A stretch of 64,000 bases of DNA from Cliona cf. orientalis (lineage: Eukaryota; Porifera; Demospongiae; Clionaida; Clionaidae). The position numbers and the translations under genes were made by a program. The notes below the pieces were generated by a model. The model searched no databases and was not told where the DNA came from. It saw nothing but the letters and a program-made list of their open reading frames with translations. This document shows, one piece after another, positions 1 through 64,000 of this stretch (its first letter is position 1; each line of letters opens with the position of its first letter). Where the stretch lies: contig OZ005695.1 of assembly GCA_963930775.1 (NCBI GenBank), forward strand, positions 1,922,001 through 1,986,000, written 5' to 3'.

Positions 1-3000
1 CAAGAGAGTGAAGTGGAGATCAATTTTCAAGATAGCAATCTGAGACCTGAACATGTAAATCACCTAGCAAATGCTCTGTGTGAAAAATCTAGCATTATTC
101 AGATCAAGGGTCTCAATCTGAGCGGCAATACATTCAGTAATTCACTAGCGGTTGATTTCTTTAACAAAGGTGCTGCTGCTCTTAAATCGTTAAAGGTCCT
201 TATCCTCCGTAACTGTGATATTGGAACATCCTTAGATATCAAAGCTATGCTGTCTGCATTAGCACAGTCCACTTCTCCAACACTAACTTACTTTGATCTA
301 TCATTTAATAGCATATCAATTTCATTCTTACAAGTTCTGCAACATCACCTTGAATCTTATGACACATTTGAAAGCCTACAAAATTTAGGCCTAAAGGGAT
401 CATTACATAATGATGTGACGACATGTTTCTTGGCAAATTTCAGTGAATCAGATGCACTTTCATCGAAATGTAAGCGTCTTCGACGACTTGATCTATCAGA
501 AAACTATTTGGGTGAACCTGGAAATCCAGATTTAAGCAAAGTGGTTACACAACTCCTCAGTCTTGGAAGAGACTTCAACTTGTGTTTAAATGACGAGTAC
601 ATGTCTGAGGTTCGCGATCAATTTGTATGTGTGATGGAAGAGTCAATAAAAAAGAAAGGAACTATAAATCATACTATTGCTCATGGAGTGATTGTTGGTC
701 CTGGGCGCTCAGGCAAAAATACCTTGATGAGTCGTTTGATGGGAAATGGACCGCCCAAGTCTGATACTGTTTCACCTAGTACTGGAGTATTGGAAAACAT
801 AGTTAAAGTTGAAGTCAAGAAGCTAAGTACAGTGGCCGCTGCTGTTAGTAATTTAGAGTGGAAAAAGCTGCAGTATGATGAAGAGGCACTTGAGTTGATT
901 ATGACCACAGCAAGGCATCACTCTGCTACAACCACTATATCAAAACCTATTGTACCCAAATACATCATTAAAGAGCAAACTAATGATCTGATATTAACTA
1001 CTGCTAAGACACCTATTCCTTCCAAACGTCCTAAACATACAAAACATAAGATTGTAAACTTTTTCGAGAAATTCAAGAGATTTAAAATAAGAAAATCCCA
1101 TCAATATCCTGTGGATAAACTTCATGAAGAAGAAAGAGGTGCAATTGTGTATGCTCCAGATGTTGAGCCTGTGGATATTTTTAAACAGGCAGTGAAGCTA
1201 CGAGGTATGGATGCTCTACGAGAGCACCTTGAATCATCATGGTCCCTATACCTCACCAACATTGGGGGACAGATTGAGTTTCAGGAACACCTTCCCCTTC
1301 TTGTTTGTAGGCCATCAATCTTTTTTGTTATTTTCCCTCTTCATCATGATCTTGATAAACCTTATGATGTATGTTATGAGTATCCAGATGGTCGAGTGGA
1401 GACCTATAAATCACCAGGAACATTACTGCAGGAACTACTCCAAACACTTGCAACCATCAGTGCTTCTCTTTTCATAAGTGGTCGGCAGAAAGGTTCTGAG
1501 GCAAGAATAAAACCCAAGGTTTTCTTTGTTAGTACACACAAAGACTGTCTACCAGAAAACGGTGCAGAAGAGATCATCCAAAGGAAGGATGAACTGCTTC
1601 AAAGTTGTGTAAGACAGACAGCTCTATTTGATCAAGGTTCAATTCAATTTGCTGAGCATCCTAAGCGATTAATATTTGCAGTTAATAATCTTTCAAATGA
1701 TGATGATGAATTTCAGAAAATATGGTCAGCTGTACAGACAACTGTTGAAAGAGACGAGTTTACAATTGAGTGCCCTTCATCGTGGCTTATATTGAGCCTA
1801 ATTCTCAGAGCAAAACACAAATCTGATCGGGTCTTGAGCTTTGATAAGTGTTTTAGCATTGCCCGGGAATGTGGGATATCGGATCGTAAAGAGTTGATTC
1901 AAGCACTATCATTCATTCACTCAAGGCTTGGACTTGTACGATATTTTGATGTGAAAGACCTGAATTCACTTGTGGTAATAGATCCTCAAGTCCTGTTTGA
2001 CAAAATCACGGATCTCATTGTCAAAACATTCATAATTGAAAATGTTGATGCTAAGAAGATAGAACATTTTCATCAGAGAGGCATCATTCCTGTGGCTGTC
2101 ATGCAAAATCTTAGTGATAAGAGTAGCTCTGATTCACAGCTACCATTTGTATGGCTGACAGATCTATTGAACTATCTCAGAATAGCTGCATTCTTTACTG
2201 ATAAAGATGGTGACAAATATTTTTCCCATCAGCACTTTGTCATGCACCTGATTCTCAGTCCGCTCTGCTTTCTAACTCACATTTATGGCCTTCATTGCTG
2301 GTTGGATTCAAGAGTGGCTTCTGCCCTCGCGGAATCCCTGGGGCCCTGATCAAGTATCTCATGACAAATGAAATGAGGTCAAAAAGATGTTGGAATATTA
2401 TTTCAAATAAGATATTTCGAAATGAAGTTTCCTTTGCTATCCAGGCGCATGGAAATATTACTCTGAGAATTCTACCTACTCACTTGGAAATCAGCTATTA
2501 CTCTGAAGCAGACTCAACAGAAGGAGCATCTGAAGAAGACGCAAAGGAAGATGAACTAATGAAAGAAGATGAGCTAATGAAGAAAACCTGTGAAATGGTG
2601 TCGATGCAAATCCAGAAGGCCATGAGCACGGTCACTAGTCAGTGCATAGAGTGCAGCTACTTCCTTAGTTTTTACTGCACACTATCTACATGTCAATCTC
2701 ATAGGCATCCAGCTGAGCTAGAATATGACGGCAAAAATCCATTTAAGGTTGTATGCAAGGTTGCAAATAAACGTGGAAATCTACCAAAGGGCCATGAAAT
2801 TTGGAATCTTCAAAAGAAACAAAAACCAAGTAATACTATGTGAAAATATAGCATAGTACTTAGAGTTTTATTTATTTGAGATTACTACATTTTTATAGGA
2901 AACGTAAAATTGGATAAAGTGATTGATGGTGATGGCCATGGAGTTCTCAAGCACCTTGGTCGAATTGCTGATTCAATGACTGAGTGGGAAGGTCAGATTT

Positions 3001-5352
3001 CTGATGAACTCAAACTCACACCAGCTGATGTTGCAAGCATCCACACAAAGCACCCAAGAAATCTTAAACTACAATCGTAAGACCTCCATTCAATGACATC
3101 ATATTATTGTTTGCCTAGACCATTTTATGTGCATAATTTTTTGTAAATATCTTATTTCATTCTTCTGTAATCCTTCAGGAGAGAAGCTTTATATATATGG
3201 AAACAAAAGCTTGGTTCTGATGCTACATATCAGAGATTGATAAACGTCTTTGAACGAGCTGGCTTTCAAAATTGTGTAGAAATCGTCGGAAGTATTGTGT
3301 GTGAAGAAGAAATCCAAAGTGAAATAGATGATTCTAGTGATTATGATGAGCCTATCCCCCAACCAGAGACATATCCAAAAGTACAATTAAGCCCTCCACA
3401 AGCACCCAAGCTATCAAGATGTGTCTCGTCATGTGATGAATATATACTGATAAATGCAGCCACTCATGCCAACAATCTTCCAAAAGGTGAGTACTGCTGA
3501 TAAAGGGCTCAGAATCAAAGTGGGAAAATTAATGTTGACTTAGCTCCCCGAATCTCGAAAATATTTAATATAATATTACAATAGATCAAGTTCATGATCA
3601 GAAAATACTGGAGTCACACGATGTGTCCATTGTACCCATGCTATCATCTAAGCACAAGGTGAATGAATATGTTAATGCTATATAATAGTATTCTTATTTG
3701 ATTATGCCACAACCAGATTGAGAGTTTATCCTTCATTTTAGCCAACAGCAACAACTCCTGTCCAACGATCAAATAAAGAAATGTCTTTGAATTATCCAAT
3801 CTATATTGGATTGTATGATTATTCTGCAAGAGTGTTTGAAGACTTGGGCTTTTTGAAAGGTGATGTGATGTACATTATCGATAATAAAGATGATGACTGG
3901 TGGTGGGCACGCTTGAAGGATGGTGGAGAGGAGGGCTATGTTCCCAGCAACCATGTGACTGATTACAGGAGTGCTTTACATGCTGAAAAGTAAGTTGGAT
4001 TGCCTATGATGTATAGGTACATTGCATGATGTATGTAGCTAATACAAAATCTCCTAAATGTTGCTATCCCCTCTCCCCTCCACCCTTCTCTTGCTCTTTC
4101 TCCCTCTCTGTTATAATTTTATTTTACTAGGTGGTTCATTGGTCAAAATATAATAACCAAACGTGGAGATGCTGAGGAACAACTTATGCTCAACCCATTA
4201 AATGGTTATGGGTCATATCTTATCCGAGAAAGTAAAAACAATCTTGGTGGTTATGTGCTCTCTGTTCGAGACAGGGATCAAGTTAAGCACTACAAGATTA
4301 AAGAGTCAGACAATCAAGAATTCTTTATCTCTGAACATCGCATGTTCAATTCCCTTCAAGCTCTTGTAACCCATTATCAACAGCAAGCTGATGAACTTTG
4401 TGTCAATCTCAGGAATCCCTGTGCCTTTACTCCTACTGATGTCTCAGGAAAACCTGTTGATGCTGATGTCTCAGGAAAACCTGTTGATGCTGATGTCTCA
4501 GGAAAACCTGTTGATGAATGGGAAATAGATAGAAGTAGCATAACATTAGTTAGGAAGGTAATGTCTGGTGAATTTACTGAAGTGTGGAAGGGTAGATGGA
4601 ATAACACAAGACCAGTTGCAGTTAAGACACTCAAACCAAAGCAAAACATGACTGTAGATGAATTTTTTCAACCAGTAAATCTAATGAAGGAATTACGACA
4701 CCCAAAACTTGTTGAACTTTATGGTGTTTGTTCCAAGAAGGAGCCTGTATTCATAATCACTGAGTTCATGGAATATGGGAACTTGCTAGAATACTTGCAT
4801 TGTGGAGGTAAATCACTAAACCTTAGTCTGAATCAGTTGATGAACATGGCCTCACAAGTGGCAGGAGGAATGGCCTACCTTGAGAACAGGAATTATATTG
4901 TTCACAGGGATTTACAAACCAGTAATGTCCTGGTTGGAGCAGGCCCAATATGCAAACTAGCCATCTGTAAACTAGCTCGAGTAATGCATCAAGATGTCTA
5001 TGAGGGACAGGAATGGGAAGAAATTGCTATCAAATGGGCAGCACCGGAGGCTGCCTTACATAACAAGTTCAGCATCAAGTCAGATGTTTGGTCATTTGGT
5101 ATTGTTCTCTGTGAAATCATTACTCACGGTAAACCACCCTATCCTGAAATGACTGATGCTGAGGTGAAGCAGAAAACACAGCAAGGCTACCATATGCCTC
5201 AATCATTAGGATGTCAAGGCAAGCTCTATGATATCATGCTCAATTGCTGGCAAGCTGAGCCTGCAAACCGACCCACATTTGAGAGCCTCCAGCAGCAACT
5301 AGCAGATTTTGATAATAACTATAACAATATATATGGAAAACTATATATATAA
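1..5352 (+). CDS. Gene A: LRR-Roc/COR-Death-SH3-SH2-kinase-like protein (5' partial, one frameshift)
   Basis: Paralogue of gene B; the window opens inside the large first exon, so any NACHT part lies upstream. Exons by GT-AG and comparison with B: 1-2829, 2899-3076, 3179-3486, 3585-3658, 3742-3989, 4131-5352, with phases that join. Domains: LRRs (nt 13-600), Roc-like GTPase (P-loop near 700-725, TNIGGQ near 1255, STHKD near 1530), COR-like (1750-2800), Death fold (2900-3300), acidic linker with YDEP, SH3 (3805-3960, ending VPSNHV), SH2 (4131-4410, YLIRES with the phosphotyrosine-binding Arg), Src-type kinase (4528-5310). The kinase keeps VAVK (Lys codon 4624) and HRD (Asp 4909) but has ICK instead of DFG (4963-4971), and its glycine loop is degenerate. 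Compared with C, one base is missing in a T-run near 2217-2224, shifting frame; downstream frame is open, so this is either a recent mutation or a sequencing error. Confidence 0.85.
4438..4518 (+). repeat. Three 27-bp tandem repeats in the SH2-kinase linker of gene A
   Basis: Three near-identical in-frame copies (4438-4464, 4465-4491, 4492-4518) encode DVSGKPVDA, DVSGKPVDA and DVSGKPVDE. They lie between the SH2 domain and the kinase-like domain, where Src-family proteins have their regulatory linker. Gene B has no such repeats at the same place. Confidence 0.95.
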
Positions 5353-5460
5353 CACAAAATTTAATACTGATTATTCTTTTGAAGGTCTCTAATTAATCGT
5401 GGATATCATAAGTACCTTCTATATTAATTAATATACACTGTACATTATAGCTCTATATAC

Positions 5461-5655
5461 TGTTGCTTTCTCTATTGCCTACTATTGCTTTCTGTTGACT
5501 ACTGTTACTTCTTGTTGCTTATTGCTTTCTGTTGCCTAGTATTGCTTGCCATTGCTTTAAAGTGTTGCTTGCTGTTACTTAACTGTTTTCAGTGTTGCTT
5601 GTTGACTTGCTGTTGGTACTACTGTTGCATGCTTAGTGTTGCCTACTGTTACTTG
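5461..5655. repeat. Degenerate TGTTGCTT/CTGTTACTT tandem repeat
   Basis: About 190 bp just after gene A built from imperfect repeats such as tgttgcttactgttactt. Reading frames through it give low-complexity Leu/Cys peptides and are not credible genes. Confidence 0.8.
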
Positions 5656-5870
5656 TTTAATGATTGTAATGGCCTTATAAAATTGGACTATAGCTAATAT
5701 TATTCTGTATAGCGGGAAGTTTTGTAGGTGGCCAAGAAGCCCACAGGCTAAATTTTCTAGCAGGTGGCAAAGTTAACACTGCATACAATCACTTAGATAA
5801 AGAATTACTAAGCCTGATGTATCTAGAGAGTGTGAAAACTGACTGATACTGTAGCTACTGTTGCCAACTA

Positions 5871-8800
5871 AGTGAACTTCTGAAGAGAGTTGTTTGTCGA
5901 TCTCCTGGTGCTTATGGAGCCTTTGTATTCCTCTATCGCACCAAGGTCCCTGAGTGTGAGCTCTATGCCTTGACTCAATTCCAGGAATGGATGAAGAGGC
6001 AGAATGGGAATGCGATTATGACTGATGGGCTGAGTGTTGAGGAGTCAGACAGTATTTATACATCAGAATTAAATAGCAAAGACAGTATTTATGCTTGGGC
6101 TAACCTTGTATTATCATATTCTACGACCCACAGTTAGTTCCCAATATTCAACAACTTGTGCAGAAAATGGTCCAAGACAAGAAATCAGCTAACTCTGTAG
6201 ATGTGCAATACATGTAAGTAGAAATCTACATGAGTAATGTGGCTCTGTGGTATGGTATGCCAGTGAGGCACATACAATAATTATAACAGCAGTATTTTTA
6301 GTGACCATCACACAATATGTTCAGCTGTACAGTGGTATGGACCTTACTGCTATCTTATGTATAAAGAGCCTGGTCCATGGTATATGCATGTATGTAGCAC
6401 CATCGAGAGTATTATTATTATTATTATTATGTTTATAATCAACCATGCACTTATTCTATTTATTTCACTGTGTAGCAATCAAATGCTACAGCTACTGTGT
6501 TCCGTGTATCACTGCTGAATTACCTCACTGATTATCAGATAATGATTCTGACAACTTTTGCCAAAGGTTTGCATCCATCAATAGCAAGTTGGTAAGTTAC
6601 TAGTACAATCAGTATAATGACATTTTACAATAACTAGTACGTACACATCTGTGAAGAATGAGTAAGCTACTAGCTATAGCTTAGGTCAGTTGAACAAGAG
6701 CTGGTCTAGCTTGATTGCATGTGTGAAAAGAGAGTTATGACTGAATCCATTGATACTTAATTGGACACGCACGTCATGGATCTGGATAATTGTTTATGGT
6801 CTTTTGGTTGTGATCATTATTTTCCTGTCACCAGCCCTAGCTTTATGCTGTTCCTATAAATACTGTGTGTAACTTGTACTTTGTCAGGTTTACCTCTATA
6901 ATCTCACAAGAATGATCTTTAACTAAGATCTCTTTGCTCTACGTGCACTGACCGCCACGTTACACATGACTCTAGTACGTAGATACAAGTGCATGTACAG
7001 GCAGGTATACTTCTGTACATCTGATTCATACAGCAATTTCAAGTCACACTCACATGATAGTAACATTATTATTAATTGTTGTAGTATCCTGCTATACTTG
7101 TGGGAAGCTTCAGTGGATTCAGTGCAAGGGAGAAGTGTGTTGATGAGATCCCACGGAGAAAAGGCAGAGACTCCACCCATCTCTACTATAAGCTTTTTAT
7201 GGCACTGAGTTTGCTGAGGGAATTCTTCTACTGTGGTGGAAAGGGCATTCAAAAGGAACAGCTGGATACCAAGAATTTGAGGTTTGTTGCTTCTAGTATG
7301 GTTAAATGCTGATAGTGATTTAATGTATCATCAGGCTCTAAAGTAGCTAATTTTAATGGCATAATTGCCTATTATTGTTTATGTTGGACTCGACTGAGTT
7401 TTAATTTGTGAATAATATAGCTATTTTAAGACTCTAATGAAGACTATCTCCATCATAATGTCATTGCAGAAGCTCCACTCGAGACTATACATCCTCAGTA
7501 AACCCACTGAGGACTTGGTATCTCAGTATCTCTCTGACTTGGCTCAGCGCCAGCCCAGAGATGACGATGGAGGAGGAGAAGAGGAGGAGACATTAAATTT
7601 TGGGATGCTCCACTTTTCTGTGGCCTATCTCAAGGACAGATCTACCCTTGAGGTTGATGTCATACAAGCAGCGGATTTGCCTGCTTTAGACCGTGATGGT
7701 ATGTTAGCTATTTGCATTGCATTATTACTCATAATTTTTTGGTAAATACTTAATACAGTATACTCATGCATTTGGGTTTATTAGTGGCCCCAGTAGCAAT
7801 TTACTTTTCTGTGGTTATGGCCTCAATTTAATGGAACCTTTCTGAGACTTGAAAATTGGCAAGTATGTAGAATAGATTAAAAACTGATTGCTACTCTCTC
7901 TGATAAGCACCGCTGGCCGAAGTTCACGCATTCTCTTAGCTGACGTAATCCTGTGGATAAATCCTTGTGCCATGCCGCGAACAATCTGATGCTTGGAAGC
8001 TGTACGGTACTATCGAGTTTATCTGCTCTCCTGTGATTGAAGCATCGAAACCTGTCACTATTGAGATCAAGAGTCACTCCATCTCTGCGACTGAATTGAG
8101 GTGCCAGTGCTTGTAGACTGTGCACGCACTATGTTGACGACCATTACCATATAATACACCATAAGAACTATGCAGCTACTGGGGATGTAGTCAAGGTTTC
8201 ATTTAAAAGCAATTGGTTTTATTTGTCTATCTGTCATTTAAAGGAGATGGGTGGGGTGATTCAAAGCCGATGCATGTATGTGCTTAATATTATGTGATGA
8301 CATTGTGTGATTCATTAAAATATTATTTGTCCTTGCAGGCTCGAGTGATCCTTATGTGAAAGTGTCGCTAATGCCTTCGTGGATATTCCGCAATGCATCC
8401 AAAAAAACCAAGGTGTATAAGAACACAACCAAGCCATTGATTGATGAAGAAATGAACATGTAAATCATAATTATTATTATTATGTGGGTGTGTGTGTGTG
8501 GGGGGGGGGGGGGGGTTGGATTGATGTATTGGCAATTTGCAGTGGCCATGGCATTAATTAGGGGTCAGGGGCAAAACATTACCCCCTCACTTTTTATGAT
8601 AGGCTTAAACCCTTCATTCATCACTTTTGCAGACAAGCTTCGGAGGAGAAATTAAATACTGAGAACACTATGCTCTTATTCACAGTTTTTGATTGGGATC
8701 TAGTGAAAGAGGATGATTTTGCTGGCATGTGCATTATGCCTTGCAGAGATATACCAAGGCTACAGGGAACTGATGCTGGACAACAGAGAGCCATGATTTT

Positions 8801-8962
8801 GGAAGCGGATGCTCCACAAAGAAAAGTTTTCAGATTATCACTTTTTCATCCTCCCGGGAAAGCCGCATCACCCATCCGAGCTGAACTGGAATCCAGAGCT
8901 AAGCTTAATGACTCAAAAGCAAAGCAAGTAATTGAAACAATACCATCACCAAATCCAAAGTG
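5871..8962 (+). pseudogene. 3' fragment of an UNC13D/BAIAP3-like gene (MUN part plus C-terminal C2), probably decayed
   Basis: Exon-like blocks in order: about 5871-6200 (MUN-like, with LVQKMVQDKK), 6477-6591 (LLNYLTDYQIMILTTF), 7090-7282 (ALSLLREFFYCGGKGI), 7468-7699 (SRLYILSKPTEDLVSQYL, then the C2 start FGMLHFSVAYL), 8340-8460 (GSSDPYVKVSL) and 8633-8962 (C2 end, FTVFDWDLVKEDDFAG). The last C2 exons join in phase and reach a stop. This matches the C-terminal end of Munc13-4/BAIAP3 proteins, which act in vesicle priming. No 5' half (C2A, start of MUN) is seen, the first block changes frame near 6119, and some upstream exon phases do not join, so I read it as a truncated relic rather than a working gene. 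The intron at 7700-8339 holds an insertion-like stretch (7877-8125). Confidence 0.6.
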
Positions 8963-9813
8963 AATACTATTTTAGTCATCAGTAAGTTATAGCTATATAC
9001 CGATCGCCTCTAGATCATGCAATTTTTAAGTTCCTTAATTCCTAAGCGTATCACGTACGTAATGTAATCATTAATGATTTTGTTAATAAAAAGAAGCAGC
9101 AGATCATATTGTTTGCCATCATCATGTGAATAGACCAACAATGCATGGGAAGCTCATCAAGTGATATCTCCACTACAAGATCAAGTGCTATTATTTGAGA
9201 ACAAGTGCTGAGCTATAATAAAGCATTGTAATAATTATAGAGTATAATAGTGGAGATTATAATATAATGATAACAAATCATCACTTTGTAGGATGCTACT
9301 GTGCCAATATCTATCATAATTGTGGAAGTCCTGCTTGTAGGCTCATTAGTTTACTGCACTACATGTACATGAGCGCAATAGTACTTCTTTTGTATTATTT
9401 GTACAGTTATCAAAAATTTTGCCCACAAATTGCATGGATTTGCAGTCTACCAAGGCTGAAGATTGTACATGACATTGTTACAGTAGTATAATATTTCCAC
9501 TGAGATGCGCTATAAAGTATGATTGGGAATCTGGAGGTAGAATGGAAGTAGGTAACTACAGTGGAATTAAAGTGGTATTAGGGCAGAAGTATATATTAAA
9601 AATGGAAGCAAGTGCGCCATGCCATGGGTATAATGGAATCATGATGAAAGTAAGGTGTCCAAGTGGTACTATATAGCTTCATGTTATTTCATGTAATACT
9701 ATCTTCTGCATTGCAGAAATAGTATATTATATTATAAAGGAAAAAAAGAAGTATATAACCCTATATAGTAATGACATTGTTATAGACATACGTAATTATT
9801 TATATTATTATAA
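8963..9813. other. Intergenic, AT-rich, nothing recognised
   Basis: Contains short AT-rich stretches and one ORF (9267-9491) with unremarkable composition. I see no domain, tRNA or clear repeat here. Confidence 0.5.
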
Positions 9814-10203
9814 CAAATATAAAAAACAATTGAATAAAATTGAAGAATGAAGTAGGGATGGCAGGATCAAAAAGCACACCGTGGCAAACAAGAGACTACA
9901 CATGTATCTACTATACATCCCTACGCTTGCTTTTCTCGACTATTATGCACCTATATTAATGTCGATGTGTTTGTTAAGTGTGGTATGTGGGAGATATTCA
10001 GGTTACGTATACATTGTTCCCTAGTTGTCATCCAGGTTCGAGTTCATCAGTTTTGATTCAATTGCATTATTACTGGTTATTTTTGTACCCGTCAGTGTAG
10101 GGATGTATAGTAGGTACGATTTATACCTCTTGTTTGTGTACTTCTTGATCCTGCCATCCCTACTTCATTCTTCAATTTTATTCAATTGTTTTTTATACTT
10201 GTT
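9814..10203. repeat. Foldback (inverted-repeat) element of about 390 bp
   Basis: The left arm (about 9814-9873) reappears as its reverse complement at 10141-10203, including the block atgaagtagggatggcagga. A second inner inverted pair matches (9909-9925 with 10097-10113, ctactatacatccctac). The arms flank about 170 bp of non-coding sequence. The structure suggests a MITE or foldback element; its superfamily is unknown. Confidence 0.75.
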
Positions 10204-10303
10204 TCTGCTCTTTTTTTTTTTATTGTAGATCTACCTAGTGTAATTTATCAATGCCATCCTATCACAACTTCTGTCCAGTGTAATTAAGTGGAAAGTTTAA
10301 TGG

Positions 10304-10532
10304 TGCCAGACCCTTACGCGGTGGGAGAGGGTCTGGTGACTTGCTATACACGGAGTTGTTCTGCTGGAATGCAATAATTGGCCGTTTAATTTAGGTGACG
10401 TCACGCCTATCATTTCAAAGGGCGCGCGATGTTTAATGACAATGCGCGATATTGTGGAGGCGCGTGACTGTGGTAACGCAGTGAAGCTGCAATCTGATTG
10501 ATGCCGCTCTGTACAGGGCGCCGGCGAGACTA
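10304..10532. mobile_element. Non-autonomous element ending in CGAGACTA, with near-perfect 9-bp target duplication
   Basis: The right end cggcgagacta is the reverse complement of the TAGTCTCG end of the transposon at 45073-50536. Flanks are gtttaatgg (10295-10303) and gcttaatgg (10533-10541), 8 of 9 identical. The inside shares caggaatgcaataattggc-like sequence (near 10355-10383) with the left subterminal region of the large element (near 45150). The left end has diverged. Confidence 0.55.
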
Positions 10533-10587
10533 GCTTAATGGAGGGTGTCAAAAATCGTAGCAACGCCCCTCATTAACATGCGTTCAC

Positions 10588-11271
10588 ATGCCCGGTATAT
10601 TATTCGTATTACCGGCATTACTAATTTTAGGCGATCCCAACAGTATCCAACAGGAGATCCAGCATTTAGGGAAGACCTTCCAAGCCAACTCCTATCCTGA
10701 GAGAGTTCTAGATCCGATATTGAACCGGAAACCTACGAACACACCACAGCCTCCCCAGCCCACAACAGAAGAGAGCACCACTGAGACGAAGATCCTGTGT
10801 CTACCATACGTCAGAGGCGTGACAGAGAAGATAGAACGAGTATGCAGGAGCATCAAGACAGTCAACCTGAAGTTGGTCACCAAGCCTCACCGGACCATTA
10901 GACAGACACTGGTTAATGTGAAGAACAGAGTACCAGAGGAGAAAAGGACTGGAGTGGTCTACGAGGTTCCCTGTCGTGACTGTGACCATGTCTATATAGG
11001 TGAGACGGGTAGAACCCTCAAGAAGCGATTGGCGGAACACAAACAAGCAGTGAGGAGATTTGATGGGAAAAATGGCATCGCTGTCCATGTCCACCAACAT
11101 GACCACCACATAGACTGGGAGAGTGCTAGAGTTGTTGGAAACGAGATGTTCTACTGGAGGAGAAGAGTGCTGGAAGCCATCAGGATCAACTCTCACCCCA
11201 GCACCATGAACCTAGACTGTGGCCTGAATCTAAGCAACCTATGGCGTCCGTTCCTAACCACACCCACTTGA
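10588..11271 (+). CDS. Penelope-like retroelement fragment: GIY-YIG endonuclease domain
   Basis: 227 codons. The C-terminal half carries a GIY-YIG nuclease core: VVYEVPCRDCDHVYIGETGR (residues about 125-144), then KKRLAEHKQAV, a His-rich segment and the late EMFYWRRRVLEAIRI helix with its Glu. This arrangement, with the CxxC inside the GIY-YIG start, is typical of the endonuclease at the C-terminus of Penelope-like element polyproteins. The reverse transcriptase that should precede it is absent, so the copy is 5'-truncated and probably dead. The hammerhead motif about 180 bp downstream supports the Penelope assignment. The ATG is only the first one in the remaining frame. Confidence 0.8.
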   Translation: MPGILFVLPALLILGDPNSIQQEIQHLGKTFQANSYPERVLDPILNRKPTNTPQPPQPTTEESTTETKILCLPYVRGVTEKIERVCRSIKTVNLKLVTKPHRTIRQTLVNVKNRVPEEKRTGVVYEVPCRDCDHVYIGETGRTLKKRLAEHKQAVRRFDGKNGIAVHVHQHDHHIDWESARVVGNEMFYWRRRVLEAIRINSHPSTMNLDCGLNLSNLWRPFLTTPT

Positions 11272-11449
11272 CGCAGTCTTACCATAGACTACCATAACAC
11301 GGAGTGCGCGTACACGTTCTATAGCTCACGTGAGCAGTTTCCTATCCCGTTTACGTAGTCTATAATATCTATGGTCTTACCTATCACGTCACATCCCGCG
11401 CATGCGCACACATTTATACCTGTACGTTCAACCTTTCTCTCACTTTTGC

Positions 11450-11487
11450 ATTAGCTGACGAAGGCTCTCGAGCCGAAACGTCCTAAT
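11450..11487 (+). ncRNA. Hammerhead ribozyme motif of Penelope-like type
   Basis: Core CTGACGA (11455-11461), stem II hairpin GGCT-CTCG-AGCC (11463-11474), GAAA (11475-11478) and CGTC (11479-11482). The flanks ATTAG (11450-11454) and CTAAT (11483-11487) pair perfectly as stem I, placing the cleavage site after GTC at 11482. Very short helix III forms are known from the hammerheads of Penelope-like elements. Confidence 0.75.
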
Positions 11488-11619
11488 AAGTTTCTATTTC
11501 ATGCTATGTTCCATGCTCTACTAACTTATTGAGTCTAATTTTAGGCGGTCCATGAGACTCCGCTTAGGGAGAAAACCGAGTTATAAGTTTTATTGTTGGC
11601 AGCAGTTAGCTCAATACCC

Positions 11620-12820
11620 GGCATGGTCTCGTGCCCAGCCCCCTTTCACGCATGCGGAGAGAAGGGGTCTGGCCAAACGTGTATAGGGCCCGTGTCGCCC
11701 GTGCAACGTACAGTGCGCGCCAATCAGATGCACGGATCAAGTCACATGACTGCGCGGGCATGAACGGAATGCACATTAATGATTGTGCGCGTGCGCGTGC
11801 GCTTTCGTACGCAATAGTACCCAGATCAGAGACTATACATTATCTTTCATGGAAACGCGCGCGCCACCCTATTACAAAGTACACATTTCCGTTTCTGCAA
11901 TCATTGTTACGGGTAAAAAATATCGCGAGCGGTAAGAAGCTACAAAGGCTGCTTGGAAACACCAACGGTGGTCGACCTGACAACGGAGTCAGCGTCTGTG
12001 AGGGCTGCTGTTGTTTCATGTCCTGCCAACACTTTGTGCTGGAAGTTAGCTCAGAAAGTGAAGCCCTCACAGGATTCTACACAGTGCGAGTAGTAAGCCC
12101 CAATCTTGCTTTACTGGGTGCATAGTATTCTTTTGAGCTGGAAGGTACTCTAGGAACACAAAGTTTAAAAATTTACTTGACAAGATGGACACCTTTTGTG
12201 CTGGATAATCTCATGAACTAAAATAGACATGAGCGGTGACTGCAGTATCAGAAAGATTTTTTAAAGATCACTAGTCTATCTTTTGGATGGTATTAGTAGC
12301 GATATCAGACCTCCAAGGGCCTCTAGTAAATCGAAAATATCTCGGCTCTGGCTAGGAGTACACTCATAGAAAAAATTGCGCTAGGTAGCTCACTGAATGA
12401 GCTATCTACTGATACCTTAACTGTGCAAATTGGTTCAGCGGAACCGCCGCTAGCTGCGTTTTTGTTTGTATTAAGTTTCTATGGGGAAAGTTTAGGTGGG
12501 CGTGGCTACGTAACGGTTTTACGTACGGACGCGTTACAAGCGCCGTTGGATAGAGCTCGTGGAGAGCTATCTTCTGATACTCGAACATTGATATTCCACT
12601 TAAAAATAATCCGCGGAAAAATCGGTGAAATTTAGAGGTCTGAAATCGCTAGTATTAGGTAGTGAACGGCGTAGGTAGCCTCTAGTGACGGTTTGCTTAT
12701 CATCCACGCGATTTTGGTCACGTAGCAATTTTTGCACTAACCACTGCTGATTAAATATTGCGTTTGGCGCGTTATTAGAAGGGTCACGCCCATTTGCGGT
12801 ATGGTTTCTATCGTACTACT
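11620..12820. other. Repeat-derived sequence, no gene recognised
   Basis: Begins with ggtctcgtgcccagccccc (11625-11643), which resembles the TIR of the 45073-50536 transposon, so it may be the end of a related element. The ORF at 11631-12125 starts inside that TIR-like sequence and has no domain features. The remainder includes a related pair of segments around tgagctatctactgatacc (12397-12415) and gagctatcttctgatactcg (12563-12582). Confidence 0.4.
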
Positions 12821-12826
12821 GTAGAC

Positions 12827-12876
12827 TAGCCTCGTCCCCAGGCCCCTGCGTTGGGAGGGGCCTGGGGACGAGGCTA
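12827..12876. mobile_element. 50-bp hairpin MITE (TAGCCTCG family)
   Basis: A nearly perfect palindrome starting TAGCCTCGTCCCCAGGCC and ending in its reverse complement, with arms of about 21 bp and a loop of 8. Flanking 9-mers actgtagac (12818-12826) and attgtagac (12877-12885) match at 8 of 9 positions, as expected for a 9-bp target duplication. Confidence 0.7.
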
Positions 12877-12949
12877 ATTGTAGACCTACTTGGAAAACCC
12901 TGCAGTGGATTGGCTTTGCTAACTTTCGTAGTTTCGGTTGGACACCCTA

Positions 12950-13090
12950 TCTATGATCGATCCAGCGGAGCACTAGCGCTGCACGCACTAGCGAATGGCT
13001 CGCCTATGCCTTACCGCTCCTCGAGCCTTGCACCTTCATATCCATGATCGATCCAGCGCACCGCGTACCGCTGCACGCGCTAGTAGCTTG
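12950..13090. repeat. Dispersed repeat, inverted relative to the copy at 58565-58720
   Basis: Shares blocks such as cgctcctcgagccttgcacc and gatcgatccagcg with the reverse complement of 58565-58720. Two partial internal copies of the atgatcgatccagcg unit occur (12953 and 13044). Non-coding. Confidence 0.6.
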
Positions 13091-13109
13091 CTCGTGGCAA
13101 GGCGCTGTC

Positions 13110-13600
13110 ACATGACTTCATCATGGCAATACATTCCGAGCATGCGCATTATATTACAAAATGGCGTTACCAGACGTTAATGCGCCGTACACACCCACTA
13201 TTACGTAACTGTCGAGATAACGCCAAATTAGCGTGCCACTGCACTGTGCGCTACAAAATAGAGTGGATTTATATGAGAAGTAAGGTGAGAGGTCCAGACA
13301 GTCTTGAGTTAGCCCTGGAAATGAGAAAGAAGAAAGAAAGAATGAGAAATGGCCATTTTTTGGAACATCTGGTTCTGGCATGTACATGATGAATGATCTT
13401 GGTCTTGTTAGATAGATAATTTGCTGGAGATTCTGATTTTCATACTTAGAAATTTCACAAAACTACTTATTTTGAGATATTTGGGTATTTGTAATGTATT
13501 ACATATATGGCATATCCGGGCCATCCCTACTTATAGAGTCTACCGACTCTATGATATTATTATGGCATATCCGGGCCATCCCTACTTAGTCTACCAACCG
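13110..13600. repeat. Dispersed non-autonomous element, copy 1 (about 450-500 bp)
   Basis: Matches, in reverse complement and with moderate divergence, the block at 56506-57040. Shared landmarks include attctgattttcatacttag, the AAAGAAAGAA tract and the gagtctaccgactctat palindrome near one end. No coding potential; the boundaries are approximate. Confidence 0.7.
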
Positions 13601-15000
13601 AGTCTATATATATGATAATTATGGGAAGCAAGCCTTTCTAACCTGTAGAGAATGATGTGTACATGTTTGATACAGTCTCAGAAGACAATGAGTTCCAGGC
13701 AGAAATTGCACTAAGTCTGGGTTTAGATGGAATAAGTGCACGAGCATATGCATGATCTTGGAATTCAAGAATGGAACTAGTATGGAGTGCATGTAACCAT
13801 AGATTATATAGGGGAGGGGAATATATTATAGCTAATCTATGAATATTTACAATCCGGGAAATGTGGTTGAAGGAAGTGGCCCTTACAACCGCAATAGAGG
13901 AAGTCACTGACCCTAACGGGCCACCGTACTTACAATTGCAAGCCATCATAATAATCACTAGGAAGATGAAATCATCAGATGATGTGTTTCCCAAATCCGG
14001 TCACGTATTCGTAGATAGTACGTGTACTAGTTTGTGTGCCCTGGTGTGCCGTATATAGCTACAAGCTTCAATTATTCTCAGTGCTTCCGAGTCAGAATTT
14101 CATTTGACACTAGCCTTTCCCGCGATTCGAGTTATCCCGATCGACAGGCGTTGGCTCAGACGCTGGTGCAGTGCGAACGACGTGTGAGTTTGTAGCTATA
14201 TGCATGTCTTAAACTTTGTTTGTTAATATCTGCTAGTTTTAATTAGTCTCGCAAGCCAGACCCTCACACTCCGCAGCGTTTAGTTCTTTCAGGATAAACA
14301 CGCGATGGTCCCCCCATCTGTGCTAGCCTCGTCTCCAGACCTTCTCTGGTGATGAGGGTACGTCCACATGTACCTGCCACAAGCGGTCCGCCTGGACATT
14401 GAAGGTCCCCCCTCTCAAAATTTGTGCATGCATGGATAGCTATTGCAGCAGCATCTGTTCCTGCCAAAAGCAGTCCCCCTGGACATTGATTGTCCCACTC
14501 TCAATATCATATCTTAGTCAAAAGCTAGGTGATTCCTGCTTTTCCTGCGATGATATGTCTTCTGCTGCAAATCTCCGTCTCACTCTGAGCCACACTCTTC
14601 AATCTCGAGGGGTGAGGCCATAGGTGGCTGCAGGCCCGGGCATACCAGGGCTAAGCCTGGGTAGAGATTGGGACATGCTAATTAAAATATAGCCAAAAAA
14701 GTCAAAATCAGCATTTAAAATGTAGGTTATTGTATTAATGACTTGCCATGCCCGGGTTCCTTTTGTGCTCTACAGCCGCCAGTGGGTGAGGCGCGCGAGA
14801 CTAGGTACTACCGTAAGGTAGTCTCCTGCTGCAATGACCATTGCCCACTTAAGCAAAGATAACGCTGCAGTATGATACCTCAAGCTTCGCCTTTCATCAC
14901 GCTCAACCTAAGTTAGCTTTTTGGGCGGGCTTTGTATTGTGAAGGGACTGGTACCCCAGACTAAGTGCAAGGGGGGGGGGGGGGGTATCTGTGACTATGG
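13600..15000. other. Intergenic between relics and gene B; repeat fragments only
   Basis: Contains TAGTCTCG at 14244 and CGAGACTA near 14796-14803, possibly the two ends of another non-autonomous element, though their flanks do not show a matching 9-mer. A G-run lies at about 14970-14985. The reverse-strand ORF at 13638-13994 contains SAWNSLSSE, faintly like non-LTR retrotransposon C-termini, but too weak to call. Confidence 0.35.
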
Positions 15001-15192
15001 GGGACCAATTTAGTGGAAACGGATGGTCTGGGGGACCACTTGAGTTGGGGGACCATTCAGTATTTCGTGACAAGCCCATTACTTGGTAACTGTTTAGCTA
15101 CTTGTGTTGGTCAGTTGGGCGTTCAGACTGATCTGTGGGTCAGTGACAATAATCCAAGCTATATACCTACAGTGATCCTACCTACACTGATC

Positions 15193-18100
15193 ATGGATGA
15201 TGAAATTTCAAGTTATTTGGTCGGTATCAAAGAAAAGTATCGCAATGTAAGCTTTTACCACACAAAACAGTATCCATGTCACTTGAAGACCGTTAATGTA
15301 CATGGATTGGAATTGTTGGAGTCGGTGTTAGAAAAGGAATCAGGCAACTCAGGAGGGGCCAGGCAGGCTCGTATACCGTATAATCGCCTATTTGACCGTG
15401 AAATAACATTAAAACCAAATAGTACGGCTCCTCGAAAAGTGATACTAATCCAAGGTGAAGCTGCTGTGGGAAAAACGATGTTATGTATGTCAATTGTGGA
15501 GGAATGGGCTAGTGGAAAGCTATTTCAGGAATTTCAACTTGTGCTTTTACTGCCTCTCAGTTCCAGGAATGTAACTTCAGCTAGTTCCCTTTCAGGGCTG
15601 CTCAATGTGCTGTATGCTGATTTAAAAGGTGATCATACTTGCTCTGTAGTGGCTAAGTACTTAATGGAAAAAAAGAATCATTACAATATTCTACTTATTG
15701 CTGATGGGTGGGAAGAGCTTCAAGACTCCCAGTGCCAAGCAGGGTCATTCATACACTCTCTTCTTTTTAGCAGTGACATTATACCTACTTCATCCACTAC
15801 CGTTCTTATTACCTCCAGACCAGGCTGCCGCAAAGTTCAAATTATGCATGATCGTTTAATTACCTTGACTGGATTCGACAGAAGAGCCATTGAATCTGTA
15901 GTCCAGTCCGAGTTTGCCGGTGACTTAAGGAGAATCCACTACCTCATAGCACAGCTGAAAGATAACCCATTAGTTGCAAATGTGTGTAGTATTCCTCTCA
16001 ATCTTGCTATAGTATGTCACACTGGCGATGCTGAACCCCTACCAGATACCATGACAAAGTTGTATTCAAAGTTGATTTGGACACTTGCTTCAGCTAGCAT
16101 AACACATCCTCACGAAAATTGCTTGCAATTTTCTAGCCATCATGATCTTCCTGAGGAGCTACAGCAGTCATGGTGGCAAGTATGTGAACTAGCTTTCAGG
16201 AACATTGAGAAGGGTCACAATATGTTTCCTCTGTCACGTGCAGCATTTACTTCATCAAAATTAAATGAAATCTCATGTTTTGGTTTAACTAAGCCAATAG
16301 CAGAAACTGAAGACACTCTATCCTTCTCTTTCATTCATCCTTGCTTTGAAGAGCATCTTGCTGCTCTACATCTTGCAAAGCAGCCAAAAAAAGCACAGCT
16401 TAAATTCATGCGTGAATTGGTAGCCAATGAAGAGTGCAAAAGTAAAATGGCTATTACATTCTGGCACTTTTTCATCAGTAACTGTGCACATCATGTAGTC
16501 AACTTGGATCCTGATGTTGTTGATCAAATTTTGAAGATTTTACTATCACCTTATTGCACTACCAAACAGAAGTACTACATGGATCTCTGCCATTTGTCGT
16601 ATGAAGCAAAGCATGATGTAGTCAATCAGAAGGTAGTCGAAGCTATCAGCATCATGGGTACTGGAGTATTATGGTTTGGTCAGTCACGTGATATATATGA
16701 CTTTAATTCCATGATGTATGTACTTCAAAATATAACACAAGAGAGTAAAGTGGAGATCAACTTTCAAGACTGCAATCTAAGACCCGAACACATAAATCAC
16801 CTAGCAAATATTCTGTGTGAAAAATCTAGCATTGTTCAGATCAAAGGTCTTAATCTGAGTGGTAACAGGCTCAGTAATTCACTAGCAGTTGATTTCTTTA
16901 ACATAGCTGCTGCTGCTCTTAAATCCTTAAAGGTCCTTATCCTCCGTAACTGTGACATTGGGACAACCTTGGATATCAAAGCCATACTATCTGCATTAAC
17001 AGAGTCCACTTCTCCAACACTGACTCACTTTGATCTATCATTTAATCGGATATCAATTCTCTTCTTACAAGTTTTGCAACAGCACCTTGAATCTTATGCC
17101 ACATTTGAAAGCCTACAAAATTTTGGCCTGAAGGGATCGTTAAACGATGAAGTAACTATAAGTTTTTTGGCAAATTTCACCGATGTACTCTCATCTAAAT
17201 GTAAACTTCTCCGACGACTTGACCTCACTGAAAATAATTTGGGTGAACCTGGAAATTCAGATTTAAGCAAAGTGATTTCACAACTCCTTGGTCTTGGAAG
17301 AAACTTTAACTTGTGTTTAAATGATGAGTACATGTCTGAGGTTCACGATGAATTTGTATGTGTTATGGAAGAGTCAATAAAAAAGAAAGGAAGAATAAAT
17401 CATACTATTGCTCATGGAGTGATTGTTGGTCCTGGACGTTCAGGAAAAAACACCTTGATGAGTCGTTTGATGGGAAATGGACCGCCCAAGTCCGATATCG
17501 TTTCACCAAGTACTGGAGTATTAGAAAACATAGTTAAAGTTGAAGTGAAAAAGCTGTGCACAGTTGCAACTGCTGTTAGTAATTTAGAGTGGAAAAAGCT
17601 GCAGTATGATGAAGAGGCACTTGAGTTGATCATGACCACAGCAAAGCATCACTCTGCTACAACCACTATATCAAAACCGATTGTAACGAAATACATCATT
17701 AAGGAACAAACAGAAATTACTAGTGCTAAGTCACCTATTCCTTCCAAATTCCTTGGTGATTCTGAACATAGTACGACAAAAGATAAGATTGTAAAAGTAC
17801 AAAAACCTGATCAGGATCCTATGGGATATAAAATTCAAGAAAAAGAAAAGAGTGCAATTGTGTATACACCAGATGTTGAACCTGTGGATATCTTTAAACA
17901 GGCAGTTAAGGTACGAGGCATGGATGCTCTAAGAGAGCACCTTGAATCATCATGGTCCCTATACCTCACCAATACAGGGGGACAGATTGAATTTCAGGAG
18001 CACCTTCCCCTCCTTGTTTGTGGGCCATCAATCTTTTTTGTTACATTCCCTCTTCATCATGATCTTAATAAGCATTATGATGTCTGTTACGAGTATCCAG

Positions 18101-21100
18101 ATGGTCGAGTGGAGAAGTACAAGTCACCAGGAACATTACTGCAGGAACTACTCCAAACACTTGCAACCATCAGTGCTTCTCACTTCACAAGTGGTCAGCA
18201 AAGAGACTCTGAGGCAAGAATGAAACCCAAGGTTTTCTTTATCGGTACACACAAAGACTGCCTACCAGCAAATACTGCAGAAGAGTTCATCCAAAGGAAT
18301 GATGAACTGCTTCAGAGCCATGTGAGACAAACAGATCTATTTGATCAAGATGCAATTCAGTTTGCTAAGCATCCTAAACGGTTGATATTTGCAGTCAATA
18401 ATCTTTCACAAGATGATGACGAATTTCAGAAAATACGATCAGCTGTACAGACAACTGTTGAAAGAGACGAGTTTACAATTGAGTGCCCTTCATCATGGCT
18501 TATATTGAGCCTAATTCTCAGAGCAAAACACAAATCTGATCGGGTCTTGACCTTTGATAAGTGTTTTAGCATTGCCCGGGAATGCGGAATATCTGATCGT
18601 AAAGAGTTGAATCAAGCACTATCATTCATTCACTCAAGGCTTGGACTTGTACGATATTTTGATGTAAAAGACTTGAATACACTTGTGGTGATTGATCCTC
18701 AAGTCCTGTTTGACAAGATCACGGACCTCATAGTCAAGACGTTTACAGTTGAAAATGTTGGCGTTAAGAAAAAGGAAGATTTTTGTCAGAGGGGTATCAT
18801 TCCTGTGATAGTCATGCAAAATGTTAGTGATAAGGATGAAAAAGGCTCTGATTCACAACTACCGTTTATATGGCTAACTAATTTATTGAACTATCTCAGA
18901 ATAGCTGCCTTATTCAAAGATAGAAATGGTGATAAATATTTCTTCCCATCAGCACTTTGCCATGCACCTAAATTTGATTCTAAATCACCTCATGCATATG
19001 CCTTCATTACTGATTGGATTCAAGAGTGGCTTCTGCCCTCGCGGAATTCCAGGGGCCCTGATCAAGTACCTCATGACAAATGAAATGAGGTCAAAACGAT
19101 GTTGGAATATTATTCCAGACATGATATTCAAAAATGAAGTTTCCTTTGCTATCCAAGCACATGGAAATATTACTCTGAGAATTCTACCTACTCACTTGGA
19201 AATCAGCTATTACTCTGAAGCAGATTCAACAGAAGGAGTATCTGAAGAAGACGATGAGCTAATGAAGAAAACCTGTGAAATGGCATATATGCAAATCAAG
19301 AAGGCCATGAGCACTGTCACTAGTCAATGCATGGAGTGCAGCTACTTTTTTGGCTTTTACTGTACACTATCTACATGTCAAGTTCATAAGCATCCAGCTG
19401 AAGTAGAATGGGATGGAAAAAATCCATTTAAGGTGGTATGTAAGGCTGCAAACAGACGACGTCGTGGAAATCTACCAAAGGGTTGCGAAATTTGGAACCT
19501 CCAAAAGAAGCGAAAACCAGGTAATACAGTCTGCTTATACAGCATACATGATTGTAGAAGCTTGTTTCATTTTTTATAGGAAAAGCACAATTGGATAAAG
19601 TGATTGATGCTGATGGCCATGGAGTTCTTAAGCACCTTGGTCAAATTGCTGATTCAATGACTGAGTGGGAAGGTCGGATTTCTGATGAACTCAAACTCAC
19701 ATCAGCTGATGTTGCAAGCATCCATACGAAGTACCCAAGAAAATTAAAACTGCAATCGTAAGATATTCATGCAATGATATTGTTCATCTGGTCCATTTTG
19801 CATAATGAGTTTCATAAATGGCTTTTATTCTTCACAGGAGAGAAGCTTTGTATGTATGGAAACGAAAGCTTGGTTCTGATGCTACCTACCAGAGATTGAT
19901 GAATGTCTTTGAACGAGCTGGCTTTCAAAATTGTGCAGAAATCGTCCGAAGCCTTGTGTGTGAAGATGAAAGTGAAGAAGATGATTCTAGTGATTATGAT
20001 GAGCCCATACCCCAACCAGAGACATATCCAAATGTACAACCAACACCTCGACCATCACTCAATCTCTCAAGATGTGTTTCATCATGTGATGAATACTCAC
20101 TGGTCAATCCAGCTGCTGCCAACAATCTTCCAAAAGGTGAGTATTGCTGATAATAATACAATAATGTCATTATAATAAAATAAAAAAAAAACTAGGTCAA
20201 GTACACGATCATAAAGTACTAGAGTCACACAATGTGTCCATTGTACCCATGCTATCGTCTAAGCACAAGGTGAGTGTAGTTACTGTATACTATTTATACT
20301 TATATTATTTCAGAACAATTATCCTAGCCAACAGCTGCAACTCCTGTACCACGACCCAAAACAGAAAAATCTCCAAATTTTCCAACCTATATTGGATTGT
20401 ATGACTATTCTGCAAGAGTAGCTGAAGACTTGCACTTTATGAAAGGTGATTTGATGTACATTATCGATGATAAAGATGATGACTGGTGGTGGGCACGCAA
20501 GAAGGATGGTGGACAAGAGGGCTTTGTCCCCAGCAACTATGTGACTGAGCACGGGAGTGATTTACATGTTGAAAAGTAAGTTGGGCTGCCTGCATCTGCC
20601 TGAGTGGGTATATTTTGCTTGATTTATCCCTCTTTCCTCTCCACCCTCTCTCTCCCTTATAGGTGGTTCGCTAGTCAAATAACCAAGCATACTGATGCTG
20701 AGAAACAACTCATGCTCCCATTAAATAGTTACGGATCATATCTTGTTCGAAAAAGTGAAAATACTACTAGTGGTTATGCACTTTCTGTTCGAGACAGGGA
20801 TAACGTTAAGCACTACAAAATTAGTAAGTTGGATAATGGAGAATTCTTTATCATTGCACGCTCCAGATTCAAGACTCTTCAAGACCTTGTAATTCATTAT
20901 CAACAGCAAGCTGATGGACTTTTTGTCAATCTCAAGAAGCCCTGTGTCACTGTTTATACTGATGAATGGCAAGCTGATAGAAGTGGTATAAGATTAATTA
21001 GGAAACTAATTTCTGGAAAATCTACTGAAATGTGGGAGGGTATATGGAATAACACTACACCAGTTGCAGTTAAGACACTCAAACCAAATCAAACCATGAC

Positions 21101-21785
21101 TACTGATGAATTTTTGCAATCAGCAAATCTAATGAAGAAATTACAACACCCAAAACTTGTTCAACTCTATGCTCTTTGTTCAAAGGAAGAACCAGTATAC
21201 ATAATCACTGAGCTCATGGAGCATGGGAGCTTGCTGGATTACTTGTGTGACGAGGGGAAGTCACTAGGACTTCCCCAGCTATTTCGCATGGCCGTACAAG
21301 TGGCAGCAGGAATGGCCTACCTTGAGGAACAGAATGTCATTCACAGAGATTTAGCAGCAAGGAATATCCAGGTTGGAAAGGGTGTATTATGCAAGGTAGG
21401 TAACTTGGAATTGGCTCGAGTAATGGATAAAGATATCTATGAGGGTCAAGAGGAGGAACAAATTGCTATCAAATGGGCAGCACCAGAGGCTGTCTTACAC
21501 TACAGGTTCAGCACCAAGTCAGATGTTTGGTCATTTGGGATTGTTCTTTATGAAATCATCACTTATGGTAAACCACCCTATCCTGGCATGACCGATGCTG
21601 AGGTGAAACAGCAAATACAACAAGGCTACTGTATGTTCCAACCTATGGGATGTCCAGACAAGCTCTATGACATCATACTCAACTGCTGGCATATGGAGCC
21701 TGCTAACCGACCCACATTTGAAACCCTCCAGCGGCAACTAGCATTGCTGACTGTGAAGGAACAATGGATATTACCAAAACATTAA
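15193..21785 (+). CDS. Gene B: NACHT-LRR-Roc/COR-Death-SH3-SH2-kinase-like protein (one frameshift)
   Basis: The most complete member of the cluster. The start at 15193 is chosen because MDDEISS aligns with MEEEISS of gene C; an in-frame ATG lies at 15013. Exons: 15193-19520, 19580-19757, 19838-20136, 20196-20269, 20328-20575, 20663-21785; all introns are GT-AG and phases join. Domains: NACHT with Walker A GEAAVGKT (residue 88) and Walker B IADGWEEL; LRRs (from nt 16740); Roc-like GTPase with GPGRSGKN (residue 746), TNTGGQ, GTHKD; COR-like; Death fold across exons 2-3; SSDYDEPIPQPETYP linker; SH3 (20391-20550); SH2 (20664-20945, YLVRKS); Src-type kinase (20968-21760). VAVK Lys (21072) and HRD are kept, but DFG is NLE (21402-21410). 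A 5-bp deletion near 18999, relative to C, breaks the COR frame; reading resumes in another frame (LIGFKSGFCPRGIPG). Likely an intracellular sensor fused to a signalling tail (inference). Confidence 0.85.
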
Positions 21786-21864
21786 ATGAACAATACTGAA
21801 CTATACCTATGCTGTAACATTAATTGTTATGACTATTGTTGATTTCGGTTGATTTCTGTTGGCA

Positions 21865-22012
21865 GTTCTTTTGCTCCATCACAGATATTCTCTCAATACA
21901 TTCAGTGCCATAAAAACTTTATAGTAGAGGTGGGTGGAGTCTTTGCCCTCTCTCCGTGCATCGACACACTTCTCCACTAGATTATTCACTGAATTGACTT
22001 CCCATAACTTCT
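21865..22012 (-). pseudogene. Inverted copy of one UNC13-like exon
   Basis: The reverse complement resembles the exon at 7100-7260: agactccacccacctctact, tttttatggcactgaatgta and gagaagtgtgtcgatg all have counterparts there. It lies 80 bp after gene B in opposite orientation and no neighbouring exons are seen, so it is a relic from a local duplication or inversion. Confidence 0.65.
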
Positions 22013-23064
22013 ATATAAATATAGCGGGATGCTTACTACTCTCCTCTCTTGCAAAGAGGCTGATACGAGTGAACTATAAATATTCATAGTTAGTTAATGT
22101 CTTGCCCAGAGGCTATATAGCTAGTGACAATACACTCTGTATAATCATGGATGGTATGAATATAGACTGATAATATTGCAGCTCTGGAAGTGTTGAAAGT
22201 GAATTAGCTAGGTGGCAACTGGTCTGGGGCGTTAACATTTCCTTTTACATATGCAAAATAATTACACTCTGTTACACTAATTTCCCATGTATCATGATCT
22301 TACTGTGTTAATTCTTCAATAGCTTACTGCTGATTCTGCTGAACAGCTTTGGTTTAATCAGTCTCCATGGAGTCTTCATGACAAAGAAGGCATAGGCTGG
22401 CAGCCCCAAAACACTTAAACAAACAATTCAAATAATATATTATGGTGTGCATGCATCTCCTTGTGCTATCAATGCCAATTTACTTCATATCAAGCTTAAC
22501 ATCTATTTGCTATTTGCGTAACCCCCTGCATCTAACATCAATTTTGGTGTCAAATTCTTGCAGTTAAGGTTACTGTATTGATGACGAAGTTTCTCTGTGC
22601 TCTATACAGTCACCAATGATTGGGTGCCTTAATAAACACATCATGTAGCTAGCTTTATCATAAGTCAGGAGAGGACTATCAGATGAGGTGAAATAATTAT
22701 TAATGATCTCAAGCATGTATCATTGACTCAAAAGTACCTTGCTCTGTATTAAGCAGTCATGAATGATGTCAGTCTCGTGTCTGCATGTAGCAACAATTTT
22801 ATGTTGACAGCACCTGGCTGCAGCAACACACAGTTCTGTAGAGATCATTATCTACTTACTGATTTGTTGATGAAAATTTCACCTTAGTGCCTTGAATTGA
22901 TCTTTCACCTTTAGTAAACGCTTGATAAGAAACATGTTAATAAGTACTGATCCCATGCACACTACAATCAGTAGGAGACCCAGTCCAGCCCCAAGTCCAG
23001 CAGACAAGAAATTTGAGGTTCATCATTTCTAGTGTGTTCAAATTTAGAATTGGGAGTTAGTAAT
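22013..23064. other. Intergenic between gene B and the Tc1/mariner element
   Basis: About 1 kb of AT-rich sequence. I see no ORF with domain features, no structural RNA and no clear repeat. Confidence 0.45.
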
Positions 23065-23390
23065 TACCGTATTTCCTCGAAATCTCGCCGCGGCGAGATT
23101 TTATTTCAAGGCTCCGTTTGGTGCGGCGACAATTCGAGGGCGGCTAGATTTCGAGGGCGGCGTCTACAGAGATCGATACGCACGCACGTACACAGCTTCA
23201 ATAATAATGTATGCACGTAAAATATCCGTGCGCATACGGAAATTGCTGTCGATCCCTTACAGTCGATTTCCCTCGCGTTTGAACATGCGTGCGCGTGCGC
23301 GTATGCGTAGCGTGATCGCGTGCGCGCGTTAATGTACGTTCGCGAGTTCTACCCTTATGCGCATGCTCCATTTCAAATCTTTGGTACGCA

Positions 23391-24371
23391 ATGTCTGCAG
23401 AACCAGGCCGCAAAGCACCGTACTCCATTGATCTGCGTCATCGCATGATCTGGCAGATAATCGGAATGAGTCTTCCATATCGAAAAGTGGCACAAAATTT
23501 AAATGTAGCAGTTGGCACTGTGCACAATGTACTTCGCCGTTTCCAAGCAACTGGCGAGTTGGAGCCAACTAAACCTGACAGAAGCAATACCAGAAAGCTG
23601 TCAAACAATCAAGAATTGCTACTTGTTGGTTTATTCCTTGACAACCCAGGTCTATATCTAGGAGAAGTATGCCGTGAAGTAGCAGATATTACTGGCACAC
23701 AAATTTCTCCCTCTACTGTATGCCGCATACTTCGTAGGCATGGGTTTTCACGAAAAAAGATCCAGCAAGTAGCTCTACAGAGATCTGCAATTGCCAGAGC
23801 CAAGTTTATGGCTGACATGCAATTTTTTCACATAGATCAAATGGTATGGTTAGACGAGACGGGTTGTGATAGGCGAGATCAAATTCGCAAGTATGGATAC
23901 AGCCTGAGAGGTGAGCGTCCTGTATACCATCGCCTGTTACATAGAGGTAACAGAATATCCGCAATCACTGCCATGTCTACCGATGGCATTGTAGCACTAG
24001 AGCTATTCCAAGGGACTCTGAATGGTGATCGTTATCTTAATTTCCTACGAGGAACACTTATACCTGAAATGCAACCTTTTGACGGATCCTCTCCCCAATC
24101 TGTGTTGGTTCTGGACAATTGCAGTGTTCATCATGTCAGTGGTGCTACTGACTTACTTAGAGAAGCAGGAATCCTGGTTGTATTCCTTCCGCCGTACAGC
24201 CCTGACCTAAACCCAGCAGAGGAGCTATTTAGTGCAGTGAAGTACTACTTGAAGGAACATGATGAGATTTTACAGGCAATGCGAGATCCCACCCCCTTAA
24301 TTAAATCTGCATTTGACAACATTTCTCCAGAGCAGTGCAAAGGATGGATCAATCACAGTGGAATTTATTGA
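23391..24371 (+). CDS. Tc1/mariner (IS630-type) DD34E transposase
   Basis: 326 residues, close to the usual length. The N-terminal half has paired helix-turn-helix motifs (SLPYRKVAQNLNVAVGTVHN at about residues 24-43, then SPSTVCRILRRHGFSRKK). The catalytic domain has VWLDETGCD (first Asp), LVLDNCSVH (second Asp) and PPYSPDLNPAEELF (Glu), with 34 residues between the second Asp and the Glu. It would bind the terminal repeats and cut and paste at TA sites. The ORF is uninterrupted. Start: the first ATG, giving a typical N-terminus MSAEPGRKAPYS. Confidence 0.93.
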   Translation: MSAEPGRKAPYSIDLRHRMIWQIIGMSLPYRKVAQNLNVAVGTVHNVLRRFQATGELEPTKPDRSNTRKLSNNQELLLVGLFLDNPGLYLGEVCREVADITGTQISPSTVCRILRRHGFSRKKIQQVALQRSAIARAKFMADMQFFHIDQMVWLDETGCDRRDQIRKYGYSLRGERPVYHRLLHRGNRISAITAMSTDGIVALELFQGTLNGDRYLNFLRGTLIPEMQPFDGSSPQSVLVLDNCSVHHVSGATDLLREAGILVVFLPPYSPDLNPAEELFSAVKYYLKEHDEILQAMRDPTPLIKSAFDNISPEQCKGWINHSGIY

Positions 24372-24503
24372 AATAATCACAACTGAAATCGGACATAATA
24401 ATTATTAGAGATGGATAATAGTCGATGAATTATTATTAGTGTGTGCACATGTCCTGGCCTTTTGTAATAATAGTATTATTCGTGTTCACTCGATATTAAT
24501 TCT

Positions 24504-25235
24504 TTACAGGTTTTTAATGTCAGTAAGGATACTCTCCCTTAGCTCCTTGTACTCTGTATCATCGATGATACCATCTGTGTGAAGTTTTTTCCACTTCTCA
24601 AGCTGGTCTATCAGCTGTGTGCGCATGGATACCTTGGTGCTTGGTGATGAACTGGATACCACGCGGCGCATCTTAGTGGTTACTTGGTTGTCAGCTTCAG
24701 TGGTTGGTCTCTTGCGGCCACGCCAGAAGGGTTTGTCTGGAGGTTCATCGAGAGATGAATGCTTCCCCATATTGATTAGGTATGCCCACATTCGAAGCTG
24801 CTCTTCACCATACATACGGTTCTCCTTATGTTTTTCTCTCAGCTGCTCATAGAGCTGATCAACTTCTGAAGACTTGGGACCATGATCAGTGCTGCTGCTA
24901 CTACTTGCAGTACTTGCAGTACTACCCTTGCTTTGTGGGTTGGTAGTGACGTGAGTGTAGGCCCAAAATTGAATACATTTCTTTCCTTGCAATTTTTCGT
25001 ACATTTCTTGTAAATCAGTGTCGGTATACAGCCAAATTTTCTTTCCTTTTAAACCATGTCCGGGGATAATATAACCAATTTCAACATGTTGAAAGTCGGG
25101 CTTTGAGATATCCGTAGAAGATGAAGGAATGTTTACTCGATTGTCGAGAAATTTCCTAAGAGCTTGCATACTCTCATACTCATGGTAAACACCCACACGT
25201 ACATTCGTATAAATACTCATCTTATCCGGATTCAC
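24504..25235 (-). CDS. Second protein of the Tc1/mariner element, unknown function, SHOCT-like C-terminus
   Basis: 243 residues on the opposite strand, inside the transposon and convergent with the transposase (132 bp between stops). The N-terminal 95 residues look like a compact globular fold (VEIGYIIPGHGLKGKKIW). A Ser/Thr-rich linker follows, then a helical segment (EQLRMWAYLINMGKHSSLDE) and a basic stretch with KRPTTEADNQVTTKMRR that could be a nuclear signal. The C-terminus QLEKWKKLHTDGIIDDTEYK resembles the short SHOCT oligomerisation motif. I do not recognise the family; transposition helper or regulator is an inference from location. Single-ORF Tc1/mariner elements normally lack it. 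Confidence 0.7.
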   Translation of the reverse strand: MNPDKMSIYTNVRVGVYHEYESMQALRKFLDNRVNIPSSSTDISKPDFQHVEIGYIIPGHGLKGKKIWLYTDTDLQEMYEKLQGKKCIQFWAYTHVTTNPQSKGSTASTASSSSSTDHGPKSSEVDQLYEQLREKHKENRMYGEEQLRMWAYLINMGKHSSLDEPPDKPFWRGRKRPTTEADNQVTTKMRRVVSSSSPSTKVSMRTQLIDQLEKWKKLHTDGIIDDTEYKELRESILTDIKNL

Positions 25236-25977
25236 AATCTTAAGAGAGTAGTCAAATTTAGTGTTTGAAGTAGCAGATGCTTGAAGGGTCTATATTAATA
25301 CAGAAGTGGAGCAAGTTTTCCATATAACGCTCACCTTAATACAAAATAACGTACACTCATAGACATGCATGCACATGCACACATACACACACACTCGACT
25401 CACACTATAATCTATAGATATTAAACGCACACACACCCTACATGGGAGAATGATGATCATACCTGGCCTTGGGAAGAACGAGCTGCTGACTCATCACCGG
25501 TCACACTATTACTGACACATCCTTGCCTGAATCACTACCAGTTCCCTTGCCCAAAGCGATGTGACTCGCTCCTGCATATGAATTGTACGCTGTCCAGCAC
25601 TCCATGTCAGGAGGTATGGCTGAGAAATACAGTCGTGGCAACAGCGAACAATGTCAATCTTTCAAACTAGGCCAATGAGCGCCAAAAGCCCAAGCCTTAA
25701 GGCGCGTAATACGCACGCATGCGCGTACACGCACCACGGACGCGCGAAACGCACGTTCAAACGCGAGGGAAATCGACTGTACCATGCGGCGAGATTTCGA
25801 GGGCGGCGTTTATTGGGACGAGTTAGCAGATAGATGCGGCGACATTTCGAGGGCGGCGGGATTTCGAGGTGCGGCGAGATTTCGAGGAAATACGGTACAT
25901 TAATGCCTCCGAAGTTTCTGTACCAAGAGATGCTTACAGTAGACACACAATAATTATAATATTATATAGCCGATATT

Positions 25978-26040
25978 GGGCTTTTCCATTAATAAAGGAT
26001 ACACCCCCACGGAAGACCAATAATTACTTCCTGACGGTAT
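25978..26040. repeat. Dispersed repeat, inverted relative to 31430-31600
   Basis: cttttccattaataaaggat with acacccccacggaagacca recurs in reverse complement at about 31564-31600, and ggaagacca-type motifs also occur near 31458. Probably ends of a short non-autonomous element; borders not defined. Confidence 0.5.
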
Positions 26041-26499
26041 AAGCTATAAAATTTTAATTACTTTCTTGATGGATATTTAGCCACTTTATATTAATTCTTG
26101 ATGGTCAGCTAATGCAATTTTAATGATTCCAAACGGTGTTGTTAATAGTTGGAGGTGTAATTAATTGACAGGGTATCACTAGAAAATGTTTTTCTTTACA
26201 TGATCTACATGTGACATTGTGTAGTTAATTGTGCTATCATGTGATGCACAGTGGAGTAGGAACCAATTGTACATTGGGGGAGGGGCCCAAGGTACTTGGT
26301 CATGCCCGATGCAGGGACGTAAATTAGTCATAGCGGCTAGTTTCTAAAAGCCTACCTTTTTTAACACATGTTACTGACATTAATCAGTATGCTAAAAATT
26401 AGACATTCGAGACCTTATCCTACTAATAAGCTATGACTTTCTGGTCTTCTATCCTTGCTAAGTATAATTAGCTATCCACCCTTTTATTGGAGGGGCCAG

Positions 26500-26660
26500 G
26501 GCCCTCCCCCTTCTACAGGATTGGGGGGGGCCATTGGCCCCCACGGCGGCCCCCACGGCCCCCCCCCCCCCCCCCCCCCCCCGCTTCCTACTCCACTGAT
26601 GCATATATGGCAATTTAACACACATTCAGAAGGGGGCCCGGGTTGGGGGGGGGTGAAGGA
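26500..26660. repeat. Low-complexity C/G homopolymer region
   Basis: Contains a run of more than 20 C near 26560-26582 and shorter G runs. Proline/glycine-rich ORFs through it are not genes. Confidence 0.85.
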
Positions 26661-26853
26661 GAGAACTATAGAGAGACTCCTAGAAGTTATAGGAAACCAG
26701 TTAGCTCACTTTAATTAACATGACAGTGGATTCAACAATCCCATGGCCACACCCCTAGCTCATTACTACTATGTTTATTTCCCTCTTGTAAGTCTATTAT
26801 TCCTTGTCATGTTTTCAGGCCATGCATGGGCCACTTAACAACTTATCCTAGGG

Positions 26854-26930
26854 TAGCCTCGTCCCCAGGCTCCCTGATGCATGTAACATTGAATAGCTGG
26901 GAATATAGGGCCTGGGAATGAGGTATATAT
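26854..26930. mobile_element. 77-bp TAGCCTCG-family MITE with perfect 9-bp target duplication
   Basis: Starts TAGCCTCGTCCCCAGGC and carries the partly inverted GCCTGGGAATGAGGTA near its other end. It is flanked by atcctaggg at 26845-26853 and again at 26931-26939. Confidence 0.7.
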
Positions 26931-27039
26931 ATCCTAGGGGAAATATACTACAATATCTATGTCTTAAGGGGCTATCAAAGAATTATTATGGGCACGTAAT
27001 GAGGGGAATAAGCCTACATAAAGGACTAAAGTGGGAAGC

Positions 27040-28700
27040 TCGAAGTGTAATTATGGGTATATGTGATTGGGGTATGTAGGAGGGTTGAGATGAAGTGATT
27101 AGTTTATGTAGAGATGAAATGGGTAACATGATGGGGGTATGCAGTGATCAGTACTGTGCACATGGGTTTGTAATTATCCCACGCGCATGCGCAAGGGGGT
27201 AAAGTAATCGGTTGTGTCGTTGTTGTGAGCACAAAAATCGCCATATCTCGAGATATAGGTGTCTAAGCGACACGTAAGCACAATCGAATTTGGCGAAAAA
27301 CTGGCTTCAATGTGCGTCAAATCGAGGAATACGGTCCACGAGCGTTACAAATAGTGTCTTTAGTTGGCCACCATAGCCACGCCTATCGACAGTGCCCACA
27401 TGCACAATGCTTGATGCATGATGCATGTGTGCTTTCTGCTCATGCGCATAACTAGCGTATGACTGGTAAAGATCATCGATGTTCTACTGACTGAAATCTG
27501 AAGCCCAATGGAACCAAATGTAAGATATTGCTATACTATTAATTTTAATATTATAGCCATGCATCGAAAGTAAATCTATAAATTGCACAATGTGCGCGCG
27601 GGGTATGTGCTCTACAGAGCTCTAGTTTGGGGAATGAGATGGATTTTTGTATGAGAGGGATGTGAGAGATGAAATGATCAGGACATTTGATTAGGGTATA
27701 ATATTGTGTAAGAGAAGTGAAGTAATAGGGCAGTATACTACTGTAGCATGTAGCCTCGTCCCGAGGCTCCTCCCTAACTTTTGAGGCTAACACACATGCA
27801 GTGAGATGGGCATTTTGTATGAGAGATGAGTGGGGATATTATATTATGAGAGATGAAGTAATTAGGACATATGTGATTAGGGTATATAATATGTATGGGA
27901 AATGAAGTAATAGCTAGGGCAGTACACACACACTGAGATGGGTATGTGTATGAGAGGTGTGAGTGGTTGCATGGGATATGTGCTTAAGACATGAAATGAT
28001 TAGGATGTGTGTGTGTGTGCATACCAGTGCTTGTGACTGGGATATGTGCATGATATTGTGAAGTGATTAAGGTATGTATATGAGAGATAAAGTGACAGGG
28101 ATATTGAGAGGTGATGTGATTAGGGTATGCATGATTAGGGCATGAGAAATGAAGGAATATAAGGCAGTACATGATAGTATATGACACACATGCAGTGAGA
28201 TGGGTATGTGCATGAGAAATGTGAGTGGTTGCATGGGGTATGTGTTTATTAAGACATGAAATGATTAGGATATGTGTATGTGTATGTGCGTACCAGTGTT
28301 TGTGATTGGGGTACATTGTGAAGTGAATGAGAGATAAAGTGACTTGGATCAATTGGAATATGTGAGAGGTGATATGATTAGGGTATGTGTAGTTAGGGTA
28401 TGAGAAATGAAGTAATAGGGCAGTATATGACACACAGTGAGATGGGTATGTGTATGAGAGATGTGAGTGGTTGCATGGGGTATGTGTTAAAGACATGAAA
28501 TGATTAGGATATGTGTATATGTGTATATGTCACGAGATGTGCATACCAGTGCTTGTGTGTGTATGACATTGTGAAGTGATTAAGGTATGTATATGAGAGA
28601 TAATTGTATTATGTGAGAGGTGATGTGATTAGGGTATGCATGATTAGGGTACGCGTGGTAAGGGTACGCATGATTAGGGTATGCATGCGTAGGTGGCTAT
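27040..28700. repeat. Degenerate minisatellite rich in GATTAGGGTATG and GAGATGAAGTGATTAGG, with a higher-order period near 250 bp
   Basis: Short motifs such as gtgattagggtatg and gagagatgaagtgatta recur throughout. A longer unit is visible at 27961, 28223 and 28465 (marker gagtggttgcatggg), giving periods of 262 and 242 bp. A small hairpin resembling the TAGCCTCG family (27751-27789) is embedded. ORFs on either strand here (His/Thr-rich) are repeat artefacts. Confidence 0.85.
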
Positions 28701-29465
28701 ACCATGCTCAGAAGTCTAGTGAGCCTAGTACTGAAAATCAGCAGACACCCACAAGCATGTCTAGTGGGGTAACCACTACTACTGCCACCAGGGTGGTGAT
28801 GGTGGTTTCACACCTAGATGTGTCACCACATAGTGCTGTAACTTGCCTGGGCATGTTTCAGATCTCTGCACAACACACCACAAAAACACTCTAGCTCTGC
28901 TCCTCAGATTTCATCTGCACACACCCATGCTTGCTCTCAGAACTCTTGCTTGAAATTTGATTCCCACCATAATCTTGCTCATCCATACAAGAGACAATTT
29001 ATAGCCCTATGGTCCTCTATACACGTGTGCCCAACTGTCATTGATGACTTATATTCCACTAGTTTGAATACGAGAATAGCATGCTAAGTTAGCCAAGAGC
29101 GCATATTAAGAACTATGCGCTCTTGGTTATGTATAATGTTGTAGAGAGCTACTTTCAGGGGCATGCATGAACCTATAGCTAGTACATGCATGTAGGTGTA
29201 TACTATAACATGTAACAGGTATAAATGAATGTACCATGCGTATACCTTTTATGCTTAGTGTGGTACTAGGTTGTTTCTACAAACATTATTGCAAACCATT
29301 TGTAGCAGCATGGTGGGCCAGTCTGAGCTTCAGGACATACTACTGGGAAGATGTATACACATGCTTGAGCTATTAGTAACTGGAAAAGGTAGGGGCCGGT
29401 GTATATACTACTTTCTTAATGAGAGCTCAGCTAGGGATCTAAGCAGGTTGTGTCCCTTGTCCAAT
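28700..29465. other. Intergenic, no gene recognised
   Basis: Contains a short inverted pair around 29086-29125 (agccaagagcgcat and atgcgctcttggt). Otherwise nothing supported. Confidence 0.45.
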
Positions 29466-29821
29466 CATAGGCGGCGGAAGGAAGTTCTATTTGGGGGGGC
29501 AGATAACCATGCATTGCGCGCGAACCGCGCGCGAAATTTTTGGACCACGCCCACTTAATTGAAGTTTAAAGGTCACTCGTGGATTGTGATGGTGCTATTG
29601 CTGTCTAGAAGAAAGAAACGATGGAAAATTGGCACAATGATCGACTTTTGAGGCTATTCTAGGCAGCTTTGACAATATCTTGGTGTATCTATCATGAAAA
29701 GAGATAAGTCTGGCTGATTTGTGACCTCATTAGGCCCTGGATTTTGGGGGGGCAATGCCCCCCCTTCTCTGAAAGTGGGGGGGCAACTGCCCCCCCTGCC
29801 CCCCCGGTTCCGCCGCCTATG
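29466..29821. mobile_element. 356-bp MITE with CATAGGCGGCGGAA terminal repeats
   Basis: Begins CATAGGCGGCGGAA and ends TTCCGCCGCCTATG, a 14-bp inverted repeat. Flanking CCAAT at 29461-29465 and 29822-29826 is the likely 5-bp target duplication. The interior has G-runs and C-runs. A further copy of the end (ggttccgccgcctatg) stands at about 30098-30113, belonging to a truncated relative. Non-coding. Confidence 0.75.
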
Positions 29822-29826
29822 CCAAT

Positions 29827-31153
29827 TAATACACAGTGCTGTCATACAAACTAAGGTAAAATAGTGGTATGGGGAAAATTTCCTCAATAGTACCAAAAAT
29901 GTTTAGCAATGACAATGATCTTTGAGTATCAATGTACCACACCAAGTCTGATCTGTTGTTGATATTAAAACAGTGGTGAAAGAAAACGGCTGTGACAGGG
30001 GGGGCACAGTGGGTGTATCACACGTCTACTATAATAGGGATCTATTAAAGGACTGTCATACAAGGGGGGGGGGGCACGTGCCCCTGGTGTCCCCCTGGTT
30101 CCGCCGCCTATGTAAAATAATTTCCCTATAGGTTTGTGCTGTGGTTGGCAACCTTTTTCCAACCACAATCATGCACAGAATATTACTAGGACCACTGGCA
30201 TTGTTAAAAATAGTTTCCATAGCAAATTAGCAAAGGTCTATTGTGCAATGTTGGGCATCGGTTGTTCATGTGAAATGATTAATATCCAATTAAAGCCATG
30301 CAAGGGTTAGCCTCGTGCACCAGGCCTACCCTCCATACTACACATTGTCACGCTATACGAAAAATAGTAGTGTGCATAGTATTATTGAGAGTATAGGCCT
30401 GGTACACGAGGCTTGCAAGGACCATGGTTTTCAATATGAGCCGGGACGAGTGATTCCATGCTACAATGTCTTGGAGGGCATAATAGTTAATGTCATGCAA
30501 GCTGGAGTGTAATAAACAATTATCTACCAATAGAAGTTCCTCTAAATCAGTGAAGTGTAATCAATCCAGGGATAAAGATACTAGTACTGGGAACTCAGAT
30601 CTTATTAATAGTGTCTGATGGATAGCTAAAATAACCTCTTTGTAATAGGACAATGTTTATTTTTATGGGAGTGAGTAGCTTGGAACAGCGCAGTATGTAC
30701 GTAGATAACACTATTGAGGAGAGAGAAAGGGAGCTGTATTTGATACTGAATTTGTCTTCTGGGGATGGTAGCTATGTCATATTAATACTGGTAATTGTGT
30801 CATAAGTACACCAAATTACACTCATAGGGGGTGTATGATTACTAGGCATTGGTGAATTGTGCTCAAAATCTGTCCTATTATGCTATGCTGGCAATGCTAG
30901 TAAAACCCTTCATGCTCACCACAATGCCTTAATTATAATTAGCAAAGGTACCGCTGCACTGAACAACAAAGGTTGCTGACATGCAGTCAAATATAGAAGG
31001 CAATTAGCATAATATAAGTAATATTATGTATTATTATGCTCCAGTACCTTGGGCTCCAATAAGGATTCATGCAGCACACGAGATGAGGAAGGAATGGTTG
31101 AAGGGAAATCTAAATATATTATAGAATCTATTATGCTAGCATATGCCCAAAAT
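29827..31153. other. Intergenic with MITE remnants, no gene
   Basis: Includes the truncated MITE end at 30060-30113 and the hairpin element at 30308-30413. The remainder is AT-rich and carries no ORF of note. Confidence 0.45.
30308..30413. mobile_element. 106-bp TAGCCTCG-family MITE
   Basis: Starts TAGCCTCGTGCACCAGGCC; the inverted partner ggcctggtacacgaggct ends at 30413. Flanking 9-mers tgcaagggt (30299-30307) and tgcaaggac (30414-30422) agree at 7 of 9 positions. Confidence 0.6.
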
Positions 31154-31228
31154 TAGCCTCGTCCCCAGGCCTCCACCCATTCTGCGTGCAACATTGAAGC
31201 TGGGTGGAGGCTTGGGGACGAGGCTATA
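31154..31228. mobile_element. 75-bp TAGCCTCG-family hairpin MITE
   Basis: Long inverted arms: TAGCCTCGTCCCCAGGCCTC at one end and the matching gaggcttggggacgaggcta at the other. Flanking 9-mers gcccaaaat (31145-31153) and gctcaaaat (31229-31237) match at 8 of 9. Confidence 0.65.
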
Positions 31229-31633
31229 GCTCAAAATTATGCCAGCATAATTCGCCAATCATGCGGCCTAATGGTTACAAAATCAAATAGCTAGCCCAAT
31301 AATTATACAGGCCAGCTCAGATGCCTTTAATACCCGTATTACTTTGATGTGGTCACAAACCACACCCTCCTATTATTTTTTCCTTAGGTGAACTCTGAGC
31401 CCATCAATGCACAGTTAGCTAAAATCCTTACGATGAGGACACCACTTGCAAGGGACGGAAGACCATTAATGACTTCTTGATGGTCTCAATACTCTAGTTA
31501 ATTAATTCTTGATGATTCATCGGCCTATAATTAGATCTAGGGGGTCATATGCCAATTTCACTCTTCCGTGGGGGTGTATCCTTTATTAATGGAAAAGCCC
31601 ATTGCTAATTCTGAGTGTACTTGTAGCTATTAA

Positions 31634-32639
31634 GGTACCATTTAATTGCGTGGGCGTGAGCGTCAGGAATGGCTAATTCAATTAGCGAATCGTGAAGGGG
31701 CGTGGCCGAAGAGGCCATACGAGTGCTTTTGGTCGAAGGTGGGCGTGTCCAGAATCGGCCAGGGATGATTATGCGCGTGTAATTAGCGACCGGAAGTGGC
31801 CCCTGAAGAAAAGGCCGGTAATTGCCCACATCAAAGCAAGATCAAAGCATTCTTTCTTAACTATTAACCGCAACGACAAAAAAAAAAAAAAAAAAAGCTT
31901 GTTAGGCCTAATTAAGCATGTGGGCGTGTTCCTGGCACTGTGTGGAGTGTGTGCGTGTGCGTTAATGCAGGTTTTATTGCTTCCGATCGGGCGTGGCTTC
32001 ACGGGCCAGTGCTTGGACATCGGCGCCTGGGACTTGGCTTCGGCGATAGGTGGGCGTGTCCCGGAAGCGGTGGTGACCTTTGAACCCCGCGAGGAGGCTT
32101 TGGGGGCGTGGCAGGAGGTCAAAGGTGAGGCCATGTCTGTTAATGAGGCACTGTACGGCGGTGCGATCGAGGGGCCTGTACGGCTGGACGGAAGCTGACG
32201 ATGGTTTGAAGCGGATGTGGTTGCGATGACGTGTTGTTACTCCGCCCACACAGGAAATGAGGTGAGCTCTTGCGTGGGCGGTGTGGCAGAACGGCCTCCA
32301 AGTGTTTGTGTGTGTTTTGGCCTTGAGGAAGCTGTGCGTTTTAATTGGGATTGATTGTGGGCTTCCGGTGGACATCCGGTGGTTAGTAGGCACTTGATTG
32401 AGAATGGTGGTCCTTGGGGAACAGGGTGGGGCTGTTTTGGGCGTGGCCTGGCCCCTCCCTTCCGGCTCGGCCTCCGGTCCATGGAGGATATTAAATGAAC
32501 ACTTCCGGCTCTAGCAGCCACACCCCTGAGACCTGTGCAATTAAAAGGGCGTGGTTACACAACATGCACCTCACTAATGACTTTGATGTGGTTTAGGTGT
32601 CATATCCCCCACCTCACGCCCACGCAATTTAATGGTACC
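31634..32639. mobile_element. 1006-bp TTAA-flanked non-autonomous transposon, left half of an inverted pair
   Basis: Ends GGTACCATTTAATTGCGTGG and its inverse; TTAA stands directly outside both ends (31630-31633, 32640-32643). TTAA duplication points to piggyBac-like or Kolobok-like transposition. The interior has a run of about 18 A and no transposase. Open frames such as 31692-32198 arise from G+C-rich non-coding sequence and are not conserved as a domain. Confidence 0.85.
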
Positions 32640-32687
32640 TTAAGCTTTTTACTATGCCATATACTGTGTACAGTAGATAAGTTTTAA

Positions 32688-33693
32688 GGTACCATTAAAT
32701 TGCGTGGGCGTGAGGTGGGGATATGACACCTAAACCACATCAAAGTCATTAGTGAGGTGCATGTTGTGTAACCACGCCCTTTTAATTGCACAGGTCTCAG
32801 GGGTGTGGCTGCTAGAGCCGGAAGTGTTCATTTAATATCCTCCATGGACCGGAGGCCGAGCCGGAAGGGAGGGGCCAGGCCACGCCCAAAACAGCCCCAC
32901 CCTGTTCCCCAAGGACCACCATTCTCAATCAAGTGCCTACTAACCACCGGATGTCCACCGGAAGCCCACAATCAATCCCAATTAAAACGCACAGCTTCCT
33001 CAAGGCCAAAACACACACAAACACTTGGAGGCCGTTCTGCCACACCGCCCACGCAAGAGCTCACCTCATTTCCTGTGTGGGCGGAGTAACAACACGTCAT
33101 CGCAACCACATCCGCTTCAAACCATCGTCAGCTTCCGTCCAGCCGTACAGGCCCCTCGATCGCACCGCCGTACAGTGCCTCATTAACAGACATGGCCTCA
33201 CCTTTGACCTCCTGCCACGCCCCCAAAGCCTCCTCGCGGGGTTCAAAGGTCACCACCGCTTCCGGGACACGCCCACCCATCGCCGAGGCCAAGTCCCAGG
33301 CGCCGATGTCCAAGCACTGGCCCGTGAAGCCACGCCCAATCGGAAGCAATAAAACCTGCATTAACGCACACACACACACACTCCACACAGTGCCAGGAAC
33401 ACGCCCACATGCTTAATTAGGCCTAATAAGCTTTTTTTTTTTTTTTTTTGTCGTTGCGGTTAATAGTTAAGAAAGAATGCTTTGATCTTGCTTTGATGTG
33501 GGCAATTACCGGCCTTTTCTTCAGGGGCCACTTCCGGTCGCTAATTACACGCGCATAATCATCCCTGGCCGATTCTGGACACGCCCACCTTCGACCAAAA
33601 GCACTCGTATGGCCTCTTCGGCCACGCCCCTTCACGATTCGCTAATTGAATTAGCCATTCCTGACGCTCACGCCCACGCAATTAAATGGTACC
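32688..33693. mobile_element. 1006-bp TTAA-flanked non-autonomous transposon, right half of the inverted pair
   Basis: The same length as the element at 31634-32639 and its near-perfect reverse complement, separated from it by 48 bp. TTAA lies at 32684-32687 and 33694-33697. Only scattered substitutions were noticed between the two, so the insertion or duplication is recent. Confidence 0.85.
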
Positions 33694-33697
33694 TTAA

Positions 33698-34526
33698 AAT
33701 TAATTACATGATCTTTTTTATTGGAAGCTAGTACATTATAGCTACCTGCTTGTGCCATGCATTTTTGAATCAATCATCCATGTAAAGGTCTTTTGTGTAA
33801 ATTATTATACTCCCGTGTGAGTATCTTCATCATTAAACCGTAGTAATTATTGAAGTTTGCATGACATCATACTTAGTCTTTCTATAAATTAAGCCCTCTG
33901 AATTAGCCTTTTTGGGACGCTTCACTTTTTCTGTGGGCTGGTAGCTATCTTGGTCCTGCAGTTCTTTATGTAAAGCAAGTAGCACATCATCCAAAAAAAA
34001 TCACTCTTAGAATGTGCCTTAAATCATGGTCAGTGGACTATAAGGAAATTGTCACTTAGCAGTAGACGATTTAATGCAAGTTTGCGTCACCTCACTAAGA
34101 TAGTAAAGAAACAAACATTTTCCGGAAGCTCCAATTACTATATGGCAGAATCCATGCATACAATACCAGAATTTATACTCTCATGGTCCCCAGAGCAAAC
34201 TGTACTTCATATAAATCTTTTGTTACCAAAAACACTGGCATTGCGGAATAGCTCAATCCCTCCGTAGCTGCTACTATAATTGTTGGAACAATCATTTATT
34301 GTAGTTAAAGTAATTATTATCATCCCCTATTCTTAATCTATGTGGAGCACCCTGAACTGCATGTCATGCACGTGCATACCGTAATGTCTGATAATACTGA
34401 GACGATATCTGAGTAGCTACATGTATACCCTAACCAGCTCAGCCCTCAATGATCTCTGTAGTTGCCAGCAGTTTAGCATTTTGTCATAGGGCTTTCCCTA
34501 TGGGCATGACATCGACGGTAGACGGG
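33698..34526. other. Intergenic, no gene recognised
   Basis: AT-rich sequence before the gypsy element. The ORF at 34049-34267 is short and without features. Confidence 0.45.
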
Positions 34527-34531
34527 ATAAT

Positions 34532-34774
34532 TGTTACGTCTCGTACGTTTTTGTTAGCGGAAAGATCTGATGCTAAAAACTGTATTATTGTCATGACACG
34601 ATAACATATATATGATAGCACAAAGCAGGTAAAGGGCGGGCCGCTGGCGGCCAGCGCAAAACAAGAACAATGAACCGGGCAAAAGGTCCGGCCAACTAAC
34701 ACGCATGCGTACAGAAATTAATACATGCATACACTATAGAAATTGTCCACGTTCAAGTTCGATAATATACAACA
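34532..34774 (-). repeat. 3' LTR of the gypsy element
   Basis: 243 bp; by eye it matches the two pieces of the 5' LTR at every base I compared. On the minus strand it runs TGTTGTATATT to ACGTAACA. Confidence 0.9.
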
Positions 34775-34782
34775 TCCCTCCC

Positions 34783-37700
34783 TCACCAGGTTTGGGAGTC
34801 GAACCGTTCTGGAGCTCGGCGTTGTCGAGTTGGGTATCGCCGGCTCTCGGTGGAGGGATCAGGTGCACTTGGCTCCTCGGGTGGAGTGGGTTCTGTGGGC
34901 TCCTCTGGTGTTTCAGTCTCTGGGTTATCGATAACGTCAGGTTCTCGAGGCTCAGGTGTATCTGGAATATCCACATCTATCTCGCTATCATCAGAGACAG
35001 TCTCGGACCTTTGATGGTCCTTTATGTGGTCCACGTGTCGCTTCCAGAGTCTGCCTCCCGAGACATCAACAAGGTAAGTCAACGGTCCTATCTTTTGAGC
35101 AATCACTCCAGGAACCCAGTCTGGACCAGATCCACCAAAATTTCTCGCCATCACCGGGGCACCAATGTCAAAGTTTCTCAGTCTTGTGGATCCCTCTATC
35201 TCTCTCGACTGGCTTTGTCGGACAGTTCTACCAAGATTTGGTCTCAACAGATCAAGGCGAGTGTGTAAACTCCTCCCCATCAGCAACTCACACGGTGGCA
35301 CTCCTGTTGTGGAATGTGGGGTTGTGCGATAGGTCAATAAGAAATTATCCAACTGGTGTGCTAATGTCAGTCCACCACTTCGTCCTGTTTTCATCGCTTC
35401 CTTGAAGGTACGGACGAACCTTTCAGCTTTGCCGTTCGTGGCGGGGTGATAAGGAGAGGATTTCGTGTGTTTGATTCCGTTTGCCTTGACAAATTCGACA
35501 AATTCGGTTGACGTAAACTGCGGACCATTGTCCGACACTAACTGTTCGGGAATGCCATGCGTGGCAAACATGTGACGTAATGCGGTGATAGTCTTAGCGG
35601 TCGTTGTTTGCGACATTTCGACTACTTCAGCCCATTTGGAATGAGCGTCCACTGCGATCAGAAAGTTCTTGTTGAGAAAGGGGCCCGCAAAATCGATATG
35701 AACCCTCTCCCACGGGCGACTTGGCCATGTCCAGGGGTGTAGGGGTGCTTTTACTGGAGCTTGTTTCACAGCAGCACATGCTGAGCAAGACTTCGCTACT
35801 TGCTCTAGATCTCGGTCAATACCCCTCCACCACACGTAACTTCGGGCTACTGCCTTCATTTTAGCAATCCCAAGGTGCTCTTTGTGTAGCTCTGCCATAA
35901 CTTTCGCTTTCAAGGAGTGGGGTATAATGACTCGGCCACCCCACAATAGGCAGCCTTCCTCGACTGTAAGCTCGGCCATCTTCGAATGATAAATCTTGAG
36001 GGTGTCGGGAATTTGCTCCGGCCATCCCTTCTGCGTGTAAATCTTCACTTTGCTGAGGATCGGATCTCGCTGTGTTGCATTTCGAACGGCTTGGCTTGTC
36101 ACCGGTAGACTCTCTATCTGGCGAATATGATACATGCGGGTCTCAGATGGTTGTACGGGGGTTGTTGTGGGCAAGGGCAGTCTCGAAAGGGCATCGGCGT
36201 TGCCGTGCGCGTCTGTAGAGCGGAATTCAATGTGGTACTTGTATGCCGAGAGGAGTATCGCCCATCTCTGTAGTCTTGCAGCTGCGACTGCAGGGACTCC
36301 CTTCTTTGGTCCCAGTATGCTAACGAGGGGCTTGTGGTCTGTCACAAGTGTGAAATCTCGACCGTACAAGTACGTGTGAAACTTTCGAACTCCGTAGACC
36401 AATGCCAATGCTTCTTTGTCTATTTGCGAATAGTTTCTTTCACTCTTGGTGAGGGCACGTGAGGCAAAGGCAATTGGCTTCTCCTCTCCACTTGGCAGGA
36501 CGTGTGAAATAACTGCTCCTAACCCATACTGCGAAGCGTCAGCAGCGAGGCGAAGAGGCAATGTTGGGTTGTAGTGCGTCAGGAGGTTGGACGTTGTCAA
36601 CAACTGCTTGGCTGTGTTAACTGCTTGTGTACATTCGGCAGACCAGCTCCACTTTCTATTCTTTTGTAGCAGATCGTTCAAAGGCTGGATTATGGTTGCA
36701 AGGTTTGGCAAAAATTTCCGGTAGTAGTTCAAAAGGCCTAAAAATGACCTTAGCTGCTGAACGTTCTGTGGCATAGGGGCCCTCTCGATCGCGGCAATCT
36801 TCTCCTGCGTAGCTTGTATGCCTTTTGCGTCCACTCTGTGCCCCAGATACTCGACAGCGTCCTTCAAAAATGAGCACTTGCTTCGCTTCATGCGGATACC
36901 ATACTTCTGAAGTCTGCGCAATACTTCGTCAAGGTTTCGAAGGTGCACATCCGTGGTAGCCCCCGTCACCAGAATGTCATCAATATAGCACATTGTGCCC
37001 GGGACACCCTGCAATATGGTGTCCATCACTCTCTGAAACAAGGCGGGGGCTGATGCTATGCCGAAGGGTAGGCGCTTAAACCGGTATAGACCTCGGTGCG
37101 TGTTGACAGTACAGTACTCCTGCGAGTCAGAGTGTAGTTCAAGCTGTAGATAAGCTTGTTTCAAATCCAGCTTGGTGAAACGTTTTCCACCAGCCAGGGT
37201 TGCTAGCAAATCGTCGACCTTCGGTAGTGGGTACTGATCCACTGCAAGCGCCTGATTCACTGTGACCTTAAAATCGCCACACAAGCGTACTCGACCATCA
37301 GGCTTAGGCACTGCGACAATCGGGGTCGCCCACTCGCTGTGCGTCACTTTTTCGATAATTCCTTCTCTCTCTAAACGATCCAGCTCATCCTCGATGGCGG
37401 TACGGAGAGCAAATGGCACTGTGCGTGCCTTGAAAAACTTGGGTTTCGCTGCGGGATCAACATTCAATTCAGCACAAAAGGTCTTAATTGTACCCAGCTC
37501 CTCGCTGAAAAGTTCAGCGTACTTGTCGAGGAGGTATTCTAGGCTTCCTTCTTCATGCTTGCTTAAGGCGTGGACTTCTTTCCAGTCCAGCCGAAGGTGT
37601 TTCAACCAGTCTCTCCCCAAGAGACTTGGACCTTGTCCCGCTACTATGGTCAACACTAGCTCTTGGGACTGGCCATTATGTTGCACCCGTACCACACTCT

Positions 37701-38166
37701 CTCCCTTAACAGGCAATCTCTCCCCTGAATATGTCTTAAGGAGGACGTTAGATTCTCTCAGTTCCACCCCTGGCAATAACTCTTTGAACTGGGTCTCTGA
37801 CATGATTGTCATGGCTGCCCCTGTATCTAACTCCATATAAACAGGCTTATCATTAATTTCCATAGGTACCTTAATTGGGGGTGTGGTTCCTCCTCCTACT
37901 GTGTACAACGGGAGTTGCTCGTCATCCTCCGGTTCGGAGTTGGCTTCAGCGGTGACATACTTTGTTTGTGGTCGGTGCTCCTTGCTGTATCGCTTTGTAC
38001 GACGAGGCGGATGTGCCTTTGCTGATTTCTTCGGTGATCGACATGCTGCCGCAATGTGTCCACGCTTGCCACAGTTGTGACAGTCAACGTCTTTGAAACG
38101 ACACTCTTTCTGGTCGTGATTTGTTTTGCCACATCGATAGCACACTTTCGTTGATACTTTGTTCAC
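34783..38166 (-). CDS. pol: Gypsy Pol polyprotein (zinc knuckle, protease, RT, RNase H, integrase)
   Basis: About 1127 residues, uninterrupted. In order: two CCHC-type knuckles (CYRCGKTNHDQKEC, CHNCGKRGHIAAAC), aspartic protease (MELDTGAAMTIM), reverse transcriptase (CYIDDILVTG), RNase H (LAADASQYGLGAV), integrase with an HHCC zinc domain and a D,D,E core (HIDFAGPF, VSDNGPQFTSTEF, NGKAERF), then a Pro/Glu-rich tail without a chromodomain. Copies the element RNA and integrates it. The annotated start is only the first possible one; the frame opens upstream at a TAA in the A-rich run that also contains the end of gag coding. Relation to gag: +1 frame, with an overlap of 83 nt. Confidence 0.92.
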   Translation of the reverse strand: MNKVSTKVCYRCGKTNHDQKECRFKDVDCHNCGKRGHIAAACRSPKKSAKAHPPRRTKRYSKEHRPQTKYVTAEANSEPEDDEQLPLYTVGGGTTPPIKVPMEINDKPVYMELDTGAAMTIMSETQFKELLPGVELRESNVLLKTYSGERLPVKGESVVRVQHNGQSQELVLTIVAGQGPSLLGRDWLKHLRLDWKEVHALSKHEEGSLEYLLDKYAELFSEELGTIKTFCAELNVDPAAKPKFFKARTVPFALRTAIEDELDRLEREGIIEKVTHSEWATPIVAVPKPDGRVRLCGDFKVTVNQALAVDQYPLPKVDDLLATLAGGKRFTKLDLKQAYLQLELHSDSQEYCTVNTHRGLYRFKRLPFGIASAPALFQRVMDTILQGVPGTMCYIDDILVTGATTDVHLRNLDEVLRRLQKYGIRMKRSKCSFLKDAVEYLGHRVDAKGIQATQEKIAAIERAPMPQNVQQLRSFLGLLNYYRKFLPNLATIIQPLNDLLQKNRKWSWSAECTQAVNTAKQLLTTSNLLTHYNPTLPLRLAADASQYGLGAVISHVLPSGEEKPIAFASRALTKSERNYSQIDKEALALVYGVRKFHTYLYGRDFTLVTDHKPLVSILGPKKGVPAVAAARLQRWAILLSAYKYHIEFRSTDAHGNADALSRLPLPTTTPVQPSETRMYHIRQIESLPVTSQAVRNATQRDPILSKVKIYTQKGWPEQIPDTLKIYHSKMAELTVEEGCLLWGGRVIIPHSLKAKVMAELHKEHLGIAKMKAVARSYVWWRGIDRDLEQVAKSCSACAAVKQAPVKAPLHPWTWPSRPWERVHIDFAGPFLNKNFLIAVDAHSKWAEVVEMSQTTTAKTITALRHMFATHGIPEQLVSDNGPQFTSTEFVEFVKANGIKHTKSSPYHPATNGKAERFVRTFKEAMKTGRSGGLTLAHQLDNFLLTYRTTPHSTTGVPPCELLMGRSLHTRLDLLRPNLGRTVRQSQSREIEGSTRLRNFDIGAPVMARNFGGSGPDWVPGVIAQKIGPLTYLVDVSGGRLWKRHVDHIKDHQRSETVSDDSEIDVDIPDTPEPREPDVIDNPETETPEEPTEPTPPEEPSAPDPSTESRRYPTRQRRAPERFDSQTW

Positions 38167-38635
38167 TGCAGGCTCCGTGGTTTTTTAGCGATTTTGCACT
38201 TTTCTCAGCTGCCTCCATGCGTAATGACAGTTTCTGTGCCTCTGCAAGTGAGAGGTCAGCCACAGTGAGCAACTTCTTTTGAATCGATTCACTCCGTAGA
38301 CCACACACAAGGCGGTCTCTCAGGGCCTCTTTGAGGTAAGCCCCAAACTCACAGTGCGTTGACAGCCTGCGAAGCTCAGCCAGGTATTCAGAAATAGACT
38401 CACCTCCGGCTTGAGCACGGCGATGAAAATGAAATCTCTCCGCTATGACGATATGTTTGGGCTCGTAATGGGCTTTCAGAACCTCCACCAGGTCTTTGTA
38501 CAACTTCTCCTGGGGACGGGTGGGTGACACGAGATTTCGAAGGAGAGAATAGGTCTTGCTACCAATTAGACTCAGAAACACTGCCACTTTCTTCTCGTCA
38601 GCAACGTCGTTTGCTGCGAAAAATAACTCGACTCG
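38084..38635 (-). pseudogene. gag: Gypsy gag, 3' portion (5' portion at 44870-44955), split by the BEL insertion
   Basis: The start codon lies at 44955 (minus strand) just inside the 5' LTR; 29 codons are read before the BEL insertion. The remainder resumes at 38635 and runs to 38084. Removing BEL and one ACTCG copy leaves the two pieces in the same frame (633 nt including stop), so gag was open when BEL landed. It contains a typical retrotransposon Gag core (RVELFF..., FLSLIGSKTYSLLRNL). The A6 run at about 38185-38190 is the point where gag and pol frames diverge by one: programmed +1 shifting or a homopolymer indel. Confidence 0.8.
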
Positions 38636-38834
38636 TGAAAAGAACGATAAATCTCTAGCTCTCTTGCAATTCGGACAAGTTACTGGCACTAGCACGCAGG
38701 ATTACTTTAGATTTCACAGTTCACAGCAATTCATCATATTTTCAGAGAACAAGCATGGAGCATGTCTATCACGTGATACAAATCAATGAATACAATTAAT
38801 AATAAGCAACAATAAATGACGATCAGTTCCAATA
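38636..38834 (-). repeat. 3' LTR of the BEL element
   Basis: 199 bp, the same length as the copy at 44671-44869. Confidence 0.9.
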
Positions 38835-38990
38835 CACTCCCCCCGTTGACCAGCAATGGTCAACTCAGGACACAAAAACTCAATAGTAAATAATAATTGC
38901 TAGTTCACAAATTAAATTTTAAGTAAGCAAAGTTCCTTCGTTAAGAGCATAATATAGTTATTAATTACCAGTTAACGGCCTTACAGATAT

Positions 38991-39308
38991 TTAATCGTCC
39001 TTTTCAAGTTCAGCGATCCACTCCCTCCTTACTGTATCAGCCTTCTTGGCGGCTGCTCTTTTCGGACGGATCTGCTCAGTGAGAGTTGCAATATCACCAT
39101 CAGGTGAAGATTCATTGGATTCAGGATCAAGGGTGGTTTTGGCACAACTCGTTTCAGTTGATTCACACTGAATCTCGAGTGGGTACAGTAGCTGTATAGG
39201 CCTTTTCAATATTGAATGTTGTCGATCACGGGAGGCCACTTTGACTATAGCTGCTCTCGTTTGACCGTCTCGTCCCCTCATGATTTCTTGGACCAGTCCT
39301 AATTCCAC
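38991..39308 (-). pseudogene. C-terminal end of the BEL polyprotein in a shifted frame
   Basis: Continues the DUF5641-type domain (LGLVQEIMRGRDGQTRAAIV, LLYPLEIQ) immediately after the stop of the main frame. The join at about 39305 is consistent with loss of a single base, so the last roughly 100 residues are separated from the polyprotein. Confidence 0.75.
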
Positions 39309-42300
39309 AAGCCACGTGGCAGGTGTTCATCCTTGACAATTACCATCTCTCCAACCGAAATCCGAGAGTTGTCGTCACCTGGGAGTCTCTTCGAAGTGTG
39401 AGCATGAATTTCTCTCAAGCTGCTTAAATACTCGGTTCGCCACCGTTTCCAAAAGTGGTTGAGAACTCGATTTAGGTATTTGACTCTATTACTAACTTGG
39501 TTAGTATCGAGGGTGAAGTCATCATCGTCCAGATCACATCCCCCATCCAAGTTGTCGGGCAGATTCAGAATTCGACGGCCAATAATCAAGTGAGATGGGG
39601 TGATGGGTTCTTCCATATCATCACTAGAGATGTAGGACAAAGGACGAGAGTTGAGCACAGCTTCGATTTCGGCTAGGGCTGTAGTAAGCTCATCAAGAGA
39701 AAAGTGAGCTCTTCCGATTAACTTTTTTAGACAGCGTTTTGTGGATCGCACCATTCGCTCAAAGGCACCTCCCCACCAGGGAGCTCGCTCTACATTGAAT
39801 TGCCAGGTGACTCCAAGTCCTGTAAGATGCTCTTGTACAACTCCATCCTTGAAAACAGTGTCCAGGTACTTTGATGCTGCTTTAAACGTCTTTCCATTAT
39901 CGGAAATAAAACGTCTTGGTAGGCCTCTTCTCGCAATGAATCTCTTGAGGCATCTGAGGAATGCAAGAGTGGATTGATCAGGAACAGTATCCAAATGAAC
40001 GGCTCTGGTAACATAACAGGTGAATAGTGCCATCCAGACCTTGCTTGATTGGGTAGGAGGGGATGCACGAACCATGAAAGGGCCCGCAAAATCAACTCCA
40101 GTGTAGCTGAAAGCTGGAGCCTCTGTCACACGGCACTCTGGGAGCGGTGGTGGTAGTGGTGTCTTGAAAGGACGTCCTTCGAACTTCCGGCAGGTCACAC
40201 ATTTGTGAATTATCGTCTTAGTGAAGCTCCTTCCCTTTGGTATCCAGTATCTAGATCTTGTCTCTGCAAGGGTTTCTTTTACTCCATTATGGAAAACACG
40301 CTCATGTGCTTGCTTGACGATGAGACCGGTCAAAGGATGACTTCTCGGAAGTAAAATTGGATACTTAGCTGCATACGGAATTTCTGTGTTAGCCAGCCTT
40401 CCACCACAACGCCACACTCCTCGTTCGTCCTTGAAAAGGTTGAATTGCTTGGTCTGATTCTTGAGGTCAGATAATTCCTTTTGTGCACTCTTCACCCAGA
40501 GAAGTTCTGCTTCCACAGCTTCATCCACAGAATTCAGTGAAGGATCAGTGTTTCTTCTCGTCAAGTTCTTGAAATTTCGGATGGCTCTGAGTACTTTCGC
40601 TGTTACTCCAATCAATCTTGAGAGGGTGCTGAACTTGGTGGGATCTATGAGAGATTCCACACTTGAATCAGTCTCCGTGGATACGAGGCTATGCGACTGG
40701 GTAGTCTTCAGCTCCACGGTACATTCCGTCGGCATACACTGCTGAACTTCACTCTGCATGTTGGGCATGTTGGGCACAAAGCTCGCCTGTAGCCATTCAG
40801 GTCCACGTCTCCAAAGTTGGCTCACGGACAATTCAAGCGAGGTCAAACCCCTAGAAGGCAGATCAGCAGGGTTTGAGGATCCGGGACAATGACTCCAACA
40901 GTCAGGGTGGACTCTACGCCGAATTTCACGGACTCTGTTGTTAACAAAGGGTTTCCACTCCTTGTTGGTCCCACGAATCCAAAACAGGGCTACTAGAGAG
41001 TCGGTGTAGCACCTCACCGCAACTTTGGGCAGAGTGGTAGCGAGACATTCCACTACGGTGGTGATGAGTTTGGAAAGTAGGAAGGCTGAGAGTAACTCCA
41101 GTCTGGGTATAGTCTGGGCTTGGAGGGGAGCAACCCTGGTTTTGGAAACCAGAAACTTCACTTCTGTGTTGACGTCCGATTCGACCACCAAATAAACCAC
41201 AGCAGCATACGCTTGGGTTGAAGCGTCGCAAAATCCGCAGAGAGTGTATGAGGCTCGGGAGCCTTCAACTCGATATCTGTAGCTCCTTGGTATGGCTATG
41301 GGGCCAGCTTCCTTCAGATCAGCTAGTAGAGATGTCCACTCCTTCAATAACTCTTCTGGTAGGTCACAGTCCCAGTCAACCTTGGACTGGCAAAGCTTCT
41401 GAAACAGCACTTTGTACTTGACAGTTATGGGTGCTAGAAATCCAAGAGGGTCATAGAACCTTCCAATCAAACTCACTAAGTTCCTTTTGGTTGGTTGTAG
41501 AGTGTTGGCTACGAGCGACAAATCTGAAAGGTCAAATACGAGTGTGTCATTATGAGGGTTCCAAGTGACACCGAGCACCTTCACTTCTTGCTTAGCTGGG
41601 GTGAGGTCTGTTACCTGTCCTGAACCCAGCTGCTCTTCTGCAGACTCAATCCTCGCCCGCAAGGCTTGGCTGTTGGACAAAAACTTCCTGAGGTTGAATC
41701 CTCCTTGTCGGAAAATCTCCTTGGCTTGAGTGTACAACTCGAAGGCTTCCTGATCCGAATCAGCACCAGATATTATGTCGTCAACATACGTGGACTGAAG
41801 GAGGCGTTTAACTGTATCTTCGTTCGAGTCGAGGAATCGCTCCAGGTGGTACTTCACAGTTGCGTTGAGTAAGAATGGGCTAGATGATACACCAAAAACT
41901 ACTCTGGTGAATCTGTATGCACGCAAGTCAGGATTGCTCTTGTTGACATCATCCACCCATATAAATCGAAGAACATCACGATCCTTCTCATCCACAGAAA
42001 TCATAAGGAAGGCCTTCTCCACATCGGCAATAAGACCAACTTTGTAACATCTGAATCGAATGAGAAGGTCAAGAATCAGCTGATGGAATTTGGGACCCTT
42101 GTACAGACACTCGTTCAATGAGGGCCCAGATGCTTTCGAAGAAGCATCATAGACGATACGCAACTTCGTAGTCGACTTGTCATGGCGGACTACACCGTGA
42201 TGAGGGAGGTAGTGCACTTGATTGGCAGTTTTCTCGTCCATGGAAACAGGCTCGATAATCCCCCTGGCAAGCTGCTCTTGGATTGTACGGTCATACTCCG

Positions 42301-44578
42301 TCAAAATTTCTGGATCATGTTTCAAACGTTGGAGCAGCCCCTTCAATCTTTTCACACTGAGAATGTAGTTATCAGCCAGGGGTTCATGGAACTCCTTCCA
42401 CGGAAGTGATACCTTATAGCGACCATCTTGGAAAGTGACATTGCTTGAAAATTCATCGTATAGTGTTTTCTCCTCTTCATGTATTCCTAGCGACTCAAGT
42501 TCCCAGAATGACCTGAGTTGCTCTGCTAGTTGTGTAGATTCGGTCGGCTGGCCATCGACTTGAAGCAGGTGAGTGGTTGTGATATGGGTGGAGGAGCACA
42601 GCATGGAGCCAGCAGACAAGGCTGGACCCGATAAAACCCAGCCCAATTTTGTATGAATGGCAGTGGGCCCATTCTCACTACGACTGATGCTCCCCGTAAC
42701 TAAATCCCAGTAATGGTCACAACCTATAAGGATATCCACCGGGAGGCGTGAACTACCATCATCGGAATCAGCTAAGTCCAGGCCCATTAGATGGTTGTTG
42801 GCCTCAACACTCGCTGTAATAGGCTGGTAAAATAGAGGCTCACAGATGGTAGGAACAACATGCAATGACAGGGAGACTGTAGAGTACCCCTTCAAGCAAA
42901 TACCAATAGACACAATTGGACATACTTTAGTTTGTTCCTGGATTGCTCCAAATGTGGCGATCGACAACGTCTGTTCACCCTTTGGCCGCAGTTGAAGTAG
43001 TGTCATCGCCCGTTCCGTCAGGTAAGATCGCTGACTCCCACTGTCGAATAACAGGCGGACTTCGATTGCAAGTTCTGGCTTCAGTGGATTGTGGACAACT
43101 GTGCGGGCAGTTTGCAGCAGTACAGCCTTTCTTGCTGTCGAGCAGAGTGTGCTCGTCGTCGAGCTCGGAGTGTACGCAGGTGCTTCTGGGTTGAGTTCAG
43201 TGGGGGTCGCCAAGCTGGGGGTCTCTACCGACTGACATCTTCGCTCACATATTGAAGTGTGGTGCTTCCCCTTGCAATGCTTACATTTGCTAGTAGAATG
43301 ACAGTTTCGAGAAAGATGATTCTTTCGTAGGCAATTGAAGCATCGGCCACTATTTCGTAGAATTTTCTTGCGATCATTCACGTCAGGCACAGAGCTACAC
43401 TCACTTGAGGCATGAGAATTTTGACAATATGCGCAAACTGGGGACCCTGGCACGCTGGCAATGAAGGCAGATGTTGAGGAGCGACTTTGACCATGGATAC
43501 GACGTGGAGGTTGTGAATTCGAGCCGGCAGCCCTCTCTCGTGCAGTCAGTTCTTGTTCAAATGTTTTCAGAAGACTGTCCATATCCAAGTCATCAGCTGA
43601 AATCTTGCGGCTCACAATCAGGCGAAGGTCGGGTGGAAGTTTATTCAGAAGTACCGATGAAAGCATGGCTCCGTATGATTCAGGTTCTACACCCAGCGCC
43701 TTCAGACTTCGGATGTTAGCTTCAGATTGGTCGTAGAGTCGCCGAAGATCCCGTAGGTGAGTGTCGCATGTAACGGCATTGATGCTCAACAAGGACTCCA
43801 TATGCTTAGAGATGATCAACTGTTTGTTGCCAAACCTCTTTCTCAGGATTTCCACAGCTTCTCCATAATTCGCTGCTGATAAGGCTAGCCCTGCTATGGC
43901 ATCATAAGCTGTACCCTCCAGGAGTGACCTCAAGTAATTGAACTTGTCGATCTCGGACAGACGATCGTTGGAGAGGATAGCCGAGTTGAATGAATCCCAG
44001 AATGCAGGCCATCGGATTAGGTTGCCTCGGAAATGCGGGAGGCTGATCTTGGGCAGCTTGACTCTCTCGGTGGTGGAGACGATGGATGACGTTGTTACTG
44101 TAGCTGTTGCCCCCGAGGCAGTTACTACAGGGGCTGGGGGTTCAGTTGATGATGCGGTGGAGTCAGTAGGTGACGCTGTATCTCCGGTGGTCGGCACCAA
44201 GGCAGTTACCACAGGGGTCGGGGGTTCGGTTGACGGTGGAGTCACTGTTCTCCCTGCAGTGGGAGCGGGTGGAGTTCCAAGAGCCTTCTTCAGCTTAGCC
44301 ATAACTCCGTAGACTTTCTCCTTGTATTCGTCTGCACGCTGTATCTCCTCTTCTAGTTCATCATCCGGCACGAGATCGGCTAACTCGCTGTCCAGAACCT
44401 TCAAAGTCTCGATTTTCTCAACAAGCATCCGGTTTATCAGGGACAGCTGATCAGTATCGACGTCTGATTCTTCCAACGCAGTGGTAGCTTGGTTGACAAA
44501 GCGACTTGTAGAGGCTCTATGTCCAGAGCGCGTCCTTTTCTTCCTAGCGAGCAGTGCAGCAGCGGCTTCGTCCGTCAT
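39299..44578 (-). CDS. BEL/Pao Gag-Pol polyprotein
   Basis: 1759 residues, one frame. Order: coiled-coil-like N-terminus (from MTDEAAAALLARKKR), DUF1759-type Gag (LPKISLPHFRGNLIRWPAFW), zinc-knuckle cluster (CFNCLRKNHLSRNC, CKHCKGKHHTSIC), aspartic protease (RLLFDSGSQRSYLTE), reverse transcriptase (STYVDDIISGAD), RNase H (CDASTQAYAAVVY), integrase (HKCVTCRKFEG, YTGVDFAGPF, ISDNGKTF, WWGGAFERMVRSTKRCL) and the start of the C-terminal DUF5641 domain (GEMVIVKDEHLPRGLW). The frame then stops at 39299; see the next entry. Otherwise intact, which fits the nearly identical LTRs. Confidence 0.93.
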   Translation of the reverse strand: MTDEAAAALLARKKRTRSGHRASTSRFVNQATTALEESDVDTDQLSLINRMLVEKIETLKVLDSELADLVPDDELEEEIQRADEYKEKVYGVMAKLKKALGTPPAPTAGRTVTPPSTEPPTPVVTALVPTTGDTASPTDSTASSTEPPAPVVTASGATATVTTSSIVSTTERVKLPKISLPHFRGNLIRWPAFWDSFNSAILSNDRLSEIDKFNYLRSLLEGTAYDAIAGLALSAANYGEAVEILRKRFGNKQLIISKHMESLLSINAVTCDTHLRDLRRLYDQSEANIRSLKALGVEPESYGAMLSSVLLNKLPPDLRLIVSRKISADDLDMDSLLKTFEQELTARERAAGSNSQPPRRIHGQSRSSTSAFIASVPGSPVCAYCQNSHASSECSSVPDVNDRKKILRNSGRCFNCLRKNHLSRNCHSTSKCKHCKGKHHTSICERRCQSVETPSLATPTELNPEAPAYTPSSTTSTLCSTARKAVLLQTARTVVHNPLKPELAIEVRLLFDSGSQRSYLTERAMTLLQLRPKGEQTLSIATFGAIQEQTKVCPIVSIGICLKGYSTVSLSLHVVPTICEPLFYQPITASVEANNHLMGLDLADSDDGSSRLPVDILIGCDHYWDLVTGSISRSENGPTAIHTKLGWVLSGPALSAGSMLCSSTHITTTHLLQVDGQPTESTQLAEQLRSFWELESLGIHEEEKTLYDEFSSNVTFQDGRYKVSLPWKEFHEPLADNYILSVKRLKGLLQRLKHDPEILTEYDRTIQEQLARGIIEPVSMDEKTANQVHYLPHHGVVRHDKSTTKLRIVYDASSKASGPSLNECLYKGPKFHQLILDLLIRFRCYKVGLIADVEKAFLMISVDEKDRDVLRFIWVDDVNKSNPDLRAYRFTRVVFGVSSSPFLLNATVKYHLERFLDSNEDTVKRLLQSTYVDDIISGADSDQEAFELYTQAKEIFRQGGFNLRKFLSNSQALRARIESAEEQLGSGQVTDLTPAKQEVKVLGVTWNPHNDTLVFDLSDLSLVANTLQPTKRNLVSLIGRFYDPLGFLAPITVKYKVLFQKLCQSKVDWDCDLPEELLKEWTSLLADLKEAGPIAIPRSYRYRVEGSRASYTLCGFCDASTQAYAAVVYLVVESDVNTEVKFLVSKTRVAPLQAQTIPRLELLSAFLLSKLITTVVECLATTLPKVAVRCYTDSLVALFWIRGTNKEWKPFVNNRVREIRRRVHPDCWSHCPGSSNPADLPSRGLTSLELSVSQLWRRGPEWLQASFVPNMPNMQSEVQQCMPTECTVELKTTQSHSLVSTETDSSVESLIDPTKFSTLSRLIGVTAKVLRAIRNFKNLTRRNTDPSLNSVDEAVEAELLWVKSAQKELSDLKNQTKQFNLFKDERGVWRCGGRLANTEIPYAAKYPILLPRSHPLTGLIVKQAHERVFHNGVKETLAETRSRYWIPKGRSFTKTIIHKCVTCRKFEGRPFKTPLPPPLPECRVTEAPAFSYTGVDFAGPFMVRASPPTQSSKVWMALFTCYVTRAVHLDTVPDQSTLAFLRCLKRFIARRGLPRRFISDNGKTFKAASKYLDTVFKDGVVQEHLTGLGVTWQFNVERAPWWGGAFERMVRSTKRCLKKLIGRAHFSLDELTTALAEIEAVLNSRPLSYISSDDMEEPITPSHLIIGRRILNLPDNLDGGCDLDDDDFTLDTNQVSNRVKYLNRVLNHFWKRWRTEYLSSLREIHAHTSKRLPGDDNSRISVGEMVIVKDEHLPRGLWN

Positions 44579-44670
44579 ATCGCCCTCGTGTAGTGGGCTT
44601 TAATTAGAATCAATATAGAAAATGAATTCGAACTCACAGGTAGCTGGATCCAATCCGGCTCGAAGGACCA

Positions 44671-44869
44671 TGAAAAGAACGATAAATCTCTAGCTCTCTT
44701 GCAATTCGGACAAGTTACTGGCACTAGCACGCAGGATTACTTTAGATTTCACAGTTCACAGCAATTCATCATATTTTCAGAGAACAAGCGTGGAGCATGT
44801 CTATCACGTGATACAAATCAATGAATACAATTAATAATAAGCAACAATAAATGACGATCAGTTCCAATA
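44671..44869 (-). repeat. 5' LTR of the BEL element
   Basis: 199 bp; followed by the ACTCG duplication at 44870-44874. Confidence 0.9.
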
Positions 44870-44967
44870 ACTCGTTCCGTGTACGAGGAGAAAAGTTCGT
44901 TCTCCGGAGAGTACTCCTGAATGCGTCCCAGCATCGGGGCTGTGGCAGTGGCCATCTTCGTCGCCAA

Positions 44968-45072
44968 TGTTACGTCTCGTACGTTTTTGTTAGCGGAAAG
45001 ATCTGATGCTAAAAACTGTATTATTGTCATGACACGATAACATATATATGATAGCACAAAGCAGGTAAAGGG
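44968..45072 (-). repeat. 5' LTR of the gypsy element, inner piece (105 bp)
   Basis: Matches 34532-34636. Its last nine bases, GGTAAAGGG (45064-45072), are the target duplication of the DNA transposon. Confidence 0.9.
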
Positions 45073-45315
45073 TAGTCTCGCGCGCCAGCCCCTCCTACCC
45101 AAAGAGGGAGAAAGGGTCTGGTCAAAAGGGTCGCACTAGCGCGTTCAGCAGGAATGCAATAATTGGCAATTCCGGTGTGCGTTAATTAGAAACAAACCAC
45201 CACTTCCATGCTATACGCGATGTGCACGGGCCCCGGGCATGGCGCGCATACCGCGCGTGCGCTTGGCAAGTGATATCATGATATGCTGTTCAGTTCTTAA
45301 AGAAAGCACGTGGCT

Positions 45316-48300
45316 ATGGCAAGCGCTTGTCCTTGTTTGGCTTGTGGGCTAACCACAGCAAAAGGAGATAGAAGAACCCTTGAGGGCTCATCAGCTGACC
45401 GTATTGTACCTATATGGAAGGAATTTGGCTCAGGAGCAAGGGATCACTATCAGTGAACAACAGCTATCTAATGTACTTACACCAAATACAGAAAATGGAA
45501 CTGGATTTATGCACAGAAAATGTTTTTATAGCTTTGGAAGGTATCTAGATCACAAAGTTGCTCTATTGGAAAACATAAAAAATGCCCTTGGACCAATAAT
45601 ACCAGCAGCTCCGCCTTCCCAGCCAGATGAGCCTGATAATCTCCAGTGTCATGTTGGCCAGAAACGATCCAAAGATAGTGAAATGCTTGGGAATAGACGA
45701 ATGCGAGTAATTGAGGGTCAAATGCATAGCGCTGTAAAACGATTAAACTTCACTCCAAACACACAAGGCTCACCTGCTGTTGCTGTGAGTGCATCAGTCA
45801 CTAATTTTTAATAATTATTATACCTATTATATATTATATCATCATCATACAGGTAACAATTGGGTATAAACAACCAAAGTCTCTTGCTTTGACTCCATCA
45901 AGAAAAAAATTTGGAAAAATCCTGGCTCGTGGCAGTAAAGCATCTTTGATACGTGAATGTCTAAATGATGAAACAATGAGGAAGTTGGTGATCTCTCAGA
46001 TGGGCAATGTTTTGCGTAATGAAATTCGTGTTTTGTGTTCCAATAAATTTGGATCAATAATGAGGAGTAAGTCTGAAGATGTGAAGAACTATTCTAGTGA
46101 CAAAGTAGTAGAAGAGATGAAATCTGGTGCTCCGGCACTTCTGCAGCTATTGACGATTTGTACTCAGACCACACGACGAAAAAGGGATCTTGCAAGGAAA
46201 TCAAATAGCAGTAAACTTCCCATGAAGAAACGGCAAAATTCCATTATTGCAACTTGTGCTGCAGTGCTGTGTAAGTTTCGTTGCCCTTCAATGGCGTTAT
46301 TACAAAAAGTGATATCCATAATTCTCTATGCTGGAAACTCTTCTAAGATGGTAAGCTATACTAACTTAGCATGCATGCGTGCATTAAACTGATTCAAAGC
46401 TTTGTTTGTGAATTAATGACTATTGTAGGTGTTCAAGAGACTCCAAAAGCTTTGCTTGTGTACATCACATCAAACAGCACTGAATACTCTTGATAGTCTG
46501 GGTGCAAACTATGATGCAAAGCTGAAGCACTGGCAAGCAGAGATGGTAGAAAAAATATGTCCGAGTTCCCACATTCAGGTTAGTAACACATTGGTAAAGT
46601 ACTTATACGTATGAATTTACATTATTATCCTTAGAGTATCAATGAGAAGCTGACGTCCCTTGACAAGGATATGCCAATGGACTTGGATGACACGGCTAGT
46701 TTGGATCATCAGTCCTTTGATTCAACTTTCAACAGTGTACCATTTACCTCAACTCCTTTGAAGGAAGGCAGGCACACAAGCCTTGCTGAAATTTCTGATA
46801 CATCTGTGGTGGCACCATCTTTCTCATCCTTGGAAGAATCATCAGCTACTTCTTTGGAACCACAAATTTCATCTCTCAGTGACAACTCTCCAGAAATCAA
46901 CAAAACTCCACCAACCATTCAAAGCCCCATTAGTTGCTATGGCATGAAGTTGGTTGGAGATAACTTGAACGTGACTGTCACCCCACGTGACATGCGTTCA
47001 GACCGCCAAAAGTGCCAGCTAGATTACTTCCAGATGTATGCCGTGAAAGACCGTATCGATTTTTCTGAGTTTTCAGAGGAGCCACCTTCAGTTAGTCCAC
47101 ATCCTCCATTACATGAGCTGCTTCCTACAGGTGAAGATGACAAGGTCATGCTATCTAATTTTGGCATCCTAATTACTCGAATGTTGGTAAAACATATCCC
47201 ATTTTTCTCTGCTGTATTTTCTGATGTGGTGGTGGAACATATACCACATATGTACTCAAAGGAAATGTCAACAAAGTCAGAAATTGTGAGTTTCGTACAT
47301 GCATTAAAATCACTGGATTAATTATTATTATGACATTGTATTCTATAGATTCCATTGGGTGTGCTGCCCAAGTGTGAAAATAAATATGATGACATGATTT
47401 CCATCATGGAACATGCACACCAGTATGTACCAGCTACAACAAAAGATGTCGATATTGAATTTCCCACACTAAATGAAAAATTATCAATCAACGTAACTGA
47501 GTACCACAGACTTCTGTTTGGGGGTGATCAGCTTACAGCAAAAAGAGGGAGAGGAAGCCAACGCATCAGATGCAATTCTATCACTCCTTCAGAACAGATA
47601 AGTGGACTTGTTCCGACATCTGACGATTGGCACACTAAAGTTGTCTTCCTCACGGTAATTGACATAAATTATAGACAGCTGCATATTACCAAAGCTGTGG
47701 CATATTATAATAATTTCCATTTGCACAAAGGGGATAATATAATACCATTATATATAATATTATTAATGTACTATTTAGACTATGCAGTAATAATAATATC
47801 TTGGGTATTGTGCAGGTTATCTGGAAGAGATTTTACAAAAGCAGCTCAGCAGCTGACCATGGAACCTTGATGCAATTGAGAAACTTAATCAAGCGTCGTG
47901 ACGTGGGAAATAAACCAAAGAATTGCTTTGATGCTTGTCATAATTTCTTTATGCTTGTTTTGACTGCTCATATAATATCAGCAACCATGCATTTTCTTGG
48001 AATGGATAATATTGATGACGATCCAAATCCAATTATAATCCCACCTGAAGTTCAACAATTAAGTAAGGAAGACAAAAAAAAGGTACTTGATGATTTGACC
48101 AGCCTCATCATTAACTCCTACATCGATATTAAGACTATCAGCTGTGAATCATCAGATGATCTTAGCAGCAGCACTCGATGTACTGAAGCAGCTGCAGATG
48201 AGGACAAAGGTTCAATTAGTACCTCTCAGATTTTAAATAGTGATTCTGAAGATGAAGATGTTGACAAGTGTTCAGACTCCCCAACTCAATCAACCGGCAC

Positions 48301-48949
48301 TGATGATGTTCAAAGATATGCCAAAGAACTTATGTCACTTGGTCTAATCTACTGTGAACTATGTGATGGTATAAGTCAGGGAACTGGACCAAGAATCTTT
48401 CGTTGCTTCAAGTATATGCTACCACTATTTAAGGCATCAGATAGAGTGAATTACTCCAGTGAAATATTCTGCATACTTGCACAATACAGGTTTCTTTTTT
48501 CGGAGCGCTTATCACACCAATTGCAGTGGTCTAGGTTTGTAAACACACAGGGAAAACCAGGCAAGAACATCCCATGTGATTTACATATGGAACATATGAA
48601 TCGCATAATAAAAAACGCAGTCAGAGGACTTGGAGCCAACAAGAGTGAAAATGCTATCATTCGTACAGGGAAATGTGTTGACAGTATAGCCGAGTTGTTG
48701 ATAAAGTTTGATGAAGATCAAGGAGTTAAATCTACTTCTAATTATCACTCAACAGCTTCTGAAGCTCAAGATTTGAAATTGCTCTTAAATGAGCTGGGTA
48801 CACATGTCAACCCCTTCATGCAGATCCCTAACAGACACCATAACAACATTAAGGTACCAAAGACTACTCTATTGCAGCAGGTGGATCCAGAAAAGTTTTC
48901 TTCTTGGCTTGATCAGAAATGGTGTGCTCTTCTTGCTGGACTTTTATAA
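45316..48949 (+). CDS. DUF6589-type transposon protein (putative transposase), multi-exon
   Basis: Start ATG 45316 (MASACPCLACGLTTAKGD, a CxxC knuckle). Exons by GT-AG: about 45316-45784, 45853-46349, 46429-46579, 46635-47286, 47349-47653, 47816-48949. Near 45420 the frame must change by one base to reach LAQEQGITISEQQLSNVL, so this copy is probably frameshifted or has an unseen micro-intron. Conserved DUF6589 signs: VTPRDMRSDRQK with YAVKDRIDF; YHRLLFGGDQLTAKRGRGSQ; a C-terminal block with DLHMEHMNRIIKNAVRGLG. DUF6589 is common in cnidarian, sponge and fungal mobile elements; catalysis of transposition is inferred from its position. The middle is Ser/acidic-rich and likely disordered. Confidence 0.75.
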
Positions 48950-48958
48950 TAAATTTCA

Positions 48959-50360
48959 TTATGATTGTATATTTTTTTCACATTTATCACATGCACAAAT
49001 TAAGGAACATATGTCACAACAGTTACAACCAACATTGATACTTGAACGTTTGTACATATCAAAATCACCAAAAAGTTTGTCTCTTCGGCAGGAGGTAGAC
49101 TCTTCTGCATACTGGACCATAGTCTTGTCCACAAACCTTTTTAAGCTTTTAGCATAGTAGAGTGTTGCTACAGTAGGCAACCCATCTCGCCCTCCACGAC
49201 CTACTTCCTGAACATACATTTCAATATCACTAGGTGGTCCACAATGGTAGACTCGATGAACGTCGGGAGGATTTACCCCCATACCAAAAGCAACAGTTGC
49301 AATAAGGATGCGTAGATTGGAAGGTGTCGTGAATAGTACACTGATTCTCTCTTTGATCGTAGCATGAGTGCCACTAGTAAACATATCGACTAATCTAAAC
49401 TGGGGTAAATCGGGGTATCCAACTGGTTCTGTAAACATTCTAGCCAAGTGCATTCGGAATAAGAGGTATAGCCTGGCACATACTTCTTGTTGCTGGCAGT
49501 ATACAAGTGTTCTGTCCATATTTCCTCTTTTAGACTCTAGCTCCTTGATCAGTGGCAAAAATGTAGTTTCTAATGATTCGTATGCTTCGACTCTGAATAT
49601 CAAATTAGTTTTGTCAGGTGAAACTGTGATTACATAAGGGTCGAACATTCCAAGAATGGTACACACAGATTTGCGAAGTGATTTAGTTGCAGTAGCAGTT
49701 AGTGCCATTACATTTACATGCTTTGGAAGTAGACTCCTTACTTCTCCCAGATGTCTGAATTCTTGACGAAAGTCATCACCCCTATAATATTTGAGATATG
49801 AAATGAAATAAACGTTTAGTGGATAGAAACAAGTTTTTATGTATGTACCATTTCTTCACTGTGTGTGCCTCGTCGACGATAAATCCTATCATCATTTCTT
49901 GATAAATTTCACTAATTAGCATTTCTCTCCATTTTCTGCAGCATAGTAATTTCTCAGGACTGATGTACACAAGCTGAAATTGACCCTGTAAGACTTTTTC
50001 TTCTTCATCATGCTTCATGGGACCAGTAATGTAGATTGAGGACACTCCACGCTTTGTAAATTCTCTTGTCTGATCTCTCATGATGCTAATCAAAGGTGAG
50101 ATTACTACCGCTATAGGTCCCCGGACAGATTTATCATCCATCTTTCCTAGGCTTTTGAGCCTACTGAATAAACCAGGCAGACAACCATAGCAAATCGATT
50201 TTCCATAGCCAGTAGGCAGGGATACGAACACATCTCGGCCATCAGCGAATGCTGAAATAGCTTCTTTTTGTTCAGGTTTCAGTTCATATATTCCCAGAGC
50301 TTCTGCCGCTTCATTTAGACACGTTTGTAAGTCAGCATGAGTCGCCATCATCACTGTCAT
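48959..50360 (-). CDS. RecQ-type superfamily 2 DNA helicase of the transposon
   Basis: Two exons on the minus strand: 50360-49849 and 49781-48959; the split codon makes Trp and the frame continues (GDDFRQEF). Motifs: I SLPTGYGKS, Ia SPLISIMRDQ, II VDEAH, III MALTATAT, IV TLVYCQQQ, V ILIATVAFGMGVNPPDV, VI YVQEVGRGGRDG, then a RecQ zinc-binding module (CRRDKLFGDFD...CNCCDIC). About 444 residues, shorter than cellular RecQ because HRDC and winged-helix parts are absent. It would unwind DNA during transposition or repair (inference). The start ATG at 50360 precedes MATHADLQ, which is a plausible alternative start at 50345. The first exon starts about 175 bp inside the right end. Confidence 0.88.
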
Positions 50361-50545
50361 ACCGCGTTCGCGCGTTGTACGGCCATACGTTCATCATCAC
50401 ATTCCGATCATGTCATGTGACTACGTTTCTGCAACCTGATTGGGCCGCAATATACGTACCTCCAGGACAAGGAAGTGCGACCCTTTTGACCAGACCCTTT
50501 CTCGCGCGTGCATGAAGGGGGCTGGGCACGAGACTAGGTAAAGGG

Positions 50546-50683
50546 CGGGCCGCTGGCGGCCAGCGCAAAACAAGAACAATGAACCGGGCAAAAGGTCCGG
50601 CCAACTAACACGCATGCGTACAGAAATTAATACATGCATACACTATAGAAATTGTCCACGTTCAAGTTCGATAATATACAACA
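50546..50683 (-). repeat. 5' LTR of the gypsy element, outer piece (138 bp)
   Basis: Continues the LTR after the transposon and the second GGTAAAGGG (50537-50545); matches 34637-34774. Confidence 0.9.
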
Positions 50684-50688
50684 ATAAT

Positions 50689-51369
50689 ATTATAGCAATG
50701 CTATTATCACGGAATCCTGGCTGTAGCTGCTTGAGAATTTCCAGCATTATCACTCAAATTAGATACTTGAGTTGTACGTGTACGTAGTATAATATAATAT
50801 GTATGCATGAATATGAATTATGTATCAGGATTGTCAGGTGATACTATGCCTATATTAAGCTTGCTTACAGAATAATATGACATGCAAGTCTCTCGGGTAT
50901 ATGAATATTGATTGCATACCAGATGGCCACAACTATATATACAATGTCATGATAAATATTACGTGTAGTGATCTGATTGGAGCTTCATACACACACACGC
51001 AGGCTACACCTGCAGGCTATGAATATTAAAAGGGACTTCCGAAAGTTCCCATACAAAATTCTAGGGCTCAGTGCTGCTTGAATATTGAGCTGTCTTGCAA
51101 GTAAAGTGTTTGTACTTTGGCAGTACCAATGTGACTGCTCAAATCATCTTCTACTACTTATAACTAGCATGCCAAACAATTGAGGACATCTATCTTCATC
51201 CTTGAGACCTGTGTAAAGACAATAGTAGCAAATTTGCGTCTGGTAGTGAGTTCTCTATTATTCGTATCATAATTTAGTTACTAATTAGTACATATTCAGT
51301 AGTACTCAAAAGAGTACCTACACTCTGAACATAAATTTAAAGCTATAAGCAATCCTGTAAGTATAAGTC
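50689..51369. other. Upstream region of gene C
   Basis: AT-rich, with a short CA run near 50990. It should contain the promoter and 5' UTR of gene C, but no element can be named with confidence. Confidence 0.4.
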
Positions 51370-54300
51370 ATGGAGGAAGAGATTTCAAGTATTCTAACTG
51401 CTATTAAAGAAAAGAGTTGCAGCATACGTACTAGCCATATGAAGCACTATGTATGCAATTTGAAGAAAGTGTATATGGATGAATTAGAGCTATCAGAGCT
51501 AGTGTTTGAAAAAGAGCCTGACACTAAATTGGGCAGTGATGACGGGAAGCAGGTTCGCATACCTTACAGTAGCTTATTTGATCCAAAATTTACTAAGGTG
51601 AAATCAAATGCTGTGCATAAAACGATCCTTATACAAGGTGAAGCTGCTGTGGGGAAAACTATGCTATGCTTATCAGTAGTGGAGGAATGGGCTAGTGGAA
51701 AGAGGTTTCAGGAATTTCAGCTTGTACTTTTGCTGCCCCTTTATTCCAGGAGTGTAGCTTCAGCTAGTTCCCTTTCTGGGTTGCTTAATGTGCTGTATGC
51801 TGATTTCAAAGCAGGTACTAGCTCCAAAGTGGCTAGCTACTTGAAGAGTAATGGGCAACATAACATTCTTCTTATTGCTGACGGGTGGGAACAGCTTCAG
51901 GACTCAGAGTGCAAAGCAGGATCATTTTTACACTCTCTTCTATTTAGTAGTGACATCATACCCACTTCATCCACTACAGTTCTTATTACCTCCAGACCAG
52001 GCTGCGTTGAGACAAGTGTTATGCAGTCCACAATTTATCGGTTAATTACTTTGACAGGATTTGACAGAAAAGCAATTGAGTCTATAGTCCAGTCAGAATT
52101 TGCAGGTGATTTTAAGAGTATCAGCTACCTGACGGCACAGCTGAATGATAATCCATTAATAGCTAGTGCATGTGGAACTCCTCTTAACGTTGCCATAGTT
52201 TGCAATCTATGTCGAGCTAGTGGTGCTGAACCCCTACCAGATACCATGACAAAATTGTATTCAAAGCTAATTTGGACACTTGCTTCAGCTAGCGTAGAAA
52301 GTAGTGATTCTTATGAACGTAGCTTGTCTAGCCACCATGATCTTCCCGAGGAGCTGCAGCAGTCATGGTGGCAAGTTTGTGAGCTAGCTTTCAGGAATGT
52401 TGAGAAGGGTCACAGCACTTTTTCTTTATCAGATTCTACGGCACATACTTCATCAAAACTTTCACACTTTGGCCTAACTAAGCCAATAGCAGAAACCGGA
52501 GACACTCTATCGCCCCCTTTCATTCATCCTAACTTTGAAGAGTATCTTGCTGCTCTGCATCTTGCAAAGCAGGCACAAGAAGTACAGAATAAATTCATGC
52601 GTGAATTTGTGGCCAATGAATGCAAAAGTAAAATGGCTATAACATTCTGGCACTTTTTCGTCAGTAACTATGCACATCAGGTAGCCAACTTGAATCCTGA
52701 TGTTGTTGATCAAGTTTTGAAGATTTTATTAGCAGCCTATTGCATTACCAAACAAGAGTACTACATGGATCTCTACCATTTGTCGTATGAAGCAAAGCAT
52801 GATGTAGTCAATCAGAAGGTAGTTGAAGCTATCAGCATCATGGGTACTGGAGTATTGAGGTTTGGTCATCCACGTGATGCATACGATTTCAATTCCATGG
52901 TTTATGTGCTTCAAAATGTAACACAAGAGAGTGAAGTGGAGATCAACTTTCAGGACTGTAATCTGAGACCTGAACATATAAATCACCTAGCAAATGCTTT
53001 GTATGAAAAATCTAGCATTGTTCAAATCAAGGGGCTTAATTTGAGTGGAAACAGGCTCAGTAATTCACTAGTGGTTGATTTCTTTAGCAAAGCTGCTTCT
53101 GCTCTTAAATCCTTAAAGGTCCTTATCCTCCGTAACTGTGACATAGGGACAACCTTGGATATCAAAGCCATGTTGTCTGCATTAACACAGTCCACTTCTC
53201 CAACACTGACTCACTTTGATCTATCATTTAATCACATATCAATTTCCTTCTTACAAGTTCTGCAACAGCATCTTGAATCTTATGGCACATTCAAAAGCCT
53301 ACAAAAGTTAGGCCTAAAGGGATCGCTAAACGATGATGTGACGACAAATTTTTTGGCAAATTTCAGTGATGCACTCGCATCGAAATGTAAATGTCTTAGA
53401 CGACTTGACCTATCTGAAAACGATTTGGGTGAACCTGGAAATCCAGATTTAAGCAAAGTGATTTCACAACTCCTTAGTCTTGGAAGAGATTTTAACTTGT
53501 GTTTAAATGATGAGTACATGTCGGAAGTTCACGATGAATTTGTATGTGTCATGGAAGAGTCAATAAAAAAGCGAGGAACTATAAATCATACTATGGCTCA
53601 TGGAGTGATTGTTGGTCCTGGACGCTCAGGTAAAAACACCTTGATGAGTCGTTTGATGGGAAATGGACCGCCCAAGTCCAATACTGTTTCACCTAGTACT
53701 GGAGTGTTGGAAAACATCGTTAAAGTTGAAGTGAAAAAGCTGTGCACAGTTGCCACCGCTGCTAATAATTTAGAGTGGAAAGAGCTGCAACATGATGAAG
53801 AGGCACTTGAATTGATCATGACCACAGTAAAGCATCACTCTACTACAACCACTATATCAAAATCGATTGTAACCAATTGCATCATTATGGAGCAACCAGA
53901 AAGTCCTATATTAACTAGTACTAAGTCATCTATTCCTTCCGAACGCCTTGGTGGTCCTAAACGGATAAAGTATAAGATTGTAAATTTTTTCAAGAAATTT
54001 AAGAAATATAATGTACGAAAATCCAATCAAGATCCTGACGGTGTGGGTAAAGTTCAAGATAAAGAAAAGAGTGCAATTGTATACACACCAGATGTTGAGC
54101 CTGTGGATATTTTTAAACAGGCAGTGAAGCTACGAGGCATGGATGCTCTACGAGAGCACCTTGAATCATCATGGTCCCTATACCTCACCAACACAGGGGG
54201 ACAGATTGAATTTCAGGAATACCTTCCCCTCCTTGTTTGTGGGCCATCAATCTTTTTTGTTATATTCCCTTTACATCATGATCTTGATAAGCCTTATGAT

Positions 54301-56013
54301 GTTCATTATGAGTATCTAGATGGTCGAGTGGAGACCTACAAATCACCAGGCACATTACTGCAAGAACTACTTCAAACACTTGCTACCATCAGCGCTTCTC
54401 ACTTCACAAGTGGTCGGCAAAAAGATTCTGAGGCAAGGGAAAAACCCAAAGTTTTCTTTGTTGGTACACACAAAGATTGCCTCCCAGAAAATGGTGCAGA
54501 AAAGATCATCCAGAGGAAGGATGAACTGCTTCAAAGTTGTGTAAGACAAACAGCTCTTTTTGATCAAGATGCAATTCAGTTTGCTGAGCATCCTAAACAG
54601 TTAATATTTGCAGTCAATAATCTTTCGGATGATGATGACGAGTTTCAGAAAATACGATCAGCTGTACAGACAACTGTTGAAAGAGATGAGTTTACGATTG
54701 AGTGCCCTTCATCATGGCTTATATTAAGCCTAATTCTCAGAGCAAAACACAAATCTGATCAGGTCTTGACCTTTGATAAGTGTTTTAGCATTGCCCGGGG
54801 ATGCGGGATATCTGATCGTAAAGAGTTGACTCAAGCACTGTCATTCATTCACTCAAGGCTTGGACTTGTACGATATTTTGATGTGAAAGATCTGAATATG
54901 CTTGTGGTGATTGACCCTCAAGTTCTGTTTGACAAGATTACGGACCTCACAGTCAAGACGTTTACAGTTGAAAATGTTGGTGTCAAGAAAAATGAAGATT
55001 TTTGTCAGAGGGGCATCATTCCTGTGACAGTCATGCAAAATATTAGTGAGAAAGACGAAAATGGTTCAGATTCACAGCTGCCATTTAAATGGCTGACAAA
55101 TCTCTTGAATTATCTCAGAATAGCTGCCTTATTCAAAGATAGAGATGGTGACAAATACTTCTTCCCATCAGCACTTTGCCATGCACCCAAATCTGATTCT
55201 AAATCACCTCATGCATATTTATGGCCTTCATTGCTTGTTGGATTCAAGAGTGGCTTTTGCCCTCGTGGAATTCCAGGGGCACTGATCAAGTACCTCATGA
55301 CAAATGAAATGAGGTCAAAAAGATGTTGGAATATTATTCCAAATAAAGTATTCAAAAATGAAGTTTCCTTTGCTATCCAGGCACATGGAAATATTACGCT
55401 GAGAATTCTACCTACGCACTTGGAAATCAGCTATTACTCTGAAGCAAATTCAACAGAAGAAGCATCTGAAGAAGACTCAAAAGAAGAGGAACTAATGAAA
55501 GAAGATGAGCTAATGAAGAAAACCTGTGAAATGGTATCTATACAAATCAAGAAGGCCATGAGTACTGTTACTAGTCAGTGCATGGATCGCAATTATTTTT
55601 TTGGCTTTTACTGTCCATTACTCACCTGTCAAGCTCATAAACATCCAGGTGAAATTGAATGGGATGGCAAAAATCCATTTAAGGTGATATGTAAGGTAAC
55701 AAATCAACGTGGAAATCTACCAAAGGGCTGCGAAATTTGGAACCTTCAAAAGAAACGAAAACCAAGTAATAATATCTGATAATACAGCATAGTACTTAGA
55801 TTTTGTTTATTATTGTGCTTACTACATTTTTATAGGAAAAGCACAATTGGATAAAGTGATTGATGCTGATAGCCGTGGAGTTCTTAAGCACCTAGGTCAA
55901 ATTGCTGATTCAATGACTGAGTGGGAAGGTCGGATTTCTGATGAACTCAAACTCACACCAGCTGATGTTGCAAGCATCCACACAAAGCACCCAAGGAATC
56001 TGAAGCTACAATC
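51370..56013 (+). CDS. Gene C: NACHT-LRR-Roc/COR-Death protein, 3' exons not found
   Basis: Exon 1 is 51370-55765 and open throughout (1465 codons), with no frameshift, unlike A and B. Exon 2 is 55836-56013 (first half of the Death fold), with the same length (178 bp) as in A and B and a good donor. Domains: N-terminal region (1-80), NACHT (Walker A GEAAVGKT at residue 90, Walker B IADGWEQL at about 170), LRRs (about 520-720), Roc-like GTPase (GPGRSGKN at 749, TNTGGQ at 940, GTHKD at 1032), COR-like (about 1090-1400). Both NACHT and Roc should bind nucleotide. The expected third exon (second Death half), SH3, SH2 and kinase exons are absent up to 64000; repeat DNA begins about 70 bp after the donor. 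Either the gene was truncated by insertion or rearrangement, or the last exons lie beyond the window. Confidence 0.88.
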
Positions 56014-56505
56014 GTAAGACATTCATTCTGCATGATGCTATCTACTTAACCAAATCCATGCAAGTTACAATCATATTATATAATCAACTAGAGCTCTGTA
56101 GAGCACATATAATTATTATATACCCCGCACACTTTGTAGCCACTGTGGCAACATTAATACTCCTCTGCAGAGCTGTTTTGTGACTTGATGACCCTTTCCA
56201 ACAATGAGCTTGAGCATGCACAGTTGCATCAGCACGTGTTAGTAGAGTGGGTGTGGTCGATAAACCACAACCGTGCTGAACAAAAAATTCACAATTTAAG
56301 CCTTTTTGAAGCGCATACAAACCAGGATATCTACTAATTGGTTTATATGCACGCATAGATGTCTAGAATGTAAGATCTGGCGATTTTCGTGCCGACACTG
56401 ATGACAGACGGACAAACCGAATTACCCCTTGCACATGTGTGTGGGGTAATAATGTTGACGCAAACTTTACCCTTTGTACATGCGCACAGGGTAATGATGT
56501 TTATT
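56014..56505. other. Dispersed repeat DNA replacing the expected gene C intron 2
   Basis: About 70 bp after the donor, sequence resembling the reverse complement of 27590-27625 appears (ctagagctctgtagagcaca). Two near-identical segments carrying acatgtgtgtggggtaat and acatgcgcacagggtaat follow at 56433 and 56478. No exon matches the third exon of A or B. Confidence 0.55.
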
Positions 56506-57040
56506 CAGAATATCATAGAGTCGGTAGACTCTATAAGTAGGGATGGCCCGGACATGCCATAATATATGTAATACATTACAAATATCCAAATATCTCAAAA
56601 TAGATATTTTCATACTTAGAAATTTCACAAAATTAAATTTTGTGAAATTTCTAAGTATGAAAATCAGAATCTCCACCAAATTGTGCATCTAACAAGACCA
56701 AGATCATTCATCAAGACAATTGTACACGTCAGAACCAGATGTTCAAAAAATAGGCCATTTGTCAATCTTTCTTTCTTCTTTCTTTCTTTCTTTCTTTTCA
56801 TTACCAGGGCTAACTCAAGACTGCCTTGACCTCTCATCTTAGTTTGAGTATAAATCCAGTTCCTTTTGTAGCGCGCAGGTCCACGGCACGCTATTTTTGC
56901 GTTATCTCGATAGTTACATAATGGTGGGTGTGTACAGCACGTTATCGAATGGGTGTGTCTGATTTGCCATTTTATGATATAATACGCATGCTCAGAATAT
57001 ATTGCCATGGTGAAGTCATGTGACAGCGCCTGGCCCTAGG
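56506..57040. repeat. Dispersed non-autonomous element, copy 2 (inverted relative to 13110-13600)
   Basis: The reverse complement of copy 1 with scattered changes, including the CTTTCTTTCTTT tract near 56768-56796 and atagagtcggtagactctat at one end. A short palindrome at 56606-56664 (catacttagaaatttcacaa and its inverse) is extra here, pointing to a small local inverted duplication. Confidence 0.75.
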
Positions 57041-57286
57041 CGCCTAGCTCAGATTCACGATCAATGGACACCATTGGTGCTAAACCCTCGGCGCTGTGAG
57101 ATTTTGACTAGTCTACATGTTGCAAATTTGCAAGCTAAGCCTGCAGCACTGTTGCTGTTAGCAGTAGTAATTATGACCACAAGAATGCATTACTGATTGC
57201 ATGATATTACGTAATAGTACCACGTGCATGCCAGATCAGCAGATCTAGTACAAAGTAAAGCCAAGAAGCGTAGTTGATAGCCTACT

Positions 57287-57508
57287 GTGAATAGTAATAA
57301 GTCAGTCGAGTTACAAGAACTATCGCTTGAGCTACACACTAATCTTCTTGAAATGAAGCGGTTACTGTCTCAGGCTTTCATCGAGCGAGAGCTCGACAAG
57401 AAGCGAGGAAGGCCGTGGTGGTCAGAAAATGTCGCCAAAACTTTTGAACAAAGCATTTTCGACGAAATCCACACAATGCATATATTGTACCTACGACGAA
57501 AAGCCTAA
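57287..57508 (+). CDS. Short hypothetical ORF
   Basis: 73 codons, no recognised family. The sequence is charged and predicted helical (EMKRLLSQAFIERELDKKRG, then PWWSENVAKTFEQSIFDEIH), which looks more protein-like than most short ORFs here. The start codon is GTG, so it may be an exon whose partners are unidentified; a possible donor (acaggtatgt) lies at about 57535. Confidence 0.25.
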   Translation: MNSNKSVELQELSLELHTNLLEMKRLLSQAFIERELDKKRGRPWWSENVAKTFEQSIFDEIHTMHILYLRRKA

Positions 57509-57562
57509 TGGCACCTTGTTTTCAACGTATAAAACAGGTATGTAGTAGCTAGCGCGGTAACA

Positions 57563-58460
57563 GACACACACACTCACCAAGAGTAAATAATAAGGAGGGG
57601 AAGAGAGTGTCGAACGCACTATATACCCCGTGTAAGGCCCCAATTCGTTGAATAGTAGTTTCTCATCAACCGCCCGCATCAATTTTTCAAGTTAGAATTT
57701 ATCACCATTATTTCATTAGTGCATTCCAATGACGTAATAAACGGCGTGGACAATCACGTGACCGACCGTGTGCAGCAGTTAGCTACAATGTTGTTGAAGA
57801 GCTACCGGTACCGGGGTGCTATGGCTCTGGTAAGCATCTGTGTACTGCCTAACCATGCTACTTTCATGACTGACACTCTTGATGCCACTTTTTTGACTAG
57901 TATACTGTTTGTGTGTGCCAATAGCAATGTTTGCCCAGGCAGCACCATGCATTTTATGTACATGTGCCTTTCAAGTGTTGCATAAGTTGTGGTCAACATT
58001 AATTAAATAATGGTAATACCCGCCCGCCCGCATGGTATGTTGGGAAACTACCTGATGAGAAACTAATAATCAAGGAATTGGGGCCTAATATGTTTTCGGC
58101 AAGTAACGTGACTTGCAGCCGTGCGCACGTGACTAGCCCAAGGGGCTGAACACTTGATTTTTCTTAGAACTACGAAGAATAGAGGCGGTTTTCATGAGTT
58201 TTATACTAGATTCTTCATAAACGCTTGTTTTATATTCAGAGCTGCTCGTGTTTTCGGTCGAAATCGCGCTCGCGTTAGCTTGCACTCGAGGCCACGCCCA
58301 CAATGTACCATTTTAATCGAGCGCTCTGATTGGTCAATTTTTGAATTCCTGGCGCGTGACTTTCCGAAAACATCTTGTACGGAGTATATAGCACGTTCGA
58401 TACTCTCTTCCCCTCCTTATTATTTACTCTTGCACTCACTCACTCACTTACACACAGAAC
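57563..58460. repeat. Foldback element of about 0.9 kb enclosing an exon-like segment
   Basis: Outer arms: 57578-57620 and its inverse at 58384-58432 (share ctcttcccctccttattatt). Inner arms: 57627-57663 and 58054-58091 (share ggccccaatt and agtttctcat). Between them lies an ORF (57719-57829) that ends in a good splice donor (ctctggtaagc), with residues HVTDRVQQLATMLLKSYRYR. Its relation to the element is unknown. Confidence 0.6.
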
Positions 58461-58518
58461 GACTACCGTAACCCTCGCGCATGCGCCGAGGGTTAATGAT
58501 TACTAGCTCGTACATTGC

Positions 58519-58553
58519 TAGCCTCGTACCCAGGCCCTTTGAGTACGAGGCTA
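58519..58553. mobile_element. 35-bp TAGCCTCG hairpin MITE with perfect 9-bp target duplication
   Basis: Starts TAGCCTCGTACCCAGGCC and ends GAGTACGAGGCTA; arms of about 12 bp. Flanked by gtacattgc at 58510-58518 and again at 58554-58562. Extremely small for a transposable element. Confidence 0.75.
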
Positions 58554-58564
58554 GTACATTGCTA

Positions 58565-58720
58565 GCGCGTGCAACGGCGCACTGGGCCAATCATGGATAT
58601 GAAGGTTCAAGGCTCAAGGAGCGGTAAGGCGCTAGGCATAGCCGAGCTACTCACTAGCGCTTGTAGCGCTAGTGCTACGCTGGATTGATCATAGATGTCA
58701 TACCATCATACGAAGGTGCA
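58565..58720. repeat. Dispersed repeat, inverted relative to 12950-13090
   Basis: Shares gcgcactgggccaatcatgg, the ggagcggtaaggcg block and tgctacgctggattgatcat with the reverse complement of the earlier copy. Confidence 0.6.
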
Positions 58721-59692
58721 AGTCTCGAGCAGCGATATTAACTATAAACCATAAACCAATCCCTTTAAATTGTGTCTAACATAAGAATTGGGAATTTTTG
58801 GCCATTTTTGCATGCTGAAGTCATATTATAAAAGGTGGCTTCAACTTTCCACTGCAGATGTAGATAGTCCATCCATTGGCCTAACTGGGTATCAAATCAA
58901 ATGTAGAGACATGCAAGTTTAACCACAAAACACTGAAAAACTATACAGTGGTAAAAATCTACTCTCTTGCTATGGAGCACTATACAGCGCCTGGAATCAA
59001 CTAACATTCCTATCCTCAAAAATTGATCTAGAGCTCTCAAACCGAAGGGCCTCCCAGTAAATCGATGGTGCTGAGTTCAAAAATTAATATCAAGAAAAAT
59101 CACTGAAAATCTTCACAAAAGCTTCTATCTGTGACCTAAAGATCAACCGTGTCCTACCTCCTCTACAGACACAGATGCCTGTAAGTGCACGTGTATACAC
59201 ACACACAGTAATACAAACACATGCACACACACAAAAACACAAATACATGCACACACGATTAAAACCTAATGCTCAACTATAAATAGGCAGTCACATAAAT
59301 CAAATGGCACTGTAACACAGAAGGCTCCAGAGAAAAGGAATTCACCGTGGATACACAGGCTCAGTTACAGAAATATCCTTCCCAATAATAGAAGGCTCAG
59401 ACATGACAGAATGCTCAGCATCCCAGCTACATATATCACAATGCTCAGTGGCTCAGTTATGCAAATGTAAGTCATGGAACAGAATGCTCATTGGACAGAG
59501 GGATATTAGTGGATGGCAAGACACGGAATGCCCTGTAAGTAGGCTTAGTAAGTGCAGAAAGTTCACCTGAAACAGAATGCTCAGTGGACATAGTAGATTT
59601 AGTGTATGCAGAAGGCTCAGGAGAAACAGAATGCTCAGTGGACATAGGTCTCAGGCTTAGTGAACATTCATTCACACTGCATGCAAGTGCGC
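58721..59692. other. Non-coding with short repeats
   Basis: Contains two copies of gaaacagaatgctcagtgga (59572, 59624) and related ctcagtgga motifs in 59360-59660, plus CA-rich stretches near 59190-59250. No gene recognised. Confidence 0.5.
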
Positions 59693-59711
59693 GCATGCGC
59701 ATGCACGCACG

Positions 59712-59757
<46 letters not shown>
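59693..59757. repeat. CA/GCAC microsatellite
   Basis: gcacgcacgcac followed by a long (CA)n tract. Cys/Val and Thr/His-rich ORFs across it are artefacts. Confidence 0.95.
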
Positions 59758-59759
<2 letters not shown>

Positions 59760-59814
59760 TGAACTCAAACCTCCTTGTTCAATGTGCAAAGGTGTGGCCA
59801 CCAAGAGAGCACAA

Positions 59815-60018
59815 TACCGTAGGTCGGGTTTTAATTGCGAGTATCTATTAATTGCAAATTGCGAGTTTTTCTACGTTTCTCAATTAATAGATTTGCAAAC
59901 ATAAACGTATACTATAGTACGGTACGGGGTCATCCATCGCAATTATTGGATTCGCAATTTGGCCTGACTTGACTAAAACGTAATTATTAAACTAGGCAAT
60001 TAAACCCGTCCTACGGTA
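59815..60018. mobile_element. 204-bp TA-flanked MITE
   Basis: Begins TACCGTAGGTCGGGTTTTAA and ends with the imperfect inverse ...CAATTAAACCCGTCCTACGGTA's end at 60018, so TA is at both borders. Short, non-coding and AT-rich inside, fitting a Tc1/mariner-type MITE. Its ends are not the same as those of the 23065-25897 element, although both start TACCGTA. Confidence 0.7.
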
Positions 60019-62094
60019 ATGCCTACACAACATATACTCACACTTGACCAATGGATCATACAAAACAATCAATTACTGTATCACTATGAAGTCACACATC
60101 ATCAGTAACATGGGAGCTATATACATAGCTATAGTTGGGCACAGCACAACATTCAGGTTGGAATTTCAAAGCTGCACACTAGTCTCGTCCCCAGACCCTC
60201 CGTGCGTGAGAAGAGAGAGGGATCGAGAGTCTGGAACATAACCCTGGACGGAAGTATCCCAAAGGCAGAAATTCCGCGACAGGTATATTGATTGGCCACA
60301 ATATAGGGTATGAACCTACTGCATCATACATCATAATATACATAAACAGGATCCGGGATTGGAAACTGCTCACGTGAGCAATGGAACGTACGTACGTGTA
60401 CTCGCACTCCATATTATATTTATTCTGAGAGAAGCGAGGTCTCTACTCGGACTCAGACCTAAAATGTATGGCTTCATCCATATTCCTCACGTTCTTGTAA
60501 AATGCCGTTCTTGCTCGCCATATCTAGTTGCTTTCCATCGCCAACTCACAGATTGCCAAACATGGATTTCTATCTTCAAAAGAACACAGAGTGGCTACAA
60601 GTCAGCAGATTTGCCGGATTTTACCTATCTTGTTCAAAAGTTCGCGTCGACTTTATATCTTCACCCATCTTCCCGATCACCTCTTGCTGCTTCTTTGTGC
60701 TCCTGATACACGTCAAACATGGATTTCTATTCTCTGAAAACTTGATACCACCAACACTCTACCAGTTTTGGAGAACTGCACTCCCTCGATGGCTCTAATG
60801 TGCGACCCACAAAAATGGTCGCCCGTTGTTGAATCGTAGTTGCTGATACTTTCACTAATAGTCATAGATAGTAAACTACCTTGTCTACAATATAAACTGA
60901 TTCCTAGCTTTGGATCTTCTACAAGTGCCGTTTAGTAAGCACTTTTGTTGCACCTACATGTATGTGTCGCAAGATTTGTTTACAGGGAATTCCCCGCAAG
61001 CACATGGTTGCCATGCGCGTGCTCACTGCCTCCCTGAGCTGAGCGAGGAAGCCCCTGCACGTAATGTACCGCTAGTATTATAGTTTGCATCCTCGGAAAT
61101 CCCCGTTCAGGGTTCTCCCTAGAAATTTTGAGAGGTGGTAAAATTGTTATCAGCCTTTAGATGTATATGCAGTACTACAGCTAACAAATCCACTACTATA
61201 GTCACCGCAGGCTGTGGTGAGGGTATAATAACCATTTGTAGTGCATCACAGCTAGGGCTAGGTGAGTGGTGGTAATATTGAGCATAGATATTATAGACTA
61301 CGTACGTAGTACGTTTACGTAGTCTATGATATCTGAGTTAGCAACTGGTCGACCCTTTACTAGAACTGACCAGTGTGGGGAAAACCCTGCCCGTTCGGCG
61401 TTGCTATGACAATTTGACCAAAAAAGGGCAGAAAATGACACTTATCGACATATTATAATAAGGCCAAGCAAACTTGATTCCTAGTTTCCCATCAGCGCCC
61501 GCATGCTCATGCAGCCTAGCAAAAGATTGCATGATATAATCTATGGTCTGGGTAGCTGCACACAGCTTGCTCTGATGACAATATTATGTTTATGCAAGCA
61601 AATACAAGTAATTAGGCTAGTTCTGGCACCCCTTTTCAACTCACACTAGTCTCTTTCTCTTCATAATCACAACACTTGTACTTGGAGCTTTACTTGTTGA
61701 AATCTGATCTGAAAATTAAAACACGTGCGTGTGCACGTGCATATCGCATGCACGCAGCTCAGCGCGGCGCTAGCGCTATAGCGGGCGCGCGCGAGCGCAG
61801 AACCGGCCGGAAGATATTACGCGCGCTGAATACGTACATTGTTGCCCGGCAACCACCAGTAAGCTCTTAAGCAGAATGCGCACGCGCAGAACGCACGATT
61901 ACGTAAAGGGTAGCGCGCGTTAACCATACCAAAGAGGGGGCGCGGTCTTGACGACCCTTACCTTGATTGAGAAGCTTATAGAACACTTTTGGACAGCGAA
62001 ATTGCGCTAGACCATCTCAGGAGGTGATGCCGATTCTATTCATACCACTAACATTAGAATTTGTGACAACACAAATTTTCATGTAGGTAACCCC
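60019..62094. other. Intergenic, no gene recognised
   Basis: A TAGTCTCGTCCCCAGACC end (60180) marks one more possible relative of the hairpin family. ORFs between 60359 and 60798 overlap in several frames without domain features. 61720-61930 is G+C-rich and full of ACGTGC/GCGCGC motifs. tacgtagtctatgatatc near 61315 is shared with about 11352-11371. Confidence 0.45.
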
Positions 62095-62098
62095 TTAA

Positions 62099-62864
62099 GG
62101 TACCATTAAATTGCGTGGGCGTGAGGTGGGGGATATGACACCTAAACCACATCAAAGTCATTAGTGAGGTGCATGTTGTGTAACCACGCCCTTTTAATTG
62201 CACAGGTCTCAGGGGTGTGGCTGCTAGAGCCGGAAGTGTTCATTTAATATCCTCCATGGACCGGAAGCCGAGCCGGAAGGGAGGGGCCAGGCCACGCCCA
62301 AAACAGCCCCACCCTGTTCCCCAAGGACCACCATTCTCAATCAAGTGCCTACTAACCACCGGATGTCCACCGGAAGCCCACAATCAATCCCAATTAAAAC
62401 ACACAGCTTCCTCAAGGCCAAAACACACACAAACACTTGGAGGCCGTTCTGCCACACCGCCCACGCAAGAGCTCACCTCATTTCCTGTGTGGGCGGAGTA
62501 ACAACACGTCATCGCAACCACATCCGCTTCAAACCATCGTCAGCTTCCGTCCAGCCGTACAGGCCCCTCGATCGCACCGCCGTACAGTGCCTCATTAACA
62601 GACATGGCCTCACCTTTGACCTCCTGCCACGCCCCCAAAGCCTCCTGGACGGATTCAAAGGTCACCACCGCATCCGGGACACGCCCACCTATCGCCGCAG
62701 CCAAGTCCCCGGCCCCGATGTCCAAGCACTGGCCTGTGAAGCCACGCCCAATCGGAAGCAATAAAACCAGCATTAACGCACACGCACACACTCCACACAG
62801 TGCCAGGAACACGCCCACATGCTTAATTAGGCCTAATTGGCTTTTTTTTTTTTTTTTTTTTTTT
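62099..62864. mobile_element. Third TTAA element, truncated after its T-run
   Basis: Follows TTAA at 62095-62098 and starts GGTACCATTAAATTGCGTGG. It matches 32688-33450 closely, with small differences, then ends in a T-run of about 22 where sequence switches to satellite DNA at 62865. The right inverted repeat is missing. Confidence 0.85.
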
Positions 62865-64000
62865 CAAGGCGACCTGAACACTAAGCAGAAAAAAAAATTG
62901 TCCAAAAACCATCATAATATAATCAAGCTGGATGCATTGTGGAACCATACAATGCAAGCAGGCAGCCTAAATTTCAATTTTGTCAGAAGTTGGTAAAGGT
63001 CGTCACGTTTATGTGCGCGCGTGGCCCCGCCCCTCACGTAGCGCGTGGGCGGAAACATTGCAAACGCATGGCTTCCCTATACAAACATATGGGAAAACTT
63101 TAAAGGGCCGTAACTTTAATTCTAAGGTGTGAATCAAAATTCTTTCAGGTCAAATCTCTAGTTTCGACCCATTCTGCGTGCCCATGTAAAAATTATCCCG
63201 CCAAGTGCTCTCAAACCCCCCATGAATTAGATTATTTAATTATTTAAATCTTTTTTTTTTTCTACTTAGTGTTTAATTTCAAGGAGACCAGAACACTAAG
63301 CAGAAAAAAAAAGTCCAAAACCACCACATAGTTGAGCTGGATGCTTAGTAGAGCCATACAATGCAAGCAGGCACCCTATACTCCAATTTTGACCAAAGTA
63401 GGTAAAGGTCGTCACGTTTGTGTGCGCGTGCCTAACGGGGATTCCCCGTTTTTCACGTAGCGCGTGGGCGGAAAACATTGCAAACGCATGGCTTCCCTGT
63501 ACAAACATATGGGAAAACTTCAAAGAGCCATAACTTTAATTCTAAGGTGTGAATCAAAAATCTGTCCGGTCAAATCTCTAGTTTCGACCCATTCTGCGTG
63601 CCCATGTAAAAATTATGTCCCCAAGTACTCCCAAACCCCCCATGAATTAGATTATTTAATTATTTAATTATTTAAATCTTTTCTTTTCAAGGGGACCACA
63701 CACTAAGCAGAAAAAAAATGGTCCGAAAACCACCACACAGTCGAGCTGGATGCATAGTAGAGCCATACAATGCAAGCAGGCATCCAAATAGCAATGTATA
63801 CAATATTTGGTAAAGGGTCGTCAACGTACCCCGCGCGCCCATAATTTTTTTTATGGGCAAACATTGCAAGTGCATGGCTTCCTATACAAACATATGGGAA
63901 CACTCTAGGGGGTGTATCTTTAATCTAAAGGCGTGAATCAAAAATCCAAAAAGATTAAACTTCTTGTTTCGATCCATTCTGCGTGCCCATATCAAAAGTA
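62865..64000. repeat. Tandem satellite, unit about 410 bp, at least 2.7 copies, running off the window
   Basis: Units begin at 62865, 63280 and 63688 (caaggNgacc...acactaagcag), giving periods of 415 and 408 bp. Each contains catggcttccctatacaaac and ends with an ATTTAATTATTTAAATC and T-rich stretch. ORFs here repeat with the unit and have no domain features. Confidence 0.85.

Follow-up and report, generated by a model that had tools for sequence, protein, structure and literature searches.

Can an animal innate sensor of the NLR type carry, within a single polypeptide, a ROCO-like module, a Death domain and the tail of a Src-family kinase, and if so, what might such a chain do? The question is raised by the window analysed here, a stretch of 64,000 nucleotides from the sponge Cliona cf. 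orientalis. Within it, a sequence-only reading had placed at 15193-21785 a NACHT-LRR sensor fused to all of these modules in one exon series with joining phases, and had proposed that sensing, GTPase switching and phosphotyrosine signalling are thereby hard-wired in one protein. The domain order of this copy (copy B) is confirmed, with NACHT, COR-A, SH3, SH2, kinase and Death recovered by Pfam, Roc by its motifs and the LRRs by a profile; in the frames of the interval, the SH2 domain is matched with E 1e-21 and PK_Tyr_Ser-Thr with E 2.2e-86, and the best PDB match of exon 6 is Src (E about 1e-107). Judged from sequence, a one-chain architecture that ends in a dead-looking kinase is very probable.

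Features of copies A, B and C in window coordinates, with the basis of each assignment
Feature	Position	Strand	Basis
Copy A exon 1; begins 1532 nt before window position 0; break near 2221	1..2829	+	gene model, alignment
Copy A exon 2, Death first half	2899..3076	+	gene model
Copy A exon 3, Death second half and linker	3179..3486	+	gene model; Death E 2.3e-10
Copy A exon 4, linker	3585..3658	+	gene model
Copy A exon 5, SH3	3742..3989	+	tblastn, gene model; SH3 match at C7:1925811
Copy A exon 6, SH2 and pseudokinase (predicted)	4131..5352	+	Pfam, gene model; ICK in DFG place
Copy B exon 1: NACHT, helical region, LRR, Roc-like, COR	15193..19520	+	Pfam, gene model, alignment to A and C
Copy B NACHT domain	15439..15918	+	PF05729 E 8.3e-20, residues 83-242
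Copy B LRRs, approximate	16843..17310	+	weak Pfam LRR matches; profile match to NLRP1/NLRP5 LRR
Copy B Roc-like region, approximate	17389..18480	+	motifs: P-loop GPGRSGKN, G3 NTGGQ, G4 THKD
Copy B COR-A domain	18487..18783	+	PF16095 E 6.9e-9, 36.2 bits vs cut-off 35.3
Copy B COR-B part, frame 3' of 5-nt deletion	18986..19520	+	tblastn frame change, alignment
Copy B exon 2, Death first half	19580..19757	+	gene model, Pfam
Copy B exon 3, Death second half and linker	19838..20136	+	Pfam Death E 1.6e-9 after joining the two Death exons
Copy B exon 4, linker	20196..20269	+	gene model
Copy B exon 5, SH3	20328..20575	+	Pfam E 6.2e-17, gene model
Copy B exon 6, SH2 and Src-like pseudokinase (predicted)	20663..21785	+	Pfam; NLE in DFG place
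Copy C exon 1, unbroken: NACHT, LRR, Roc-like, COR	51370..55765	+	Pfam, gene model
Copy C exon 2, Death first half	55836..56013	+	gene model
Copy C exons 3-6, outside window	68366-70974 (window numbering)	+	gene model

Copy B is one of at least 13 copies that stand in one row on C7, all on the plus strand, and the complete domain set is present in 10 of the 13. The remaining three are copy H, whose kinase is cut short (matched up to residue 89 of 264); copy K, which has no SH3 match nearby, a partial kinase and an exon 5 that could not be placed; and the thirteenth copy (2137830), in which SH3, SH2 and kinase are present but head matches extend only to residue 800 of copy C, with no COR match. 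A close copy with the same order lies on C15, its exon 1 and tail exons open when exons are read singly without a splice-site model, and a divergent copy on C8 again has the same domain order. Since the order recurs in 10 of the 13 tandem copies and on both C15 and C8, it is more than chance, and a chance order is ruled out. The candidates scored were 119 of 2511 for the kinase, 150 of 194 for SH3, 126 of 126 for SH2, 150 of 290 for COR-A, 150 of 1292 for Death and 32 of 909 for exon 1.

Copy A had been said to repeat the order from the LRRs onward; it does so, and its NACHT domain, upstream of the window, gives it the whole order. Copy C might appear, inside the window, to be without a kinase, an appearance that was rejected because its last four exons lie beyond the window, past a 12-kb intron; it spans C7:1973370-1992974, reads without interruption from its ATG through 2114 aa, has each of its five introns bounded by GT-AG, and ends 7 kb past the window. 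Gene models are open in C, E and F (about 2,100 codons each), and also in P1, with the exon-skipping caveat that its model passes over about 1.5 kb after exon 1, where an additional pair of COR-B and Death precedes the Death exon chosen for the model. The remaining eight of the 12 models, those of A and B included, are broken, and many array copies may be pseudogenes or carry assembly errors. AG/GT borders are found at exons 2-6 in the 12 modelled copies, except for exon 5 of K and for the exon 5 donor of I, which has no GT.

Copy B itself is not the uninterrupted series that had been described. Relative to copy C, alignment places a 5-nt deletion near 18995 that breaks the frame in COR; the frame from 15193 meets a stop at codon 1297 of 2083 (first stop codon 19081-19083), and in the gene model the exon phases join 3' of the break. 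An intact copy B is thus ruled out by tblastn, gene model and alignment. A candidate tiny intron, the 24-nt GT-AG stretch visible near 18929, has a length divisible by three and so does not rescue the frame of B. Copy A likewise has, by alignment, a 1-nt frame break near 2221. Because the frames 3' of both breaks are open and constrained, the breaks are either recent lesions or assembly artefacts. A single chain is supported for the open copies C, E, F and, with its caveat, P1, but not for B as assembled. Nonetheless, the tail introns of B measure 59, 80, 59, 58 and 87 nt in gene-model coordinates and so leave little space for a separate promoter, making one chain much the likeliest reading.

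The head of the protein is that of an NLR, in which LRRs follow a NACHT domain whose Walker A and B motifs are present in 12 of 12 copies. At the NACHT region of copy B, NLRP3 is matched by a profile built from four other copies, and the LRRs, which give weak Pfam matches, are matched through a four-copy profile to those of NLRP1 and NLRP5 in the PDB; NLRP3 and NLRP1 are the closest relatives of solved structure. COR-A follows the Roc-like region in all four copies scanned (best E 9.4e-9), the score lying under the cut-off in C. Pfam Roc precedes COR-A in one of these four (C only, E 0.18), and no Pfam Roc match falls in the Roc-like region of B, whose E 0.15 Roc match is the NACHT P-loop; the putative Roc is assigned from its motifs and its place before COR-A. 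Throughout the 12 copies the P-loop reads GKN and Asn replaces the G3 Asp (NxGGQ), so that the canonical G1 and G3 are missing, and these changes presumably put Asn at two Mg-binding residues. The family appears ROCO-like, and GTPase function of Roc, hence the switching that had been attributed to it, is doubtful. AlphaFold models of Roc-COR (pLDDT 32.5 and 36.5) were too low in confidence for a fold search.

The tail has the SH3-SH2-kinase order of the Src family, and Src is most similar to it, but the catalytic Lys/HRD/DFG set of that family is incomplete. The DFG Asp is gone in all 13 scorable fused tails (11 array copies, C15 and C8), whereas it is retained in Src-like kinases on C12 and C19 (n=2 compared), which are unfused in the sense that no adjoining NLR-ROCO exon is among the matches listed. 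Of the 11 scorable array copies, 7 keep HRD and the other four (E, F, J and K) read HRN, while C8 reads HGN; the VAIK Lys is present in 11 of 12 copies, and the Gly-loop is eroded in array copies. These kinase-motif counts leave out the thirteenth copy and a copy at C7:4.55 Mb, and the DFG and HRD counts exclude copy H on account of its short match and a stop in the stretch. The alignment stretch of copy H reads SDFSLA. Loss of the DFG Asp predicts a dead kinase without proving it, as exceptions exist, and the fused kinase is predicted to be dead. The SH2 Arg, on the other hand, is retained in 12 of 12 copies, and phosphotyrosine reading by SH2 is plausible; phosphotyrosine signalling by the chain's own kinase, as first envisaged, is not supported. 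Across SH2 and kinase, eight array tails and the C15 tail share 50.7-55.2% identity with the C12 Src-like kinase. In a tail tree of 8 of the 12 array tails (the G row being the whole tail), the C8 tail clusters with that C12 kinase (support 0.913), apart from the array tails.

Head and tail also differ in evolutionary rate. For P1, C, E and F, dN/dS is 0.60 in the tail (bootstrap 0.48-0.72) vs 0.22 in the head (0.19-0.25), and the LRR region, at 0.17 in the same copies (bootstrap 0.11-0.26) and 0.21 by another estimate, ranks with the slowest domains. When 40-codon windows are compared among 11 copies, values exceed 0.8 only at residues 1841-1900 (1.05 and 1.13), in the SH2-kinase linker and Gly-loop. 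Bootstraps numbered 300 in the four-copy set and 60 in the eleven-copy set, and some of the ratios leave out pairs with dS <=0.05 or saturated as well as codons gapped against C. Head and tail trees are discordant, with good support. At the codon level, these ratios establish purifying selection on the head, and the tail value near 0.6 fits relaxed constraint as well as bait-like change.

The explanation preferred here, which we give a little less than an even chance of being right, is that the Src-like pseudokinase acts as a bait linked in cis to an NLR-ROCO-Death receptor. The NACHT ATPase would be the sole working switch, the degenerate Roc-COR would hold or dimerise the chain, and the tail, through its resemblance to active Src-like kinases of the host, would serve as bait or as a docking surface, directed, it is proposed, at microbes that attack the real Src enzymes. 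Once the tail is engaged, whether by a factor from a microbe or by an unscheduled partner bearing phosphotyrosine, NACHT would open and oligomerise, so that Death domains would cluster and recruit, by homotypic contact, a cell-death or inflammatory partner. Bait-like evolution is suggested by the faster tail, by the location there of the windows above 0.8 and by the discordance of head and tail trees. The sequence shows a Src-like domain, a candidate integrated decoy, that is fused to an NLR and similar to Src-like kinases of the host. A broader proposal, to be held more tentatively still, is that the family is an animal counterpart of plant integrated-decoy NLRs, diversified in a tandem array through reshuffling of heads and tails, its tail perhaps gained on two occasions, given that the C8 tail groups with unfused C12 and not with the array tails. 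Animal NLRs are usually thought to sense by their LRRs and to signal via separate adaptors; were the bait explanation true, the variable recognition surface would lie in a captured signalling module while the LRR stayed conserved, a plant-like strategy.

The same tail could instead be an output platform, with LRR and NACHT sensing and the tail recruiting and allosterically activating free Src-family kinases or gathering phosphotyrosine partners. The conserved SH2 Arg, SH3 and SH2 Pfam scores that are still good, and the Src-like kinases with intact motifs in the genome all suit this alternative, yet we consider it rather unlikely, as an output surface should be conserved and here the tail evolves faster than the head, with the LRR among the slowest parts. 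Decay, whereby the tails or the whole array would be functionless relics under relaxed constraint, could draw on the eight broken models and on the tail ratio near 0.6; it is nevertheless improbable in view of the long open models of C, E and F, of dN/dS well <1 in head and tail alike, of the SH2 Arg and of the constrained frames beyond the breaks in A and B. The view taken by the sequence-only reading, in which an NLR is coupled directly to an active tyrosine kinase and a working GTPase switch, is very unlikely: the VAIK Lys, the HRD of seven array copies and the likeness to Src must be set against a DFG Asp lost from every scorable fused tail, the lack of an intact HRD in five tails (E, F, J, K and C8), the eroded Gly-loop of the array copies and the replacement, in all 12 copies, of presumed Mg-binding residues in Roc. 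Separate transcription of two neighbouring genes, NACHT-LRR-ROCO(-Death) and SH3-SH2-kinase, is least likely of all, for although tail introns are large in C (about 12 kb) and F (about 7 kb) and reading through the donor after the first Death exon of C gives an immediate stop, the introns of B are short, phases and splice sites match in modelled copies and the same order appears again on C15 and C8.

Taken as a bait receptor or otherwise, the family consists of tandem, probably cytoplasmic NLR genes, whose domains combine NLR, ROCO and Src kinds already known. It had been supposed that no described protein holds all these domains; the full NACHT-LRR-Roc-COR-Death-SH3-SH2-kinase architecture was indeed not found in the literature searched, but partial forms are published, in actiniarian Novel Gene 3 and in NLRs of the sponge Dysidea avara. 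The NACHT-LRR core is common to the animal NLRs NLRP3 and NLRP1, and is alike in D. avara NLRX with COR; the Figure 2 legend of that study names COR among bona fide NLR domains, and some of the NLR genes are clustered (PMC12909245). Unlike in the Cliona family, SH2 and SH3 receive no mention in its main text, and Death, which follows COR in Cliona, is at the N-terminus in the D. avara NLRs described there (PMC12909245). Novel Gene 3, predicted in three anemone species and proposed to be immune from its domain content, unites kinase, Roc/COR, Death and SH3, all shared with the Cliona family, with a TIR domain, and NACHT and SH2 do not figure in the section describing it (PMC5094078). Src family kinases are alike in tail layout and sequence; the Cliona tail differs in being fused to an NLR, in its lost DFG, and in that the Src C-terminal tail is unmatched in copy B (where the PDB match stops at residue 359 of 373), and since the module sits at the C-terminal end of a long polypeptide, a Src-type N-terminal myristate could not adjoin it. 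In plants, the NLR ZAR1 senses effector attack on kinases via the pseudokinase ZED1, a separate RLCK-family protein, whereas in the Cliona family, an animal case, the predicted pseudokinase is Src-like and forms the tail of the NLR chain itself (PMC6634424). Brown algae, finally, have LRR-ROC-COR proteins proposed as diversified immune receptors; there the LRR exons diversify in a plain LRR-ROCO protein, while in the Cliona family the LRR is conserved and it is the tail that varies (PMC11378527).

Copy B (window positions 15193-21785) belongs to a gene family in which exon 1 encodes NACHT, LRR, Roc-like and COR domains, upstream of a Death domain and an SH3-SH2-kinase tail. Most of the domain order proposed from the sequence withstood an HMM check, as NACHT, COR-A, SH3, SH2 and PK_Tyr_Ser-Thr score significantly in Pfam within 15193-21785, Death does so (E 1.6e-9) once two small exons are spliced together, and the LRRs are recovered by profile. 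With an exon-1 profile of copies C, P1, E and F, NLRP3 is hit across NACHT and the helices after it (E 7.5e-11) and NLRP1 across the LRRs (E 8e-6), and Src is the top PDB match of the copy B kinase exon (E about 1e-107). Roc, without a significant Pfam match, is the weakest assignment of the chain; it is based on P-loop, GGQ and THKD motifs directly 5' of COR-A, with Pfam Roc appearing at the expected place in copy C alone (E 0.18) and the bacterial Roco 3dpu matching the Roc-like region at a phmmer E of 0.11 at best.

The claim that copy B forms one exon series with joining phases did not hold: its ATG frame stops at codon 1297, with a frame change near 18990 by tblastn and, in alignment, a 5-nt deletion relative to copy C. 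Copy A, which has a 1-nt deletion about 55 nt from the copy B break in alignment terms, does repeat the order from the LRRs on, and also carries NACHT, 5' of the window. Of 12 copies for which gene models were built, C, E and F read through uninterrupted from the ATG to the stop codon, and P1 is open provided that a duplicated COR-B/Death piece is left out; this second COR-B and Death pair lies between its exon 1 and SH3 exon (C7:1889655-1891267, C7 being the contig that holds the window). Breaks are confined to the tail in D and to exon 1 in A, B, G and J, and affect both in H, I and K. Exon 1 of copy C is a single open exon of 1465 codons followed by Death exons, the last exons lying about 12 kb further on, outside the window; the spliced product has 2114 aa, with GT-AG at all introns.

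Local tblastn on the flanks placed 12 copies, all on the plus strand, within C7:1885226-2135838, and found no further copy in the 73 kb preceding the first; a genome search gave a 13th at C7:2137830, its match reaching residue 800 of C only. SH2 lies downstream in all 13. Among the matches listed, SH3 was detected by HMM in 12 (none near K), the kinase is full or nearly full in 11 and partial in K, and every domain is present in 10; in H the kinase is partial and found by tblastn only. Genome-wide, at least 32 NACHT-LRR-Roc-COR loci were counted from 34 matches, a lower bound, with 32 of 909 exon-1 candidates scored. By position, 18 of these 32 have a same-strand SH2 no more than 15 kb downstream: the 13 array copies (exon-1-to-SH2 distance 14 kb in C, <10 kb in the other 12), C7:4.55 Mb and, on other contigs, C15, C8:1192551, C4:7464124 and C4:7517447. 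The other 14 have no same-strand SH2 within 15 kb downstream. At C13:7696819, SH2 is 9.6 kb away on the opposite strand, as is SH3-SH2-kinase, 46 kb away, at C19:2.32 Mb. The C15 and C8 loci show Death, SH3, SH2 and kinase in this order, with SH3 and SH2 each on two exons in C8; because C8 exon 1 is 47% identical to that of C, the domain order either predates the array or originated on two occasions. The genome also holds at least 150 COR-A matches (some below cut-off), 104 NACHT matches, with match pairs within single frames of 2612 aa and 2443 aa on C14, and, at C17:2316562-2325288 (minus), one open frame of 2925 aa with a run of at least 10 tyrosine-kinase-like matches plus a weak SH2 hit.

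Several other features surround the copies (table). The DUF6589 and helicase frames, spanning 47738-50390, are perhaps a DNA transposon, and the GIY-YIG frame may come from a Penelope-like element.

Candidate mobile elements and other features around the copies
Feature	Window position	Strand	Details
GIY-YIG frame	10561-11271		weak match, below cut-off
DDE_3/HTH transposase frame	23316-24371		open; 1.5 kb past copy B
Near-perfect palindrome	31630-33697		
Palindrome, outer arms	31630-31895 / 33432-33697		266 nt, 100%; enclose inner arms
Palindrome, inner arms	31939-32609 / 32717-33387		671 nt, 99%
LTR-retrotransposon-like frame	34783-38184	minus	between B and C; RT, RNase H, integrase
gag frame	38084-38701	minus	with LTR-retrotransposon-like frame
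1766-aa frame	39299-44599	minus	between B and C; polyprotein-like by eye
DUF6589 frame	47738-48949		adjoins two helicase frames
Two helicase frames	48959-50390	opposite to DUF6589	DEAD, Helicase_C, weak RecQ zinc-binding
Frame	62228-62764		translation nearly equal to one in the palindrome

Motif residues of NACHT, Roc, SH2 and kinase are read here with the functions generally ascribed to them. NACHT Walker A and B, Roc GKN in the P-loop with Asn in G3, and the SH2 Arg occur in 12 of 12 copies, and Roc THKD and the VAIK Lys in 11 of 12 each. The DFG Asp is present in none of the 11 scorable array copies (H being unscorable), which have ILK, ICK, NLE, NFE or MFE instead, and HRD has become HRN in E, F, J and K. 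The fused C15 tail has VFK at the DFG site and the fused C8 tail is without Lys, HRD and DFG; all three are kept in the C12 Src-like and C19 kinases, which have no adjacent NLR-ROCO exon among the matches listed.

Pairwise NG86 on the 12 copies (66 possible pairs, of which each domain drew on 55-66 and the N-terminus on 62) gave dN/dS values of 0.22 for the N-terminus, 0.22 for NACHT, 0.38 for the helical region, 0.21 for LRR, 0.29 for Roc, 0.15 for COR-A, 0.23 for COR-B and 0.31 for Death, and of 0.53 for the linker, 0.67 for SH3, 0.58 for SH2 and 0.65 for TK. For P1, C, E and F, the head stands at 0.22 (bootstrap 0.19-0.25) vs 0.60 (0.48-0.72) for the tail, and the 11 copies other than H give 0.25 and 0.61. 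In sliding 40-codon windows, dN/dS exceeds 0.8 solely at residues 1841-1900 (1.05 and 1.13). The head tree pairs P1+E (1.000), A+I (1.000) and F+B (0.992), whereas the tail tree pairs P1+A (1.000) and F+J (0.98), which C then joins (1.000); heads and tails have therefore been reshuffled or converted.

Beyond what the sequence shows (architecture, array, state of the motifs, relative rates), a mechanism is proposed in which NACHT would act as the switch, Roc-COR as scaffold and Death as output, with the SH3-SH2-kinase tail a putative bait or docking surface. The LRR is usually expected to be the sensor; here the pattern is the opposite, the LRR being conserved and the dead-looking tail variable. 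Relaxed constraint on the tail is a fair alternative reading of its rate, and the tail as output platform ranks below bait because it is the LRR that is conserved and the dead-looking tail that varies. For a tail acting as bait, a plant precedent for pseudokinase-based sensing exists in ZAR1-ZED1 (PMC6634424).

The sequence-only reading knew of no described protein with all of these domains, and no NACHT-LRR-ROCO-Death-SH3-SH2-kinase protein was found in the literature searched, including the portions consulted of PMC8242945 and PMC8662651. Novelty is provisional, since that search was confined to the literature and reached only a minority of subscription papers, bioRxiv preprints and supplements. 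The building blocks are individually of familiar types; what is provisionally new is how they are combined, together with the dead-looking tail and its rate. Amphimedon TRADD-N proteins carry SH3, SH2 or kinase domains (PMC8195603) and Aplysia TIR proteins occur with ROC-COR (PMC9334734), and the nearest cases in the literature searched are sea-anemone NG3 (PMC5094078) and the NLRs of D. avara, for which COR is named in a figure legend (PMC12909245).
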